Below, in pieces: positions 1 through 47,975 of a stretch of 47,975 bases of DNA. The notes under the pieces were generated by a model. The model was given only the letters and a program-made list of their open reading frames with translations, was not told where the DNA came from and did no database searches. Within the stretch, counting starts at the first letter, position 1, and each line of letters begins with the position of its first letter. The position numbers were made by a program, and so were the translations under genes. The stretch is from a virus, in IMG/VR virus record IMGVR_UViG_3300029787_000087, positions 1 to 47,975 of that record; one strand, written 5' to 3'.

Positions 1-133
1 CAAGTATTTTATTAAATATATACACATTTAAGTATATTTCTTATGACAAAAATGAAAAAAATAAAATAATCGTCAAACCCTTATAAACAAAGGCTTTCAG
101 ATGTCATGCATTATTGACAAAAATAAGACAATA

Positions 134-427
134 TTAGGTATTTGGCTCAAAATCAAAATCAGGTACGAAAGTTATCTCATTTTCAAAGGTTATATCATCA
201 GGTAAATAAGCATCTAAAGTCTGATTTACCAGGCTAATAGTCTTATGCTCATCCTTAGTTATGTCTAAAATTTTAGACAACGAATAACTCAACATACACA
301 AATAAGTGTGCAGTTCCGACTCGCCTCTAATCGCGTGATTTTTGGAGATACTTTCTAATTTATCAATTAATTCTGATACCGTAGGCTTATCAAACTTATC
401 TGATAGTTTTACAATTTTTAAGTCCAT
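134..427 (-). CDS. hypothetical protein, 97 aa
   Basis: I do not recognise the family. The protein is soluble, has no membrane segment, and is predicted mostly helical in its first 75 residues, with an acidic C-terminus ending in Asp/Glu/Phe/Pro residues. The ATG at 425-427 has no strong Shine-Dalgarno sequence. It lies just downstream of another small leftward gene (457-591) and its stop faces the left edge of the window. If the molecule is circular, the next gene in the same direction is 47960-47706, which would make one leftward cluster of small early genes. Function unknown; that it is a real gene is fairly likely from its length and position. Confidence 0.6.
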   Translation of the reverse strand: MDLKIVKLSDKFDKPTVSELIDKLESISKNHAIRGESELHTYLCMLSYSLSKILDITKDEHKTISLVNQTLDAYLPDDITFENEITFVPDFDFEPNT

Positions 428-456
428 TACTCATTATAAGCATGAAACTTTAAAAT

Positions 457-591
457 TTAAAAGTCTTCATCTTCTTTTGTTTCTATTATATATTTTAACA
501 AAGCTAATACATTTAACATATCTTGTTTAGGTAGCTTATGAAAATTTGTAACAGTATTCATTACAGCTTCGTTTATTTCTTGTTCACTCAT
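457..591 (-). CDS. small hypothetical protein, 44 aa
   Basis: A 44-codon leftward ORF starting at ATG 589-591 and stopping with TAA at 457-459. It begins MSEQEINEAVMNT and ends with an acidic tail (KEDEDF). It is amphipathic and helical with no membrane span. It precedes 134-427 in the same direction with a 29-base gap and would be the first gene of that leftward cluster. I see no clear Shine-Dalgarno sequence, so the call rests on an uninterrupted, protein-like composition in a gene-tight position. Function unknown. Confidence 0.4.
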   Translation of the reverse strand: MSEQEINEAVMNTVTNFHKLPKQDMLNVLALLKYIIETKEDEDF

Positions 592-604
592 GTTACTATT
601 TTAG

Positions 605-640
605 CAGAGGGATTGACCGCTTGGCTCCCTCTGAGGCCAA
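605..640. other. two overlapping, mutually exclusive hairpins
   Basis: A perfect 8-bp inverted repeat, CAGAGGGA (605-612) with TCCCTCTG (626-633), encloses 13 bases. A second pairing, TTGGC (621-625) with GCCAA (636-640) followed by a run of A, uses bases of the first loop and stem, so both cannot form at once. The element sits in the 181-base gap between the leftward gene starting at 591 and the rightward operon promoter at 723-752. It could act in either transcript, as a leader switch or as a protein or origin site. Its function is inferred only from geometry. Confidence 0.4.
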
Positions 641-722
641 AAAACTTCTTATATCGCAAGGAGAACATTTGCAAGAAGTACGATTTTTTATTTACTATTT
701 GAAACTCCTCTGTTACTAATAG

Positions 723-752
723 TGGACATTTTAAATAAATTTGGTATATAAT
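723..752 (+). promoter_or_regulatory. sigma70-type promoter of the rightward early operon
   Basis: TGGACA (723-728) and a perfect TATAAT (747-752) are separated by 18 bases. They lie 20 bases upstream of the ATG at 773, which has a strong GGAGG Shine-Dalgarno sequence at 760-764. This is the best promoter-like sequence in the left gap and would drive the rightward genes to about 4659, where a hairpin (4663-4702) could stop transcription. Its match to the host consensus suggests early transcription by host RNA polymerase. Confidence 0.65.
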
Positions 753-772
753 TCAAGTCGGAGGATCAAGAT

Positions 773-979
773 ATGGTCGATAAAGAAAAAAAGTTAGCAG
801 AAGGTTATCAAGAGATAGCTGATGGGGTGTTCATTTCACCAGAAGAACAAGTCGAAAGACTTAGATGGGAAATAGAATGTACGAGAAGAGAAATTCTTAA
901 GATTTGTGAAGAAGCTAGAATAATTTGTAAAGAAGCAATAGAAATGGGAGAAGAAGATGACAGTTCCAAAGTTGCCTGA
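773..979 (+). CDS. hypothetical protein, 68 aa, first gene of rightward operon
   Basis: Family not recognised. It is a soluble, highly charged, probably helical protein. A Glu/Arg/Ile-rich stretch in residues 25-60 has coiled-coil-like spacing, and there are two Cys (35, 44) and an acidic segment near residue 60. The start at ATG 773 is fixed by cGGAGG eight bases upstream. Its 3' end overlaps the exonuclease gene by 23 bases, so the two are probably translationally coupled. Being first behind a good promoter it is expected to be strongly expressed early, which would fit a host-takeover or exonuclease accessory role, but this is only inferred from position. Confidence 0.65.
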   Translation: MVDKEKKLAEGYQEIADGVFISPEEQVERLRWEIECTRREILKICEEARIICKEAIEMGEEDDSSKVA

Positions 980-1853
980 ATTATTAGAAGATCACAATCA
1001 TGTCATTTTAGGAGATGCTCTATACTTTGAAGATATGGATCATAACTTTTACCATAGGTGTCCAGGCTTATCTTCATCTACCATAAGAAGATTTATGCAG
1101 AGCCAGATACACGCTTTAGAAGAAACTGTCCAAGATAGTCCAGCGTTACGTTTTGGTACCGCTGCTCACTCTTTAATAGTAGAAGGCGAGGATGCTTTTA
1201 ACAAAGATGTAGCTTGTTTAGTAGGTTCGCCTTACACCAACCAAAATAAAGATCTGAAAAGAGAATATGAAGGGCGAGGTCTTACTGTCATAAATAATAC
1301 AGACCGAGAAGCTATCTTTCAAATGAATGAAGCGTTGTTGCCCGAAGGTAAAAAATTATTAAAACCAGATGTAACAGAATACCCAAGTGTGTTTAACTCG
1401 CCATACGAAAGAGCAATTTTTTGGTGGGAAAAAGATGTGTTGTTAAAAGTAAAGTCAGATGTGTTACGACATCCTATTCAAACACCTTATGCCAGTAATG
1501 CTATTGTTTTAGTAGATTATAAAACTACGATTGATTGTTCAGTACAAGGCTTTACTAATTCTGTAAAAAAATACAGTTATGATTTACAGGCAGCTTGGTA
1601 CAAACGTGCTTATGAAAAAGCTGGGTTTAAAGTTGTGGATTTTATTTTTGTTGCTCAAGAAAAGAAAGCGCCTTTTGCTAGTAAAATATTCAAGTTATCT
1701 GAGTATGATTTAGATGCTGGGTGGGGAATATTAGAAGGTGCCTTATATCAATATAAAGACGTAATAGAAGGCAAAGAACAACCAACCGTGTATAACTCTC
1801 CAAATACTATTGAATTGAAGCTTAGAGAGCCTAAAAAACCCCTTATTGCGTAG
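957..1853 (+). CDS. RecE/DUF3799-like PD-(D/E)XK exonuclease
   Basis: Probable phage recombination exonuclease of the PD-(D/E)XK fold (RecE C-terminal/DUF3799 type). It would resect double-stranded DNA ends to give single strands for annealing. Core motifs appear in order: FGTAAH (residues 66-71, the G-x-x-x-H helix of this family), KSD (166-168), VDYKT with Asp187 and Lys189 as the D-x-K metal-binding element, and the downstream helix QAAWY (211-215). Length (298 aa) matches a stand-alone nuclease domain. ATG 957 has GGGAG at 946-950. Its likely partners, a Sak4-like ATPase and an SSB-like protein, are encoded at 4710-5931 on the other strand. Family assignment is by motif, not by search. 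Confidence 0.8.
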   Translation: MTVPKLPELLEDHNHVILGDALYFEDMDHNFYHRCPGLSSSTIRRFMQSQIHALEETVQDSPALRFGTAAHSLIVEGEDAFNKDVACLVGSPYTNQNKDLKREYEGRGLTVINNTDREAIFQMNEALLPEGKKLLKPDVTEYPSVFNSPYERAIFWWEKDVLLKVKSDVLRHPIQTPYASNAIVLVDYKTTIDCSVQGFTNSVKKYSYDLQAAWYKRAYEKAGFKVVDFIFVAQEKKAPFASKIFKLSEYDLDAGWGILEGALYQYKDVIEGKEQPTVYNSPNTIELKLREPKKPLIA

Positions 1854-1856
1854 CCT

Positions 1857-3419
1857 ATGAAAGTATTGAGTCTATTTGATGGTATGAGTTGTGGTCAACT
1901 TGCCTTAGAAAGATTAGGTATCAAAGTAGATAAATACTATGCAAGTGAGATAGACAATTATGCTATTCAAGTTACTCAAGCAAACTTTCCAAATACAATA
2001 CAAATAGGAGATGTTAAAGCTGTTAAACCAGAAGATTACGCAGATATAGATCTGATTATTTGCGGTTCGCCATGCCAAGGATTTTCATTTGCTGGTAAGC
2101 AATTGGCTTTTGACGATCCAAGGTCAGCTTTGTTTTTTGAATTTATAAGAATATTAAAACAAGTAAAACCAAAATATTTTCTGTTGGAAAATGTCAGAAT
2201 GAAAAAAGAGTTTATAGAAATAATATCGCAACAAGTATCAAGGTGTTATCCAGAACTTCCAGGGACAGATTTATTTGACAGCAAAATAGAACCGATCTTA
2301 ATAAACTCGGCTTTGCTTTCAGCACAATCTAGACAACGCTTGTATTGGACTAATATACCTAACGTCAAGCAACCAGAAGATTTGGGTATAGTTTTAAAAG
2401 ATATATTGGAAGATGAAGTAAATTCAGAATTTTATCATGGAGAAAAATCAATAGCTTATATGGAGAGAGGTAATGATAAATGGCAACAAGCAGGAAAAAG
2501 AAGAGCAGATAGATATGAACAAAATGCTGATAAAGAAAAATCATTTACTATTACAGAAAACTGGCACAAAGGCGTACCTTATAATTATTTTAAAGAAACC
2601 AAACCCATCAAAGTAGGTATGAATATAGAAGAAGTTAAAGTTAGAAAACACAAAATAGATATTGAACATTTGCAAAGATTTTTAGAGGTTTATAAAAAAA
2701 GAAGTAAAAAAACACAAAAACAAATTGCGACAGAATTAGACGTACCGCTTACGCAAGTTTCTCATTGGTTTAGAACCGATAGTTGTTTTTCAATACCACC
2801 AGCCGATTTATGGTTGGCCCTTAGAAAAGTCATAAACGCTGATAATGACAGTTACGATAAAAAAATTATGGAGTTTGAATATCGAGATGGCGTGTATGAA
2901 ACCAAACAAAGAGTTTATAGCGACCAGGGTAAGGCTCCTACCTTAACTGCTTCTAACAAAGAACAGATGATTGAAACCAAACCCAAACAAGTTGGAGTGG
3001 CCTCAGACATAAAAGGACACGACATACTGAAAAGAGTTTATTCGCCAGAAGGCAAATCGCCTACCCTCAATAGTATGGGTGGTGGCAATCGTGAGCCTAA
3101 AGTTGTGAGTGGTGTTTTAAGAGCCAGATCAAAAAACAAAGATGGAAAAAATGTGGGTTGGAAAGAAACTCAACCAAAGCAAATGCTAGAACTACGCAAA
3201 GATGAAAAAGCTAATAGTGTTACAAGTGTTAGCAAAGATAGTGTAATAGTTAATGAAGAATTAACTTGGCGTAAACTTACACCTTTAGAATGTGAAAGAT
3301 TGCAAACTGTACCAGATAATTATACGAACCATGTTTCTAACACACAACGCTACCGTATGTTAGGTAACGGCTTTACTGTATCGGTAATAGCACATATCTT
3401 AAAAAATATGGAGATATAA
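1857..3419 (+). CDS. DNA (cytosine-5)-methyltransferase with inserted HTH
   Basis: Transfers a methyl group from S-adenosylmethionine to C5 of cytosine in DNA. The conserved C5-MTase motifs are in order: FDGMSCGQLAL (I, residues 7-17), ASEID (II, 29-33), GDV (51-53), the catalytic GSPCQGFSF (IV, Cys73), LLENV (VI, 109-113), QSRQRLYW (VIII, 157-164) and RYRMLGNGFTV (X, 498-508). At 520 aa it is longer than a minimal enzyme. Residues about 265-330 look like an inserted helix-turn-helix, and a pattern RVYSxxGKxPTL occurs twice (352-363, 393-404). No restriction nuclease gene is adjacent, so self-protection against host restriction or marking of phage DNA is likelier than a restriction-modification pair. 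Target sequence unknown. Confidence 0.93.
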   Translation: MKVLSLFDGMSCGQLALERLGIKVDKYYASEIDNYAIQVTQANFPNTIQIGDVKAVKPEDYADIDLIICGSPCQGFSFAGKQLAFDDPRSALFFEFIRILKQVKPKYFLLENVRMKKEFIEIISQQVSRCYPELPGTDLFDSKIEPILINSALLSAQSRQRLYWTNIPNVKQPEDLGIVLKDILEDEVNSEFYHGEKSIAYMERGNDKWQQAGKRRADRYEQNADKEKSFTITENWHKGVPYNYFKETKPIKVGMNIEEVKVRKHKIDIEHLQRFLEVYKKRSKKTQKQIATELDVPLTQVSHWFRTDSCFSIPPADLWLALRKVINADNDSYDKKIMEFEYRDGVYETKQRVYSDQGKAPTLTASNKEQMIETKPKQVGVASDIKGHDILKRVYSPEGKSPTLNSMGGGNREPKVVSGVLRARSKNKDGKNVGWKETQPKQMLELRKDEKANSVTSVSKDSVIVNEELTWRKLTPLECERLQTVPDNYTNHVSNTQRYRMLGNGFTVSVIAHILKNMEI

Positions 3420-3638
3420 ATGGTTGAGCAAAAGTTTTTAAATCATGCAAAAAAATTAAATTGGGGAGTTTATAAATTAAAACTATCTAACGCAGACTCT
3501 CAAGAATTGATTTTAATTGCAATATTTAAAAAATTTGGAGACGCAGAAGACTATAGACTAACAAAGATAAAAAAAGCAAAACAAAATTTATACATAATAA
3601 AACCAATAAAAATAAAAGGAGAAGTAAATGCAATCTAA
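3420..3638 (+). CDS. hypothetical basic protein, 72 aa
   Basis: Family not recognised. Lys-rich and basic, with an alternating hydrophobic pattern in the middle (ELILIAIFKKF) that could form beta strands around a small fold. The ATG directly follows the methyltransferase stop codon, with GGAG about ten bases upstream inside the methyltransferase gene, so it is co-translated with it. Its end overlaps the next 28-residue ORF by 11 bases. It may be a nucleic-acid-binding accessory protein judging by charge, which is weak evidence. Confidence 0.6.
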   Translation: MVEQKFLNHAKKLNWGVYKLKLSNADSQELILIAIFKKFGDAEDYRLTKIKKAKQNLYIIKPIKIKGEVNAI

Positions 3639-3714
3639 AACTAAAAGCAAAGACGCTGGTAAATTAAGCAAGAAAAGTTTGGACAGAATCAGAAGGTATG
3701 TTAATAAAAAATAA
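3628..3714 (+). CDS. micro-ORF, 28 aa, basic
   Basis: ATG 3628 has an excellent AAAGGAGA Shine-Dalgarno sequence at about 3616-3622. The ORF encodes MQSKTKSKDAGKLSKKSLDR followed by eight more mostly basic residues, stop TAA 3712-3714. It is extremely Lys/Arg-rich. It overlaps the preceding gene by 11 bases and its stop overlaps the next ATG (TAATG), the usual coupling arrangement in this genome. The strong ribosome site argues that it is translated. Function unknown. Confidence 0.45.
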   Translation: MQSKTKSKDAGKLSKKSLDRIRRYVNKK

Positions 3715-3812
3715 TGGATAAAATAAATACTATCAAAGAGCATATAGAATTAGTGAAACAACTTAAAAACAAAAAAAATAAAAATAAAAAAAAGGAGAAA
3801 AAAAATGGATGA
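3714..3812 (+). CDS. micro-ORF, 32 aa, Lys/Asn tail
   Basis: Starts at ATG 3714-3716, overlapping the stop of the previous micro-ORF, and runs to TGA 3810-3812. It begins MDKINTIKEHIELVKQLK and then becomes a nearly pure Lys/Asn run, which at the DNA level is the A-rich leader carrying the ribosome site of the gene at 3805. It may therefore be a leader peptide that couples translation, or merely an open frame through an A-rich leader. Low confidence that the peptide itself matters. Confidence 0.25.
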   Translation: MDKINTIKEHIELVKQLKNKKNKNKKKEKKNG

Positions 3813-4065
3813 TAAAAAATTAGATGAGATAATGAAAGTACCAAGTATAAAAGATATGGTTTCAGAACCGCCACATTATAATAATGGTTCCGTAGAATGT
3901 ATTGATTACATACATCAACAATTAGGTTCACACTATCCAGGTTATTTAGAAGGTAATGTGATCAAGTATGTCCATAGGCATAAATATAAAAACGAAAATA
4001 TTGAAGACTTGAGAAAAGCAAGATGGTATCTATCCAAACTTATTGAATATTATGAAGACCTCTAA
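3805..4065 (+). CDS. DUF3310 family protein
   Basis: Matches the DUF3310 pattern common in phages: EPPHYNNGSVECIDYI (residues 18-33), then YLEGNVIKYVHRHKYKN (51-67) and EDLRKARWYLSKLIE (70-84). The conserved P-x-HY start, the GN-x-IKY-x-x-R core and the DL-x-KA-x-WYL helix are all present. T7 gp1.7, a nucleotide kinase, belongs to this family as I recall, but this 86-residue version is essentially only the DUF3310 unit, so kinase activity is not implied. ATG 3805 has AAAGGAG nine bases upstream. Its last 14 bases overlap the next gene. Role in nucleotide metabolism or replication is an inference. Confidence 0.8.
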   Translation: MDDKKLDEIMKVPSIKDMVSEPPHYNNGSVECIDYIHQQLGSHYPGYLEGNVIKYVHRHKYKNENIEDLRKARWYLSKLIEYYEDL

Positions 4066-4255
4066 ACAAATAGACGCAGAAAACATAAGCAAAATATTGG
4101 CCATACCTTTTGATCGTATCAAAACTCTTGATAGTCTTAATAGACATTACTACAGAAATCTCAAAGCTTTTAATTTATTATTAGAATTAGATCCTGAAGT
4201 TTGGAAAAAATTAATTGCTGACATGAAAGCAATAAAACAAAACTTAAAAAAATAA
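4052..4255 (+). CDS. hypothetical protein, about 67 aa
   Basis: Family not recognised. A small, soluble, helical protein (MKTSKQIDAENISKIL...) rich in Leu, Lys and Asn, with no membrane segment. Two starts are possible: ATG at 4052 or TTG at 4043, three codons earlier. I prefer the ATG; neither has a clear Shine-Dalgarno sequence. Either overlaps the end of the DUF3310 gene, so translation is probably coupled. It is part of the rightward early operon. Function unknown. Confidence 0.5.
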   Translation: MKTSKQIDAENISKILAIPFDRIKTLDSLNRHYYRNLKAFNLLLELDPEVWKKLIADMKAIKQNLKK

Positions 4256-4258
4256 ATT

Positions 4259-4516
4259 ATGAAACACAAATATGAACCCAAATTTGATAGTGCAGAACTA
4301 AAATTATTAGCAGAAGATTTACATGATGTTTTAAAAGAAATAGATGATTTTTATGCTAGTAAAGAAAACAATTGGGAAAAAACAGATACGCATCAAATAG
4401 GCAAATTTCTGGAAATAGTAATCTTTAATCAAAATCATATTTTAGCTAATATTATAGAGAGAAATAACAATCTTGTAGAAGCTGCTAAAGAAAAAGAAAA
4501 ATGGTTCAAAAAATAA
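4259..4516 (+). CDS. hypothetical helical protein, 85 aa
   Basis: Family not recognised. It is highly charged and probably all-helical, with an amphipathic segment KLLAEDLHDVLKEIDDFY (residues 15-32) and a second helix near 50-80 ending in KEKEKWFKK. No membrane span and no cysteine. It follows 4255 by three bases and overlaps the next small ORF by 16 bases. The composition resembles small phage regulatory or host-interaction proteins, but no specific function can be assigned. Confidence 0.55.
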   Translation: MKHKYEPKFDSAELKLLAEDLHDVLKEIDDFYASKENNWEKTDTHQIGKFLEIVIFNQNHILANIIERNNNLVEAAKEKEKWFKK

Positions 4517-4659
4517 AAGCGTTCCATACGCATGAAAGTGTTTGTGGATCTAGAGGTAAAAAGACCAGTCAATCTTTGTGTAGGAACAGATCAACCTCTA
4601 CTTTAAATAAACATAAAAGAAGAAGGACTAAAGCGAAATATCGTGGCCAGGGTAGGTAA
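4501..4659 (+). CDS. small very basic protein, 52 aa
   Basis: ATG 4501 lies inside the end of the preceding gene, after a purine-rich run (AAAGAAAAAGAAAAA). The product ends with a dense Arg/Lys cluster (KHKRRRTKAKYRGQGR) and carries Cys15 and Cys27. The charge suggests a nucleic-acid-binding peptide. The stop TAA (4657-4659) lies four bases before the inverted repeat at 4663-4702, consistent with the last gene of the rightward early operon. Family unknown. Confidence 0.45.
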   Translation: MVQKIKAFHTHESVCGSRGKKTSQSLCRNRSTSTLNKHKRRRTKAKYRGQGR

Positions 4660-4662
4660 AGT

Positions 4663-4702
4663 GCCTACTACAATCTCCATACAGTTTAAAGTCGTAGTAG
4701 GC
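4663..4702. terminator. hairpin between convergent early operons
   Basis: GCCTACTAC (4663-4671) pairs perfectly with GTAGTAGGC (4694-4702) around 22 bases, followed by CTTTAATTT on the plus strand. It lies between the end of the rightward operon (4659) and the end of the leftward Sak4/SSB-like operon (4710), where a bidirectional terminator is expected. The loop is long and the U-tract poor, so termination may be weak or factor-dependent. GTAGG at 4652-4656 can alternatively pair with CCTAC at 4664-4668. Confidence 0.5.
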
Positions 4703-4709
4703 CTTTAAT

Positions 4710-5192
4710 TTAAAAAGGAGGTGGCGAAACTTGTGTTTCTGTAGTTTCCTCTTCTTTAACAGCAAATTCACTAGGTTTTGCTTTGTAGTATTTAACTTTG
4801 TTTTTAGCAGAAGTTCTTTCGTTGCCATCTGTATCTTGCCAAGTTTCATCTACAGTTCTCAAACCAAGTAATAATTCCTTACCAACAAAATAGTCAGCAT
4901 TAGATGGATATTTTTTAAATCCAACGGCTTTAGTAATTCTAGTAAAAATTTCATTAGAAATACTTCTTGTTTGTTCGTTAGGATGCCAAAGATTGTAATA
5001 CTCAGTATGATCTCTAAAATTACCGCCATCTACTTGATAGGTCATTTTAACCGTATAGTTACCAGCTTTGGATTTATACTTTGTACTCTCTACAATTTTA
5101 CATACATACTCCCCTTCAGGAGCAACCTGTGGCCCAGAAGAAACTGTTTCCTCTAGGTTTTCTATAAAAGCTACGTCTTCAAAATCAGCCAT
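4710..5192 (-). CDS. DUF669-like single-strand-DNA-binding protein
   Basis: Resembles DUF669 phage proteins, usually found beside Sak4-like ATPases and thought to act as single-strand-DNA-binding proteins. After the lead-in MADFEDVAF comes VAPEGEYVCKIVESTKYKSK, then alternating beta-like segments and WQDTDGNERTSAKNKVKYYK, the look of an OB-fold core. The C-terminus turns acidic and ends TQVSPPPF, recalling the acidic tail with terminal Pro-Phe by which bacterial SSB recruits partners. I place the start at ATG 5190-5192 because GGAGG lies just upstream. A GTG four codons earlier (5204) would put the Shine-Dalgarno sequence inside the gene. It overlaps the ATPase gene by eight bases. Confidence 0.7.
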   Translation of the reverse strand: MADFEDVAFIENLEETVSSGPQVAPEGEYVCKIVESTKYKSKAGNYTVKMTYQVDGGNFRDHTEYYNLWHPNEQTRSISNEIFTRITKAVGFKKYPSNADYFVGKELLLGLRTVDETWQDTDGNERTSAKNKVKYYKAKPSEFAVKEEETTETQVSPPPF

Positions 5193-5931
5193 TTTTTCCT
5201 CCACTTATTGCTTGTTGACTTACAGGAGTTTCTTCTTTAATGCTAGAAAATCCTAACTTCACTAATAAAGAACTCAAGTCAGGTGCTTCAAAAGGTTCTA
5301 GCTTTCCACTTCTATCTTTAGCTGTGTAGCCTTGACCCATTTCAGTTTGCAACCAACGTCTTTTAACAATGTTGCCTTCCTCATCTTGGTCTTCTATTAC
5401 TCTAAGAGCTAAAACTTCATCAAAGAAATAAGTAATAGCTTGACCTAATTTGGCACCAACCATTTTAGGTTCAAAGCTTACTGAGTTTTCAACTATAGTT
5501 TTATCCATCTTACAAATAAAAATTACATTCATTTGCAAATCTCTAAAAGCTCTCATTACATTTGTTACAGAGTTCTGAACTTCCATATATGCTTGTCTGG
5601 CATCTTTAGATTTTGACTTTTCGTGATTTAAAAGTATCTCACTTATTTCTGAAATAGAATCTAGACATACAGTGTCATATTCTAGTTCGCCTGTATCTAA
5701 AGCTTTATGAAATTCCATAACTTCTGCAGCCTCTTTTAATTCTACAGCGTCAACATTCTTGGCATCTCTAATAGATAACAAACCCGCTTCAGCAGATAGA
5801 ACTAATACTTTTCCAGGAGCAGTTGCACAAAGTTTTGTTTTACCAGCACCAGCGGCACCGTAAACTAAAAGTTTTGCACCTTGCTTTTCAACAAGTTGCT
5901 CTGGACTTACTATTTTATTTTTAATGCTCAT
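5185..5931 (-). CDS. Sak4-like RecA-fold ATPase (AAA_24)
   Basis: Phage recombination ATPase of the Sak4/AAA_24 type, expected to bind single-stranded DNA and promote annealing. With the ATG at 5929-5931 as start, Walker A is YGAAGAGKT (residues 24-32) and Walker B is YDTVCLDSI (85-93), followed by a RecA-like core (VIFICKMDKT). AGGTG lies six bases before this ATG. The upstream GTG at 5937 lies within that ribosome site and is less likely. Its partner SSB-like gene overlaps its 3' end, and the exonuclease at 957-1853 completes the set. It is transcribed from TTTACA-N17-TATAAT at 5962-5990. Confidence 0.8.
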   Translation of the reverse strand: MSIKNKIVSPEQLVEKQGAKLLVYGAAGAGKTKLCATAPGKVLVLSAEAGLLSIRDAKNVDAVELKEAAEVMEFHKALDTGELEYDTVCLDSISEISEILLNHEKSKSKDARQAYMEVQNSVTNVMRAFRDLQMNVIFICKMDKTIVENSVSFEPKMVGAKLGQAITYFFDEVLALRVIEDQDEEGNIVKRRWLQTEMGQGYTAKDRSGKLEPFEAPDLSSLLVKLGFSSIKEETPVSQQAISGGKNG

Positions 5932-5954
5932 CTTCACCTCGCTTTTTTATGAAC

Positions 5955-5983
5955 TTGATTTATTATAAACAAATCTCTACAAT
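5955..5983 (+). promoter_or_regulatory. rightward promoter of the HTH/PrimPol operon
   Basis: TTGATT (5955-5960), 17 bases, then TACAAT (5978-5983), 29 bases upstream of ATG 6013, which has a strong CGGAGGAG ribosome site at 6002-6009. It overlaps the leftward promoter at 5962-5990 nearly base for base. The first product is a small HTH protein, which makes autoregulation or a choice between the two directions plausible. Confidence 0.6.
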
Positions 5984-5990
5984 ATGTAAA
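5962..5990 (-). promoter_or_regulatory. leftward promoter of the recombination operon
   Basis: On the minus strand TTTACA (5985-5990) and a perfect TATAAT (5962-5967) are 17 bases apart, an optimal sigma70-type arrangement, about 30 bases upstream of the ATPase start. It almost completely overlaps the rightward promoter at 5955-5983, so RNA polymerase can occupy only one at a time. Confidence 0.65.
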
Positions 5991-6012
5991 ACTTATTTTT
6001 TCGGAGGAGTAT

Positions 6013-6336
6013 ATGGAAACAAACAACACTTGGTTAGCAAATTATTATTACAGAACAAAAGCTTTATCAACAAAAAATTTAGCAACTTTAGAAAAAGTAG
6101 GTGTAACCCCAAAACATAAGGATAGAAAAGTGAAACATTACACATTAAAAGAATATATAGAATTTTTAGGTATGAAAGAAGCAGCCGAAAAATTTGGCTG
6201 TTCAGAAGCTTCTGTCAAAGCTTGGAGGTATGGTTATAGACAACCATCAATAAAGCAGACTCACGCAATCATTAAAGCGACAGAAGGTCGTTTAGATTAT
6301 GAGTCTATTTATGGTCGTTTATCTGAAATTGTTTAG
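6013..6336 (+). CDS. small helix-turn-helix DNA-binding protein
   Basis: A 107-residue protein with a Cro/CI-like HTH in its second half: MKEAAEKFGCSEASVKAWRY (residues 54-73), with the pattern of a first helix, a turn at GCS and a recognition helix (ASVKAWRYGYR), followed by PSIKQTHAIIKAT. The first 45 residues are basic and not recognised. The gene is first in its operon, directly beside overlapping divergent promoters (5955-5990), the classic place for a regulator that decides between them. Which promoter it represses or activates cannot be told from sequence. Start at 6013 is fixed by CGGAGGAG. Confidence 0.7.
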   Translation: METNNTWLANYYYRTKALSTKNLATLEKVGVTPKHKDRKVKHYTLKEYIEFLGMKEAAEKFGCSEASVKAWRYGYRQPSIKQTHAIIKATEGRLDYESIYGRLSEIV

Positions 6337-6339
6337 TAA

Positions 6340-8469
6340 ATGTTTCAGCTTAATTTGTCGGAGAATGACTCTCCTTATGAATTAGCGGTCACATATTACG
6401 AAGAAGGCTATAGTGTAGTTCCTTTACAAAGAGCAGATAAAAAACCTCCTAAAAACTTAGGTTCGTGGGAACAATATAAAACCGAAAGACCGCCAAGAGA
6501 AAAAATAGATGAATGGTTTAAAGATCGTGATGATTTAGTAGTAGCTATTGTCTGTGGTAAATTTATTGTGGTTGATGCTGACACTCCAGAAGCTATGGTA
6601 TGGGTAGAAAATAATCTGCCTGTTACACCCTTCAAAGTTATAACTGGTAAGGGTATGCACTTCTACTACAACAATCCACAAAACTTTACTACCTTTGCAA
6701 CTAGACGTACAAATGAAACACCTATTGAAAGGTTGATAGATATTAGAGGCGAAGGTGGCTTAATTATTGCACCACACAATAGACACGCAAACGGTGCTAT
6801 ATACAAACCTGTTTATCTTGATGGTTGGCCCATACATGACTTTACTGACTTACCAGATTTTACCGATAAAGAATGGTTTCAAATTACTGGTGTTCCAAAA
6901 GAAGTTGCTAATACAAAACAAAATATAACCATACCTTTTTCTTTAGATGGAGTTAATGAAGGATCTCGTAACGATCAAGCAGCTAGAATATCTGGTTATC
7001 TAATATCAAAAAATGTAAATCTAGATTTTACAAAATTTTTTTTACAATCTTGGAACAATCAAAACAACCCACCTTTACCACAAAAAGAAGTTGAATCTGT
7101 AGTTGATAATGTCAAACGCACACATGATAGAAAAAACGAACAAGCACCTTTGTTTGTACAAGCTTCAGAAAATATTGTACCGCCAAAAGATTTATACAAT
7201 CCTCCAGGCTTGTTAAAAGATATGTACAATTTTTGTGAAGATATAGCACAAGTGCCACAACCAGAATTATCTTTAGTAGCTTCATTAGCGTTGGCTAGTG
7301 TTACTTGCGGTAGGCTTTACCGTACATCAATGAATAACTTTTCTAGTTTATTTTTTATGTGTATTGCAAAGTCAGGACAAGGAAAAGAGAACATAAAAAC
7401 ATTTATTGAAAGTGTATTAAATGCTTCAGAGCATGAAAAATTAATAGTAGGAGATGGTTATACTTCTAGTGGTGCTGTGCATTCTGTTCTAAGACAACGA
7501 CCTACACAAATAACTATTATGGATGAATTTGGTAAAAGACTAGAAGCTATAGGTATGGCACAAAATACCAATAGAGAAGACGGCATACAAACCCTTATGG
7601 AAGCTTGGGGTAGGTGCCACGGCACCCTTAGACCAGATAACTATTCTTTAATGCAAGTGCCAGATCAATTTAAAGAAGCAACTATGAACAGAGTTACACA
7701 TAAACCAGCTATTTCTCTAGTAGGTTTGTCTGTACCAAAGAATTTTTATAAAGCTTTAAACAGTGGCAGAATTGCAGACGGGTTTCTAAATAGATTTATT
7801 ATTGTTGAATCAAAAGAGCCAAGAAGAGTAGCTTCATTAAAAAAATTCAAAGAGCCACCAACAAGAATTGTAAATTGGGTCAATTACATAAGAAGACCTA
7901 TCAATGACTTCCAGGCTGTAAGTATTGATAACGCTGATATTGATATGGATCAAACCGTTTTACACTTTGATCAAGATTCTGAATTGCTTTTACAAGATTT
8001 TGCTAGAGAAATAGTCAAGCGACAAGATATTCTAGAAAAAGATAATCTAGAACCTTTATTATCAAGATCAAGAGAAAAAGCTATGCGACTATCATTAGCC
8101 GTAACATTAGCTATCAATCCCAAAGCAAACACAATTTCAAGCGAAGCAACCAAGTGGTGTATAGACTTTATTAGGTATTATGATCTATTATTTGTTGAGG
8201 CTTGTAGAGATAAAGTGGCTAGTTCAGCTACTGAGTCAAAAATAAAACAAGTTTTATCTTTTATAAGATCAAGAAATGGGGATGGAATATCAAAACGAGA
8301 GGTTGACCGTCATGAGTTATTTAGAAGTATGAAGTCATACGAAGTCAAAGAAATAATAGAGAGGTTAATGAATGCTAGAGAAATACAAGAAGTTGAAATA
8401 AAAGTCGGAGGTAAAGGTAGGCCAGCTAAGAGGTTGGTAGCAGTAGATCCTAATTTTTTTGAGGAATAA
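6340..8469 (+). CDS. primase-polymerase / DUF3987-type helicase fusion
   Basis: Replication protein joining a primer-making domain to an ATPase. Residues about 12-165 are an archaeo-eukaryotic-type PrimPol domain: VVDADTP with catalytic Asp79 and Asp81, KGMHFYY with His107, IDIRGEGG with Asp134. Residues about 205-265 resemble the primase C-terminal linker (PriCT). From about 285 it continues as a DUF3987-like helicase: Walker A IAKSGQGKEN (342-351), Walker B ITIMDEF (391-397), and SGRIADGFLNRFII near 480. The residue after the Walker A Lys is Glu where Ser/Thr is usual. No phage DNA polymerase is seen, so host polymerase or PrimPol activity must extend DNA. ATG 6340 follows the HTH gene by three bases. 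Confidence 0.85.
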   Translation: MFQLNLSENDSPYELAVTYYEEGYSVVPLQRADKKPPKNLGSWEQYKTERPPREKIDEWFKDRDDLVVAIVCGKFIVVDADTPEAMVWVENNLPVTPFKVITGKGMHFYYNNPQNFTTFATRRTNETPIERLIDIRGEGGLIIAPHNRHANGAIYKPVYLDGWPIHDFTDLPDFTDKEWFQITGVPKEVANTKQNITIPFSLDGVNEGSRNDQAARISGYLISKNVNLDFTKFFLQSWNNQNNPPLPQKEVESVVDNVKRTHDRKNEQAPLFVQASENIVPPKDLYNPPGLLKDMYNFCEDIAQVPQPELSLVASLALASVTCGRLYRTSMNNFSSLFFMCIAKSGQGKENIKTFIESVLNASEHEKLIVGDGYTSSGAVHSVLRQRPTQITIMDEFGKRLEAIGMAQNTNREDGIQTLMEAWGRCHGTLRPDNYSLMQVPDQFKEATMNRVTHKPAISLVGLSVPKNFYKALNSGRIADGFLNRFIIVESKEPRRVASLKKFKEPPTRIVNWVNYIRRPINDFQAVSIDNADIDMDQTVLHFDQDSELLLQDFAREIVKRQDILEKDNLEPLLSRSREKAMRLSLAVTLAINPKANTISSEATKWCIDFIRYYDLLFVEACRDKVASSATESKIKQVLSFIRSRNGDGISKREVDRHELFRSMKSYEVKEIIERLMNAREIQEVEIKVGGKGRPAKRLVAVDPNFFEE

Positions 8470-8470
8470 T

Positions 8471-8932
8471 ATGAAAACACCAAGTCTAGAAACTAGAGAC
8501 GATCAAAAGAGAGAAGAGAGAGTAGCAGGTTTTTTAGAAGGTTTATGGGGGGTTACTTGTTTTAAGTTGCCCGTTATATACAGTTTAGATTTTTGGATAG
8601 AGTCAAAAGAAAAGTCTTATTGGTGCGAAGTAAAATGTCGCAACATAAGTGCTGATAAATACGATACGTTTATAGTGTCAGCTAATAAATTTAGAAAAGG
8701 TGCGTCTTTTGCAAGAGCAACAGGCATACCCTTTATTATGGTTTGGGCTATGAAGGATAGTGTCTGGATGCACGAATGGATGCCTAATTATCAATATGAT
8801 GTTAGAATGAACATCAACGATACGCCTACTTATGACGAAGATAACGAACCATATGTGCATTTTCCCAAAAGTATAGCGACTTGTCTTTCGGATAAACCGT
8901 TAGGCTTAGATAGAGATGAAATAGGATTTTAA
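8471..8932 (+). CDS. putative PD-(D/E)XK nuclease-like protein
   Basis: A 153-residue protein with the core of a PD-(D/E)XK nuclease: SLDFWIES (Asp40) and, after a short turn, WCEVKCRN with Glu53-x-Lys55, preceded by a helix EERVAGFLEGLWG. This D-(12)-E-x-K spacing is typical of small resolvase- or repair-type nucleases. I chose ATG 8471, since GAGG lies six bases upstream; a TTG at 8459 would be in frame but overlaps the helicase gene. Coupled to the replication gene, it could process recombination or replication intermediates. Substrate is inferred; the exact family was not identified. Confidence 0.55.
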   Translation: MKTPSLETRDDQKREERVAGFLEGLWGVTCFKLPVIYSLDFWIESKEKSYWCEVKCRNISADKYDTFIVSANKFRKGASFARATGIPFIMVWAMKDSVWMHEWMPNYQYDVRMNINDTPTYDEDNEPYVHFPKSIATCLSDKPLGLDRDEIGF

Positions 8933-8933
8933 T

Positions 8934-9413
8934 ATGTTTGAAAAATTTGGCTTAATAAAAAATGTTATTGGTGCAGTCGCACCTACTTTAGGAACTGCTT
9001 TAGGAGGCCCTATGGGGGGTATGGCAGCTAATATGATCTCTGAGGTACTTGGCTGTGGAAATGAGCCTAAACAGATCGAGAGAGCCTTACAACAAGCAAC
9101 TCCAGAACAACTTACTGAAATTAAAAAGATAGAGAAAGAATTTGAAGTAAAAATGCGAGAGTTGGATGTTGATTTGTATGCACTACAAACAGCAGACCTA
9201 CAAAACTCAAGAAAAACCTTTGCTAAAGATTGGACTTCTAGAATTATAGGAGTAGCGGTTATATCTGGTTTTTTGGGTTATATTTTTATGGTAACTTTAC
9301 AACCACCAGAAGCTAACTCTGAGGCTATTATAAATTTAGTTTTAGGATATTTAGGTGGATTGGCAAGTGCTATTATATCTTTCTACTTTGGTGCTTCTAT
9401 CAAACAAGATTAA
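8934..9413 (+). CDS. putative holin, GTA-type 3-TM family
   Basis: A 159-residue membrane protein. A Gly/Ala-rich hydrophobic N-terminus (NVIGAVAPTLGTALGGPMGG) is followed by a charged helical middle (residues 42-90), then KDWTSRIIGVAVISGFLGYI and a last span INLVLGYLGGLASAIISFYF. This layout, with a W-T-R-like motif before paired C-terminal spans, matches holins of the gene-transfer-agent release family. A holin would permeabilise the inner membrane to free the lysozyme. It is curious that it sits in the early rightward operon, far from the lysozyme at 20325-20753. Its stop overlaps that of the convergent gene by four bases. Confidence 0.65.
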   Translation: MFEKFGLIKNVIGAVAPTLGTALGGPMGGMAANMISEVLGCGNEPKQIERALQQATPEQLTEIKKIEKEFEVKMRELDVDLYALQTADLQNSRKTFAKDWTSRIIGVAVISGFLGYIFMVTLQPPEANSEAIINLVLGYLGGLASAIISFYFGASIKQD

Positions 9414-12400
9414 ATAATTGGTCTATTACTCAAGCGTTCTGCAAAATCTAATCTCTCTTGACTTAAAGGATCTAGACTAGGATTTACTGCACGAACATTA
9501 CCCACTTCTGGCATTTCTATACTACTGACAGGCGGTAAAACTGATCTAAACTGTTCTTGAGCATCATCTAACAAACCTTTTGATTGATCTAAAACATCTG
9601 AGGCATCTTCGCCTAAACCTGTTTTATCTAGCTCTTCAATACCTCTTCCTACGCCTTCTTCTACAATTCTTTGTCCTTCCGCAGCCGTATCAGCAATTAA
9701 TCTTATGCCAAGTTGTCTAGCGGTTCTTTCAAATATTTGTATAACTCTAGCTATTGAGCCAGGATCTTTTTTCGATAATAATCTGACTACACCTGGTCTA
9801 GAAAAGACAGAACGCATAATAGCTAAACCAGCAACTGTTGGTAACATACCTATGCTCAAAGCATTAACAGCAATTCCAGCAGCAACTAATGTACCCGCAG
9901 CTCCGCCTCGACCTACCTCCCCTATAGTGCCAACATCAATTGCTTTTTGAAATGCTTTCAATCCTTGAGTGACTTCCTGACCAAACATAGCATTTAAAGT
10001 ATCATCTCCATAAGCGTCTAGTGCAGACTTTAAATTACCAGGTTTAAAAATATCGGTTATTTTGTCACTATTTACATTTATAGATTTTCTTAACAGCTTA
10101 GTCATACTAGCTTCTTGAATGCTTGAGAATACTTCGGGGGTTACGGTTTCTTTAACTATATTTATATTTGCTCCACTATTAGGTCTGAAAATAACATCAG
10201 CTACCTCATCCACACCCGAAGTTGGTAATCGTCTTATAACTGCATTTTGTTCAAAAGCCGTTGTAGCTTTGGCAGCTTCAGCTTTTTCTGTCAACTTTTG
10301 TAAAAACTCTCTACCTGTGCCAGATTTAGTCAGACCGCTTTCAGTTTTTGTTATGTCGTCTATCAAATTTAATAATTCTTGTGGTTTTTTGTTGAATATA
10401 TTAGGTGTAATTTTATTAATCTGTGTTAAAACATTTCTAACATCTGATATATTTTCAGGAAACAAAATATCTAATTTACCAGGATATTGACCCTCAAAAG
10501 AATCAATTGATCTGACAAATTTAGTAAAGTCTATAGAATTAGAAATAGGATCAAAGGACCTTTCATAAGCATCTAAAAATACTCTACGTTGCATTTGTTT
10601 TCTTAAATTAACTTCGTTGACAGCACTTGCTTCTTTTCCAATAGATTTTAAGTATGTGTCATGATCTCTTATAGCTCTAAAAATATCTTTTAACAAATTC
10701 GCATCTGATCCTAAGATAGCTTTTTTGTAAACATCATCAGCATCAAAACTACCATCTTTCATGTTTGCAACAATCTTTTTTTGTATTATTTTATCAAAAG
10801 GCTCCAATCTCTCTCTTGTAAGCTTATTGACAGCTCTAAAGTCTTTAATAATGCTTGCAATATTACTAGAGTCTTCGCTGGTCAAATTCTTGGTAAATTT
10901 TGTTCCGTCAATTTTTCTAACTAATATTTTTTCATCAGCAAAATCAGTAAAAATACTACCAGAACCGAAAGGGCTTGCATCTGCACCAGAATCAACTAAA
11001 TTAAGTACATCATGTAAAACTCTAGAAGCGTTTCTTCCCATAGTATTATAAAACAAAGCATCTTCTGCTTGTTCAAAAGAATTTCTTATTTGTTGCAAAG
11101 TTACTGGTTCGCCTCTTGCTATTTTTTCTCTAAATTGAGCTATTACTTTTTTGGTTTTAACTAAAGCGTTTGTTATACCGTCTTTACCTGATAAATCATC
11201 ATACAAAGTCAGATCTAAATTACTTTCTTTTGCTAGTAAATGTTCCATTTCTTTGAAACGCATATCCATAACTTCATTCATAGCTCTTTGTATGCCCGCA
11301 TTTATTTCTGGATCGTCTGAAAATTTTGCCAGTCTTTCATCAATAGCTCTGTATTGTTTACCAACTTGAGCAGTTATACCTTTGCGTGCAGCACGAAGAG
11401 TTTCCATTACATCTTGACCTATTTCTTGTCGAACAGGTGCATACTTATAATTACCTATGGCTAAAGCATTTTCTGTAAGCTCATCAAACAAATCATCTAA
11501 AATTTTAGTAACATCCGCTTCTTTGCCTCTTAACTCAGATAATCTACTAGCCACTTGTTCATCTAACTCGCCTTTGACACTAGAAGACACATAACGATCT
11601 AAAGCAATATCCTCTCCATTCATAGCTCTAGCTAATTTATTTAGTTCGGCAAATAAATAAGATTTAGTTTGTAATTCTCTTTTGTTACCCAAAACTTGTT
11701 CGGAAACTGCTTGTAATCTACCAGGAATTTTTCTATTTAAAGCACTTTGTGAGGGTATGGCTTTGTATTGATGTACTTCTATATCACCACGTTTTACAGC
11801 AGCATTAATTTCTTTTTCAGTTGCCTCTCTACCTAGTTTTTGATCTAATTTTTTTATATCAATAATTGATCTGCCTTTTGTAGTTTGACGATAAAATCTA
11901 AGATTATCAAAAGGTGCCTGTTTGCCTAATAAAGTAGAGTAACCTAAAAATACAGCTTCCCCTAAACTTTGACCAATCGCACCCAAAGCAAATTCTGTTT
12001 GGAGAAGTTTTGTGAGTTCATCCCGTTCCTTTATTTGAATACCTTCAGCAGCATCAAGGACTTCTTCAGCTCCTTTACCAGTTGCAGATCCTAATCCTGC
12101 ACCTATGATTCTCGAAGCAAAACCTTTACCGCCAATAAGTCTTTGTAAAGCACCAGCTATCCTAAATTGTGGAGTTAAAAAAGCTAGAGTTCCTATAATT
12201 GGACCTACTACTCCACTAAAATCTGCTAAATCTCCAGTTGCCAAACCAAAACTATTTTCATCAACTATTATATTTTGTGGTATCTTAGTGCCGTCAGGTA
12301 AAGTTTTAAATTTTATTTTGTCTCTAAGTCCTAATGTTTTTAAACCTTCATGAGTTATAGCAGGCAAGCCTTTAGAATCATAAGTAAACCCACTTGAGCC

Positions 12401-12637
12401 AACTACTTTTGTTAAAGCTGCTTCTCTTTCCAAAGGGTTTTCTGTTCTACCTAATAACGATCTCAACCTATTTATATTAGGTATGCCCTCTTCATAATCA
12501 AAAAATAATTTATCTGTATATGGAGATATTTCTTGAGTGGCAATAAGGCCTTTCACTATTTTTCTAGCATCTTCAGGACTATTAGCTTCAACAGGTATTA
12601 TGTTGTCTGCATCTACTTTTACTTGATAGGTTGGCAT
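9410..12637 (-). CDS. large internal virion/ejection protein candidate, 1075 aa
   Basis: The largest protein in the window, last gene of the leftward late operon. It is not recognised by motif. It starts with a small beta-rich segment (MPTYQVKVDADNIIPVEANS) resembling an N-terminal tag seen on phage virion proteins. Then come a Gly-rich hydrophobic stretch (about 140-190), a long helical charged middle (about 250-860), a second hydrophobic Gly/Ala stretch (about 890-945) and a disordered C-terminus. A very large helical protein with short membrane-active segments in a podovirus late operon resembles T7 gp15/gp16-type ejection proteins. It may alternatively be a tape-measure-like protein. The 3' end overlaps the holin gene. 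Confidence 0.55.
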   Translation of the reverse strand: MPTYQVKVDADNIIPVEANSPEDARKIVKGLIATQEISPYTDKLFFDYEEGIPNINRLRSLLGRTENPLEREAALTKVVGSSGFTYDSKGLPAITHEGLKTLGLRDKIKFKTLPDGTKIPQNIIVDENSFGLATGDLADFSGVVGPIIGTLAFLTPQFRIAGALQRLIGGKGFASRIIGAGLGSATGKGAEEVLDAAEGIQIKERDELTKLLQTEFALGAIGQSLGEAVFLGYSTLLGKQAPFDNLRFYRQTTKGRSIIDIKKLDQKLGREATEKEINAAVKRGDIEVHQYKAIPSQSALNRKIPGRLQAVSEQVLGNKRELQTKSYLFAELNKLARAMNGEDIALDRYVSSSVKGELDEQVASRLSELRGKEADVTKILDDLFDELTENALAIGNYKYAPVRQEIGQDVMETLRAARKGITAQVGKQYRAIDERLAKFSDDPEINAGIQRAMNEVMDMRFKEMEHLLAKESNLDLTLYDDLSGKDGITNALVKTKKVIAQFREKIARGEPVTLQQIRNSFEQAEDALFYNTMGRNASRVLHDVLNLVDSGADASPFGSGSIFTDFADEKILVRKIDGTKFTKNLTSEDSSNIASIIKDFRAVNKLTRERLEPFDKIIQKKIVANMKDGSFDADDVYKKAILGSDANLLKDIFRAIRDHDTYLKSIGKEASAVNEVNLRKQMQRRVFLDAYERSFDPISNSIDFTKFVRSIDSFEGQYPGKLDILFPENISDVRNVLTQINKITPNIFNKKPQELLNLIDDITKTESGLTKSGTGREFLQKLTEKAEAAKATTAFEQNAVIRRLPTSGVDEVADVIFRPNSGANINIVKETVTPEVFSSIQEASMTKLLRKSINVNSDKITDIFKPGNLKSALDAYGDDTLNAMFGQEVTQGLKAFQKAIDVGTIGEVGRGGAAGTLVAAGIAVNALSIGMLPTVAGLAIMRSVFSRPGVVRLLSKKDPGSIARVIQIFERTARQLGIRLIADTAAEGQRIVEEGVGRGIEELDKTGLGEDASDVLDQSKGLLDDAQEQFRSVLPPVSSIEMPEVGNVRAVNPSLDPLSQERLDFAERLSNRPII

Positions 12638-12641
12638 AAGA

Positions 12642-14603
12642 TTATGTTGTAGGATAAAGGTCTATAGCAAGCGGGTTAGTTTGTAAATACTCATCAGTTG
12701 AGCCAGGGGATCTAATAATTGATCTCAAATTACTTATGTCGGTTGTCAATATTTTTGAAAACACATCTATATTGTTAGAGTCTTGCAGTAATGCACTTGT
12801 TTTATTTAATTGTCTGAAATAATCTAAATTAGATGTTATTGAATTTTTATAATTACCTAATTTTTCTATTAATCTTTCTCTGCTTCTCACTAAAGCAGTT
12901 TCTAAAGCACCAGCTGTAGTTAGCAAGCCTGGTGTTCCAAATATTTGTGCTACTATTTCTCTATCAACATTAGAAATAGTTCTACCTGATTCTCCTAAAA
13001 TTTCTTTAACCTGTTCATTTGAAAGCAATCTAGTTATTAAATCAACTTTGGATGCTGGACTAAGTTCTTCAAATTTTCTCTTACCACCTACTGCACCAGC
13101 AGCTTGATCATATAATCTGTTAATAGCACCACGAGGACCAGTAACCGCATCAGGATTTTTTTTAACCTGATCTATAGTGTAATTTAAATCAAGAATAGCG
13201 TTATAAGTATTGTTGTATAAATTAGCGTTTTTAGAAATTTCTGTATTTACTTCCACATCAGATTTAGCCTCTTTATAGTCAGGACCTTTATCGCCCTCTT
13301 TAATAGCTTCTAATAATGCTTCTCTTTTCGTATCTTCTATAGCTTTTTCTTCTTCTGCGGCTAATACTGAGCCAGCAGCTAATCCAGATCCTATCTGACC
13401 TGTTTTTACTAAACCTGTCCCTACGTTTCTAATAAATCTTCTAAAAGCATCCGTTTGAAATAAAGAAGGCGTTTCGGCTATTTCTTTTGCTAAATTAGCA
13501 TCAAAAGTGTAAGTAACCTCTGGTATTTTTTTAACATCTTCATCAGGTAGTTGTTCATCTTGTTTTGTTTCTTCTGATATTCTGTCTGCTTCTCTTTGTT
13601 TTTCATCTTCTGCTATTAAATCTTTAGTTTCATCAATTACATCTAATGCGTTTACACCTGAAAGTTCGGGTGTAATATCTATTTTGCTACCGTCTTCAGT
13701 TTCTAATATAGTTTCAGTTTTTGGCATATTGTCCAACTCAGATATTTCGGAAGCAAATTGTTTTATAAAAACATCATCAAGAGTGTCTTTAGAAAATCCA
13801 GACCTAGCAAAAAAACCTTCTGATAAATAATCACCCTCAAAATAATCTCTTACATCTTCGGCTGCAGATTTACCCGCAAAAAAATCAATTAATGATGGAG
13901 CAATTTTTTCTGCACCTTCTCTTAATGTATCAGCTGCTAAATTTAAAGCACCTAGTCCACCTAACACAAAATTCATAGGACTAGCGGGTGTTCCTCTTCT
14001 TTCTTCTATACCCGCAAGATTACCTAATCTACTCAAACCTGGTTCATTTTTCCTAACAAAATTGTTTAAAGCAATATCAACATTGACACCTCTTTTAACA
14101 TCTGGCGAATTAAACAATAAAAAATAACTGCTTTTATATCCACCTTTATTTATATTATTTATATCGTTACTAAAATCTATTCTTCTACCACTACTCAATT
14201 CAATTTCATTAGGTCCTAAGTCTCCTGTAGTTGTTCTAACTACTTCAGGAATATTTATTGGAGAAACTTCAGGCGTGTCAAAATCTAATTGTAAACTTTC
14301 AGGTGCTGTACCTACGTCTGTAAGATCAAGAGAACGGTCTAAATCTGGTTGTCCAAAAACAATACCTGTTTGATTTTGCGGTATGATTTGATAATCAGTC
14401 ATGCTTGGATCAATTGAATATCCCAAACCAGCATATATTTTTTCTACTTCTGCTCTTGGAAAAGTAGGGTCGCCTAACTCAACCAGAGCTTCATCAACGC
14501 TTAAACCTTTTTCTGCATAACTAGCAATAAGTTGTGAATAGGCTTGCAACGGTTGATCAGAAGGACCACCATTAGCAAACATTCTTCTTTGTAAAACATT
14601 CAT
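12642..14603 (-). CDS. internal virion protein candidate, 653 aa, with N-terminal ANGG motif
   Basis: No family recognised. The N-terminus MNVLQRRMFANGGPSDQP carries the (N/S/K/E)GG motif that recurs in other virion-region proteins here. Residues 20-60 form a short helical unit (LIASYAEKGLSVDEALVELG). The middle is acidic and low in structure. A Gly/Ala hydrophobic patch (GQIGSGLAAGSVLAAEEEK, near residue 405) precedes a helical C-terminal third. It lies five bases from the 1075-residue gene and three from 14606-15835, forming a run of three large proteins likely to be injected or to line the portal. Role inferred from context. Confidence 0.5.
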   Translation of the reverse strand: MNVLQRRMFANGGPSDQPLQAYSQLIASYAEKGLSVDEALVELGDPTFPRAEVEKIYAGLGYSIDPSMTDYQIIPQNQTGIVFGQPDLDRSLDLTDVGTAPESLQLDFDTPEVSPINIPEVVRTTTGDLGPNEIELSSGRRIDFSNDINNINKGGYKSSYFLLFNSPDVKRGVNVDIALNNFVRKNEPGLSRLGNLAGIEERRGTPASPMNFVLGGLGALNLAADTLREGAEKIAPSLIDFFAGKSAAEDVRDYFEGDYLSEGFFARSGFSKDTLDDVFIKQFASEISELDNMPKTETILETEDGSKIDITPELSGVNALDVIDETKDLIAEDEKQREADRISEETKQDEQLPDEDVKKIPEVTYTFDANLAKEIAETPSLFQTDAFRRFIRNVGTGLVKTGQIGSGLAAGSVLAAEEEKAIEDTKREALLEAIKEGDKGPDYKEAKSDVEVNTEISKNANLYNNTYNAILDLNYTIDQVKKNPDAVTGPRGAINRLYDQAAGAVGGKRKFEELSPASKVDLITRLLSNEQVKEILGESGRTISNVDREIVAQIFGTPGLLTTAGALETALVRSRERLIEKLGNYKNSITSNLDYFRQLNKTSALLQDSNNIDVFSKILTTDISNLRSIIRSPGSTDEYLQTNPLAIDLYPTT

Positions 14604-14605
14604 TT

Positions 14606-15835
14606 TTAACCGTAAATTGCTCCAGGATTAAACCCATCACCTATTCTCAAACTAGAAAAAGTTTGAGGTTGAGTTTTGGGTATGTAATTAGGATTTGCTG
14701 AACCATAAGGACCCATAGCTCCATATAAACTAGCATATGCGTTTAATGCAGAGCCTAACCCTAAAGCAGATGGATCAGGTGCTAAACCATAAGCAGAAGC
14801 AATATCGGTTGATTCTGGTTGATACTGAGGTAATATTTGAGCTATACCTGTTAATACACTCAAAGGATCAGATCTTTCTGCTGTATCTCTAGCAAATTGT
14901 CTAGAGAATATAGTTTCTTGTAAATTTCTAGGTAAAGCACCAGTATTTATAAGGTTACTTATTTCTGTACCTCTGAGATCTTGTCCTGTGCCGCCTATAC
15001 CTGCAATTCTACTACCAAAACCTATTTGTGCTTCTGACCCTATACCGCCTAAACCAGTTAAATCATCTGCTAAGCCTCTTTCCGAAGCTAATCTTCTTTG
15101 AAACTCAGACATAGCTCTTTGTTGTGCAGTATCAAAACCACTTTGTCTAATACTTGCTAATGTAGATGCCAACCCTTTACCAAAAGCTTCTTGTCTTTCT
15201 CTAGCGGTTAAATTTGCTCTACTGCCAAAAGCTGACTCGCCTACATTACGAATATCACGACCTCTTACATCTGCTTCTTGCAATCCAAAACCCTTGGTAG
15301 CATCTGCAATAGCTTGATCAATAACTTGTTGTTCAAAAGGATTATAAAATCTTGAGGTCATACTTGGATCAAAGTCTCTAACCGTACCTCTTAAAATTTG
15401 CTCTGCTTCAGGTAAAACACCAGTAATATTTTCCAAACCTGTTGTATAAGCTTGTTCTGCTCTTTCTAGAAAAGGCTCAAAAGCACCTATACCGCTTCTT
15501 AGTCTATCTAAACCTAAAGTCTGTAAATCAGATAAACCTGCTGTTTCTTGTAAAGGGACTGGCGATTGTATTCTTCTTCTAGCCGCTTCTTGTAATTGAT
15601 TTAAAAAACCAGGGCTAGTTCCAGTACCAAAGTACAACGCAGCCAATCTTGGATCTGCTATCCTTTCTGCCGTTGTTTGTGATTCTAATCTTGGCTCTAA
15701 AGCACTTGGGTTGCTAAAGTTAGTTTGACCTGTAGGTGGTGGAGCAACTGGACCGCCTACATAATTAATATCTGAATCAGCAAGTTGGTTTACTGATTTT
15801 TTTGTTAAATTTGCTATGTTGGAAAAAAAACCCAT
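14606..15835 (-). CDS. virion protein candidate, 409 aa, Gln/Gly-rich
   Basis: Not recognised by motif. It has a disordered Pro/Gln-rich start (VGGPVAPPPTGQTNF), a long helical, Gln/Arg/Ala-rich centre (about 65-300; for example QEAARRRIQSPVPLQETAGL) and a Tyr/Gly/Pro-rich tail. It lacks a signal peptide and a clear membrane span. The composition and its position between two other large late proteins fit an internal core or ejection component analogous to T7 gp14. Cotranscribed leftward with gaps of a few bases on both sides. Confidence 0.45.
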   Translation of the reverse strand: MGFFSNIANLTKKSVNQLADSDINYVGGPVAPPPTGQTNFSNPSALEPRLESQTTAERIADPRLAALYFGTGTSPGFLNQLQEAARRRIQSPVPLQETAGLSDLQTLGLDRLRSGIGAFEPFLERAEQAYTTGLENITGVLPEAEQILRGTVRDFDPSMTSRFYNPFEQQVIDQAIADATKGFGLQEADVRGRDIRNVGESAFGSRANLTARERQEAFGKGLASTLASIRQSGFDTAQQRAMSEFQRRLASERGLADDLTGLGGIGSEAQIGFGSRIAGIGGTGQDLRGTEISNLINTGALPRNLQETIFSRQFARDTAERSDPLSVLTGIAQILPQYQPESTDIASAYGLAPDPSALGLGSALNAYASLYGAMGPYGSANPNYIPKTQPQTFSSLRIGDGFNPGAIYG

Positions 15836-15837
15836 AA

Positions 15838-16887
15838 TTAAGTAAACGCCTTATCGTATTTTTCAAATGTTTTCATTAAGTCCATCATATTGTCTGCACC
15901 TTTTTTTCTGTCAGGTTTGCCAGCAGGAGTTAAACATATTACTCCTTTTGTCTTATGAGTCTTGTCTGGGCTAACTTTATAGCCGCCTAATCCTTTATTC
16001 GCAGCAGCCGTCATAACAAATTCTCCATCACTCAACATAGCTGGTATATCATCAGAAGTGCCAGTACCAGGACCAATTGATTCGCCACCATTACGCATAT
16101 CTAATACTTCGCCACCATTTGCAAACCCAACATCAAAACCAGCTAATCCCATATTAGAACTGCTAGCTAAATCTGGTCGTAAAGTATCTCTGATATCTTT
16201 CACACCAAATCTTTCTTTTTCTGCTGCTTTTTTTGTAGCTAAACCATACAAAGAAGCTAAACCAGCTGTAACAGGATTTATACCTCTTAACATCCCATCA
16301 GCACCAAATATATCATCTAAGCCTGATTGACCGCCTAACCCAAACAAATCGCCTATTTTTTTTATAAACTCTGGTGTTTTATCTTTGCCAAAAATACTTG
16401 GCAATCCTATATTTGGTTTAAAAATAGGCATTACTGGACCTGTAGTAAAATCAAAAGTTTGACCAGCTGGAAAGGTAGGTGCTAAAACTGGTGTGGCAGC
16501 TTGTTCAGCGGCTCTATCAGCTAGTTTCTTTTTTTCTAAAGAACTATCAATAGCCGTATAGGCTTTAGCAAATGGTTGTAGTGGTGTGCCAGGTATAACA
16601 GAAACTACTTTAGCTACTGGATCAAGAACTTTTTTTATAGATTTACCTATCTTTTTAAAAAAACCAAATTCAGGTAAATTTGTAATAGGATTTATACTCA
16701 TGCCAGACCCTACGGTATATTCATTAGGATTTAGGCCAACCGCTTTCATTTCAGCATTTAATCTGTTTCTAGTATCTTCAGAGATACCTAAAGGTGGCAC
16801 TATCATTTCGCCTTTGGCAACGTGAGCTAAATAATTATCTTCGCCTCTGCCAAGAGCTGCTAAACCTGTCATGTCTGGATTTATCAT
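15838..16887 (-). CDS. virion-associated protein, 349 aa, with phage signature motifs
   Basis: Contains two segments often seen in marine phage proteins: HVAKGEMIVPP followed by ISEDTRNRLNAEMKAVG and GSGMSINPITNLPEFGFFKK (residues 22-79), and near the C-terminus FANGGE and RNGGES (255-270) leading into PGTGTSDDIPAMLSDGEFVM. The second block recurs in many phage structural proteins, as I recall, with unknown function. The centre (80-250) is Pro/Gly-rich and partly hydrophobic. It ends with a Lys-rich tail. A late virion or assembly protein by context; precise role unknown. Confidence 0.55.
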   Translation of the reverse strand: MINPDMTGLAALGRGEDNYLAHVAKGEMIVPPLGISEDTRNRLNAEMKAVGLNPNEYTVGSGMSINPITNLPEFGFFKKIGKSIKKVLDPVAKVVSVIPGTPLQPFAKAYTAIDSSLEKKKLADRAAEQAATPVLAPTFPAGQTFDFTTGPVMPIFKPNIGLPSIFGKDKTPEFIKKIGDLFGLGGQSGLDDIFGADGMLRGINPVTAGLASLYGLATKKAAEKERFGVKDIRDTLRPDLASSSNMGLAGFDVGFANGGEVLDMRNGGESIGPGTGTSDDIPAMLSDGEFVMTAAANKGLGGYKVSPDKTHKTKGVICLTPAGKPDRKKGADNMMDLMKTFEKYDKAFT

Positions 16888-16907
16888 GATTTTTATTTTA
16901 CATTTAT

Positions 16908-17639
16908 TTATTGATTCTTCATATAGTTTCTATTACTTTTTGTTGCTTCTTCACAAACCAACCAAAAGACTAACAAATACCTGTCACCAGCTTCGACTGG
17001 CAAACCTCTATGCATATGCGTAAAACTAGGAAATATCAAAGCATTTCCACTAGGCAGAGGTTCTATAGTGCCTCTGTTAAAAAATTCTGTCCCACCACCA
17101 ATATACTCTCCTGTATTCAAAGGTACAACAACAGATATATCAGCACTTGCGTCATGATGCCAAGCACCTTTTACTTTTTCTTTTATATTATAGTTGGCTA
17201 TCTGAATATTGCCAGCAGTAACATGACGATTCCAAATATTTATAAAAATAGGATTTAGTATGGTATCAACTATATGCAATAAAGAATTGTTTAGTTGTTG
17301 GCTATATTCACTAATAATAATTTCAGGTATTTGTCTAAGTTCATCTTCTGAGTCGTTAGGTTTAAATGAGCCAAATTCTTGCATATTTTTTAGTTCATTT
17401 AATAATAATTCACAAAAAGTTTTTGAAAATAAAGGTACGGTATATACCTCTTTTAACGGCTCTTTAATTATAGTTTTTTTTGACAGAGCCATGTTTTCTT
17501 TGCCTTCGTTTTTGTAAAAATTTGATATATTTGGCAAAGTTTTTTTTACAAATTTTAAAGTTTGATCTTCGACAAACCAATCAGCTGGGTATGCCAAAAG
17601 CAGATTTTTTAATTCATAATTATTATCGGCAGCTTCCAT
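16908..17639 (-). CDS. 2-oxoglutarate/Fe(II)-dependent oxygenase, prolyl-hydroxylase-like
   Basis: Uses Fe(II), oxygen and 2-oxoglutarate to hydroxylate a substrate. The metal and cosubstrate residues are visible in the C-terminal half: WHHDAS with His161-x-Asp163, then YIGGGTEFF (179-187), LPSGNALIFPS and MHRG with the distal His210, and Arg220 ten residues later, which would bind 2-oxoglutarate. The N-terminal 60 residues are not recognised. This P4Hc-like enzyme sits within the late tail region, where its target may be a virion protein (fibre or decoration) rather than DNA or a metabolite; that is inference. Its start overlaps the preceding stop (TAATG). Confidence 0.85.
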   Translation of the reverse strand: MEAADNNYELKNLLLAYPADWFVEDQTLKFVKKTLPNISNFYKNEGKENMALSKKTIIKEPLKEVYTVPLFSKTFCELLLNELKNMQEFGSFKPNDSEDELRQIPEIIISEYSQQLNNSLLHIVDTILNPIFINIWNRHVTAGNIQIANYNIKEKVKGAWHHDASADISVVVPLNTGEYIGGGTEFFNRGTIEPLPSGNALIFPSFTHMHRGLPVEAGDRYLLVFWLVCEEATKSNRNYMKNQ

Positions 17640-17965
17640 TAAATATTTATAGTAATGTCGCCATTTGTTTTGATACTTAATAATCCTACTGCACCATCTA
17701 TACTAAAACCTTTAGGTGCAGATGGCGTATGTAAATTTAAAAAACTATTGCCGAGATAAACTTGTAAAACTCCTATTGAGGTATTCCATACAATATCCCC
17801 TTCGTTAAAATTTAACGTGCTTAAATCTTGATCGTTGAAATGAGGTGTAGCATCTACATTTATAGCACCTAAATTAAGTTCTAAAATCCTAACTAATTTA
17901 TTATAAGTAAGAGCAGTTACTGTATCAGTTGCTGTAGGTAATCTAGTTTGTAATAATCTGTTCAT
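17639..17965 (-). CDS. hypothetical tail-region protein, 108 aa
   Basis: No family recognised. A soluble beta-rich protein: a polar, Thr-rich N-terminus, a segment INVDATPHFNDQDLSTLNF and a C-terminal beta pattern GAVGLLSIKTNGDITINI. Such sequence is typical of small fibre or baseplate-like components. It lies between the gp10-like gene and the oxygenase gene and overlaps the latter's start by one base. It might be the oxygenase's substrate, but nothing in the sequence shows that. Confidence 0.5.
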   Translation of the reverse strand: MNRLLQTRLPTATDTVTALTYNKLVRILELNLGAINVDATPHFNDQDLSTLNFNEGDIVWNTSIGVLQVYLGNSFLNLHTPSAPKGFSIDGAVGLLSIKTNGDITINI

Positions 17966-17999
17966 TATAGTTTGTACCTTTTTTTATGTACCTTATATT

Positions 18000-19859
18000 T
18001 TATCTTTTTCCGTCTGCTTTTATATCTAATCGGGTAGAACCCAATCGCCAACCAACTCCTACGTTGCCAGAGTTAGAATCATTTGATGCTATTCTTAATA
18101 CCGCTTGCCTTCCTCTAGCTCTTATATGAGATTGTTTTGTAGATGGCGTAACATTTGAAGTTGCTGCCGTAGTCAAAGAATCGCCAGGAAAATTTCTTGT
18201 TTTTGTAATTAAATTAACATTTGAAGCAGTATCAGTATCTAAAAATTTTATGTCAGGTATTATTCTTCTGACAAAAGAATATTGTTCGCCATCTCCAATA
18301 TCAAAATCTGCTGACTCTATAAAAACATTTGTCATTTCAGAACCATCATCATCAAATCCTATTTCATGTTGAAAAACATAATTACTACTAGCTGCTTGAG
18401 GATAAGGTTGCACGCCAGAATCTAACCAAGCTGTTCTATTTAGTTGACCATAATACCAAACATTATCTGCATAATTGTAAATAACATATCTGTCTATATC
18501 AGTGGAACTAGCAGATGGATAAAACCAACCTACCTCAGAGTGTTTTTTATTAGTAAAAGCAAATATTTTAAAAGCTTGATCACTATTTAAATCAGAAAAA
18601 ACATAATCTAATACGGAGCAGGGTAATTCTTTTACCGAACCGTCATATATATAAAATGCGTTATAACTCATAAAATATGTACCTGTTGGAGCATTTATAG
18701 CTGCATTAGGACCGATTAATCCTGTGGATTGATCTATAAGATTGACTGCAAAAGTAAAAGGCGAACCAACAAATTGCATACTGTAAACAGAAGTGTCTGT
18801 AAAAATTACAATTTCCTGTCTTGATTTGACCCCACCTATAATTTGTGAGCCTGAAGATAATCTTACTGATCCTGCGGTATTAGTAATTTTAGGCTCAAAA
18901 TTTAATTCATCTTCTTGCGAACTAAAAGCTACTAACATAGGATCAACAACTCCAGTTCTAGCAGAACCAGATATAGGATCAGCTCCTAATATTATTAAAT
19001 GTCTATCGGTTTCGGAAGTAATTGCTTGTAAGCCAACAGTAGGCACTAAATTTGCACCAGTTATTTGTGAAAGTTCTACAGCTCTAGTGGTGGTGCCACC
19101 AGATTCTAACCATCTAAAAATACCACCACCTCTTACATTTAGTATTAAATTTTCCCCAAAATTATCTTGTGACCATATTCTTAATTGGTTACTTGCAGAT
19201 AAACTAGAAGTAGAACCCCAAGTTCCGTCTGACCAAGCTCCAGCACCCCAACCTGTACCTTGTACAAAAACATTCAGACCTGTAGTAATTTGATACAAGC
19301 CATCTACTCCTGAACCACCATTACCAGAATCGCTACTATTTGCAGTAACAGTAGCACCAGAAGTATCTTTAGCCGTAAAGGTATAAGTATTAGTGCCAGT
19401 CACACTCGTAATTTGATACTCTTGGTTCAAAACAGCAGCTGTTATATTGCCACCCAAACTTGTAGCACCTGAAATTGTTACAAAGTCATTCAAAGCAGCA
19501 CCATGAGATGAATCTGTAGCAGTTATAGTAGAAGAGCCATTAGTTGCTGAAAAAGTTATTGAATTAGTGCTAGTCTTTCTAATGGGTGTTACATCTGCAA
19601 ATTCGTTACCTTCTAAAATATAAAATTTTAAATTAGTACCATTACCTAAATATTTTGTACCTTCTAATGAAATCCAATTTTTTAAGGATCTTGATACACC
19701 TAAAAAAGTGTTATTAACTATTTTTTGCCAACCACCAAATTTTTCTGGCCTACCTTTTCTGAATCTAACTAAATTACAATCAAACCAACCAAGCTCATTA
19801 TCATAAGCTGTACCTTCCCTATTTATACCAGGATTAAATGTAATTTTTTGTAAAGCCAT
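18000..19859 (-). CDS. P22 gp10-like tail/stabilisation protein with inserted beta domain
   Basis: Likely the tail hub protein that closes the portal channel in short-tailed phages (P22 gp10-type). Supporting segments: GWFDCNLVRFRKGRPEKFGG (residues 24-43) at the N-terminus, a beta-propeller-like core with QEIVIFTDTSVYSMQFVGSP, TGLIGPNAAINA and MSYNAFYIYDGSVKELPCSV, and a C-terminal RARGRQAVLRI ... WRLGSTRLDIKADGKR. Residues about 98-185 are Ser/Thr/Gly-rich and look like an Ig-like or adhesin-like insertion into the N-terminal part. The assignment is by pattern similarity, not by search. It is followed leftward by small tail and oxygenase genes. Confidence 0.65.
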   Translation of the reverse strand: MALQKITFNPGINREGTAYDNELGWFDCNLVRFRKGRPEKFGGWQKIVNNTFLGVSRSLKNWISLEGTKYLGNGTNLKFYILEGNEFADVTPIRKTSTNSITFSATNGSSTITATDSSHGAALNDFVTISGATSLGGNITAAVLNQEYQITSVTGTNTYTFTAKDTSGATVTANSSDSGNGGSGVDGLYQITTGLNVFVQGTGWGAGAWSDGTWGSTSSLSASNQLRIWSQDNFGENLILNVRGGGIFRWLESGGTTTRAVELSQITGANLVPTVGLQAITSETDRHLIILGADPISGSARTGVVDPMLVAFSSQEDELNFEPKITNTAGSVRLSSGSQIIGGVKSRQEIVIFTDTSVYSMQFVGSPFTFAVNLIDQSTGLIGPNAAINAPTGTYFMSYNAFYIYDGSVKELPCSVLDYVFSDLNSDQAFKIFAFTNKKHSEVGWFYPSASSTDIDRYVIYNYADNVWYYGQLNRTAWLDSGVQPYPQAASSNYVFQHEIGFDDDGSEMTNVFIESADFDIGDGEQYSFVRRIIPDIKFLDTDTASNVNLITKTRNFPGDSLTTAATSNVTPSTKQSHIRARGRQAVLRIASNDSNSGNVGVGWRLGSTRLDIKADGKR

Positions 19860-19872
19860 TTTTTTATTTTAC

Positions 19873-20325
19873 CTACAATTTTGTATGTGACAATTCTTCT
19901 AAAACAATATTTAAACTTGTTTGTGAATCATTTTTTGCAAAATCTTCATCAGAACAAGTATATTTAGTTGGTGCATCTTTGAACGCAATAAATATAATTG
20001 AATTATACGGCAAACAATACAAAGCAAAAATATCTATATCAAATTGTCCTTCTGCACCATACTTTTGTAATTTTACATCTTTTGACTTTCTTTTTCTGCG
20101 TAAATCAAATGTCCACCCTACTCTATAATCTCCGTCTTTGTGAGGGTATTTTCTTTCTTTAGAAGAAGTTTTAACTTGCACTTTGTACAAATTTCTTTGG
20201 TGTTCAAAAATTATATCTGCATAACTATTATGCGGTACTAAAGAAACGGTATCAGATACTAAAGCTAATTGACTGGCAACGGCAAACTCTCCTGATCTGC
20301 CAATTCTGTCTATGGAGGTAATCAT
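19873..20325 (-). CDS. I-Ssp6803I-like PD-(D/E)XK endonuclease
   Basis: A 150-residue protein matching the PD-(D/E)XK homing-endonuclease type of I-Ssp6803I (PDDEXK_5). Residues: GRSGEFAVASQL with Glu13, NSYADIIFE with Asp37, YKVQVKTSS with Gln50-x-Lys52, and a basic segment RRKRKSKD (76-83). As I recall, the I-Ssp6803I active site is Glu11, Asp36, Gln49, Lys51, nearly the same spacing and with the same unusual Gln in place of Glu. No intron or intein is seen around it. It lies inside the lysis/tail operon and its ATG overlaps the lysozyme stop. It could be a free-standing homing nuclease or a nuclease used in superinfection competition. Confidence 0.7.
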   Translation of the reverse strand: MITSIDRIGRSGEFAVASQLALVSDTVSLVPHNSYADIIFEHQRNLYKVQVKTSSKERKYPHKDGDYRVGWTFDLRRKRKSKDVKLQKYGAEGQFDIDIFALYCLPYNSIIFIAFKDAPTKYTCSDEDFAKNDSQTSLNIVLEELSHTKL

Positions 20326-20753
20326 TAGATCTGATAAGTATCATTACGCATCATATTTGAAAGAGTTACTGATCTTTGTCCTACTTGTTTAGACCATTTG
20401 CTAAGTAACATTTCATCTGCTGCTTTCTCATAATTTTTATTTTCTAGAGCCGATAATGTATTAATAAATTTAAACAGTCTATTACCTAAATTAAAATACA
20501 TATCTATCAAAACTATTTGTCTGTTTTCAGATAAATCTTTAAAAAAAGTTAATTTATTAGATAGTATTTTTTTACATTTTTCTACATCATTACTAAGTAA
20601 GATTTCAGCTTCATCTTTTGTTATACCTCCACCCAAAGATTGATCTACTAATCTGCCGTAGCCAATTGTATAATAACCTTCTGAACATTTATAAACAGAA
20701 CTTCTGAAACCCTCATGTAATTTCAATAAGTCTAATATTTTTTGATTGGACAT
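20325..20753 (-). CDS. T4-type endolysin (GH24 lysozyme) with Glu-Cys-Thr triad
   Basis: Cleaves the glycan backbone of peptidoglycan at lysis. It aligns with T4 lysozyme at LHEGFRSSVYKCSEGYYTIG (residues 12-31): catalytic Glu14, then eight residues, then Cys23 where T4 has Asp20, then five residues and Thr29, the E-x8-(D/C)-x5-T pattern. Near the C-terminus SKWSKQVGQRSV matches the usual W-x-x-Q-v-GQR region. Length 142 aa is normal for a single-domain endolysin. No signal peptide is evident, so a holin is required. The natural Asp-to-Cys change is known in some endolysins, and the T4 D20C variant is reported active. Neighbours are small membrane proteins. Confidence 0.9.
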   Translation of the reverse strand: MSNQKILDLLKLHEGFRSSVYKCSEGYYTIGYGRLVDQSLGGGITKDEAEILLSNDVEKCKKILSNKLTFFKDLSENRQIVLIDMYFNLGNRLFKFINTLSALENKNYEKAADEMLLSKWSKQVGQRSVTLSNMMRNDTYQI

Positions 20754-20754
20754 T

Positions 20755-20967
20755 TTAAAAAAATATGCCGTTAAGAAAAAAACCTATGATACCTAATAAA
20801 GATACCACTAGAAAAACTAAAACTGATCTAGCTGAGTTATTTAAAGATTTTAACTCGCCTTCAATTAAATCTAACCTACGGTAGTTTTCTTTCCACCTTT
20901 GCTCGCAAGCTGCTTCGTGAGAACTTAGCCTTTTATCTACTTCGGTAACAGTTGCTTTGGTGGCCAT
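20755..20967 (-). CDS. small membrane protein, XhlA-like
   Basis: A 70-residue protein with a charged helical N-terminal two-thirds (TEVDKRLSSHEAACEQRWKE and on) and one C-terminal hydrophobic span (residues about 46-69, SVLVFLVVSLLGIIGFFLNG). The arrangement resembles XhlA and similar membrane-bound lysis proteins. It directly follows, in transcription order, another tiny membrane protein and precedes the lysozyme gene by one base, so a role as holin partner or antiholin is likely. A second holin candidate lies at 8934-9413. Confidence 0.6.
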   Translation of the reverse strand: MATKATVTEVDKRLSSHEAACEQRWKENYRRLDLIEGELKSLNNSARSVLVFLVVSLLGIIGFFLNGIFF

Positions 20968-20969
20968 TT

Positions 20970-21089
20970 TTATTCTTTAAACCAATTTTGTAGATTTAAC
21001 TTAATCTCTTCGTATTTTGTAGGTGCTACTTTTTTTAGTACAATAATACCAACAATTGCGATACCTAATACAATAATTAAAGTTTCCAT
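20970..21089 (-). CDS. micro membrane protein, 39 aa
   Basis: ATG at 21087-21089 to TAA at 20970-20972. It encodes an N-terminal membrane span (METLIIVLGIAIVGIIVLKK) and a short charged tail (APTKYEEIKLNLQNWFKE). GAGGTAAGT lies upstream on the coding strand as a ribosome site. It fills the only gap in the lysis block and lies two bases from the XhlA-like gene. It is probably a holin, antiholin or spanin accessory peptide. Confidence 0.55.
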   Translation of the reverse strand: METLIIVLGIAIVGIIVLKKVAPTKYEEIKLNLQNWFKE

Positions 21090-21099
21090 ACTTACCTCA

Positions 21100-21411
21100 C
21101 TATTTTATTTGAATTAAAGGATTGCTAGAATTATCTTGTTTATCTTCAATTTTATTTACTTGTTTCGATAAAATAGTTAATTCATTCCTTAAAGTTTTTA
21201 TTTCACCCCTCAAAATTATAATTTCTTGTTGTAATAAGTTATCAGTATTATCAAGTGCTTTTAATTGACCAGTATATGAAACTCCAGATTTTTTCTCTAC
21301 AGCTTCTAATCTAGTAACGTAACCAGCACCAGCATAACCAAAACCAGCTATTGTGCTTACTAAAGCAGCTAATGCTATTATTTGACCTAATTTACCTTTT
21401 ACCCATTCCAT
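21100..21411 (-). CDS. membrane protein with coiled coil, spanin-like
   Basis: 103 residues: an N-terminal membrane segment (IIALAALVSTIAGFGYAGAG, residues 11-30) followed by a long coiled coil (about 33-97) with heptad-like Leu/Ile spacing (LLQQEIIILRGEIKTLRNEL). A single N-terminal anchor followed by a periplasm-length coiled coil is the topology of inner-membrane spanins (Rz). No overlapping Rz1 lipoprotein is found. It sits in the lysis block between the exported acidic protein and the small membrane proteins. Spanin is the best guess; an assembly scaffold is possible. Confidence 0.5.
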   Translation of the reverse strand: MEWVKGKLGQIIALAALVSTIAGFGYAGAGYVTRLEAVEKKSGVSYTGQLKALDNTDNLLQQEIIILRGEIKTLRNELTILSKQVNKIEDKQDNSSNPLIQIK

Positions 21412-23318
21412 TATAATTTTGGTTGTAATCTTACTATTTTATCAAGTTTTTGGTAGTTTACATCAAATAATTTGTTAAAAGCTTCATTATTATCAGATAT
21501 ATTAATTTTGTCGTATATAACTTTTGTTTGATACCAATCTTTTTTTAATGGTATATAAGTATTTAAATAATTATTGAAGCCAGGCACATAATTAATAAAA
21601 GCAATTATATTTTCTTCATTACCGTATTCTTTATTATCATTTCTAGCTTCTATTTGATTTTTTGCTTGGTCTTCTAAATTTTGAGCAATTATATTATCGG
21701 CCACATTATCTGCTTCTGATTGATCTATTTGGTCAAGATTACTTAGATTACTCTCATCTTTACTACTATTTATATTTAAATCAACCGTAGTCGTCACAAC
21801 TGTTTCTGAGCCTGTCTCTGTAATACTTTGCATACTATTATTACTTGCATCTATATTAATACTGTCAAAACTAAGACTTGCGTTTATATTAGTTTGTCCA
21901 GAGCCACTAACACCAATTGAATGCACATCATTACCAGATGTAGTACCACTAACACTATTAGCTGCGGCACTTACCGTTTGTGCTACTACGTCAAGTTGAG
22001 TTTGGGTAATACCTGATTTTTCATCAATTTTACCTATCGTTACAGCCTCTACTTCTATTTCTATAACTTCTTCTATTTCAGGTTCTTCTACCTCAACTAC
22101 TCTCTCCTCAAGTTCTTCTTCATATTGTGGTTCAAAATATTCTTCTATAATTTCTTCTAATTCCTCTATAGCAATATCTTCTTCAATAAATTCTTCAGGA
22201 AAAAACTCTTCTTCTAATCGCATAGTTAATTCAAAGGGTTGCTCAAAAGGTGTTATAGCTATTAGTTCAATTGGTAATTCATGTATATCTGGTAGCGTAT
22301 CTAAATATATTTCTTCTTGGCGAAAAGGATCTTCTATAAACACAGGTTCAAAATAAGACTCTTCTACACGCACTGGTTCAAAAAATATTTCTTCTTCAAA
22401 AAAAAATATTTCTGGTTCTTCTATAAAAGTACCCATAGCCATAAGATTTTGTTCATCAACGAAGCCATAATCAAACTCTTCTTCCATAACAAAGTAACCT
22501 ACATCTTGTTCAAATCTATACCCAGGACAAAAAGGTGCGTATTGCGAATCAAGTTCGCATTGTTGATCATCAAAAGCCTCCCAATAACCAGAACAAGTAA
22601 CATCATTTAAAGGATTAGAACAATCAATACTGTTACCCGAACCAGTCCCATAAAGAGAACCGCCATTTTCTAAAGAGTTGTTTACAATAGAATTATTCCA
22701 ATCAACAGAAACACAACTACCAGAGTTGGTGGTGCCTGTACTACATTCATCATAAAATAAATATTGATAATAGTTATTTGCATCTTTTTGTTCTCCTATC
22801 AAAACATCATGTTGAATAACATCAAGCTCTCCATATCTAAAATCAAAAGTAGAATTAGACCATAAGACTACTTCAAAACTGTTATCACTACCACTACGGT
22901 TATATTCTCGCAAGTCATACCAACCAAAAACAGCTTTATCAGAAAAATTTTTGGCTAACATTTTAGAATTATCGTCTCTAATTAGATCAGTCCAAAATGG
23001 AAATAAAGTATTGTTGTATTGAGGTAAAGGATCTGGTGTGTAATCTCCACAATAATTATTATAATTAATGTTGCCTGTTCCTAAACCAAAATGCAGACAG
23101 CCGTTTGTAGCCATACGAGCAGAAGAAAAACTGTTATCGTAAAAATTAAAAGTAAAATCTAAATCAAAAGCACCAGACAATTGATCGTCACCAGCATTTA
23201 AATTAGTAACATTATTTTGTGTTGTTAGATCAAATAACGGTTGATTGTTTTCATAAATATAATTAGCAAAAGCAAAATTACTAATAAAAAAACTAAGAAT
23301 TATTAAATTCTTTTTCAC
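21411..23318 (-). CDS. exported acidic protein, 635 aa, NIDO-like N-terminal domain
   Basis: Has a clear Sec signal peptide (MKKNLIILSFFISNFAFA, cleavage after residue 18). Residues about 25-215 form a beta-rich, Cys-containing domain with LFPFWTDLI (105-113) and SFEVVLWSNSTFDFRYG (147-163), a pattern reminiscent of extracellular NIDO domains. Residues about 277-425 are an extraordinary Glu/Phe/Ile-rich stretch with many Glu-Glu pairs. The remainder is Ser/Asn/Asp-rich and repetitive, then a compact C-terminal end with VPGFNNYLNTYIPLKKDWYQ. Export is unusual for a phage late gene. It may modify the host envelope, block superinfection or stay as a surface fibre. It overlaps the next exported protein by 26 bases. 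Confidence 0.55.
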   Translation of the reverse strand: MKKNLIILSFFISNFAFANYIYENNQPLFDLTTQNNVTNLNAGDDQLSGAFDLDFTFNFYDNSFSSARMATNGCLHFGLGTGNINYNNYCGDYTPDPLPQYNNTLFPFWTDLIRDDNSKMLAKNFSDKAVFGWYDLREYNRSGSDNSFEVVLWSNSTFDFRYGELDVIQHDVLIGEQKDANNYYQYLFYDECSTGTTNSGSCVSVDWNNSIVNNSLENGGSLYGTGSGNSIDCSNPLNDVTCSGYWEAFDDQQCELDSQYAPFCPGYRFEQDVGYFVMEEEFDYGFVDEQNLMAMGTFIEEPEIFFFEEEIFFEPVRVEESYFEPVFIEDPFRQEEIYLDTLPDIHELPIELIAITPFEQPFELTMRLEEEFFPEEFIEEDIAIEELEEIIEEYFEPQYEEELEERVVEVEEPEIEEVIEIEVEAVTIGKIDEKSGITQTQLDVVAQTVSAAANSVSGTTSGNDVHSIGVSGSGQTNINASLSFDSINIDASNNSMQSITETGSETVVTTTVDLNINSSKDESNLSNLDQIDQSEADNVADNIIAQNLEDQAKNQIEARNDNKEYGNEENIIAFINYVPGFNNYLNTYIPLKKDWYQTKVIYDKINISDNNEAFNKLFDVNYQKLDKIVRLQPKL

Positions 23319-24195
23319 AAGTACGCCTACTTTTCTTTATGCCTTTAACCGTTTTAGTTCTGCTACAGCTGGCTAAATATTTTGCTTTGCGTTCCAAGTA
23401 ATCAGGTCGATCAATTTTATTGTCTATCCAGGCAACAGAGGCTTCTTCACCTATTCTGCCCATATAAGGACAAGGTGTGCCAGCCATTTCCATAGCTTTA
23501 AAAACTCTAGAGTCTTGACAAAGAATAGCTACCGAAGCGACTTTCATGCCAGTATCATATAAATATTTAGATAATTTTAATCTTTCACAATTTTCATCTC
23601 TAACAGCCTTACCACCAGACAGTCCAAAAAGTTGGCCTTGAAAAGCACCTGACACTCCTGTAGTACATAAATCTTGCGAATAAGACATGATACTAGGTGC
23701 AATAGCAGAAGCAGGTGGAGAGTTAATATCTTGTTCTATTTTTTGTGTAGAAGTAGAAGTATTGTTATTAGTATTTACCGCAGTATTGTTATTTGTATTT
23801 ACGTTTTGATTATTAGTGCTAACTGAACTTGTGCTGGTGCTAGTATTATTATTAGTTGAATTATTAGTATTAGTGTTTGTATTTGTGTTTGTTACAGTTT
23901 GAGAAGCAGTAGAATTTACAGTGCTGGTGCTAGTATTAATATTGGTATTTGCGTTAGTGTTAGTATTTGAATTTGTAGAAACATTTGTATTTGTATTGTT
24001 GTTGGTATTGGTATTTATATTAGTGTTGTTATTAGTATTGTTATTAGTATTTGTGTTTGTTGTGTTGGTAGTGTTTACAGTATTCAAACTATTACCTTCA
24101 CAATATTGAGATCCCATAGTGCAATCACCTGTTTGTGCAGCTGATAAAAATAAAGGCATTAACAAAAAAATGCTATATAAAGTTAATTTTTTCAT
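23293..24195 (-). CDS. exported Asn/Thr-repeat protein, 300 aa
   Basis: Begins with a Sec signal peptide (MKKLTLYSIFLLMPLFLSAA), followed by a short Cys-containing stretch. Then come about 120 residues (36-155) consisting almost only of Asn and Thr with some Ser and Val, as alternating TNTN units. The C-terminal domain (157-300) is globular, with at least six Cys, starting SPPASAIAPSIMSYSQDLCT and containing FGLSGGKAVRDENCERLKLS and AGTPCPYMGRIG. The Asn/Thr region would be an extended, possibly stacked linker. Family unknown to me, though I recall similar C-terminal domains in marine phages. It is probably exported to the periplasm or surface together with the acidic protein downstream. Confidence 0.55.
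   Translation of the reverse strand: MKKLTLYSIFLLMPLFLSAAQTGDCTMGSQYCEGNSLNTVNTTNTTNTNTNNNTNNNTNINTNTNNNTNTNVSTNSNTNTNANTNINTSTSTVNSTASQTVTNTNTNTNTNNSTNNNTSTSTSSVSTNNQNVNTNNNTAVNTNNNTSTSTQKIEQDINSPPASAIAPSIMSYSQDLCTTGVSGAFQGQLFGLSGGKAVRDENCERLKLSKYLYDTGMKVASVAILCQDSRVFKAMEMAGTPCPYMGRIGEEASVAWIDNKIDRPDYLERKAKYLASCSRTKTVKGIKKSRRTCEKEFNNS
23731..24090 (-). repeat. Asn/Thr-coding low-complexity repeats
   Basis: Degenerate short repeats of Asn and Thr codons (AAT/AAC and ACT/ACA) encode the linker of the 300-residue exported protein. Units vary in codon and length, so this is a drifting microsatellite-like tract rather than an exact array; strains are likely to differ in length. Confidence 0.7.
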
Positions 24196-24216
24196 TAACT
24201 TAGTATATGGTTTTTT

Positions 24217-24960
24217 TTATTTTTTGACAGTTTTTTTCTTAAATTTATCTGTATTAACTGGTTTTTTTTCAATTTTTTGAGAAGGCATATCCCAACAGTT
24301 TAGGTTAGAAGCTATGGTGCGTCTTTCACCTTTACCTTTGAATGGATAAACCATATGTTGTAACCAAGAAGGAAATACTAATAATTTTCCTACTTCTGGT
24401 TTTATAACGAAAGATTGTGGGGGTCTTAATCTTTCCGTATTCATTAATTCATTACGCCCATATTGAAAAGCGATATAGCCATCACAATCGCCTGACGCTT
24501 GATATAAAGAATAATTTTGTGAACCAGCCGTAGGTTGGTCTAATATTTGTTGCGGTACTTTAGTCCAGCCAGTCGTAGAAATACCCATAATAGTTTTAGT
24601 GCCGTGATCGTGTATAGGGTTGTAATCGCCAGCATAACTATGCACGGACCAAGTCTCATCAACGGCTACTGCTTTTGGATGATTTAATTGCGTGCCAGTG
24701 TTTTGACTAAAAAAATTTATATAATCCGCACCTAACGAACAAATAAAATCGGTATATTCTTTAATGCGTTTATCGCTATTATCTAACAATAATTGTTCGC
24801 CTTGCGTAATTTGTCCGACTAACGTATCAGCTAAAGACTTTTTATCTTCCGTTTCTTTATATTCATCTAAATAATCGTTTATATCCGTTACCATACTTAA
24901 CGGCATTTCTGTCTGCATAACAAAAACAGAAGGCATATTGTGTACAGTTACTTCTGCCAT
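24217..24960 (-). CDS. 2-oxoglutarate/Fe(II) oxygenase, TIGR02466-like
   Basis: A second oxygenase, of the kind annotated as putative 2OG-Fe(II) oxygenase (TIGR02466 / 2OG-FeII_Oxy_5). SVHSYAGDYNPIHDHGTKT (residues 105-123) supplies the metal His117/His119 (and Asp118), IMGISTTGW a strand, GKLLVFPSWLQHMVYPF (191-207) the distal His202, and GERRTIASN the cosubstrate Arg213 or Arg214. The C-terminal 25 residues are Lys-rich. It lies between the fibre-associated protein genes and the exported proteins; its ATG overlaps the stop of 24960-25304. Substrate unknown; modification of tail-fibre side chains is one possibility. Confidence 0.8.
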   Translation of the reverse strand: MAEVTVHNMPSVFVMQTEMPLSMVTDINDYLDEYKETEDKKSLADTLVGQITQGEQLLLDNSDKRIKEYTDFICSLGADYINFFSQNTGTQLNHPKAVAVDETWSVHSYAGDYNPIHDHGTKTIMGISTTGWTKVPQQILDQPTAGSQNYSLYQASGDCDGYIAFQYGRNELMNTERLRPPQSFVIKPEVGKLLVFPSWLQHMVYPFKGKGERRTIASNLNCWDMPSQKIEKKPVNTDKFKKKTVKK

Positions 24961-25304
24961 TAACTAGGTACGCTAAATGCTTGATCTGGTGTGCTTACTG
25001 CTGGTGGATTCGTTATAACTGAATCTACTTGACTAGCAAAAACTGTGTCCCATTGTGAAACAGGACAGAGAGCTACTAAATCGGCATTTGACCAACTACC
25101 TTTCGCTTTTAACGTAAAATTAGTTACATCATTACCATCAACATCTTTTTCTGTTTGTGGTACTGAAATATAAAAAGTAGAAGTGTAATAAGTAGAATCA
25201 CCTTCATTATCATTTTCATATTTCATTTCTATAACCCATTTATCAACTTTGCTGTTGCTGTTAACGTAGGGGGTACATTTTGTTATAGCTTTTGTTACTG
25301 CCAT
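24960..25304 (-). CDS. hypothetical tail-region protein, 114 aa
   Basis: Family not recognised. A small soluble protein with likely beta strands (KWVIEMKYEND, STYYTSTFYISVPQTEKDVD) and a Pro/Ser/Val-rich C-terminal tail. It lies ten bases after the S74 fibre gene in transcription order and overlaps the oxygenase ATG by one base. Position suggests a fibre-associated protein, chaperone or oxygenase partner; sequence alone does not tell. Confidence 0.5.
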   Translation of the reverse strand: MAVTKAITKCTPYVNSNSKVDKWVIEMKYENDNEGDSTYYTSTFYISVPQTEKDVDGNDVTNFTLKAKGSWSNADLVALCPVSQWDTVFASQVDSVITNPPAVSTPDQAFSVPS

Positions 25305-25314
25305 TTTTTACTCC

Positions 25315-28062
25315 TTAGTTTAATTTATTTTCTAATTCATCAACTTTTGCTGATAATTCTTGTATTGCTTTTACTAACATAGGTACAAATTTTTCATATT
25401 TTAAACCATACTGTAAGCCATCATCACTACAAGTGGTGGTTAAATTTGTGTTGTCTGCTATGTTATAGCCGTATTCAGTTTCTAAAACTTCTACGTCTTG
25501 TGCTAGAAAACCAGTATCTAACCAGTTTTCTTTGTGTGTGCCGTCTGGTATTGCCTCACCTAAACTAGTATCTAAGTCAGTGTATTTCTTTCTTTTATCC
25601 CAACGATAAGTTACAGGATTTAATTTATTAATAAAGTTTAAACCAGTTTTTAAAGGTTCAACATCAGTTTTATCTCTTTTATCTGAAGCGACTGTCAGAC
25701 TTACTTGTATATGTGCTGCATCAATACTGGAGTCTCCAAAAACAATTTTATTGCTTTGCGAAGTAAAATTACCTCCTGGTGCACCAGTTCGACCAGCATC
25801 TTTTCCTAAAAATAAATTATTTCCTCCTGTTGTAACACCAAATCCCGCAGCATTACCAATACAAGTGTTATTTGAAGCAGTTGTTGCTGACCCTAATGCC
25901 GAACTCCCCATAGCCGTGTTACTACTTGTTGTAGTTAGTGCATCACCACACGCATTTCCTATTAAAACATTACTTGTTCCTGTAGTAAGAGAAGCTCCAG
26001 CACCCGCACCTACACCTACATTATTATCTCCAGTTGTAACAGCAAAAAGAGTAGTTGCACCCACCGCAGTATTAGCACTCACTGTAGTAGAATTACTTAA
26101 AGAGCTGTGACCAAGGGCTGTGTTTTCCCCTCCAGTAGTACAAGCATCTAAAGCAAACGCACCTATAGCTACATTTAAACCACCCGTAGTGTTTACCAGT
26201 AAAGAATTTACACCAACTGCTGTGTTACTGTCTGCTGTCGTATTAGCACCTAAAGCCATATCACCAACTGCTACGTTGTTTGTGCCAGTCGTATTAGCAT
26301 CTAATGACCTAGCTCCTAGTGCTGTATTATTTGTTCCTGTGGTATTAGATAACATAGCATCTTTACCGACAGCAGTGTTTGTGTCACCTGTGGTGTTTGC
26401 TTTTAAAGAATCAAGTCCTATAGCTACATTATTATTACCTGTGGTATTAGCTTCTAGTGCATCTCTACCTATAGCAGTGTTGCTAGAAGCTGTGGTATTT
26501 GATAATAAAGCGTTTCTACCGATTGCTACGTTATCAGCTCCTGTAGTGTTAGCTCTTAAAGCATCTAAACCAATACCAACATTATTACCTCCAGTAGTAG
26601 TAAGTCGCATTGCATCTTGACCCATTGCTACATTTCCTGATGCTGTAGTGCTTGTAAGTAAAGCATTTTGTCCTACTGCTGTGTTTTCACTAGCTGTTGT
26701 GTTATTAGCTAATGCGTTTTCACCTACTGCTGTATTGTTACTACCAGTTGAATTGTCTTTTAAAGAGTCTTTTCCAACACTAGTGTTACCTTCACCAGTG
26801 GTGTTTAGTGATAAAGCTGAATTACCAACTGCAACATTATTAGATGCTGTTGTATTTGCTCCTAAAGCAGTGTCTCCTATAGCTATGTTTGATGCACCAG
26901 TAGTATTAGCATCTAATGCCGAATTTCCTACAGCTGTGTTAAATCCACCTGTAGTTGTTGCTCCAAGAGCATCATGTCCTATAGCTATGTTTGCTGAAGC
27001 AGTTGTATTAGCGTCTAACGCTTTTGAGCCTATTGCTACGTTTTGTGTTCCTGTGGTGTTTGCCTTTAAAGAATCATGTCCTATTGCTGTGTTGTTAGAA
27101 GCTGTGGTATTTGAATCTAAAGCACCTTGACCTACTGCTGTGTTACTACTTCCTGTGGTGTTTGCGTCAAGAGCACTTGAACCAATTGCTGTATTTTCAA
27201 TACCTGTAGTGTTTACAAGCAAAGCACCTTTACCGACTGCTGTGTTTTGAGTACCATCAGTATTTGCACTTAAAGCTTCAAAACCAACAGCAGTATTTCT
27301 AATTCCAGTAGTATTTGCATCAAGTGATAAAGCACCAACTGATGTATTACTGTGTCCTGTAGAATTACTCAAAAGTGCTTGAAAACCTAACGCTGTGTTA
27401 TTGTCACCTGTAGTTAAAGCTGCAAAGACATCTACACCTACACCTGTATTGTAGTTAGCAGCATCTATAGTACCTGTAGCATTATCACCAATCATTATTG
27501 ATGAAGTACCAAAAGTCTTGCTGGTTATGCCGTTATAGCTTGCTGCTGTAGAAGCACCCGTTACAGCTAAATCCCCACCTACTGAGGCATCATCCGTAAC
27601 TGTTAAATCGTCTTGTACTTTAAGATCTACTGTAGATAGACTCGCAAAAGCATCAACGACAGCAGCACCAGAACCCGCACCATCTAAATAAACTGCTTTA
27701 GTATCTCCTGGTGGTATAGTAATACTAGCACCACTACCTTGAGAAATAATTATATTTTGTGATCCACTTGTGCCGTTTTCTATAAACTGCATTCTGCTAA
27801 TAGTGTTAGGTCCAATAGTAATAGTACAAGCCGAATCTAACGTACCTGTATATTTTAGATACATAGCTCTACCAGGATCAGTAGAACCGTCTGCTACTGT
27901 AGTGGTGTGTGTGTCAGCGTTAGTAGTGATAGCTTCTGTACCAAAACTTAAGGCCTCTCCTATTAATTCTAGATTAGTATTAGTAACGGTACCCCATGAT
28001 CCTGATTGATCACCAGTACCCATTTCATTTAATCGTAAGTCGTTTACAAATGTACTTGCCAT
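25315..28062 (-). CDS. tail fibre with about 33 repeats and C-terminal S74 chaperone domain
   Basis: Receptor-binding fibre candidate. Residues 1-200 form the N-terminal part (virion-attachment end, beginning MASTFVNDLRLNEMGTGDQ). Residues about 203-770 are tandem 17-residue units of pattern NTTGxxNTAVGxxALxA, which form beta-helical trimeric shafts in similar fibres. The C-terminus (about 793-915) is an intramolecular chaperone of the peptidase S74 family: ASDKRDKTDVEPLK, INKLNPVTYRWDKRKK, GFLAQDVEVLE and a final coiled coil IQELSAKVDELENKLN. In this family the Ser of the SD-x-R motif (Ser793) is the self-cleavage residue, so the chaperone is probably removed after trimerisation. Start has GAGG upstream. 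Confidence 0.88.
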   Translation of the reverse strand: MASTFVNDLRLNEMGTGDQSGSWGTVTNTNLELIGEALSFGTEAITTNADTHTTTVADGSTDPGRAMYLKYTGTLDSACTITIGPNTISRMQFIENGTSGSQNIIISQGSGASITIPPGDTKAVYLDGAGSGAAVVDAFASLSTVDLKVQDDLTVTDDASVGGDLAVTGASTAASYNGITSKTFGTSSIMIGDNATGTIDAANYNTGVGVDVFAALTTGDNNTALGFQALLSNSTGHSNTSVGALSLDANTTGIRNTAVGFEALSANTDGTQNTAVGKGALLVNTTGIENTAIGSSALDANTTGSSNTAVGQGALDSNTTASNNTAIGHDSLKANTTGTQNVAIGSKALDANTTASANIAIGHDALGATTTGGFNTAVGNSALDANTTGASNIAIGDTALGANTTASNNVAVGNSALSLNTTGEGNTSVGKDSLKDNSTGSNNTAVGENALANNTTASENTAVGQNALLTSTTASGNVAMGQDAMRLTTTGGNNVGIGLDALRANTTGADNVAIGRNALLSNTTASSNTAIGRDALEANTTGNNNVAIGLDSLKANTTGDTNTAVGKDAMLSNTTGTNNTALGARSLDANTTGTNNVAVGDMALGANTTADSNTAVGVNSLLVNTTGGLNVAIGAFALDACTTGGENTALGHSSLSNSTTVSANTAVGATTLFAVTTGDNNVGVGAGAGASLTTGTSNVLIGNACGDALTTTSSNTAMGSSALGSATTASNNTCIGNAAGFGVTTGGNNLFLGKDAGRTGAPGGNFTSQSNKIVFGDSSIDAAHIQVSLTVASDKRDKTDVEPLKTGLNFINKLNPVTYRWDKRKKYTDLDTSLGEAIPDGTHKENWLDTGFLAQDVEVLETEYGYNIADNTNLTTTCSDDGLQYGLKYEKFVPMLVKAIQELSAKVDELENKLN
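25770..27450 (-). repeat. 51-bp tandem repeat array in the fibre gene
   Basis: About 33 units of 51 bp, each coding a 17-residue N-T-x-G-x-x-N-x-A-(V/I)-G-x-x-A-L-x-x element. Copies differ extensively at synonymous positions while the protein pattern is kept, showing old, selected repeats with possible recombinational gain and loss of units. Confidence 0.85.
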
Positions 28063-28124
28063 TATCTTACCTCAGATATTATAAGTTTAAATATTATCAT
28101 ATAAATAAATTATTTTTAATTTTT

Positions 28125-28823
28125 TTAAGCAGCCACATCATCCCAATTAGGACTTTGTGTGTCTGTTATTTCAGAAAAACTTGAACTTTGAGTAGATGAA
28201 ACTTCACTAAAGTTGGAACTTTGATCATCATCTACTAAACCCCAAACTAATAATATACCTACAGCACTAGAACCTTCTAGACCTGTTAGCAAGACATTAG
28301 CTTTGCATATATTTGTAATAGATCCTAAAGAACTTGTTGAGTTTAAGCCTGAAATAGATATTACAGCGTTATGATGTACCGTTATACTTCCTAAAGATGC
28401 AGTAACGCTGACACCAGACAAAGCAACATTTGCTTCACCATCTACGTCAACAGAAACAGATCCTAGTGTTGAAACAGCTCCTGTCGCATTAGCTACTGCC
28501 TGAGCATTTACTCCAACACCACCTATAGCAGAAGTACCTGCCAAACCAGATAAAGTTAAATTTGATTTTCCTGTTATGCTAAGAGAACCTAAAGCCGTAG
28601 TTCCAACTTGACTAGCTAAAGTTTGATTGGCTTTTGCTATTTGAGAAGTGGTGCCAAGGGCAGAAGTTAAACCAAATCCTGATACAGAAACATTTGCTTC
28701 TGCATCTACGGTAATAGTGCCTAATGCAGAGGTGCCAGCTAGTCCAGATATTTCTACAGGTATGGGTTGGTTCCAAGCACCCTGTCCCCAGGTGCCTCTA
28801 CCCCAACCTGTTACATTAGCCAT
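28125..28823 (-). CDS. repetitive fibre/adhesin-like virion protein, 232 aa
   Basis: N-terminus MANVTGWGRGTWGQGAWNQP carries Gly/Trp repeats. Residues about 24-190 are imperfect repeats of about 22 residues with the core (S/G)L-x-x-T-(S/T)-(A/S)-LG-x-(I/V)-(T/S)-V and Ala/Val/Ser richness, a beta-solenoid-like pattern. The C-terminus has three short repeats of a (T/D)Q-S-S-x-F/W-x-x-(V/I) type ending QSPNWDDVAA. No signal peptide. It lies immediately upstream of the S74 fibre gene, so it is probably a second fibre or a fibre adaptor. Similar proteins occur in marine phages, as far as I recall, without known function. Confidence 0.6.
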   Translation of the reverse strand: MANVTGWGRGTWGQGAWNQPIPVEISGLAGTSALGTITVDAEANVSVSGFGLTSALGTTSQIAKANQTLASQVGTTALGSLSITGKSNLTLSGLAGTSAIGGVGVNAQAVANATGAVSTLGSVSVDVDGEANVALSGVSVTASLGSITVHHNAVISISGLNSTSSLGSITNICKANVLLTGLEGSSAVGILLVWGLVDDDQSSNFSEVSSTQSSSFSEITDTQSPNWDDVAA

Positions 28824-28834
28824 TTAAGGCCACC

Positions 28835-29260
28835 TTAAGCTATTCTTATAATAGCGGTAGATGCTGCTTTTGCTGGAAATACAATTGTAAAGTCTCCAGC
28901 TGTTGAAGTTTTGTCGCCACCAAAATCAATAGTAGCTACGGCTTTATCACTATTAGTGTCGTTATAAATCATGCACCCTCTAGCAGTTATAGTAGCTGTA
29001 CTAAAAGTTAAATCAGAAAAATCTGTCACTGCTGTTGTACCAGTTGCTGTTGGAGTTACGTTAGTCAAAGCAGATCCACCAGAAGTGTAATTTGTACCAG
29101 AAGCTTGTCCAGTAGTGGTAAACGAAGTTGTAGTAGCTCCTAAAGTAGCACTACTTGTGTATAAAGCTAATTTAAAAGAATTACCGCCAGAACTAAAGTT
29201 GTGTGTACCTTTTAATAGTTCTACTTTAAAACTTGTTGTAAGTGTTGATGTGATTGCCAT
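28835..29260 (-). CDS. beta-rich structural protein, 141 aa
   Basis: Thr/Ser/Ala-rich, soluble and beta-rich: TTSFKVELLKGTHNFSSGGN at the start, FKLALYTSSATLG, then CMIYNDTNSDKAVATIDFGG and a final FTIVFPAKAASTAIIRIA. The pattern F-K-x-x-L ... F-K-x-A-L-Y-x-x-x-A-x-L is common in small phage tail or head-fibre proteins. It lies directly upstream of the repetitive adhesin gene, 11 bases away. Role in the tail tip or decoration is inferred from context. Confidence 0.55.
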   Translation of the reverse strand: MAITSTLTTSFKVELLKGTHNFSSGGNSFKLALYTSSATLGATTTSFTTTGQASGTNYTSGGSALTNVTPTATGTTAVTDFSDLTFSTATITARGCMIYNDTNSDKAVATIDFGGDKTSTAGDFTIVFPAKAASTAIIRIA

Positions 29261-29262
29261 TT

Positions 29263-29562
29263 TTATATCCTTTTAATAATTTCTGCCAAATCTTCTCCAT
29301 CATTTTTTATTAATTCTTGGATAAGAGTAGCTTTATAAGATTTTAAAGCATTTTTAATGTAAATCAAACAAACTTTGTAAATTAAATCTCTGTAGGCTTT
29401 TGCTTGTTCTTGAACATGAGGCTCTGCATCTTTTGAATAACCGCATATTTTATCTACCAACTGTTCTGCCCAAAATTCCGCAGAATGTCCACCAAATTTA
29501 GTTGTCGAAACTTCTACCATACCTAACTCAGGTACCCCATCTGGCGTTATTTTAATAACCAT
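29263..29562 (-). CDS. hypothetical helical protein, 99 aa
   Basis: Family not recognised. It starts MVIKITPDGVPELGMVEVST, then becomes helical with HSAEFWAEQLVDKICGYSK and an Ala/Glu-rich stretch (VQEQAKAYRDLIYKVCLIYI), ending with an acidic amphipathic helix. Soluble with two cysteines. Spaced two bases from its neighbours in the late operon. It may be a chaperone or a small assembly factor for the fibre genes downstream; unproven. Confidence 0.5.
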   Translation of the reverse strand: MVIKITPDGVPELGMVEVSTTKFGGHSAEFWAEQLVDKICGYSKDAEPHVQEQAKAYRDLIYKVCLIYIKNALKSYKATLIQELIKNDGEDLAEIIKRI

Positions 29563-29564
29563 AA

Positions 29565-29798
29565 TTATTTATCTAGTATTTTTACTTCTTCTTGTGTTTC
29601 TATTACTACTCTAGCTCCGCAAGGTAAAATAGGTTTTTCGTTGCCACCGTATCTAACTATAGAGTTTCCTTGTATTTCTACAGCATGACAATAAGTATTA
29701 GTTTTACCTCTTTTTACAGTAATGACAGGCTCATTAGTTTTATTTTTTAAATTAGCTTTAATTTTGTGTTGATTTACATGAATATAAGTTTTTACCAT
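29565..29798 (-). CDS. hypothetical protein, 77 aa
   Basis: Family not recognised. Small and basic with a beta-rich pattern: KTYIHVNQHKIKANLKNK, EPVITVKRGKTNTYCHAVEI, IVRYGGNEKPILPCGARVVI. Cys and Gly-Gly residues in the second half may mark a tight turn. It overlaps the start of the upstream gene 29792-30529 by seven bases and is therefore coupled to it. I recall similar short proteins in marine phages, without function. Confidence 0.5.
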   Translation of the reverse strand: MVKTYIHVNQHKIKANLKNKTNEPVITVKRGKTNTYCHAVEIQGNSIVRYGGNEKPILPCGARVVIETQEEVKILDK

Positions 29799-30529
29799 TT
29801 TTTTGGTTCTCCAACTATTAAAGGATCATTTCTATCTACCATAATTTTTTTGTAATTTGGCTTTGGATTTTTTTCCATAAACTCACTTTTTTTCATGCAT
29901 TTTAAATTTTTATCTTCATCTAAGACAACAACTAAAGGATCTTTTAACCTATGATAACCGTAAAGTTTATCTTCTGCATTTTCATTAGTGTCTAATAAAG
30001 CAGAACTTTTTGCTATTTCTATTTGTATATTTTTGTGCATACATTTGTCTAGCCAAAACTCTACACATCCTCTACCAGCTTCTGCAAAATGCAAATTACC
30101 TTTGTAACTAAAATCTATACCAAACAAACTAATAGCACCTACCTCTTGCCAAAACCCAAAAGCAATTGCATAAGCAACCGTATTATTTAAGTAATAACAA
30201 TGTGATTGTTCTACTACTTCGGTAATAGGATAGTCAACGACCCCAGGACATCTATCATCTGTTTCACAAGAATAAATAGGGCCTTTGTGAGTTGTTAAAA
30301 GCTTTCTCATACTTTCGGTTTGACCACCAGCATCATCACTGTCTAAAAACCTAGCTGGCGGGTCCATCATAAAAACACGATCATGAAAAATTACTGAAGC
30401 TACAGAGTTTATTGCCCAAACTTCATCAAAATGTTGTCCATGAGATTTTGCTAAATTGTAATCGTGCCAACTTGACCCCATGCCTACAATAGCAATAGTT
30501 TTCCCCTTAAGAGATATATCTTTAGCCAT
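29792..30529 (-). CDS. Rossmann-like protein, possible sugar-phosphate or pterin-type transferase
   Basis: 245 residues beginning with a nucleotide-binding-like strand-loop (GKTIAIVGMGSSWHDYNLAK, residues 9-28), then DEVWAINSVASVIFHDRVFM and MDPPARFLDSDDAG, a layout seen in DUF115/MptE-like and related glycosyltransferase-like phage proteins. A central FGFWQEVGAISLFGIDFSYK gives a second strand-loop. The C-terminus is Lys-rich. Such enzymes could modify a host or virion glycan, but the assignment is weak. It is placed among head-tail and fibre genes rather than early genes. Confidence 0.45.
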   Translation of the reverse strand: MAKDISLKGKTIAIVGMGSSWHDYNLAKSHGQHFDEVWAINSVASVIFHDRVFMMDPPARFLDSDDAGGQTESMRKLLTTHKGPIYSCETDDRCPGVVDYPITEVVEQSHCYYLNNTVAYAIAFGFWQEVGAISLFGIDFSYKGNLHFAEAGRGCVEFWLDKCMHKNIQIEIAKSSALLDTNENAEDKLYGYHRLKDPLVVVLDEDKNLKCMKKSEFMEKNPKPNYKKIMVDRNDPLIVGEPKKW

Positions 30530-30539
30530 AATCTGCCTC

Positions 30540-31214
30540 CTATGTGACAGAGCTTCGGATAGAATCGTATCTAAATTCGTCTCTTCTTCCTCTCGCTTCT
30601 GCTCTATTTTTTAATCTTGACATTTCTAAAGTAAATCTTTCGTCATACTTTTGTAGCAAATCTGCTTCACCTTTCATAAATGTATAAGCTTCGACCAAAC
30701 AGCCGTACAATAAGCCATTTCTGGCGTTATTTGAGATCCATGTGCCTGTGGTATCTGTTACTAGACTGTTTGGCTTATAAAGGTACTGCAATTCGGCTGT
30801 ATAGCCAGTATCAGGTACTGGTGCAACTACCAAAGTAGAGCCGTTGTTTGATGCAGTAGATAAATCTTTGTCATGATCAGCGTAATATAAAGGCAAGCCT
30901 CTAGCTGTAGTGTCGCTTATATCTGGTGTGTATTCTTGCATAAAAGTATTGTGTTTTTTTAGCAAATAGTGGTAATCATTGTTGCCATCTATAACTGCTA
31001 ATGAAAAACTTAAAATATAATCAGAAGGTGCTGTAAGAAACCTATTGCCAGCAGTAAATACACCTTGAACACTTTTTCTAAAGTAATCAAATTGTATCAA
31101 TTCAAATATTCTTTCTTCCGTAGTTTTTATAATATCGTCTAAACTACTTACAAAAGTAGTTTCATCATTTTCTACATAATTTTGAATTAAAGTTTTGAGT
31201 TCAGCTAACGTCAT
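30540..31214 (-). CDS. head-tail adaptor protein candidate, 224 aa
   Basis: Starts MTLAELKTLIQNYVENDE followed by DDIIKTTEERIFELIQFDYF, a helical beginning typical of phage connector adaptors. The central part is beta-like (GNRFLTAPSDYILSFSLAVI; NNGSTLVVAPVPDTGYTAEL) and the C-terminal third helical (NGLLYGCLVEAYTFMKGEAD). This matches the helical-bundle-plus-beta-insert form of SU10/gp6-type adaptors by general resemblance. It belongs to a connector block with 31211-31516 and 31516-32187. Its ATG overlaps the stop of the previous gene. Confidence 0.6.
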   Translation of the reverse strand: MTLAELKTLIQNYVENDETTFVSSLDDIIKTTEERIFELIQFDYFRKSVQGVFTAGNRFLTAPSDYILSFSLAVIDGNNDYHYLLKKHNTFMQEYTPDISDTTARGLPLYYADHDKDLSTASNNGSTLVVAPVPDTGYTAELQYLYKPNSLVTDTTGTWISNNARNGLLYGCLVEAYTFMKGEADLLQKYDERFTLEMSRLKNRAEARGRRDEFRYDSIRSSVT

Positions 31215-31516
31215 ATTGTAATTGTAACATCTCCTAAAGAAAGTGTTAGTTCGTTTCCAAGTATAGAGGAGCCAATACCGTCTTTATTGGTAAAAACTCT
31301 ACCAAAATTTACTTCAAAATCAGTATTTGGTCTAGGGTTTGTCAAAGCTTCGCCATCTGTAGGATGTCTTTTAGGATCAATTTGAGGGTGTTTAGAGTTC
31401 CATTGATCAGGTCCAACTAATAAACCATCCCAAGTTTTTTTCATATCTTTTAACTTGTAACGAAACCCACTTATGTCACAAATGCCGTATGCGTATTTAC
31501 CTGTTGCTTTTGCCAT
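31211..31516 (-). CDS. small connector-region protein, 101 aa
   Basis: Begins MAKATGKYAYGICDISGFRY and contains KKTWDGLLVGPDQWNSKHPQ (residues 25-44) and a C-terminal NELTLSLGDVTITI. The CDISG-x-R(Y/F)-K-L...WDGL-x-V-x-x-D-x-W-x-x-KHPQ pattern recurs in small phage proteins next to the connector genes, as I recall; function unknown. Overlapping starts and stops tie it to the two adaptor genes on either side. Probably a virion component. Confidence 0.6.
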   Translation of the reverse strand: MAKATGKYAYGICDISGFRYKLKDMKKTWDGLLVGPDQWNSKHPQIDPKRHPTDGEALTNPRPNTDFEVNFGRVFTNKDGIGSSILGNELTLSLGDVTITI

Positions 31517-32187
31517 TAGTAAGTTGAAATAGATGGTCTAATTCTAAATGAGGCTTTATCTTCGTCTTGATCAGCTGCTCTTCTGAATTCTTCTTCGTAA
31601 ATAGCTTTTAATTGTGCCGTTTTATCTGGCGATCTTTTCATGCTTAAGTAATAAGCCAGACCAGCTGCAAAACAAGGATAAAACCTAAAAGGCATATCCA
31701 TTGTATCTATAGCATTATCTGCATCATCCATTCTTACTAATTTATTAAAAACTAAAATATCAGTAGAGTTTTCAGGTGCTGGCCATACTTTTAAAACAGG
31801 TGTGTTTAATTTATCTAGAAAAAATTGTGTTGGTCTAGCTTTAGTAGCTTTGTTTGGTATATTTAAATACTCACTACGACTAACTCTATCCATACTAATA
31901 TCAGTTTGCACTTGATTTGTTGTTCTTCTTACTACAACATCAAGAATATCTATAATATTAGCATTCAAACTATAATCAGTTGTGCCTTCAGTAACAGTTT
32001 GAGTAGCTTGTTCTATAGTCCATTGATTTAAACCTCTGTTAGCCCATTCAGCTAACATAAGATTTATTGACCTTTTTGCTGTTTTTAAATCGTAACCTGT
32101 TCTTAACTCAACACCACATCTTTCAAAAGCTTCTTCTATAAACTCTGTTACATTAGGTTCAAAATTTGTACTGCCTGATAATGCCAT
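31516..32187 (-). CDS. P22 gp4-like head-tail joining protein
   Basis: Residues 10-60 match the start of P22 gp4-type tail accessory factors: VTEFIEEAFERCGVELRTGY, then AKRSINLMLAEWANRGLNQW. The middle carries an inserted beta part (TEGTTDYSLNANIIDILDVV) and the C-terminus is helical (KTAQLKAIYEEEFRRAADQD). gp4-like proteins bind the portal ring after packaging and form the platform for the tail. At 223 aa it is somewhat longer than P22 gp4. Flanked by connector-region genes. Assignment by pattern. Confidence 0.65.
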   Translation of the reverse strand: MALSGSTNFEPNVTEFIEEAFERCGVELRTGYDLKTAKRSINLMLAEWANRGLNQWTIEQATQTVTEGTTDYSLNANIIDILDVVVRRTTNQVQTDISMDRVSRSEYLNIPNKATKARPTQFFLDKLNTPVLKVWPAPENSTDILVFNKLVRMDDADNAIDTMDMPFRFYPCFAAGLAYYLSMKRSPDKTAQLKAIYEEEFRRAADQDEDKASFRIRPSISTY

Positions 32188-32861
32188 TATTCTTCATATA
32201 AATTGTTAAATGTGATGGATGGATCTAAATAACTTTCATGACCTTCAGCAGAATGTGTCCATTGAGAAGGTTTGAAGTCAGGTGGTCCTTCGCCAGTAAC
32301 CCACAAAGCAGGACTTGTAGCTCTTACTCTGTTGTTTGGCAAAGCAACTAAGTTACCTTTCCACTCACAATCTTCAGTTATATATAATACATGAGATTGT
32401 TTATGTTGTGCAGAATCATCTGCAATATCTGAATCTGTATAGTCAACTGTAAAAAGATATTTACCTTGATAAAAACCACCATCTATTTTGCATATCCAAG
32501 GGGATGAACTAACTCTATCTAAAACTGTCACTACATGATTTCTAGATTCACAATCCCAAGGTTGGGCTATGTGATCTTCCATAGGCGTGGGAAAATCATC
32601 CATAGGTATATCAGCTACCAGTGCCTGTAAAGGCATTCTGGCCCACATAGCACCACCATGTACGTTTTCTTCATCATTATCTTCACAATCGCTTTCGCAT
32701 CCAGTAAAAACTACTTGAAAGCTTAAAGACCTATCTGGAATTGTATTTACAGCTATAACTAAACAATGCAAATATTCGTCATGATATTTTTCATGATTAT
32801 GTGTGAATTCTCTTCTTACCCAACACTTAAAGTGTGGTACGTTGCTTATTAAGTAAGCCAA
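32187..32861 (-). CDS. hypothetical virion-region protein, 224 aa
   Basis: Family not recognised. It starts MAYLISNVPHFKCWVRREFT and has a strongly acidic and His/Trp-rich character, with RSLSFQVVFTGCESDCEDND near residue 50 and eight cysteines overall, including CESDC. SSPWICKIDGGFYQGKYLFT in the middle is beta-like. Cys/Asp/His abundance suggests metal binding. It lies between the gp4-like gene and the basic repeat-protein gene, in a block of small virion genes. Role unknown. Confidence 0.5.
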   Translation of the reverse strand: MAYLISNVPHFKCWVRREFTHNHEKYHDEYLHCLVIAVNTIPDRSLSFQVVFTGCESDCEDNDEENVHGGAMWARMPLQALVADIPMDDFPTPMEDHIAQPWDCESRNHVVTVLDRVSSSPWICKIDGGFYQGKYLFTVDYTDSDIADDSAQHKQSHVLYITEDCEWKGNLVALPNNRVRATSPALWVTGEGPPDFKPSQWTHSAEGHESYLDPSITFNNLYEE

Positions 32862-33158
32862 CTATTTTTTCTTTGAATTTTTTAGGACAGAGCCACCTTT
32901 TGATTTTCTTATCATAGATCCGCCTTTAGATTTTTTAATCATACTTCCCCCTTTTGATCTTTTCATAAGATTACCGCCTTTCGACATTTTTCTTATGGAA
33001 CCACCTTTTGACTTTTTCATAAGATTGCCACCTTTAGACATCTTACGAATAGAACCGCCTTTAGATTTTTTAAGCATACTACCGCCTTTAGACATCTTTC
33101 TTATAGAGCCGCCTTTAGACTTTTTTATTACTGAAAATCCTTTTGTATTTTTATACAT
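32862..33158 (-). CDS. basic protein of nine 9-residue SKGG repeats
   Basis: 98 residues that are almost entirely repeats. After MYKNTKGFSVIKK come nine 9-residue units starting at residues 14, 23, 32, 41, 50, 59, 68, 77 and 86, each of the form S-K-G-G-(S/N)-(I/M/L/V)-x-K/R-x, then SKKK. There are no acidic residues and about 35 Lys/Arg, so the net charge is strongly positive. It probably binds nucleic acid, polyanion or membrane; compaction of packaged DNA, an injected peptide or a membrane disruptor are options. The G-G core matches a motif in other proteins of this late region. It has GAGG before its ATG. Confidence 0.7.
   Translation of the reverse strand: MYKNTKGFSVIKKSKGGSIRKMSKGGSMLKKSKGGSIRKMSKGGNLMKKSKGGSIRKMSKGGNLMKRSKGGSMIKKSKGGSMIRKSKGGSVLKNSKKK
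32877..33119 (-). repeat. 27-bp tandem repeats encoding SKGG units
   Basis: Nine tandem 27-bp units of the repeat protein gene. The Lys-Gly-Gly codons differ between copies (several combinations of GGC and GGT are used), so the amino-acid pattern, not the DNA, has been conserved. Confidence 0.8.
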
Positions 33159-33167
33159 AATAACCTC

Positions 33168-33617
33168 TTACGAGATGGTAGTTACTTTTTTTCTATCAGG
33201 CATAATGTTACCACAACCTTTAGCAACGAAACCACCGTTTTTCATTTGTAGTTTATTTTGTTTGGCCATTGATTTTTCTATAGCCAAACCCCTCTTTTTT
33301 TCATAACTACTTAAAGAACCGTCTTTATCTAGATCGGCTTTACTTGGATTGTTAAGTTTCACAAAACCTCCGTTACTTAATTTATTTGATACATTTATCG
33401 GTTTACCTTTTCTATCTTTGTTAGGGTCTTTTGCTCTTTTTCTAGCAACTAACTTAGCTCTTTCTGCTTTAGATAAACTTTCAGCCTTACTTCTTGGCAA
33501 ACATTTAGGTTTGCCTTCAGCTTCTTTTCTACTACCGCAAGATCCCAAAATAGCACCATCTGATCCTATTCTAACCCAATCTTGATCTAACCAACTTTGT
33601 AGTTGTCCTTTTGCCAT
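33168..33617 (-). CDS. basic protein with EF-hand loop and two NGGFV motifs, 149 aa
   Basis: Starts MAKGQLQSWLDQDWVRIGSD and continues GSCGSRKEAEGKPKCLPRSK with KAESLSKAERAKLVARKRAK, a pattern I recall in small marine-phage proteins of unknown function. SNGGFVKL (81-88) and KNGGFVAKG (126-134) are copies of the glycine-pair motif. Between them DLDKDGSLSSYE (95-106) fits all positions of a canonical calcium-binding EF-hand loop (D-x-D-x-D-G-x-L-x-x-x-E). The protein is basic, with Cys27, Cys39 and Cys135. It could be a calcium-sensitive virion or injected protein. Context: four small basic proteins in a row. Confidence 0.6.
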   Translation of the reverse strand: MAKGQLQSWLDQDWVRIGSDGAILGSCGSRKEAEGKPKCLPRSKAESLSKAERAKLVARKRAKDPNKDRKGKPINVSNKLSNGGFVKLNNPSKADLDKDGSLSSYEKKRGLAIEKSMAKQNKLQMKNGGFVAKGCGNIMPDRKKVTTIS

Positions 33618-33618
33618 T

Positions 33619-33828
33619 TTATCTTGTTTTTTCTTTTAGAACTGCACCTTGCCCTCTAATAGAAACAAAGCCACCATTTCTTTTTTTTGATTTTTTAGCA
33701 TAATTTGGGTCTTTACAATATTTAGAAGCAGCTAAATTTGCATAAGCTGAAGGGTAAACATCAAATGTTCTTTTTGCCCAAGCTTTACCTTCAGGACATA
33801 TTTTGCCTTTTGATTTAGGTTTAGCCAT
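33619..33828 (-). CDS. small basic protein with GKICPEGKAWAKRTFDVYPS pattern, 69 aa
   Basis: Conserved-looking small phage protein: KGKICPEGKAWAKRTFDVYP at residues 7-26 and YANLAASKYCKDPNYAKKSK at 29-48, ending KRNGGFVSIRGQGAVLKEKT. Such proteins, which I associate with DUF5872, are found in marine phages with unknown role. It carries Cys11 and Cys38, is Lys/Arg-rich, and has the NGGFV motif at 51-55, as in its neighbour. It lies one base from the 149-residue gene, so the two are co-translated. Confidence 0.6.
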   Translation of the reverse strand: MAKPKSKGKICPEGKAWAKRTFDVYPSAYANLAASKYCKDPNYAKKSKKRNGGFVSIRGQGAVLKEKTR

Positions 33829-34107
33829 TTAACAATCCCAATCCTTTCTAGCCCAATAATTAGCACTACATCTATCGGTAGTACCTTTCATGCCTGCGCT
33901 TCTAGCACAGTAAGATTTTTTTCTAGCTTTATCATTTTTGTGCATACCTAAGTTTGCGTCTCCAAAAGTTATTCTTTTTACTCTTTTACTTTCGCTGCTG
34001 CATCCCATAACAAAAACTACTTTACGTTTTTTGCCATAACCAGGCTCTCCAGCTCGGAGAGCTCTTGGTTTATTGAGAGTTACTTTTTTACCTTTGTATT
34101 CAGCCAT
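33829..34107 (-). CDS. Cys/Lys-rich small protein, 92 aa
   Basis: N-terminus MAEYKGKKVTLNKPRALRAG, a strand KRKVVFVMGCSSESKRVKRI, then ITFGDANLGMHKNDKARKKS and YCARSAGMKGTTDRCSANYW ending ARKDWDC. It has four cysteines (36, 67, 80 and the C-terminal 92) and is very basic. The -FGD-x-N-x-x-M-x-x-x-x-x-x-ARKK(S)-(F/Y)-x-AR- pattern recurs in phage proteins as I recall, and its terminal Cys-rich part may bind a metal. Packed between the structural gene 34107-34508 and the DUF5872-like gene. Function unknown. Confidence 0.6.
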   Translation of the reverse strand: MAEYKGKKVTLNKPRALRAGEPGYGKKRKVVFVMGCSSESKRVKRITFGDANLGMHKNDKARKKSYCARSAGMKGTTDRCSANYWARKDWDC

Positions 34108-34508
34108 TAAAAGTTTTTATTCAAAACTAAGATAACTGAATAGGCATCACCACTAGAATGTCCAATTGTAGTAAAGTCTATATCTCCAGTTACTCCTGAA
34201 CCAGCATTATTAGGTATGCCAGAAAACTGGTCAAAATACTCATCACCAGAACTATCAGGAGCTAAGGTTACTGCTAAAACATTTGTGGTTGCATCAAACT
34301 CAATATCAACACCCATGCCTCTACAAAACCAGTGTATTCTAGCTATAGATACACTTGTGCAAGCTTTACCTTCATTGTTAGAAGACAGTGCTGATACATC
34401 AACCTTTTTAACAGAAGATTCCCCTGTTCCATCAGATTCATTAGTAAACTTTAATACAGCTACTCTTTGACCATCCTGAATAGTTTGTGAGGTTACTGTG
34501 TCTGCCAT
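34107..34508 (-). CDS. structural protein candidate, 133 aa
   Basis: Ser/Thr/Asp-rich beta protein: QTIQDGQRVAVLKFTNESDG (residues 8-27), then KVDVSALSSNNEGKACTSVS and DIEFDATTNVLAVTLAPDSS, ending GDAYSVILVLNKNF. The motif DG-x-R-x-A-V-L-K-(F/L)-T-N-x-S-D-G-(T/S)-G-E is recognisable from small marine-phage virion proteins. It is probably a head or tail accessory protein. Its ATG has AAGGAG upstream and its end overlaps the Cys/Lys-rich gene's ATG. Confidence 0.6.
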   Translation of the reverse strand: MADTVTSQTIQDGQRVAVLKFTNESDGTGESSVKKVDVSALSSNNEGKACTSVSIARIHWFCRGMGVDIEFDATTNVLAVTLAPDSSGDEYFDQFSGIPNNAGSGVTGDIDFTTIGHSSGDAYSVILVLNKNF

Positions 34509-34518
34509 AATTTACTCC

Positions 34519-35067
34519 TTACGCTATTTGAACGTATTCAATAATAAACGTAAATTCACCAGCAGTTGTTGCATCTACTGTGTTAGTAATATTACAGAAA
34601 ATTGTTCTTTCAGCAGATGTGTACTGAACGGAAGCTGGTGCTGTAGTTGCGTCTTGTGTTTGTAGCACAAGTGAAGTTACAGTAACATTTCCAACCACTA
34701 CCGTAGTACCACCATCTAATATTTCATCAGTTTGTGCTGCAACAATTTGAGCTCCTGAACTGGTTGTACCTACTTCATAACCAATATCACCAGTACCTAT
34801 AACAGGTGCTGTATTACAAAATATTTTTATATCAGTAATGATTGTGTTAGCTGGTTGCGTAAACTGACCAATAGTAGGTGAATCACCCGCAGTTGTGTTT
34901 ACAGTTACTCCAGTTGCAAAACCAACGTGCTTTACAAATTTATTTGTAACAATACCCGTTGATGCAATATTTACAACATCAGTTTCTGCTCCTGTTGTTG
35001 CATTTTTTGATATGACCTTAAACCCATTTTCGGATCTGACTGGTCCACTAAAAGTCGAATTTGCCAT
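34519..35067 (-). CDS. structural protein candidate, 182 aa
   Basis: Starts MANSTFSGPVRSENGFKVIS, the S-G-P-V-R-S-E-x-G-F beginning seen in phage head decoration or fibre proteins, then a Thr/Val/Gly-rich beta body (VGFATGVTVNTTAGDSPTIG; TIITDIKIFCNTAPVIGTGD) ending TFIIEYVQIA. Soluble, two Cys. Its leader at 35070-35129 contains two hairpins, one masking part of the ribosome site, so its translation may be regulated. A capsid decoration or trimeric surface protein is likely, by context after the capsid and DUF1289 genes. Confidence 0.6.
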   Translation of the reverse strand: MANSTFSGPVRSENGFKVISKNATTGAETDVVNIASTGIVTNKFVKHVGFATGVTVNTTAGDSPTIGQFTQPANTIITDIKIFCNTAPVIGTGDIGYEVGTTSSGAQIVAAQTDEILDGGTTVVVGNVTVTSLVLQTQDATTAPASVQYTSAERTIFCNITNTVDATTAGEFTFIIEYVQIA

Positions 35068-35069
35068 AA

Positions 35070-35129
35070 TTTCCTCCGTTGGAAATCGTCTTTATCATCT
35101 CGGCTTGTCTGCTAGGTCAGTTGATAAAG
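35070..35129 (-). promoter_or_regulatory. structured leader of the 182-aa structural gene
   Basis: On the coding strand, CTTTATCA pairs with TGATAAAG (35122-35129 with 35090-35097, 24-base loop). A second hairpin, TTTCC-AACGGA-GGAAA (35085 to 35070), holds part of the AACGGAGGAAA ribosome-binding site three bases before the ATG. It may delay or reduce translation; it is weak (five pairs), so only a possibility. Confidence 0.35.
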
Positions 35130-35160
35130 ATATTAAAATTACCCTAGAATTAAAATATTA

Positions 35161-35577
35161 CTATACTGCTTCTTGCGTAGCAATAGGTAGTTTTTCTTTT
35201 GCTTTAAGAACTAGTTGATGGGCCTCAAAAAGAGCTTCATAAGACTCTTTAATAGCTGGATCTTTACCATAAAGGTTAGTTAAATCTTCTGAAATCATTT
35301 CAATTAAGCATCTAGTCGTTAGTAGTCTTCCCCTCATATCTTCAAGTTTATTTTCCATAGTCATTTCCCTGTATCTGCGTTTTTGTTTGATGTCAAATTT
35401 AAGCCAATTTTGAATATTTATTAGCTTTTTTTGAGTTTCTGTATATTGACACCAATCACGAATCTGTTCAACAGATCTTCCGCATCCTTGGCAAATTTTA
35501 TCAAATGGAATTACCGAAGTGGTACAACTACCTATACAAGGCGTTTCAGATAGACTATTTGGTTCGTGTAACCTCAT
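35161..35577 (-). CDS. DUF1289-like zinc/iron-binding N-domain fused to helical tail
   Basis: The N-terminal 55 residues fit DUF1289: PCIGSCTTSVIPFDKICQGC (13-32) then GRSVEQIRDWCQYTETQKKL (33-52), that is C-x3-C-(10)-C-x2-CGR followed by the W-x-x-(M/Y)-(T/S)-(D/E) part. Four cysteines (14, 18, 29, 32) could bind a metal or iron-sulphur. In bacteria this domain is a short stand-alone protein. Here it is followed by a mainly helical, charged C-terminal 85 residues with RYREMTMENKLEDMRGRLLT. It lies just downstream of the capsid gene's terminator. Function unknown, perhaps assembly or host interaction. Confidence 0.65.
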   Translation of the reverse strand: MRLHEPNSLSETPCIGSCTTSVIPFDKICQGCGRSVEQIRDWCQYTETQKKLINIQNWLKFDIKQKRRYREMTMENKLEDMRGRLLTTRCLIEMISEDLTNLYGKDPAIKESYEALFEAHQLVLKAKEKLPIATQEAV

Positions 35578-35623
35578 ATTTATATCCTTAGTTACAGGCA
35601 GTATATTATAAGTTACAAATAAA

Positions 35624-35649
35624 AGAAAGGGGTCCGAAGACCCCTTTCT
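35624..35649 (-). terminator. strong intrinsic terminator after the capsid gene
   Basis: On the transcribed (minus) strand an 11-bp perfect stem AGAAAGGGGTC / GACCCCTTTCT is closed by a C-UUCG-G tetraloop and followed by TTTTATTTG. It lies 13 bases beyond the capsid gene stop. It should cut down transcription of genes beyond, making the capsid the most abundant distal product of its unit. Downstream genes then need read-through or another promoter. Confidence 0.9.
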
Positions 35650-35662
35650 GAGATGTTATGAA

Positions 35663-36568
35663 TTAAGCTCCCTGAGAACCGTCAACACATCTCCAGTTAG
35701 AGAATCCAAATGAATATCTCTCTCTGGCTTTGTATCTCATGTTTCCAGTGTCAAAATCCCCTTCTAAAGAAGTTTGCATAGGTGATCTAACAAACATTTT
35801 AAAACCATCAGGTACATCAGTTTTTAAGAAGTAAGCATCCGAATCAGTTAAGTAGTGATTTACTACATAACCTTGAGGAAGCATACCTTGATTTCTAACT
35901 GAGTTGATGTCGTTGTCAGAAGTTCCTACTCTACCTGGAGTATTCATTAATCTATCAGCCACAAATTGAAGTTGTGGTGGAACGATTAATTTAGTTCCTT
36001 GTAAAGCAATTGCAAGTCCACGATCATCTGTCTGAGTAGAGATTCTAATTAGTGCATCTTCTAATGAAGTTTCATTAAGATCTGCAAAAGTAGTAGCTCT
36101 ATTCTGAGCAGTTCCTGAAGATAATGGGTGATCAGTAGCGATTAAAGGCTTACCATCTCCACCATTAAAGCTTGTAGAAAAAGCGTTATTTAGAATATTA
36201 GCCGCTTTGATCTGCTTAGTGTTAGCCATACTTCTAGCAAGTGCTTTAGTATATCTAGAACCAAGACGGTCATAGAGGTTATCTTCTACTGCTTCTTCTG
36301 TTAAAGCAAAAGCAAGAGCTACGGTTTCGTGTTCATAACGAGCCGTAAATCCTTCTGTTGCATTATCAAAGCTTACTCCAGCTCCTTCAGCTTTCGTAGG
36401 TGCATTACCAAAACCAACGATCATTACTTCTTCTTCAAAAGCTCTATCTGAAGTTTGCTCTTCAAAGATTTCTGCGTGTTCGTTGTCATATCTGCTGTAC
36501 TCCATACCAAAAAGGGCATTTAGTCCAGGCTCTAACTCTTTAGCGAGTTGCGCTCTATTTATAGCCAT
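35663..36568 (-). CDS. major capsid protein, Mu gpT/HK97-fold type
   Basis: Main shell protein. The length (301 aa) and sequence fit Mu gpT-like capsid proteins: MAINRAQLAKELEPGLNALF, then the dense glutamate stretch EIFEEQTSDRAFEEEVMIVG, HETVALAFALTEEAVEDNLY, a central KPLIATDHPLSSGTAQNRAT and a C-terminal ARERYSFGFSNWRCVDGSQG. No long N-terminal scaffold domain is seen; a separate scaffold gene lies at 37680-38615. A strong terminator follows. Upstream genes 36571-37140 and 37174-37674 are likely decoration and head-associated proteins. Confidence 0.88.
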   Translation of the reverse strand: MAINRAQLAKELEPGLNALFGMEYSRYDNEHAEIFEEQTSDRAFEEEVMIVGFGNAPTKAEGAGVSFDNATEGFTARYEHETVALAFALTEEAVEDNLYDRLGSRYTKALARSMANTKQIKAANILNNAFSTSFNGGDGKPLIATDHPLSSGTAQNRATTFADLNETSLEDALIRISTQTDDRGLAIALQGTKLIVPPQLQFVADRLMNTPGRVGTSDNDINSVRNQGMLPQGYVVNHYLTDSDAYFLKTDVPDGFKMFVRSPMQTSLEGDFDTGNMRYKARERYSFGFSNWRCVDGSQGA

Positions 36569-36570
36569 GA

Positions 36571-37140
36571 TTAAACTCCTGTAGTAGTAGTGTATTGGTG
36601 TTCGTTAATTTTAACGATCACGTTTACGTTAGCAGAACCCCTTTCGTTGTTTTCAGGATCTCTAGAAAAGCCTATGATTCTGAAATTTTCAGCAGCAGAT
36701 GTTGCTCCTGAATCAACTTCAGCTTTTGATTGGCCAGTAATAGTAGAACCAGCTGTGTAAGCTAAATCTACATTAGCGCCAACAGCAGCTAAAGCAAGGG
36801 AACCAGTACATTGTACTTCGTAGAGATTGTTTGGATCATCTTCTACAAAAGCAACTATTGTACTTGTTGAAGTTTGACCAGTCGGGAAAAACGATTTAAA
36901 AGTCACGTTACCCGCAGAGTCGCTAAATTGACACCCTCTAAAAATTCCTAAGATTGGTTGCTCACTTGCCGCATCATGGACAAGAATAGTACCAGCCGCA
37001 GTCATTCTTACAGGATCTCCTGAGAAAATACTTCCAGTTGCGCCTGAAGCAATTTCGTATTCGGTAGTTCCGTTGTTTTGAACACTCGAACCTAATTTGC
37101 CTACAAGCTTAAAACCGAAAGGTGCATCTTTATTAGCCAT
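36571..37140 (-). CDS. head-associated protein, 189 aa
   Basis: Starts MANKDAPFGFKLVGKLGSSV, a beginning I know from proteins encoded just before marine-phage capsid genes. It then carries a beta-rich Thr/Ser/Ala sequence (TGSIFSGDPVRMTAAGTILV; PILGIFRGCQFSDSAGNVTF; TSTIVAFVEDDPNNLYEVQC) and ends NVIVKINEHQYTTTTGV. This fits a capsid decoration or auxiliary head protein. It precedes the capsid gene by two bases, implying matched production. Confidence 0.65.
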   Translation of the reverse strand: MANKDAPFGFKLVGKLGSSVQNNGTTEYEIASGATGSIFSGDPVRMTAAGTILVHDAASEQPILGIFRGCQFSDSAGNVTFKSFFPTGQTSTSTIVAFVEDDPNNLYEVQCTGSLALAAVGANVDLAYTAGSTITGQSKAEVDSGATSAAENFRIIGFSRDPENNERGSANVNVIVKINEHQYTTTTGV

Positions 37141-37173
37141 TTTATTTCCTTTATTTTAAGTTTGTATTAAGTG

Positions 37174-37674
37174 TCACTCCCTTTTGCCACCGCCAAAAGT
37201 TACGCTTGAAGTCCTTCTCGGTCTTTCGATTGGAGAACGACTATCAGATTCCTTCATAAGATCATTATCGACAGCAGATTGCATTTCTGCAGCTCTTTTA
37301 TTGAAATAATCATTTCTTTCCTGTCTTGTCTCTAAAGGTATCTTAGCTAACAACAACCCTCCTACTGATACAACACCTGCGTGTTTTCCGTCTTGTATAG
37401 TTGGTAACTGAAAATCTCCTATCTCTTCTGAACGAACAAGCTCAAAGCCTTCTCTCAGACGAGACATTATATTTTTGTTATCAGGACTATTTAAGACCTC
37501 TGCACGAATCCATCTGTAAGCATAGCCTTCAGGTGGTTCTGGCGTTTCTAACATTGTTGGTGGTTGCCAAGGTTTGCGAGATTCTTGGGACTCTCGAGTG
37601 TCCGCAGAACGATCAGTTCTGTTACTAAAATTCTGTTCAACATCCTTCTCTATTTTTGTTTTTTTATTTGTCAT
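37174..37674 (-). CDS. head-region protein, 166 aa
   Basis: A charged, polar N-terminus (TRSADTRES... type, Lys/Arg/Asp-rich), then EPPEGYAYRWIRAEVLNSPD (residues 47-66) and NKNIMSRLREGFELVRSEEI, with a conserved-looking GVVSVGGLLLAKIPLETRQE and a final Ser/Arg-rich SPIERPRRTSSVTFGGGK. The P-E-G-Y-x-Y-R-W-(I/V)-R-x-E block is frequent in marine-phage proteins between scaffold and capsid genes, as far as I recall. Function unknown, possibly a head-completion or minor capsid factor. Located between scaffold and decoration genes. Confidence 0.6.
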   Translation of the reverse strand: MTNKKTKIEKDVEQNFSNRTDRSADTRESQESRKPWQPPTMLETPEPPEGYAYRWIRAEVLNSPDNKNIMSRLREGFELVRSEEIGDFQLPTIQDGKHAGVVSVGGLLLAKIPLETRQERNDYFNKRAAEMQSAVDNDLMKESDSRSPIERPRRTSSVTFGGGKRE

Positions 37675-37679
37675 TTAGT

Positions 37680-38615
37680 TTACCTTTTTACAAATTTTGC
37701 GTACTCAGTAAGCGGTACATTTAATTTTTTAGCCATTTGGACTTCTGATGGAGTCAACTTTACTTGTCTCTTACCAGATGTGCTTGAGTCCGCTCTAGCT
37801 GCTGATGCCACTCGCTGTTGTGGTTTTTCTGCTACATTTGAACTATCTTCAAACTTATGCGGAAACTCCACTCTCATACGTTTATCAACCTCAGTATAAT
37901 ACTCATCTGTGCGAGGATCAAACCCTTCTTGCTTTAATTGTTTATCAATTGTAAAAGCACCCATAGTCATTATCTGATCATTTCCAAACCATTCGTTCTT
38001 ATCTGCCCAAGCTTGGGTTTTAGGATCTATTTGGTTTGGTGGTGGATTAGTCGCATTATTCAAAGTATTTTGAAAATTTTGTTCTTCTTTTTGAGCATTT
38101 TGATACTCAAGTTCTTTTTTCTGCGTATCTATTTTATTCTCTTCTACAGCTATTTTTGCCAAAATGTCAGTAGCTTTTGCAACTTTTTCAAAATCTTGAT
38201 TAGCTTGTGCTTCTGTCAAAGCTTTAGTAGCTTGTACTCTTTGAGAACTTAATCGGCTTTCTGCTTCAGTTAAATAATTTTTTTCTGTAACTTCTTTAGA
38301 ACCTCTTAATTTTTTATTTTCTTCTTGAATTTGTTGAGCATAATTCAAAGCAGAATCCTTTGCTCTTTCTTCTTCACGAAGTTTTCTAGTTAAATTATTT
38401 ATTCTTTTTTGAACTTTAGAAGAATACTCCTCTAACTCTTCTTCTTCGCCAACAGATTCTGTCGCAGTTTCTGTTGTTTCTGTTGTTTCTGTTTCTTCTG
38501 TATTAACAGATTCAGCATTATCAACTTCTTCTGGTGTAGGTGTTGGTGTATCAAGTTCTACTATCTCAACTCCCTCTACCTCTTCTACTATCGACTCTTT
38601 TGCTTCTTCACTCAT
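37680..38615 (-). CDS. capsid scaffold protein
   Basis: 311 residues with the classic scaffold look. A very acidic Glu/Thr-rich N-terminal 70 residues are followed by a long coiled-coil region (about 70-190; KVQKRINNLTRKLREEERAK, QEENKKLRGSKEVTEKNYLT) and a basic C-terminal tail that would bind capsid protein (KRQVKLTPSEVQMAKKLNVP and on to KFVKR). It is adjacent to the capsid cluster. No protease is seen nearby, so scaffold exit rather than cleavage is expected. Confidence 0.8.
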   Translation of the reverse strand: MSEEAKESIVEEVEGVEIVELDTPTPTPEEVDNAESVNTEETETTETTETATESVGEEEELEEYSSKVQKRINNLTRKLREEERAKDSALNYAQQIQEENKKLRGSKEVTEKNYLTEAESRLSSQRVQATKALTEAQANQDFEKVAKATDILAKIAVEENKIDTQKKELEYQNAQKEEQNFQNTLNNATNPPPNQIDPKTQAWADKNEWFGNDQIMTMGAFTIDKQLKQEGFDPRTDEYYTEVDKRMRVEFPHKFEDSSNVAEKPQQRVASAARADSSTSGKRQVKLTPSEVQMAKKLNVPLTEYAKFVKR

Positions 38616-38623
38616 TTTTGCTC

Positions 38624-39106
38624 CTATACTGCAATAATATCGTTTGGATCTTTTATGGTGGCTAAGACTTCATCATCATTTATTAGACGACACTCTGCAT
38701 CATCTCCTAATCTGAATCTTGCACCAGCATATCTGCCAATCAATACCCATTGTTTTTCTTGACACCAAGGGGTGTCGCCAAACTTTTTAAAATCGTTATA
38801 ACAACCGTTACCCATCTTAACAACATAGGCACAAACGGAAGCTAAAGTTTCTCTTTCTATATGACTTTTTACTAAATGAATACCACCAGAAGATACTCCA
38901 GTACCTGCATAAGGTAAAACTAATATTCTATAACCTTGTGGTTGTGGCATACGATCAATTAAACTTTGATCTAAAAGTGTGGGGTCTAAAACTCTTTTTT
39001 CTTCTGGCACATAAGTTTCATCCAAAGCCTCGCCAGTTTCTTTATTTTGTTCTTCTATTTCTTTGGCTATGTGGTCAGGGACCACTACTTGATTCTTCGT
39101 CTTCAT
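38624..39106 (-). CDS. GroES-like co-chaperonin (Cpn10)
   Basis: Phage-encoded partner for the host GroEL chaperonin. The C-terminal 105 residues fit Cpn10: GYRILVLPYAGTG (about 57-69), a Gly/Ser-rich mobile-loop region VSSGGIHLVK that in GroES contacts GroEL, SVCAYVVKMGNGCYND, VLIGRYAGARFRLGDDAECR and a final DDEVLATIKDPNDIIA. An unrelated acidic N-terminal extension of about 50 residues precedes it. T4 gp31 is the classic example, needed to fold its capsid protein. Position next to scaffold and capsid genes fits that. I use ATG 39106; a TTG one codon earlier is also possible. Confidence 0.8.
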   Translation of the reverse strand: MKTKNQVVVPDHIAKEIEEQNKETGEALDETYVPEEKRVLDPTLLDQSLIDRMPQPQGYRILVLPYAGTGVSSGGIHLVKSHIERETLASVCAYVVKMGNGCYNDFKKFGDTPWCQEKQWVLIGRYAGARFRLGDDAECRLINDDEVLATIKDPNDIIAV

Positions 39107-39287
39107 CAATATATTTCCCTAGCAGTTCTCTAAATATATTTTCTGCGTCAGCCAGAGAACTGTAACGGCCTCGCAAAAATTCGTATTGATCCATGCCCTT
39201 TACTCCAGCCAGCATTTGATCAACTACGTCCTGTCTTCTATCTTCAAGAGCTTTTATATATTTGTCTCTTAAATTGATAGCTGACAT
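39075..39287 (-). CDS. small helical protein, 70 aa
   Basis: Family not recognised. Helical and charged: MSAINLRDKYIKALEDRRQD, then QMLAGVKGMDQYEFLRGRYS and an acidic end EDEESSSGP. Such small helical proteins beside portal or scaffold genes are common. Its end overlaps the co-chaperonin start by 32 bases and its ATG overlaps the stop of the 53-residue ORF. Possibly a portal or head-assembly helper. Confidence 0.55.
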   Translation of the reverse strand: MSAINLRDKYIKALEDRRQDVVDQMLAGVKGMDQYEFLRGRYSSLADAENIFRELLGKYIDEDEESSSGP

Positions 39288-39448
39288 TAACTAACGCCAG
39301 AAAACTTAGTACCGAACTCAGCGATACCTACTCCTCTCGCTTTTCCTTTGCCCATACCTGGAGTGGGTTTAGTATTTGCTGCAACGCTTTGTACGTCTTT
39401 AGTTTTTACTGTACCTTTTCCTTGATAAGTGAATTTGTTTTTATTCAT
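39287..39448 (-). CDS. small basic protein, 53 aa
   Basis: ATG 39446-39448 to TAA 39287-39289, the stop overlapping the next ATG (TAATG). Sequence MNKNKFTYQGKGTVKTKDVQ, then TPGMGKGKARGVGIAEFGTK and FSGVS: basic, Gly-rich, probably disordered. Conserved-looking GKGKARG segment may bind nucleic acid or assist assembly. Small size but good coupling supports it as a gene. Confidence 0.5.
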   Translation of the reverse strand: MNKNKFTYQGKGTVKTKDVQSVAANTKPTPGMGKGKARGVGIAEFGTKFSGVS

Positions 39449-39484
39449 GTGAGTATAATCGACTAAAATTAAAAAATTTGCAAG

Positions 39485-39628
39485 TTATTTTGCTGGTACT
39501 ATTCTTAAACCTTTAACACCATTAGCTGTTTCTCTTCTAACTTTGTCTGTAGCAACCTCTAAAGTTGCGTTAGTCATAATAGGAAATGGGTAATTTGGTC
39601 TGATTACATTGTATTTTTTTTCATTCAT
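39485..39628 (-). CDS. small protein, 47 aa
   Basis: ATG 39626-39628 to TAA 39485-39487. Sequence begins MNEKKYNVIRPNYPFPIMTN and ends RETANGVKGLRIVPAK; short, basic, without a membrane span. It is one of three micro-genes filling the 530 bases between the portal gene and the 70-residue gene. Function unknown. Confidence 0.45.
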   Translation of the reverse strand: MNEKKYNVIRPNYPFPIMTNATLEVATDKVRRETANGVKGLRIVPAK

Positions 39629-39630
39629 AG

Positions 39631-39786
39631 TTAATTACCTGAGTCGTACTCGGTTAGAGCTTTCCAATAATGTTTTATCTTTTTCCATAAATATTTATAA
39701 ATAACTTGAATCCCCTCTGGATTTGAGTTTTCCATAATTAGTATAAATATACACAAAACTATTGTTAAAATTAAAATAGTATTCAT
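39631..39786 (-). CDS. small membrane protein, 51 aa
   Basis: ATG 39784-39786 to TAA 39631-39633. The N-terminus is a membrane span (TILILTIVLCIFILIMEN, residues 3-20), followed by a soluble tail with aromatic residues (VIYKYLWKKIKHYWKALTEY). TTCAAGGAAGAA upstream on the coding strand gives an AGGA ribosome site. A single-span late protein near the portal gene could act in membrane association of assembly or in lysis. Function unknown. Confidence 0.5.
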   Translation of the reverse strand: MNTILILTIVLCIFILIMENSNPEGIQVIYKYLWKKIKHYWKALTEYDSGN

Positions 39787-39816
39787 TTCTTCCTTGAATC
39801 ACTTTGAGAATATCCA

Positions 39817-42294
39817 TTAGTTTTTCTTCATTAAATCTAACATTTTTAATTCTCTTTGTTGTTTTAATCTTTGTTGAGTTGTGTCGTCTTTCATTTCAGC
39901 AATATCTTCTTGAGTGTTAATGCGTTCTTGATCTAATCTATTTTTAGCCATAGAGTCATTTCTTCTACGACTTTGATCAGCAACAAATTGTTGTTGTTCT
40001 TGTGCTAATTCTTGACCTTTTAGAGCCAACTCTTGTTTTCTGATAGTCACTAAAGGATCTTCGTCTGAAGGCGGTCCAATTTTTTCAGTAAACTCAACAA
40101 TCAATTGACTAAGTATAGGTGCAGAAAACTGTGCTAACAAGTCTTTAGCTTGCATATTCAAACCTACGCCTTCTTGACCACCCACTTGTTGTGCCTGTTG
40201 ACTTAATTGTTCAAATTGTGTTCTAACCTCAGGTGGCATTTGTTCTAAAGCTAACATATCTGCTTTCATTTGTAAGTGTTCCATAATATGAGCATGAATA
40301 GTAGCTTGCACCTGCAAATTGCTTTGTACAGGCGGAGTGTTTAATAAGGCCATATGTATAGCTATGTGTGCGTCATGATTTTGTTGAGGAAAAGCTTTAG
40401 CAGCTTGAGCCATAATCAAAGTATTATTTTCTAAACCAGCTTCTATTGGCATAGGTTCTGAAGGTGGTGGTGGATTTAATAAACCGTCTATATTATCAAC
40501 CCCAATTGCTGCGTACATTCTACGGTAAGCTTCATAAACTCCACCTTGTCCATGAACTTCTGGATTAGATTGGACTAATTGCATCATTTCTTGAGCCATA
40601 GCTATTCTTTGTGAAGTGCTAAAAATATCAGGATTTGAAATCGGGATTATATCTACTCGATCATCAAAATCATTTAATTTAATTTGCATATTACCGTTAG
40701 CTGTCATGTATGGATATTCATTTGGTAAATATTCTTTAAATACCGTAGCTAATAATTTAAATTCTTTTTTTTGTGCTGCGTGTAATCTTTTGTGTATAGC
40801 TGATAAAACTTTAGTAGATCTTTCTAACAAAGCTAAAGTGGTGCCTACAGGAGCATTAGGATTGCCTTGACCAGTATTTATCTCAGCAATAGACGCAAAC
40901 TTTTGCCCTGATTCAACTAAGATACCTAATAAATTTAATAACGTACCACTCGGTTCTTTAAATGGTAACGGTTGAATTGATTCTCTTAATGAACCACCAG
41001 GGGCATCCACATCTCTAAATTCTCCAGGCTGAATAGGAGAGTCTTCGTCTCGTATTCTAATCCCTCTTGTCTTGAATCCAGCAGGTAGATTAGCAAGAGT
41101 TCCTGCGTCAATTAATTGCCTTAGTATTGATGTAGATGCCTTGGAAAGACCTCCGATCATATGTGTTAAACCAAACCCATAAAAACCTAATCCTGGTAAA
41201 AATTTAAAATGTACAAAATAATCTATTTTATTTCTTAACGGATCATTCTCTAAAAAATTTCTTCTTATTGATAAAACATTTTGACTATTAACATCAATAG
41301 TAACTATGTAAGGTAATTTAACACCAGAAGGCATACCGTCTGCTGACATATCCTCAAAGCCTGGTATGTTTAAATTACAATGTACTTCGTAAAGTAAATT
41401 AACTTCACTAGAATCATACTCTGGTTCTAGACCAGATAACTTTTCTATTTCTTCTTTGACACCTGAATAATCAGTAGCTTCTTCACCACCGTATAAATCT
41501 ATTTTTTTGTAAAATCCTTGTTGTTGTAATTTACGGACTTCATTCTCAGGCATTTTTATTATGTTAGTAATTCTAGGGCAGTTCTCTAAATCGGTTGTGT
41601 AGTACGGCACAATTAAATCTTCTGGTGCAACAAATTTAGAAACGGCTCTACCTAAAACTTCGTCATAATATATTTTTTTAAAAGCAGAACCAGCTAACGG
41701 CAAATAAAATAATAACTGATCTAACTCTTCGTCATACTCTTCCATAACATGAACTATTTGATAGTTCATAAATTCTTTAACTCGTTGTGCTTGTTCTTCT
41801 ACGGTTGAATCATATTGACCAACTACTTGAGTTTTTATAGGACCGCCTGCTGGTAACAATTCTTTGTAAGCTTGTGCTTGGAAAGTGGTTACGGCTTCGC
41901 CTAATAAAGGATGAATAACTCCTGAAGCACCAGCAAAAGGTTCGGATCTTTCGCTATCAAACTTCATACCTAAATATTTAAGTCCGTCTATATAAGTTCT
42001 TTCCCAATCTTCTCTAGAAGCTTTATCTTTTTCAATACCATCAATAAGCTGGTTGCTTATATTCATAAGGTCTGATTCTTCTATAAGTTCTGCTAAGTTT
42101 TGATTAAAATCAGACTCAACCATATCAGGCTGACCTGTATCTAAAACAGCACTACCATCATCTTGTATGATAAAACCACCTTCGCCAGATTGCTGTACGC
42201 CTTCTATAACTTGCAGTAGTTCGTCTTCTTCAACTGACTTTGGTTTATCAGCGTTTAAAGTATTTGGTGCAATTGGTTGGTTTTCTATAGCCAT
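39817..42294 (-). CDS. portal protein
   Basis: 825 residues, the size of P22-like portals. Evidence is the position directly after TerL with a small gene between, length, and the expected order of regions. An N-terminal helical domain contains SREDWERTYIDGLKYLGMKF and SGVIHPLLGEAVTTFQAQAY. The stem region LIDAGTLANLPAGFKTRGIR and RDVDAPGGSLRESIQPLPFK is followed by AEINTGQGNPNAPVGTTLAL and STKVLSAIHKRLHAAQKKEF. The C-terminus is a Gln/Met-rich helical barrel (LKQQRELKMLDLMKKN). It forms the dodecameric ring through which DNA enters and leaves the head. The N-terminal 40 residues are disordered. Confidence 0.88.
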   Translation of the reverse strand: MAIENQPIAPNTLNADKPKSVEEDELLQVIEGVQQSGEGGFIIQDDGSAVLDTGQPDMVESDFNQNLAELIEESDLMNISNQLIDGIEKDKASREDWERTYIDGLKYLGMKFDSERSEPFAGASGVIHPLLGEAVTTFQAQAYKELLPAGGPIKTQVVGQYDSTVEEQAQRVKEFMNYQIVHVMEEYDEELDQLLFYLPLAGSAFKKIYYDEVLGRAVSKFVAPEDLIVPYYTTDLENCPRITNIIKMPENEVRKLQQQGFYKKIDLYGGEEATDYSGVKEEIEKLSGLEPEYDSSEVNLLYEVHCNLNIPGFEDMSADGMPSGVKLPYIVTIDVNSQNVLSIRRNFLENDPLRNKIDYFVHFKFLPGLGFYGFGLTHMIGGLSKASTSILRQLIDAGTLANLPAGFKTRGIRIRDEDSPIQPGEFRDVDAPGGSLRESIQPLPFKEPSGTLLNLLGILVESGQKFASIAEINTGQGNPNAPVGTTLALLERSTKVLSAIHKRLHAAQKKEFKLLATVFKEYLPNEYPYMTANGNMQIKLNDFDDRVDIIPISNPDIFSTSQRIAMAQEMMQLVQSNPEVHGQGGVYEAYRRMYAAIGVDNIDGLLNPPPPSEPMPIEAGLENNTLIMAQAAKAFPQQNHDAHIAIHMALLNTPPVQSNLQVQATIHAHIMEHLQMKADMLALEQMPPEVRTQFEQLSQQAQQVGGQEGVGLNMQAKDLLAQFSAPILSQLIVEFTEKIGPPSDEDPLVTIRKQELALKGQELAQEQQQFVADQSRRRNDSMAKNRLDQERINTQEDIAEMKDDTTQQRLKQQRELKMLDLMKKN

Positions 42295-42296
42295 TT

Positions 42297-42467
42297 TTAG
42301 TGCAAGATTCTATCTTCTGCTAACATACCGTTTGAACTTAGTTCGCCAACTATTTCTAAATTAAAATAATCTGCTTGCTCCAAAGCGTTTTCCCAAGAGT
42401 GTGCCAAAATACAAGGACCCTCTTTAACGATACCGTCTTCTTCATATTGTGTTATGTAAATACCCAT
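42297..42467 (-). CDS. small protein between terminase and portal, 56 aa
   Basis: ATG 42465-42467 overlaps the terminase stop (TAATG); TAA at 42297-42299 is three bases before the portal gene. Sequence MGIYITQYEEDGIVKEGPCI then LAHSWENALEQADYFNLEIV and ending LSSNGMLAEDRILH. Acidic, soluble. No family recognised. It might assist terminase-portal coupling, purely by position. Confidence 0.55.
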   Translation of the reverse strand: MGIYITQYEEDGIVKEGPCILAHSWENALEQADYFNLEIVGELSSNGMLAEDRILH

Positions 42468-43927
42468 TAGTAATAAACTCTATTTATAATTGGTTTTTCA
42501 TCATCTTCATAATCGTCATTTAAAGAAAGTAATCCACCTTCTCTAAATCTCATTAAAGCTTGAGTCATAGTATCACATAAATCATCATTTGCACCAAAGG
42601 GAAAAGACGCACATTCTTCTATCATTTCTTCAGAAAAAGCTCTGATAGGTGCATAAACTAAACCACTCTCGAATATAGGTGCGACTGAATGCATACGAGT
42701 TGTTTTATCGTGACCTCTAGTTGGCGAGTAATTAACTACAGGTATGCCAAGTCTTCTGAGTTCATGAGTCAAAGGTGTACCCGAAGCTTTTGCTTCTATT
42801 AAGACCATATCTGGTTCCCAATATTTATATTCTTCCATAGCCACTCTTTTAAGTTCTGGAAAATCATAACGACCTTTTTGACAATCTAATAATATTATTG
42901 AATCAGGTGCATCTTCATTTGGGCGAAAAACACCCCAAGTTGAGATAGCAGAATAGTCGGCATTTTCTTTCTTAGAAAAAGCCGTATCATAACTTTGAAT
43001 TATATAGTTTACTGCTGGCAAAGAATCATGCTCCCACTTTTGCCACCACTCTCGTTTGATTATTGAACCTTCTTCAGCAGTAGGAGTTTGCATCCATTGG
43101 GCATTCCATTTCATAGCGGGTAGGGATGCTTTTACTTTTAACAATTCTTCTTTACCCCAAAATTCTTCCCACAAAGGTTTTTCTGTTTCGGGAAAAATAG
43201 CTGGAAACTCGACTATATCCCATTGATCAGCCAGCGGTTCTTTTTGAGCATTTAGTAATTTAGCGGTCAAATCTAAATTACTCCATCTGGTCATGACTAA
43301 AACTATAGCTCCACCTGGTTGTAAACGCTGTCTTGGTCCAGAGGTGTACCATTCCCAACAAGACTCCATAGCAGTCGGACTTAAAGCATCTTGTTCTGAA
43401 TGCGGATCATCAATAATCATGAGATCTGCACCACGACCAGTAATCGCACCCCCAACACCAGCAGCAAAATATTCGCCATTTTTATTGGTTTCCCAACGAC
43501 CAGCAGATTTACTATCAGACGATAAGGTTACTTCAGGAAATATTCTTTGATATTCTTGAGTGTCCATCATGTTTCTGACTTTACGACCAAAACGTACTGC
43601 TAGTTCACCAGTATGCGTGGCTTGCATAATTTTACGATTGGGTGTCTTGCCCATAATCCAAGCTGGAAAATAAGTAGAGGCAAATTCAGATTTAGTGTGT
43701 CTAGGTGGCATATTAACAATCAAACGATTGATAGTGCCATTTGCAATACCTTCTAATTTTTCAGCAAAAATTTTATGGTGACGGCCACAAATAAAACCAT
43801 CCCACATATGTTCAACAAAATTAAGAAAATTATCCTGACAACCTTTTTGTTTTTTAATTAAATCTAAGCGTTCTTTTAAAGCCAACGCTTCTTTTATTTC
43901 TGAATCAGATAAATGACCAAGACTCAT
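42467..43927 (-). CDS. terL: terminase large subunit
   Basis: Packaging motor: an ATPase and nuclease that cuts and pumps DNA into the head. Walker A-like MPPRHTKS (residues 73-80), Walker B LMIIDDP (169-175), coupling motif VMTRW (211-215). C-terminal RNase H-fold nuclease: YIIQSYDTAFS with Asp314, DMVLIEAKASG with Glu378 and GANDDLCDT with Asp449/Asp452. Length 486 aa is normal. No terminase small subunit is recognisable nearby; one of the small genes upstream (for example 46736-47062) might serve, unproven. It begins in overlap with the upstream large gene. Confidence 0.93.
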   Translation of the reverse strand: MSLGHLSDSEIKEALALKERLDLIKKQKGCQDNFLNFVEHMWDGFICGRHHKIFAEKLEGIANGTINRLIVNMPPRHTKSEFASTYFPAWIMGKTPNRKIMQATHTGELAVRFGRKVRNMMDTQEYQRIFPEVTLSSDSKSAGRWETNKNGEYFAAGVGGAITGRGADLMIIDDPHSEQDALSPTAMESCWEWYTSGPRQRLQPGGAIVLVMTRWSNLDLTAKLLNAQKEPLADQWDIVEFPAIFPETEKPLWEEFWGKEELLKVKASLPAMKWNAQWMQTPTAEEGSIIKREWWQKWEHDSLPAVNYIIQSYDTAFSKKENADYSAISTWGVFRPNEDAPDSIILLDCQKGRYDFPELKRVAMEEYKYWEPDMVLIEAKASGTPLTHELRRLGIPVVNYSPTRGHDKTTRMHSVAPIFESGLVYAPIRAFSEEMIEECASFPFGANDDLCDTMTQALMRFREGGLLSLNDDYEDDEKPIINRVYY

Positions 43928-45876
43928 ACAATTTTTAATTTACCAGCTTTGGTGTAATCATAAGGTATTTGTAAAGCGGAAAGTTTTCTTTCTATTTCAT
44001 CAAGACCATCAAAGCCCATACCTTTGCTAATTCTTGGATCAACAGCACCACCAGATCTAAAGGCACTTATACCTTTCTCTGCTATAGCTTTTCGCAATTC
44101 ATCATCTATTTTTATAGTAAAACCAACATCTAACTTTTTTTTGATTAAATCAACCTCATTTCTTGAAAAATTATCAAAAAAACGAGGATCAACTATAATC
44201 TTTTTTTCCATACCAAGTTCTTTTAAAACTTTTGTCACTTGTGCTGGAATTTTTTTATCATAAAGGTCTTTTATGTATTCAAGTCCTTCTGAAGAATCTC
44301 TTTTCATAACGCCAGGAGAAAAACTAAAAACTAATTCAGACACATTAGGATCAGCAGCTGCAGCAGCAATATTCTCTCTGACGGTTGGCACTTCTACCCG
44401 AGCAATATCTTTATCGTCAAATGGACCTCTGCGTAATTTATCACTACCTCTAAAAGATACTGGTGCTTTTAAAATTTCTTTACCATCTTTACCTTTAAAG
44501 ACTGGATTATTAATATCAGCGTTATCTTTTAAAAATTTACTAAATGATTGTTCGCCAGGTACGGTACTCAAAGGTCTAGTCGGATCATAAAATAATTTTT
44601 TATAGTAAGCATCTATATCATCTGCTAATTCTGGAAAATTACGTTTACTTGGCATTTTGTATTCAGAAACAAATTTTGCGTTGTCTTTATAGGACTTAAC
44701 AATTTTTGCTATATCTTTGTCTAGGTCTTTTATCTCGCCTAATAATTTTTTTGCTTCAGGTGTGTTTTTACTAAGTTTTTCATATGCAGCTTTTTTTACG
44801 GCTTGTTGTGATTTTAAATAGGCAGCTTGAACAGATTCTTGTTTTATGTTTTTTGAAATTTTTTGGAGGGCTTTTAGTTCCTCAAGTGTAGAAAAAGGTT
44901 TTTTTGTTGATTTAACATAATTACTTAACATTTTAGAATACTCAGATTGTACTCTAGCAACAACTCTTGTTTTGCCAGTAGTACCTAACAAATCAATGAC
45001 TCCATCAAAAACCAAAGCATTATCGTAGTTAGGATAGTGGTTAGTTGCACTAGCTCCTTTTTTTCTTAAATTTTCTAAATTTCTAACCTGATAAACTTTT
45101 TGAGTTTCAAAACTAAAGTCACCTCTTCTATTTAATTCATCAGCAGCTTCTTCAGTAAGTTCAGGCATATATCTATCTGACTTTTTAACATTTTTGAAAT
45201 TAAACAAACCTTTTTGATTTTTTTTAACATATTGATCAAACACCTCTAAAGATATTTCTCTATCACCAAATTGTTTTTTTAGTTGTGGATGTAATCGACC
45301 AAATTCATCTGTAATTCTTAAAGCTCGTAATTCGCCTTCGGTCACTTTGCTACCTTTACCAACTTTTTTTAACAAAGCCACATACTTTCCAGCAGTAGCT
45401 CGTTCTGGTAGTTTGTTGCCAGCTTGATCAGTTATAAATTTTCTAGTGGGCGATATTAAATTTGATGTGTTTGGATAAGCTAAATCATCTAAATCTTTTT
45501 TAATAAAATCTGCGAATTTAGCTGGAATAGCTTCTTCAGTTGCTTCTATTAATTTAGGTTCAATTTTTGCTAAAGGTTGAACAGCTTTACGAGCTCGTAT
45601 GAATCTTAAAATTGGCACAAAACTAGCAATACCAAGAGCAGTCAAAGCACCATAACCTAATCCACCTAAGAGATCTCCTTCTTGAACTTTTTCGCTGGCT
45701 CTCGTACCGAACTCGCCAACTTCGTAAGCGGTAAGTGCGTCTCCAATACCAGGGGTAAGACTAATTGCTATTTGATCGACAATAGGCAGTTCTTCAAACT
45801 TACGATAAGCATCACGCACATTACCTTTGCCTATTAAATCTTGTATATCTGCGGTTAGTTCAGCTCTACTAGCCAT
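43924..45876 (-). CDS. large polyvalent-type phage protein, 650 aa
   Basis: A multi-part protein. Residues 30-95 contain hydrophobic Gly-rich segments (AISLTPGIGDALTAYEVGEF; GGLGYGALTALGIASFVPIL). Residues 160-225 resemble a domain found in large phage polyproteins: AGKYVALLKKVGKGSKVTEG with ELRALRITDEFG and SLEVFDQYVKKN. Then a second recurring pattern: VVARVQSEYSK (305-315), RENIAAAAADPNVSELVFSF and YDKKIPAQVTKVLKELG, which recalls the EIQSD-containing domain of such proteins. The C-terminus has FRSGGAVDPR. Likely a virion protein delivered to the host or an internal head protein; the activity is unknown. Confidence 0.55.
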   Translation of the reverse strand: MASRAELTADIQDLIGKGNVRDAYRKFEELPIVDQIAISLTPGIGDALTAYEVGEFGTRASEKVQEGDLLGGLGYGALTALGIASFVPILRFIRARKAVQPLAKIEPKLIEATEEAIPAKFADFIKKDLDDLAYPNTSNLISPTRKFITDQAGNKLPERATAGKYVALLKKVGKGSKVTEGELRALRITDEFGRLHPQLKKQFGDREISLEVFDQYVKKNQKGLFNFKNVKKSDRYMPELTEEAADELNRRGDFSFETQKVYQVRNLENLRKKGASATNHYPNYDNALVFDGVIDLLGTTGKTRVVARVQSEYSKMLSNYVKSTKKPFSTLEELKALQKISKNIKQESVQAAYLKSQQAVKKAAYEKLSKNTPEAKKLLGEIKDLDKDIAKIVKSYKDNAKFVSEYKMPSKRNFPELADDIDAYYKKLFYDPTRPLSTVPGEQSFSKFLKDNADINNPVFKGKDGKEILKAPVSFRGSDKLRRGPFDDKDIARVEVPTVRENIAAAAADPNVSELVFSFSPGVMKRDSSEGLEYIKDLYDKKIPAQVTKVLKELGMEKKIIVDPRFFDNFSRNEVDLIKKKLDVGFTIKIDDELRKAIAEKGISAFRSGGAVDPRISKGMGFDGLDEIERKLSALQIPYDYTKAGKLKIV

Positions 45877-45879
45877 TTC

Positions 45880-46734
45880 TTACCCCAAAAGTTCGGCTAA
45901 CATTTGTTGGCGTAAAGCTCGTCTTTCTAATTCGGTTAGGTAGTCGGCTAATCTGATATCGCTACCACCACTATAATTTATAGTTGGTGACGGCATCATA
46001 CTAGCAATACCCATATTTTGTTGACCAGCTGTTTGTTGTGGTTGAGGTGGTTGCGGATAAACTATTTCAGGTCTAGGGTTGAGTATGTCGTAAATATCTA
46101 AACCAGTATTAATAACATCTACGATTTTACCGTAATCTATATTTATGGGTTCAGGTCTTCTTGCGACAACAATCATATCTTCGTCAGCATTATCTGGATC
46201 ATACCCACCTGTATTAGCTGCTAAACTGGTAAAGAAGCCACCTACGCCACCACCAAAAGAAAATCTTGGAATAATTTTACTGCCGTCTCCAGCGGTACCC
46301 ATAAGTTTTTCAGCCGTATCTAAGCTAGTTAGTTGTTCTCTACGATCTCCTAACTTTTTAACTATAGCGTTACTTAACTCTAATTCATCTGCTTCTAATT
46401 TTTTTATTTGATCAGCAGAATTATTTTTTGCAAAAATATTTTTTCTATTAACAGCTCGAGCTTTATTTAATCTAGTTAGTTCTTGGCTTATATCATCAAT
46501 ACCCATACGGTCTATAGTACGCAAATAATCAATTGCAGTTTTACCACCTTTAAAGACTCTAGCCATAGGGAACATACTAACTAAATCCAAGCCGATACTG
46601 GCATAAGTAGCTTCAGCTGGATTAGTTACAAACTCTGGCAAAATAAAATCTCTAGCCACGCCCAAAGCCGTTATGCCCTGGTCATAAATATTTTTTAAAT
46701 TTGAATTTGAAGCTGTAGGATCCGCTACTCGCAT
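45880..46734 (-). CDS. hypothetical virion-region protein, 284 aa
   Basis: No family recognised. An N-terminal helical and hydrophobic part (TYASIGLDLVSMFPMARVFK, residues 43-62) is followed by a charged coiled-coil-like stretch (NNSADQIKKLEADELELSNA), FSFGGGVGGFFTSL at 158-171, a Tyr/Asp-rich segment and a Pro/Gln-rich part (RPEIVYPQPPQPQQTAGQQN) before a helical end. It sits next to the polyvalent-type gene and shares a hydrophobic segment in the same relative place as that protein's N-terminus, so both may be delivered into the host. Function unknown. Confidence 0.5.
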   Translation of the reverse strand: MRVADPTASNSNLKNIYDQGITALGVARDFILPEFVTNPAEATYASIGLDLVSMFPMARVFKGGKTAIDYLRTIDRMGIDDISQELTRLNKARAVNRKNIFAKNNSADQIKKLEADELELSNAIVKKLGDRREQLTSLDTAEKLMGTAGDGSKIIPRFSFGGGVGGFFTSLAANTGGYDPDNADEDMIVVARRPEPINIDYGKIVDVINTGLDIYDILNPRPEIVYPQPPQPQQTAGQQNMGIASMMPSPTINYSGGSDIRLADYLTELERRALRQQMLAELLG

Positions 46735-46735
46735 T

Positions 46736-47062
46736 TTACTCTATATCAGCTAATAATTTATCTATTGTACCGCCTTCTTTCATGCCCATAGAGTCCCCCA
46801 TAACTTTACCCATAATCTCAGGATTACCAAAACTTTGTTCAGCTAAAGCAAGATCTTGTAAAGAAATACCAAATTGTTTTAAAAAAGCATCTATTTCAGC
46901 TTCAGACATACCAGAAGCCATCATTTCTTGCACTAAAGCACGAATTTCAGCCAACGCAGCTTGCGCTTCAGATACGTCTGCTTGAGAAACCGTTTCAGTA
47001 TCAGTAGCAATCATGTTGGAGCCTCCGCCCATCATGTTTTCTAACTCATTCATTTCTTCCAT
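46736..47062 (-). CDS. first late-operon gene, 108 aa, with EGG motif
   Basis: Acidic helical protein: Met/Glu/Gly-rich start MEEMNELENMMGGGSNMIAT, then an Ala/Glu helix (VSEAQAALAEIRALVQEMMA) and MSEAEIDAFLKQFGISLQDL, ending MKEGGTIDKLLADIE. TAGGAG lies seven bases before the ATG. It is the first gene behind the putative late promoter at 47176-47205. Possibilities include a terminase small subunit substitute or a late regulator; nothing in the sequence decides. Confidence 0.55.
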   Translation of the reverse strand: MEEMNELENMMGGGSNMIATDTETVSQADVSEAQAALAEIRALVQEMMASGMSEAEIDAFLKQFGISLQDLALAEQSFGNPEIMGKVMGDSMGMKEGGTIDKLLADIE

Positions 47063-47175
47063 TTTAACTCCTATAGCTAGAGCAGACCCAAACTTTAGAG
47101 GAGAAGAGATGAGTCGTGAGACTTTTCGTCTGAGTCTGCAATATTCTATTCATAATATATATTATTTAAAAAATA

Positions 47176-47205
47176 ATGATATACCAGTATGGGTACCCTT
47201 TGCAA
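47176..47205 (-). promoter_or_regulatory. putative late promoter
   Basis: On the minus strand TTGCAA (47200-47205) and TATCAT (47176-47181) are 18 bases apart, 114 bases upstream of the first late gene (47062). The spacer contains the perfect 8-bp palindrome GGGTACCC, a possible operator. It is the only promoter-like sequence in front of the long late operon, but both hexamers deviate from consensus, as expected if an activator is needed. Confidence 0.45.
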
Positions 47206-47340
47206 AAAAAGTGGAATTTGTTTGAGAGAGTTATTGTGCTTGATTGTGTTATATACTGCCTTGCTCCAAATGGGTCCCCGCCTGTTTTTTAAGTCCCATC
47301 TCCGACCCGATTGCGTCAGCATTAGAGTCCCAGATAGCAC

Positions 47341-47364
47341 AAAACCCACAGTTAAGTGGGTTTT
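47341..47364 (-). terminator. terminator downstream of 47383-47586
   Basis: AAAACCCAC (47341-47349) and GTGGGTTTT (47356-47364) form a perfect 9-bp stem with a 6-base loop, extendable by AGC/GCT around it. It lies 18 bases past the stop of the leftward gene at 47383. It is nearly symmetric and would also limit transcription from the other direction. It insulates the early leftward cluster from the late promoter. Confidence 0.75.
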
Positions 47365-47382
47365 GGCTAACAAAGAAAGAGA

Positions 47383-47586
47383 TTAGTTAGTGTTTGTGGG
47401 ACTGTTTAATCTTCTAATTTCTTCTTCGTTAAGTGACATGACTTCTTCCATATCAATTGTTTTCCATTCGCCATTCACAACATAACTGACATTATTTATT
47501 TTAAGATCAGTTGGGTCATATTCAACGTGGTAACATTCTGTTCCATCTTGTAGAACAACCTTCATTAATATCTTTCTTATTTGCAT
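47383..47586 (-). CDS. hypothetical protein, 67 aa
   Basis: Family not recognised. MQIRKILMKVVLQDGTECYH leads a beta-like core (EYDPTDLKINNVSYVVNGEW) and an acidic helix (MEEVMSLNEEEIRRLN). Soluble. AAAGGAGAAAA lies before the ATG (47584-47586). Its promoter is probably TAGACA-N17-TATCCT at 47619-47647, and it ends at the hairpin 47341-47364, making a one-gene unit. Probably an early, host-interaction protein; unproven. Confidence 0.6.
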   Translation of the reverse strand: MQIRKILMKVVLQDGTECYHVEYDPTDLKINNVSYVVNGEWKTIDMEEVMSLNEEEIRRLNSPTNTN

Positions 47587-47618
47587 AACTTTTCTCCTTT
47601 GTTAATTGTTATGATCTA

Positions 47619-47647
47619 AGGATAGCAAATTGTTTACATTTTGTCTA
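47619..47647 (-). promoter_or_regulatory. putative promoter of the 67-aa gene
   Basis: On the minus strand TAGACA (47642-47647) and TATCCT (47619-47624) are 17 bases apart, 33 bases upstream of the ATG at 47586. Each hexamer has one or two mismatches to the sigma70 consensus. It lies in a gene-free AT-rich gap. Confidence 0.4.
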
Positions 47648-47650
47648 TTC

Positions 47651-47716
47651 TTATCTTGTAAAGTAATTAATTAAAAGTAAAAGTCCTAAACAAACTAACA
47701 CAAATTCAAAGATCAT
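47651..47716 (-). CDS. possible 21-aa membrane peptide
   Basis: ATG 47714-47716 overlaps the end of the upstream gene (47706-47960). The peptide is a single membrane span followed by a short tail, MIFEFVLVCLGLLLLINYFT plus Arg. Tiny single-span peptides are common among phage host-takeover genes, but at this size an accidental hydrophobic frame cannot be excluded and no strong ribosome site is seen. Confidence 0.25.
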   Translation of the reverse strand: MIFEFVLVCLGLLLLINYFTR

Positions 47717-47960
47717 TTTGTTTTATTAATCTTTCTAAGTTTTCATCAGAATAAACATTTTCAATTGTGTGACAAATTGCTTTTTCTTTTTCTTCAGGAG
47801 TTGCATCAGCGGAACCCCCTTTTCTTAAAACTTTTTCTTTAACAATTTTAGTATGTATTTTGTTTAAAGCTTCATCCGACAAAACTTTTTGGTCTTCGAT
47901 CAAAAGGTTTATTATCTCTTCAGCATGATCACAAACAAAAGTTGCTACTTCATCTTTCAT
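47706..47960 (-). CDS. hypothetical protein, 84 aa
   Basis: Family not recognised. A soluble helical protein: MKDEVATFVCDHAEEIINLL, then LSDEALNKIHTKIVKEKVLR and EEKEKAICHTIENVYSDENL. AAAGGAGATAGAT before ATG 47958-47960 is a strong ribosome site. Only 15 bases remain to the window edge. If the ends join, the leftward gene 134-427 lies upstream of it in the same transcript. Confidence 0.6.
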   Translation of the reverse strand: MKDEVATFVCDHAEEIINLLIEDQKVLSDEALNKIHTKIVKEKVLRKGGSADATPEEKEKAICHTIENVYSDENLERLIKQNDL

Positions 47961-47975
47961 ATCTATCTCCTTTAT

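Follow-up and report, generated by a model that had tools for sequence, protein, structure and literature searches.

The closest working analogies to the element described here are the scaffold-dependent recruitment of ejection proteins in phage P22, the capsid targeting sequence (CTS) of phage T4 and the cargo-loading peptides of encapsulins. The T4 CTS is N-terminal and is removed by the gp21 protease, and encapsulin cargo-loading peptides are C-terminal, one per cargo, with a consensus different from the one given below. The P22 ejection proteins enter procapsids only with scaffold, by way of their N-terminal parts (PMC8402733). P22 gp7 loses 20 residues, the mature protein beginning KGGKG, and this removal is nearly dispensable (PMC8402733).

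The window, that is, the whole stretch of DNA analysed here, is a virus contig of 47,975 bases whose minus-strand late genes span 47062 to 9410. Its terminase (56-61% identical), portal (about 46-48%), capsid (66-68%) and stabilisation protein (32-34%) have homologues of the HTVC023P/HTVC027P type, and by this homology the window was assigned to the HTVC023P-type podoviruses. The matching phages of this type were Pelagibacter phages HTVC023P and HTVC027P, phage 023Pt_psg01 and lake phage DSL-LC04; Roseobacter phages CRP-901/902 were more distant relatives for the same four proteins. The window capsid protein also matched Phage_capsid_4 and Mu gpT. The 'DNA transfer protein' and 'tail tape measure protein' of DSL-LC04 occupy the positions of window genes 9410-12637 and 15838-16887, respectively. 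None of the window proteins scanned matched PHROG ejection-protein profiles, and the late proteins scanned included no recognisable maturation protease.

Between the portal and capsid genes, the late operon encodes a GroES-like co-chaperonin (38624-39109, loop SSGGIHL), and such a gene was found at the same place in the isolate relatives compared. The product of 32187-32861 matched PHROG 3704 (annotated ferredoxin) and HTVC023P gp44 (record name PurM); its 77% identity to a copy in an HMO-2011-type contig suggests transfer between phage groups. Gene 25315-28062 encodes a 915-aa probable tail fibre with many NTTGxNNTAVGxxAL-type repeats and an end region resembling an intramolecular chaperone (SDKRDKTDVEPL). 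The product of 23293-24195 is probably exported and contains a long low-complexity tract of Asn and Thr; its second half shares 50% identity with an HTVC023P protein.

A seven-residue glycine-pair motif in late proteins

An earlier note on this DNA had proposed that an (N/S/K/E)GG motif recurs across late proteins otherwise unlike each other. All the peptides it quoted were present: the coordinates of MFANGGP (14562-14582) and of FANGGE and RNGGES (16078-16125) were exact, the nine SKGG copies were confirmed, and SNGGFV, KNGGFV, RNGGFV and SFGGGVGG were found in the genes named for them. FRSGGAV and MKEGGTI were also there, but each is one codon longer than the coordinates quoted for it. The copies and associated segments are listed here, "strict" referring to the pattern defined below.

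14562-14582, minus strand: MFANGGP, in 12642-14603 (653 aa), whose residues 12-13 are the GG
16003-16074, minus strand: GPGTGTSDDIPAMLSDGEFVMTAA segment, the conserved tape measure C-terminal segment, from profiles and tape-measure matches
16078-16098, minus strand: MRNGGES, the second copy in 15838-16887, directly before the GPGTGTSDDIPAMLSDGEFV segment
16105-16125, minus strand: FANGGEV, strict motif, residues 255-261 of the tape-measure-like protein 15838-16887, predicted with low confidence at 225-282
29069-29089, minus strand: YTSGGSA, strict motif, in 28835-29260, whose orthologues have YTSGGFALT
32886-33122, minus strand: nine SKGG[SN] copies, one every nine residues, in 32862-33158 (98 aa, basic)
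33225-33245, minus strand: MKNGGFV, strict motif, in 33168-33617 near its C-terminus, followed by AKGCGNIMPDRKKVTTIS; weak modelled hairpin, pLDDT about 50
33300-33335, minus strand: EF-hand-like loop DLDKDGSLSSYE of 33168-33617, with an NGGFV copy on either side
33360-33380, minus strand: LSNGGFV, in 33168-33617 just past the conserved core domain; pLDDT under 50
33664-33684, minus strand: KRNGGFV, in 33619-33828
44041-44061, minus strand: FRSGGAV, in 43924-45876 (650 aa), close to its C-terminus
46243-46263, minus strand: FSFGGGV, in 45880-46734
46763-46783, minus strand: MKEGGTI, at the C-terminus of 46736-47062, followed by DKLLADIE

As literally defined, the motif was too loose. With the SKGG array excluded, (N/S/K/E)GG occurred 22 times in the window late proteins versus 20.1 expected from shuffles (p = 0.36), and NGG alone 9 times versus 4.9 (p = 0.06). 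ORFs called in 246 loci of relatives (viral contigs and five isolates) were grouped into 498 protein families, and the residues flanking every GG in these families were compared with shuffles as an unbiased scan. MxxGGxV, YxxGGxV and FxxGGxV ranked highest in enrichment, occurring in 24, 21 and 23 families versus 2.5, 2.5 and 3.4 in shuffles, respectively. The refined motif is [FYM]xxGGx[VAIM], seven residues with F, Y or M at -3 and V, A, I or M at +3. Once redefined in this way, the claim of recurrence on unlike late proteins stood: the strict motif was present 7 times in the window late proteins versus 1.47 expected (p = 0.003, the floor of 300 shuffles).

When all registers were compared in a grid, [FYM] at -3 with [VAIM] at +3 was the sole register standing out, every other one lying at 0.8-1.7 times expectation; it occurred in 102 of the 498 families versus 33.3 expected, a count possibly inflated by hidden homology, given the very fast evolution of ejection genes and the likelihood that several N-terminal cases represent syntenic orthologues. 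Counts made within single genomes are free of this problem and are the safer evidence. The reversed motif was not enriched (31 families versus 34.6 expected), and the effect was gone (0.6-1.3 times) when GG was swapped for fourteen other dipeptides. These three controls exclude composition and low complexity as the cause. The glycine-pair motif is real and specific, and it is shared by many otherwise unrelated late proteins. It has apparently not been described before; a limited search of the open-licence literature found no published description of it and no virion proteomics of HTVC023P-type or HMO-2011-type phages.

Both Gly codons and the -3 codon of the motif wobble almost freely, indicating that selection acts on the protein, and a DNA-level signal was rejected on this ground. 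The nine SKGG copies differ at synonymous sites, so it is the peptide that is kept. The only codon bias was an avoidance of GGA at the first Gly codon in the motif genes of relatives (11% versus 26% background), which plausibly averts a ribosome-binding-like GGAGG. Lysine was enriched at -2, -1, +4 and +5, and D/E was also frequent at -1; K+R made up 13.0% of residues near the motif versus 12.4% in the host protein (host families >150 residues). In the predicted structures of 33168-33617 and the tape-measure-like 15838-16887, both models being of modest quality, the motif copies lay in low-confidence tails or linkers (pLDDT <50 or about 50), with both GG copies of the latter protein under 50. 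A fold search with the 33168-33617 model gave no match at E<=0.001.

Proteins, genes and phages that carry the motif

Gene 12642-14603 lies next to 9410-12637, which encodes a large protein, and corresponds in position to the neighbour of the DSL-LC04 'DNA transfer protein'. Its MFANGGPS misses the strict pattern, with S at +3; relatives have MAIKDRRLFANGG, MNFLNRKMFQAGG, MKTLRRPMFRKGG and others at equal distance from the start. It represents a recurrent N-terminal context, MxxLxRRMFxxGG and similar, with GG at residues 12-13 in an ejection-module gene. Orthologues retain the motif, as a shared tag would require: relatives of 12642-14603 keep MxxxxRR[ML]FxNGG, and across 30 relatives of 33168-33617, some as little as 30% identical, the first GG (residues 83-84) is >90% conserved, with the tail around it replaced by unrelated segments. 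In 15838-16887, G258 and G268 were invariant in 25 relatives.

The instances in the earlier note were mixed, one lying in a known tape-measure C-terminal segment, and the nine-copy SKGG array being a separate basic repeat protein. The GPGTGTSDDIPAMLSDGEFVMTAA segment matched PHROG tape-measure profiles, the JBD30 tape measure 8rk3 (weakly) and Gordonia phage tape measures, and among the window motif hosts GPGTxTSDxIPAxLSxGEFV was found only in 15838-16887. This podovirus ejection-module protein bears the C-terminal segment of siphophage tape measure proteins. In 28835-29260, the strict match YTSGGSA, which the earlier note had not listed, is probably incidental and just ordinary sequence of a conserved virion protein.

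At the C-terminus the recurrent context was GGPVxIDxMLAxL, with the window form MKEGGTIDKLLADIE in 46736-47062; relatives of this protein end in FKLGGPVEIDRMLAEL and YNTGGPVSIDNMLAAL. No relatives of 45880-46734 were found. Small proteins near the portal had recurrent GGF[VI]A[KR]GCGxVMxxRRKxT or GGxAAxRGxxFxGxF tails. Small basic proteins adjoining the portal gene (33168-33828 and many related loci) also share a second recurrent C-terminal tail, RGCGxVMxxRRKxT or RGxGAAxRGxxFxGxF. The other recurrent contexts were basic tandem arrays, the place directly before the tape-measure GPGTGTSDDIPAMLSDGEFV segment, and the flanks of an EF-hand-like loop. Such loops (FPDLTGDGKVTxxDILxGRGV or DLNKDGKLSxYE) numbered 38 versus 2.2 in shuffles, 19 of them within 60 residues of a GG motif. 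The EF-hand/dockerin-like loop, often FPDLTGDGKVTQADILKGRGV, appears in unrelated late proteins (33300-33335; L221, L192, L132, L213, L168, L155 and others) at a fixed distance from GG motifs, and in the phage collection its full form was seen only in HTVC027P.

Among individual phages, the strict motif was in excess in the late proteins of HTVC027P (8 versus 1.67 expected), DSL-LC04 (10 versus 2.87) and 023Pt (14 versus 3.30). HTVC023P late proteins were at chance (3 versus 3.1), although variant GG motifs occur in them, and so were CRP-901, CRP-902, Pag-Yong1, Caulobacter RW, HTVC010P, HTVC019P and P22 as a whole (1 versus 1.6). An independent HMO-2011-type set had the motif in 30 of 155 families (7.7 expected), and an HTVC010P-type set in 3 of 82 (2.0 expected). 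Carrying the motif search and the late-versus-early comparison over to relatives gave far stronger support for recurrence on late and not early proteins than the window did. The window early proteins held no strict copy, but the expectation was only 0.21 and the window alone has no power to show the absence from early genes that the earlier note had supposed. That absence was supported when five genomes (the window, HTVC027P, DSL-LC04, 023Pt and HTVC023P) were pooled: 1 early copy versus 2.1 expected, and 42 late copies versus 12.5 (conditional p about 0.009).

Motif hosts cluster in the ejection module and among the genes flanking the portal on both sides. With the portal as anchor, enrichment was 4-18 times over a stretch that starts about four genes ahead of it and stops seven genes past it, the portal itself being at 2.4 times, and no motif was found in genes 7-13 positions upstream. 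With the stabilisation protein as anchor, the motif was strong at +2 to +7 (tape-measure and ejection genes), at 2-6 times in ejection genes; it was weak or absent in the 1-6 genes before, and the stabilisation protein itself was at 0.5 times. Copies were 183 internal, 83 C-terminal and 56 N-terminal, and the terminal preference, measured with a looser pattern, was mild (29/157 N-terminal and 21/157 C-terminal versus 14% of random internal windows). The placement of the host genes around the portal and in the ejection module fits a tag for head incorporation or delivery, as had been suggested. CRP-901/902 share the capsid, portal and scaffold order without the motif, which is thus unnecessary for building such heads. 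In a presence/absence search for a partner gene, GEFV-segment proteins had by far the most HMO-2011-group matches (57, 66) and none in the motif-negative set; they were rejected since Caulobacter RW has the segment too and too few genomes were compared.

Possible roles of the motif

A register-exact, position-independent and sometimes repeated motif, in flexible tails of non-homologous hosts at one genomic address, has the signature of a short docking motif, and the precedent of the P22 ejection proteins therefore favours docking to a head-assembly component. We tentatively propose that in HTVC023P-type and HMO-2011-type podoviruses many unrelated late proteins use [FYM]xxGGx[VAIM], a short linear motif acting at the protein level, for such docking. 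The aromatic residue or Met at -3 and the beta-branched or small residue at +3, symmetric about GG, would form one face of a tight hairpin, and this face would add to a common groove on the assembly component, for which the scaffold (37680-38615) and the inner surface of the portal vertex are the most plausible candidates. Through docking, the procapsid would take up ejection proteins as well as small, basic internal ones, and tandem copies would give avidity. GroEL binding, by analogy with the GroES mobile loop (TKGGIVL), was rejected since the +2 residue is hydrophobic in only 31% of instances; it is also disfavoured by motif-negative CRP-901/902 and Caulobacter RW, which encode GroES too. 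The C-terminal RFREGG of TerL was set aside as evidence for portal docking since its GG is not kept in HTVC023P or DSL-LC04.

A wider form of the proposal, of which we are doubtful, is that the motif may be a general address tag of two abundant ocean podovirus groups, whose tagged late proteins would be recruited to one dedicated head site and then ejected, cargo being gained or swapped by adding the tag, sometimes with the EF-hand-like module.

The chief rival, which we regard as somewhat unlikely, is a self-contained tight beta-hairpin that caps or spaces disordered linkers and was spread by duplication and recombination, with no common partner. F/Y/M and V/A symmetric around GG suit a hairpin, and MKNGGFV was modelled as a weak one; some copies have a fixed place before the tape-measure GEFV segment, and EF-hand-like loops with flanking GG motifs and alternative tails are shuffled among unrelated genes. 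However, a generic hairpin should not be restricted to portal-adjacent and ejection-module genes, nor should it be missing from CRP-901/902, HTVC010P or early genes.

That the motif marks basic tails binding and neutralising packaged DNA is improbable. The SKGG array, the KGMAKGGAVKKKG proteins and the RRKxT tails are strongly basic, in line with the lysine enrichment around the motif, but the flanks are no more basic than the host proteins, D/E is frequent at -1, and charge cannot account for the fixed -3 and +3 residues. Proteolytic processing at GG during head maturation would recall the trimming of P22 gp7 to its KGGKG end, and the constant 12-13 residue position of N-terminal copies in several families would suit it. 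We consider it very unlikely: the late proteins scanned yielded no recognisable maturation protease, internal copies would cut the protein, extreme C-terminal copies would lose almost nothing, and the P22 trimming is itself nearly dispensable (PMC8402733). Least credible is that the motif arose by chance, through biased composition or as the incidental translation of a DNA-level signal, a reading already contradicted by the register grid, the reversed-motif and other-dipeptide controls and the free wobble codons, the nine tandem copies included, even though the literal (N/S/K/E)GG is at chance in the window and GG-rich low-complexity proteins exist.

With this register-exact motif, virion cargo and ejection proteins can be sought in unannotated genomes by one common feature, and their selection becomes a rule open to direct testing. 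Should the motif prove to be the docking tag proposed above, it could also be used to carry reporter proteins into phage heads in laboratory work.

Comparison with known systems

The T4 CTS is likewise a short peptide, found on internal head proteins that otherwise differ, and its presumed role is to direct them into the prohead. Unlike the CTS, the phage motif is N-terminal, internal or C-terminal, most copies being internal or C-terminal, and often repeated, and no protease like gp21 was recognised in the late proteins scanned. Encapsulin cargo-loading peptides are also short motifs, which dock cargo inside an HK97-fold shell; docking by the present motif is a proposal made by analogy. The tape measure C-terminal segment (GPGTGTSDSIPAxLSDGEFV) occurs in 15838-16887 after FANGG and MRNGG, whereas the other motif-bearing window proteins are without it. 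Like some of the motif hosts, P22 gp7, gp16 and gp20 are ejection-module proteins; gp7 has KGGKGG near its start, and gp20 has NSGGFL.
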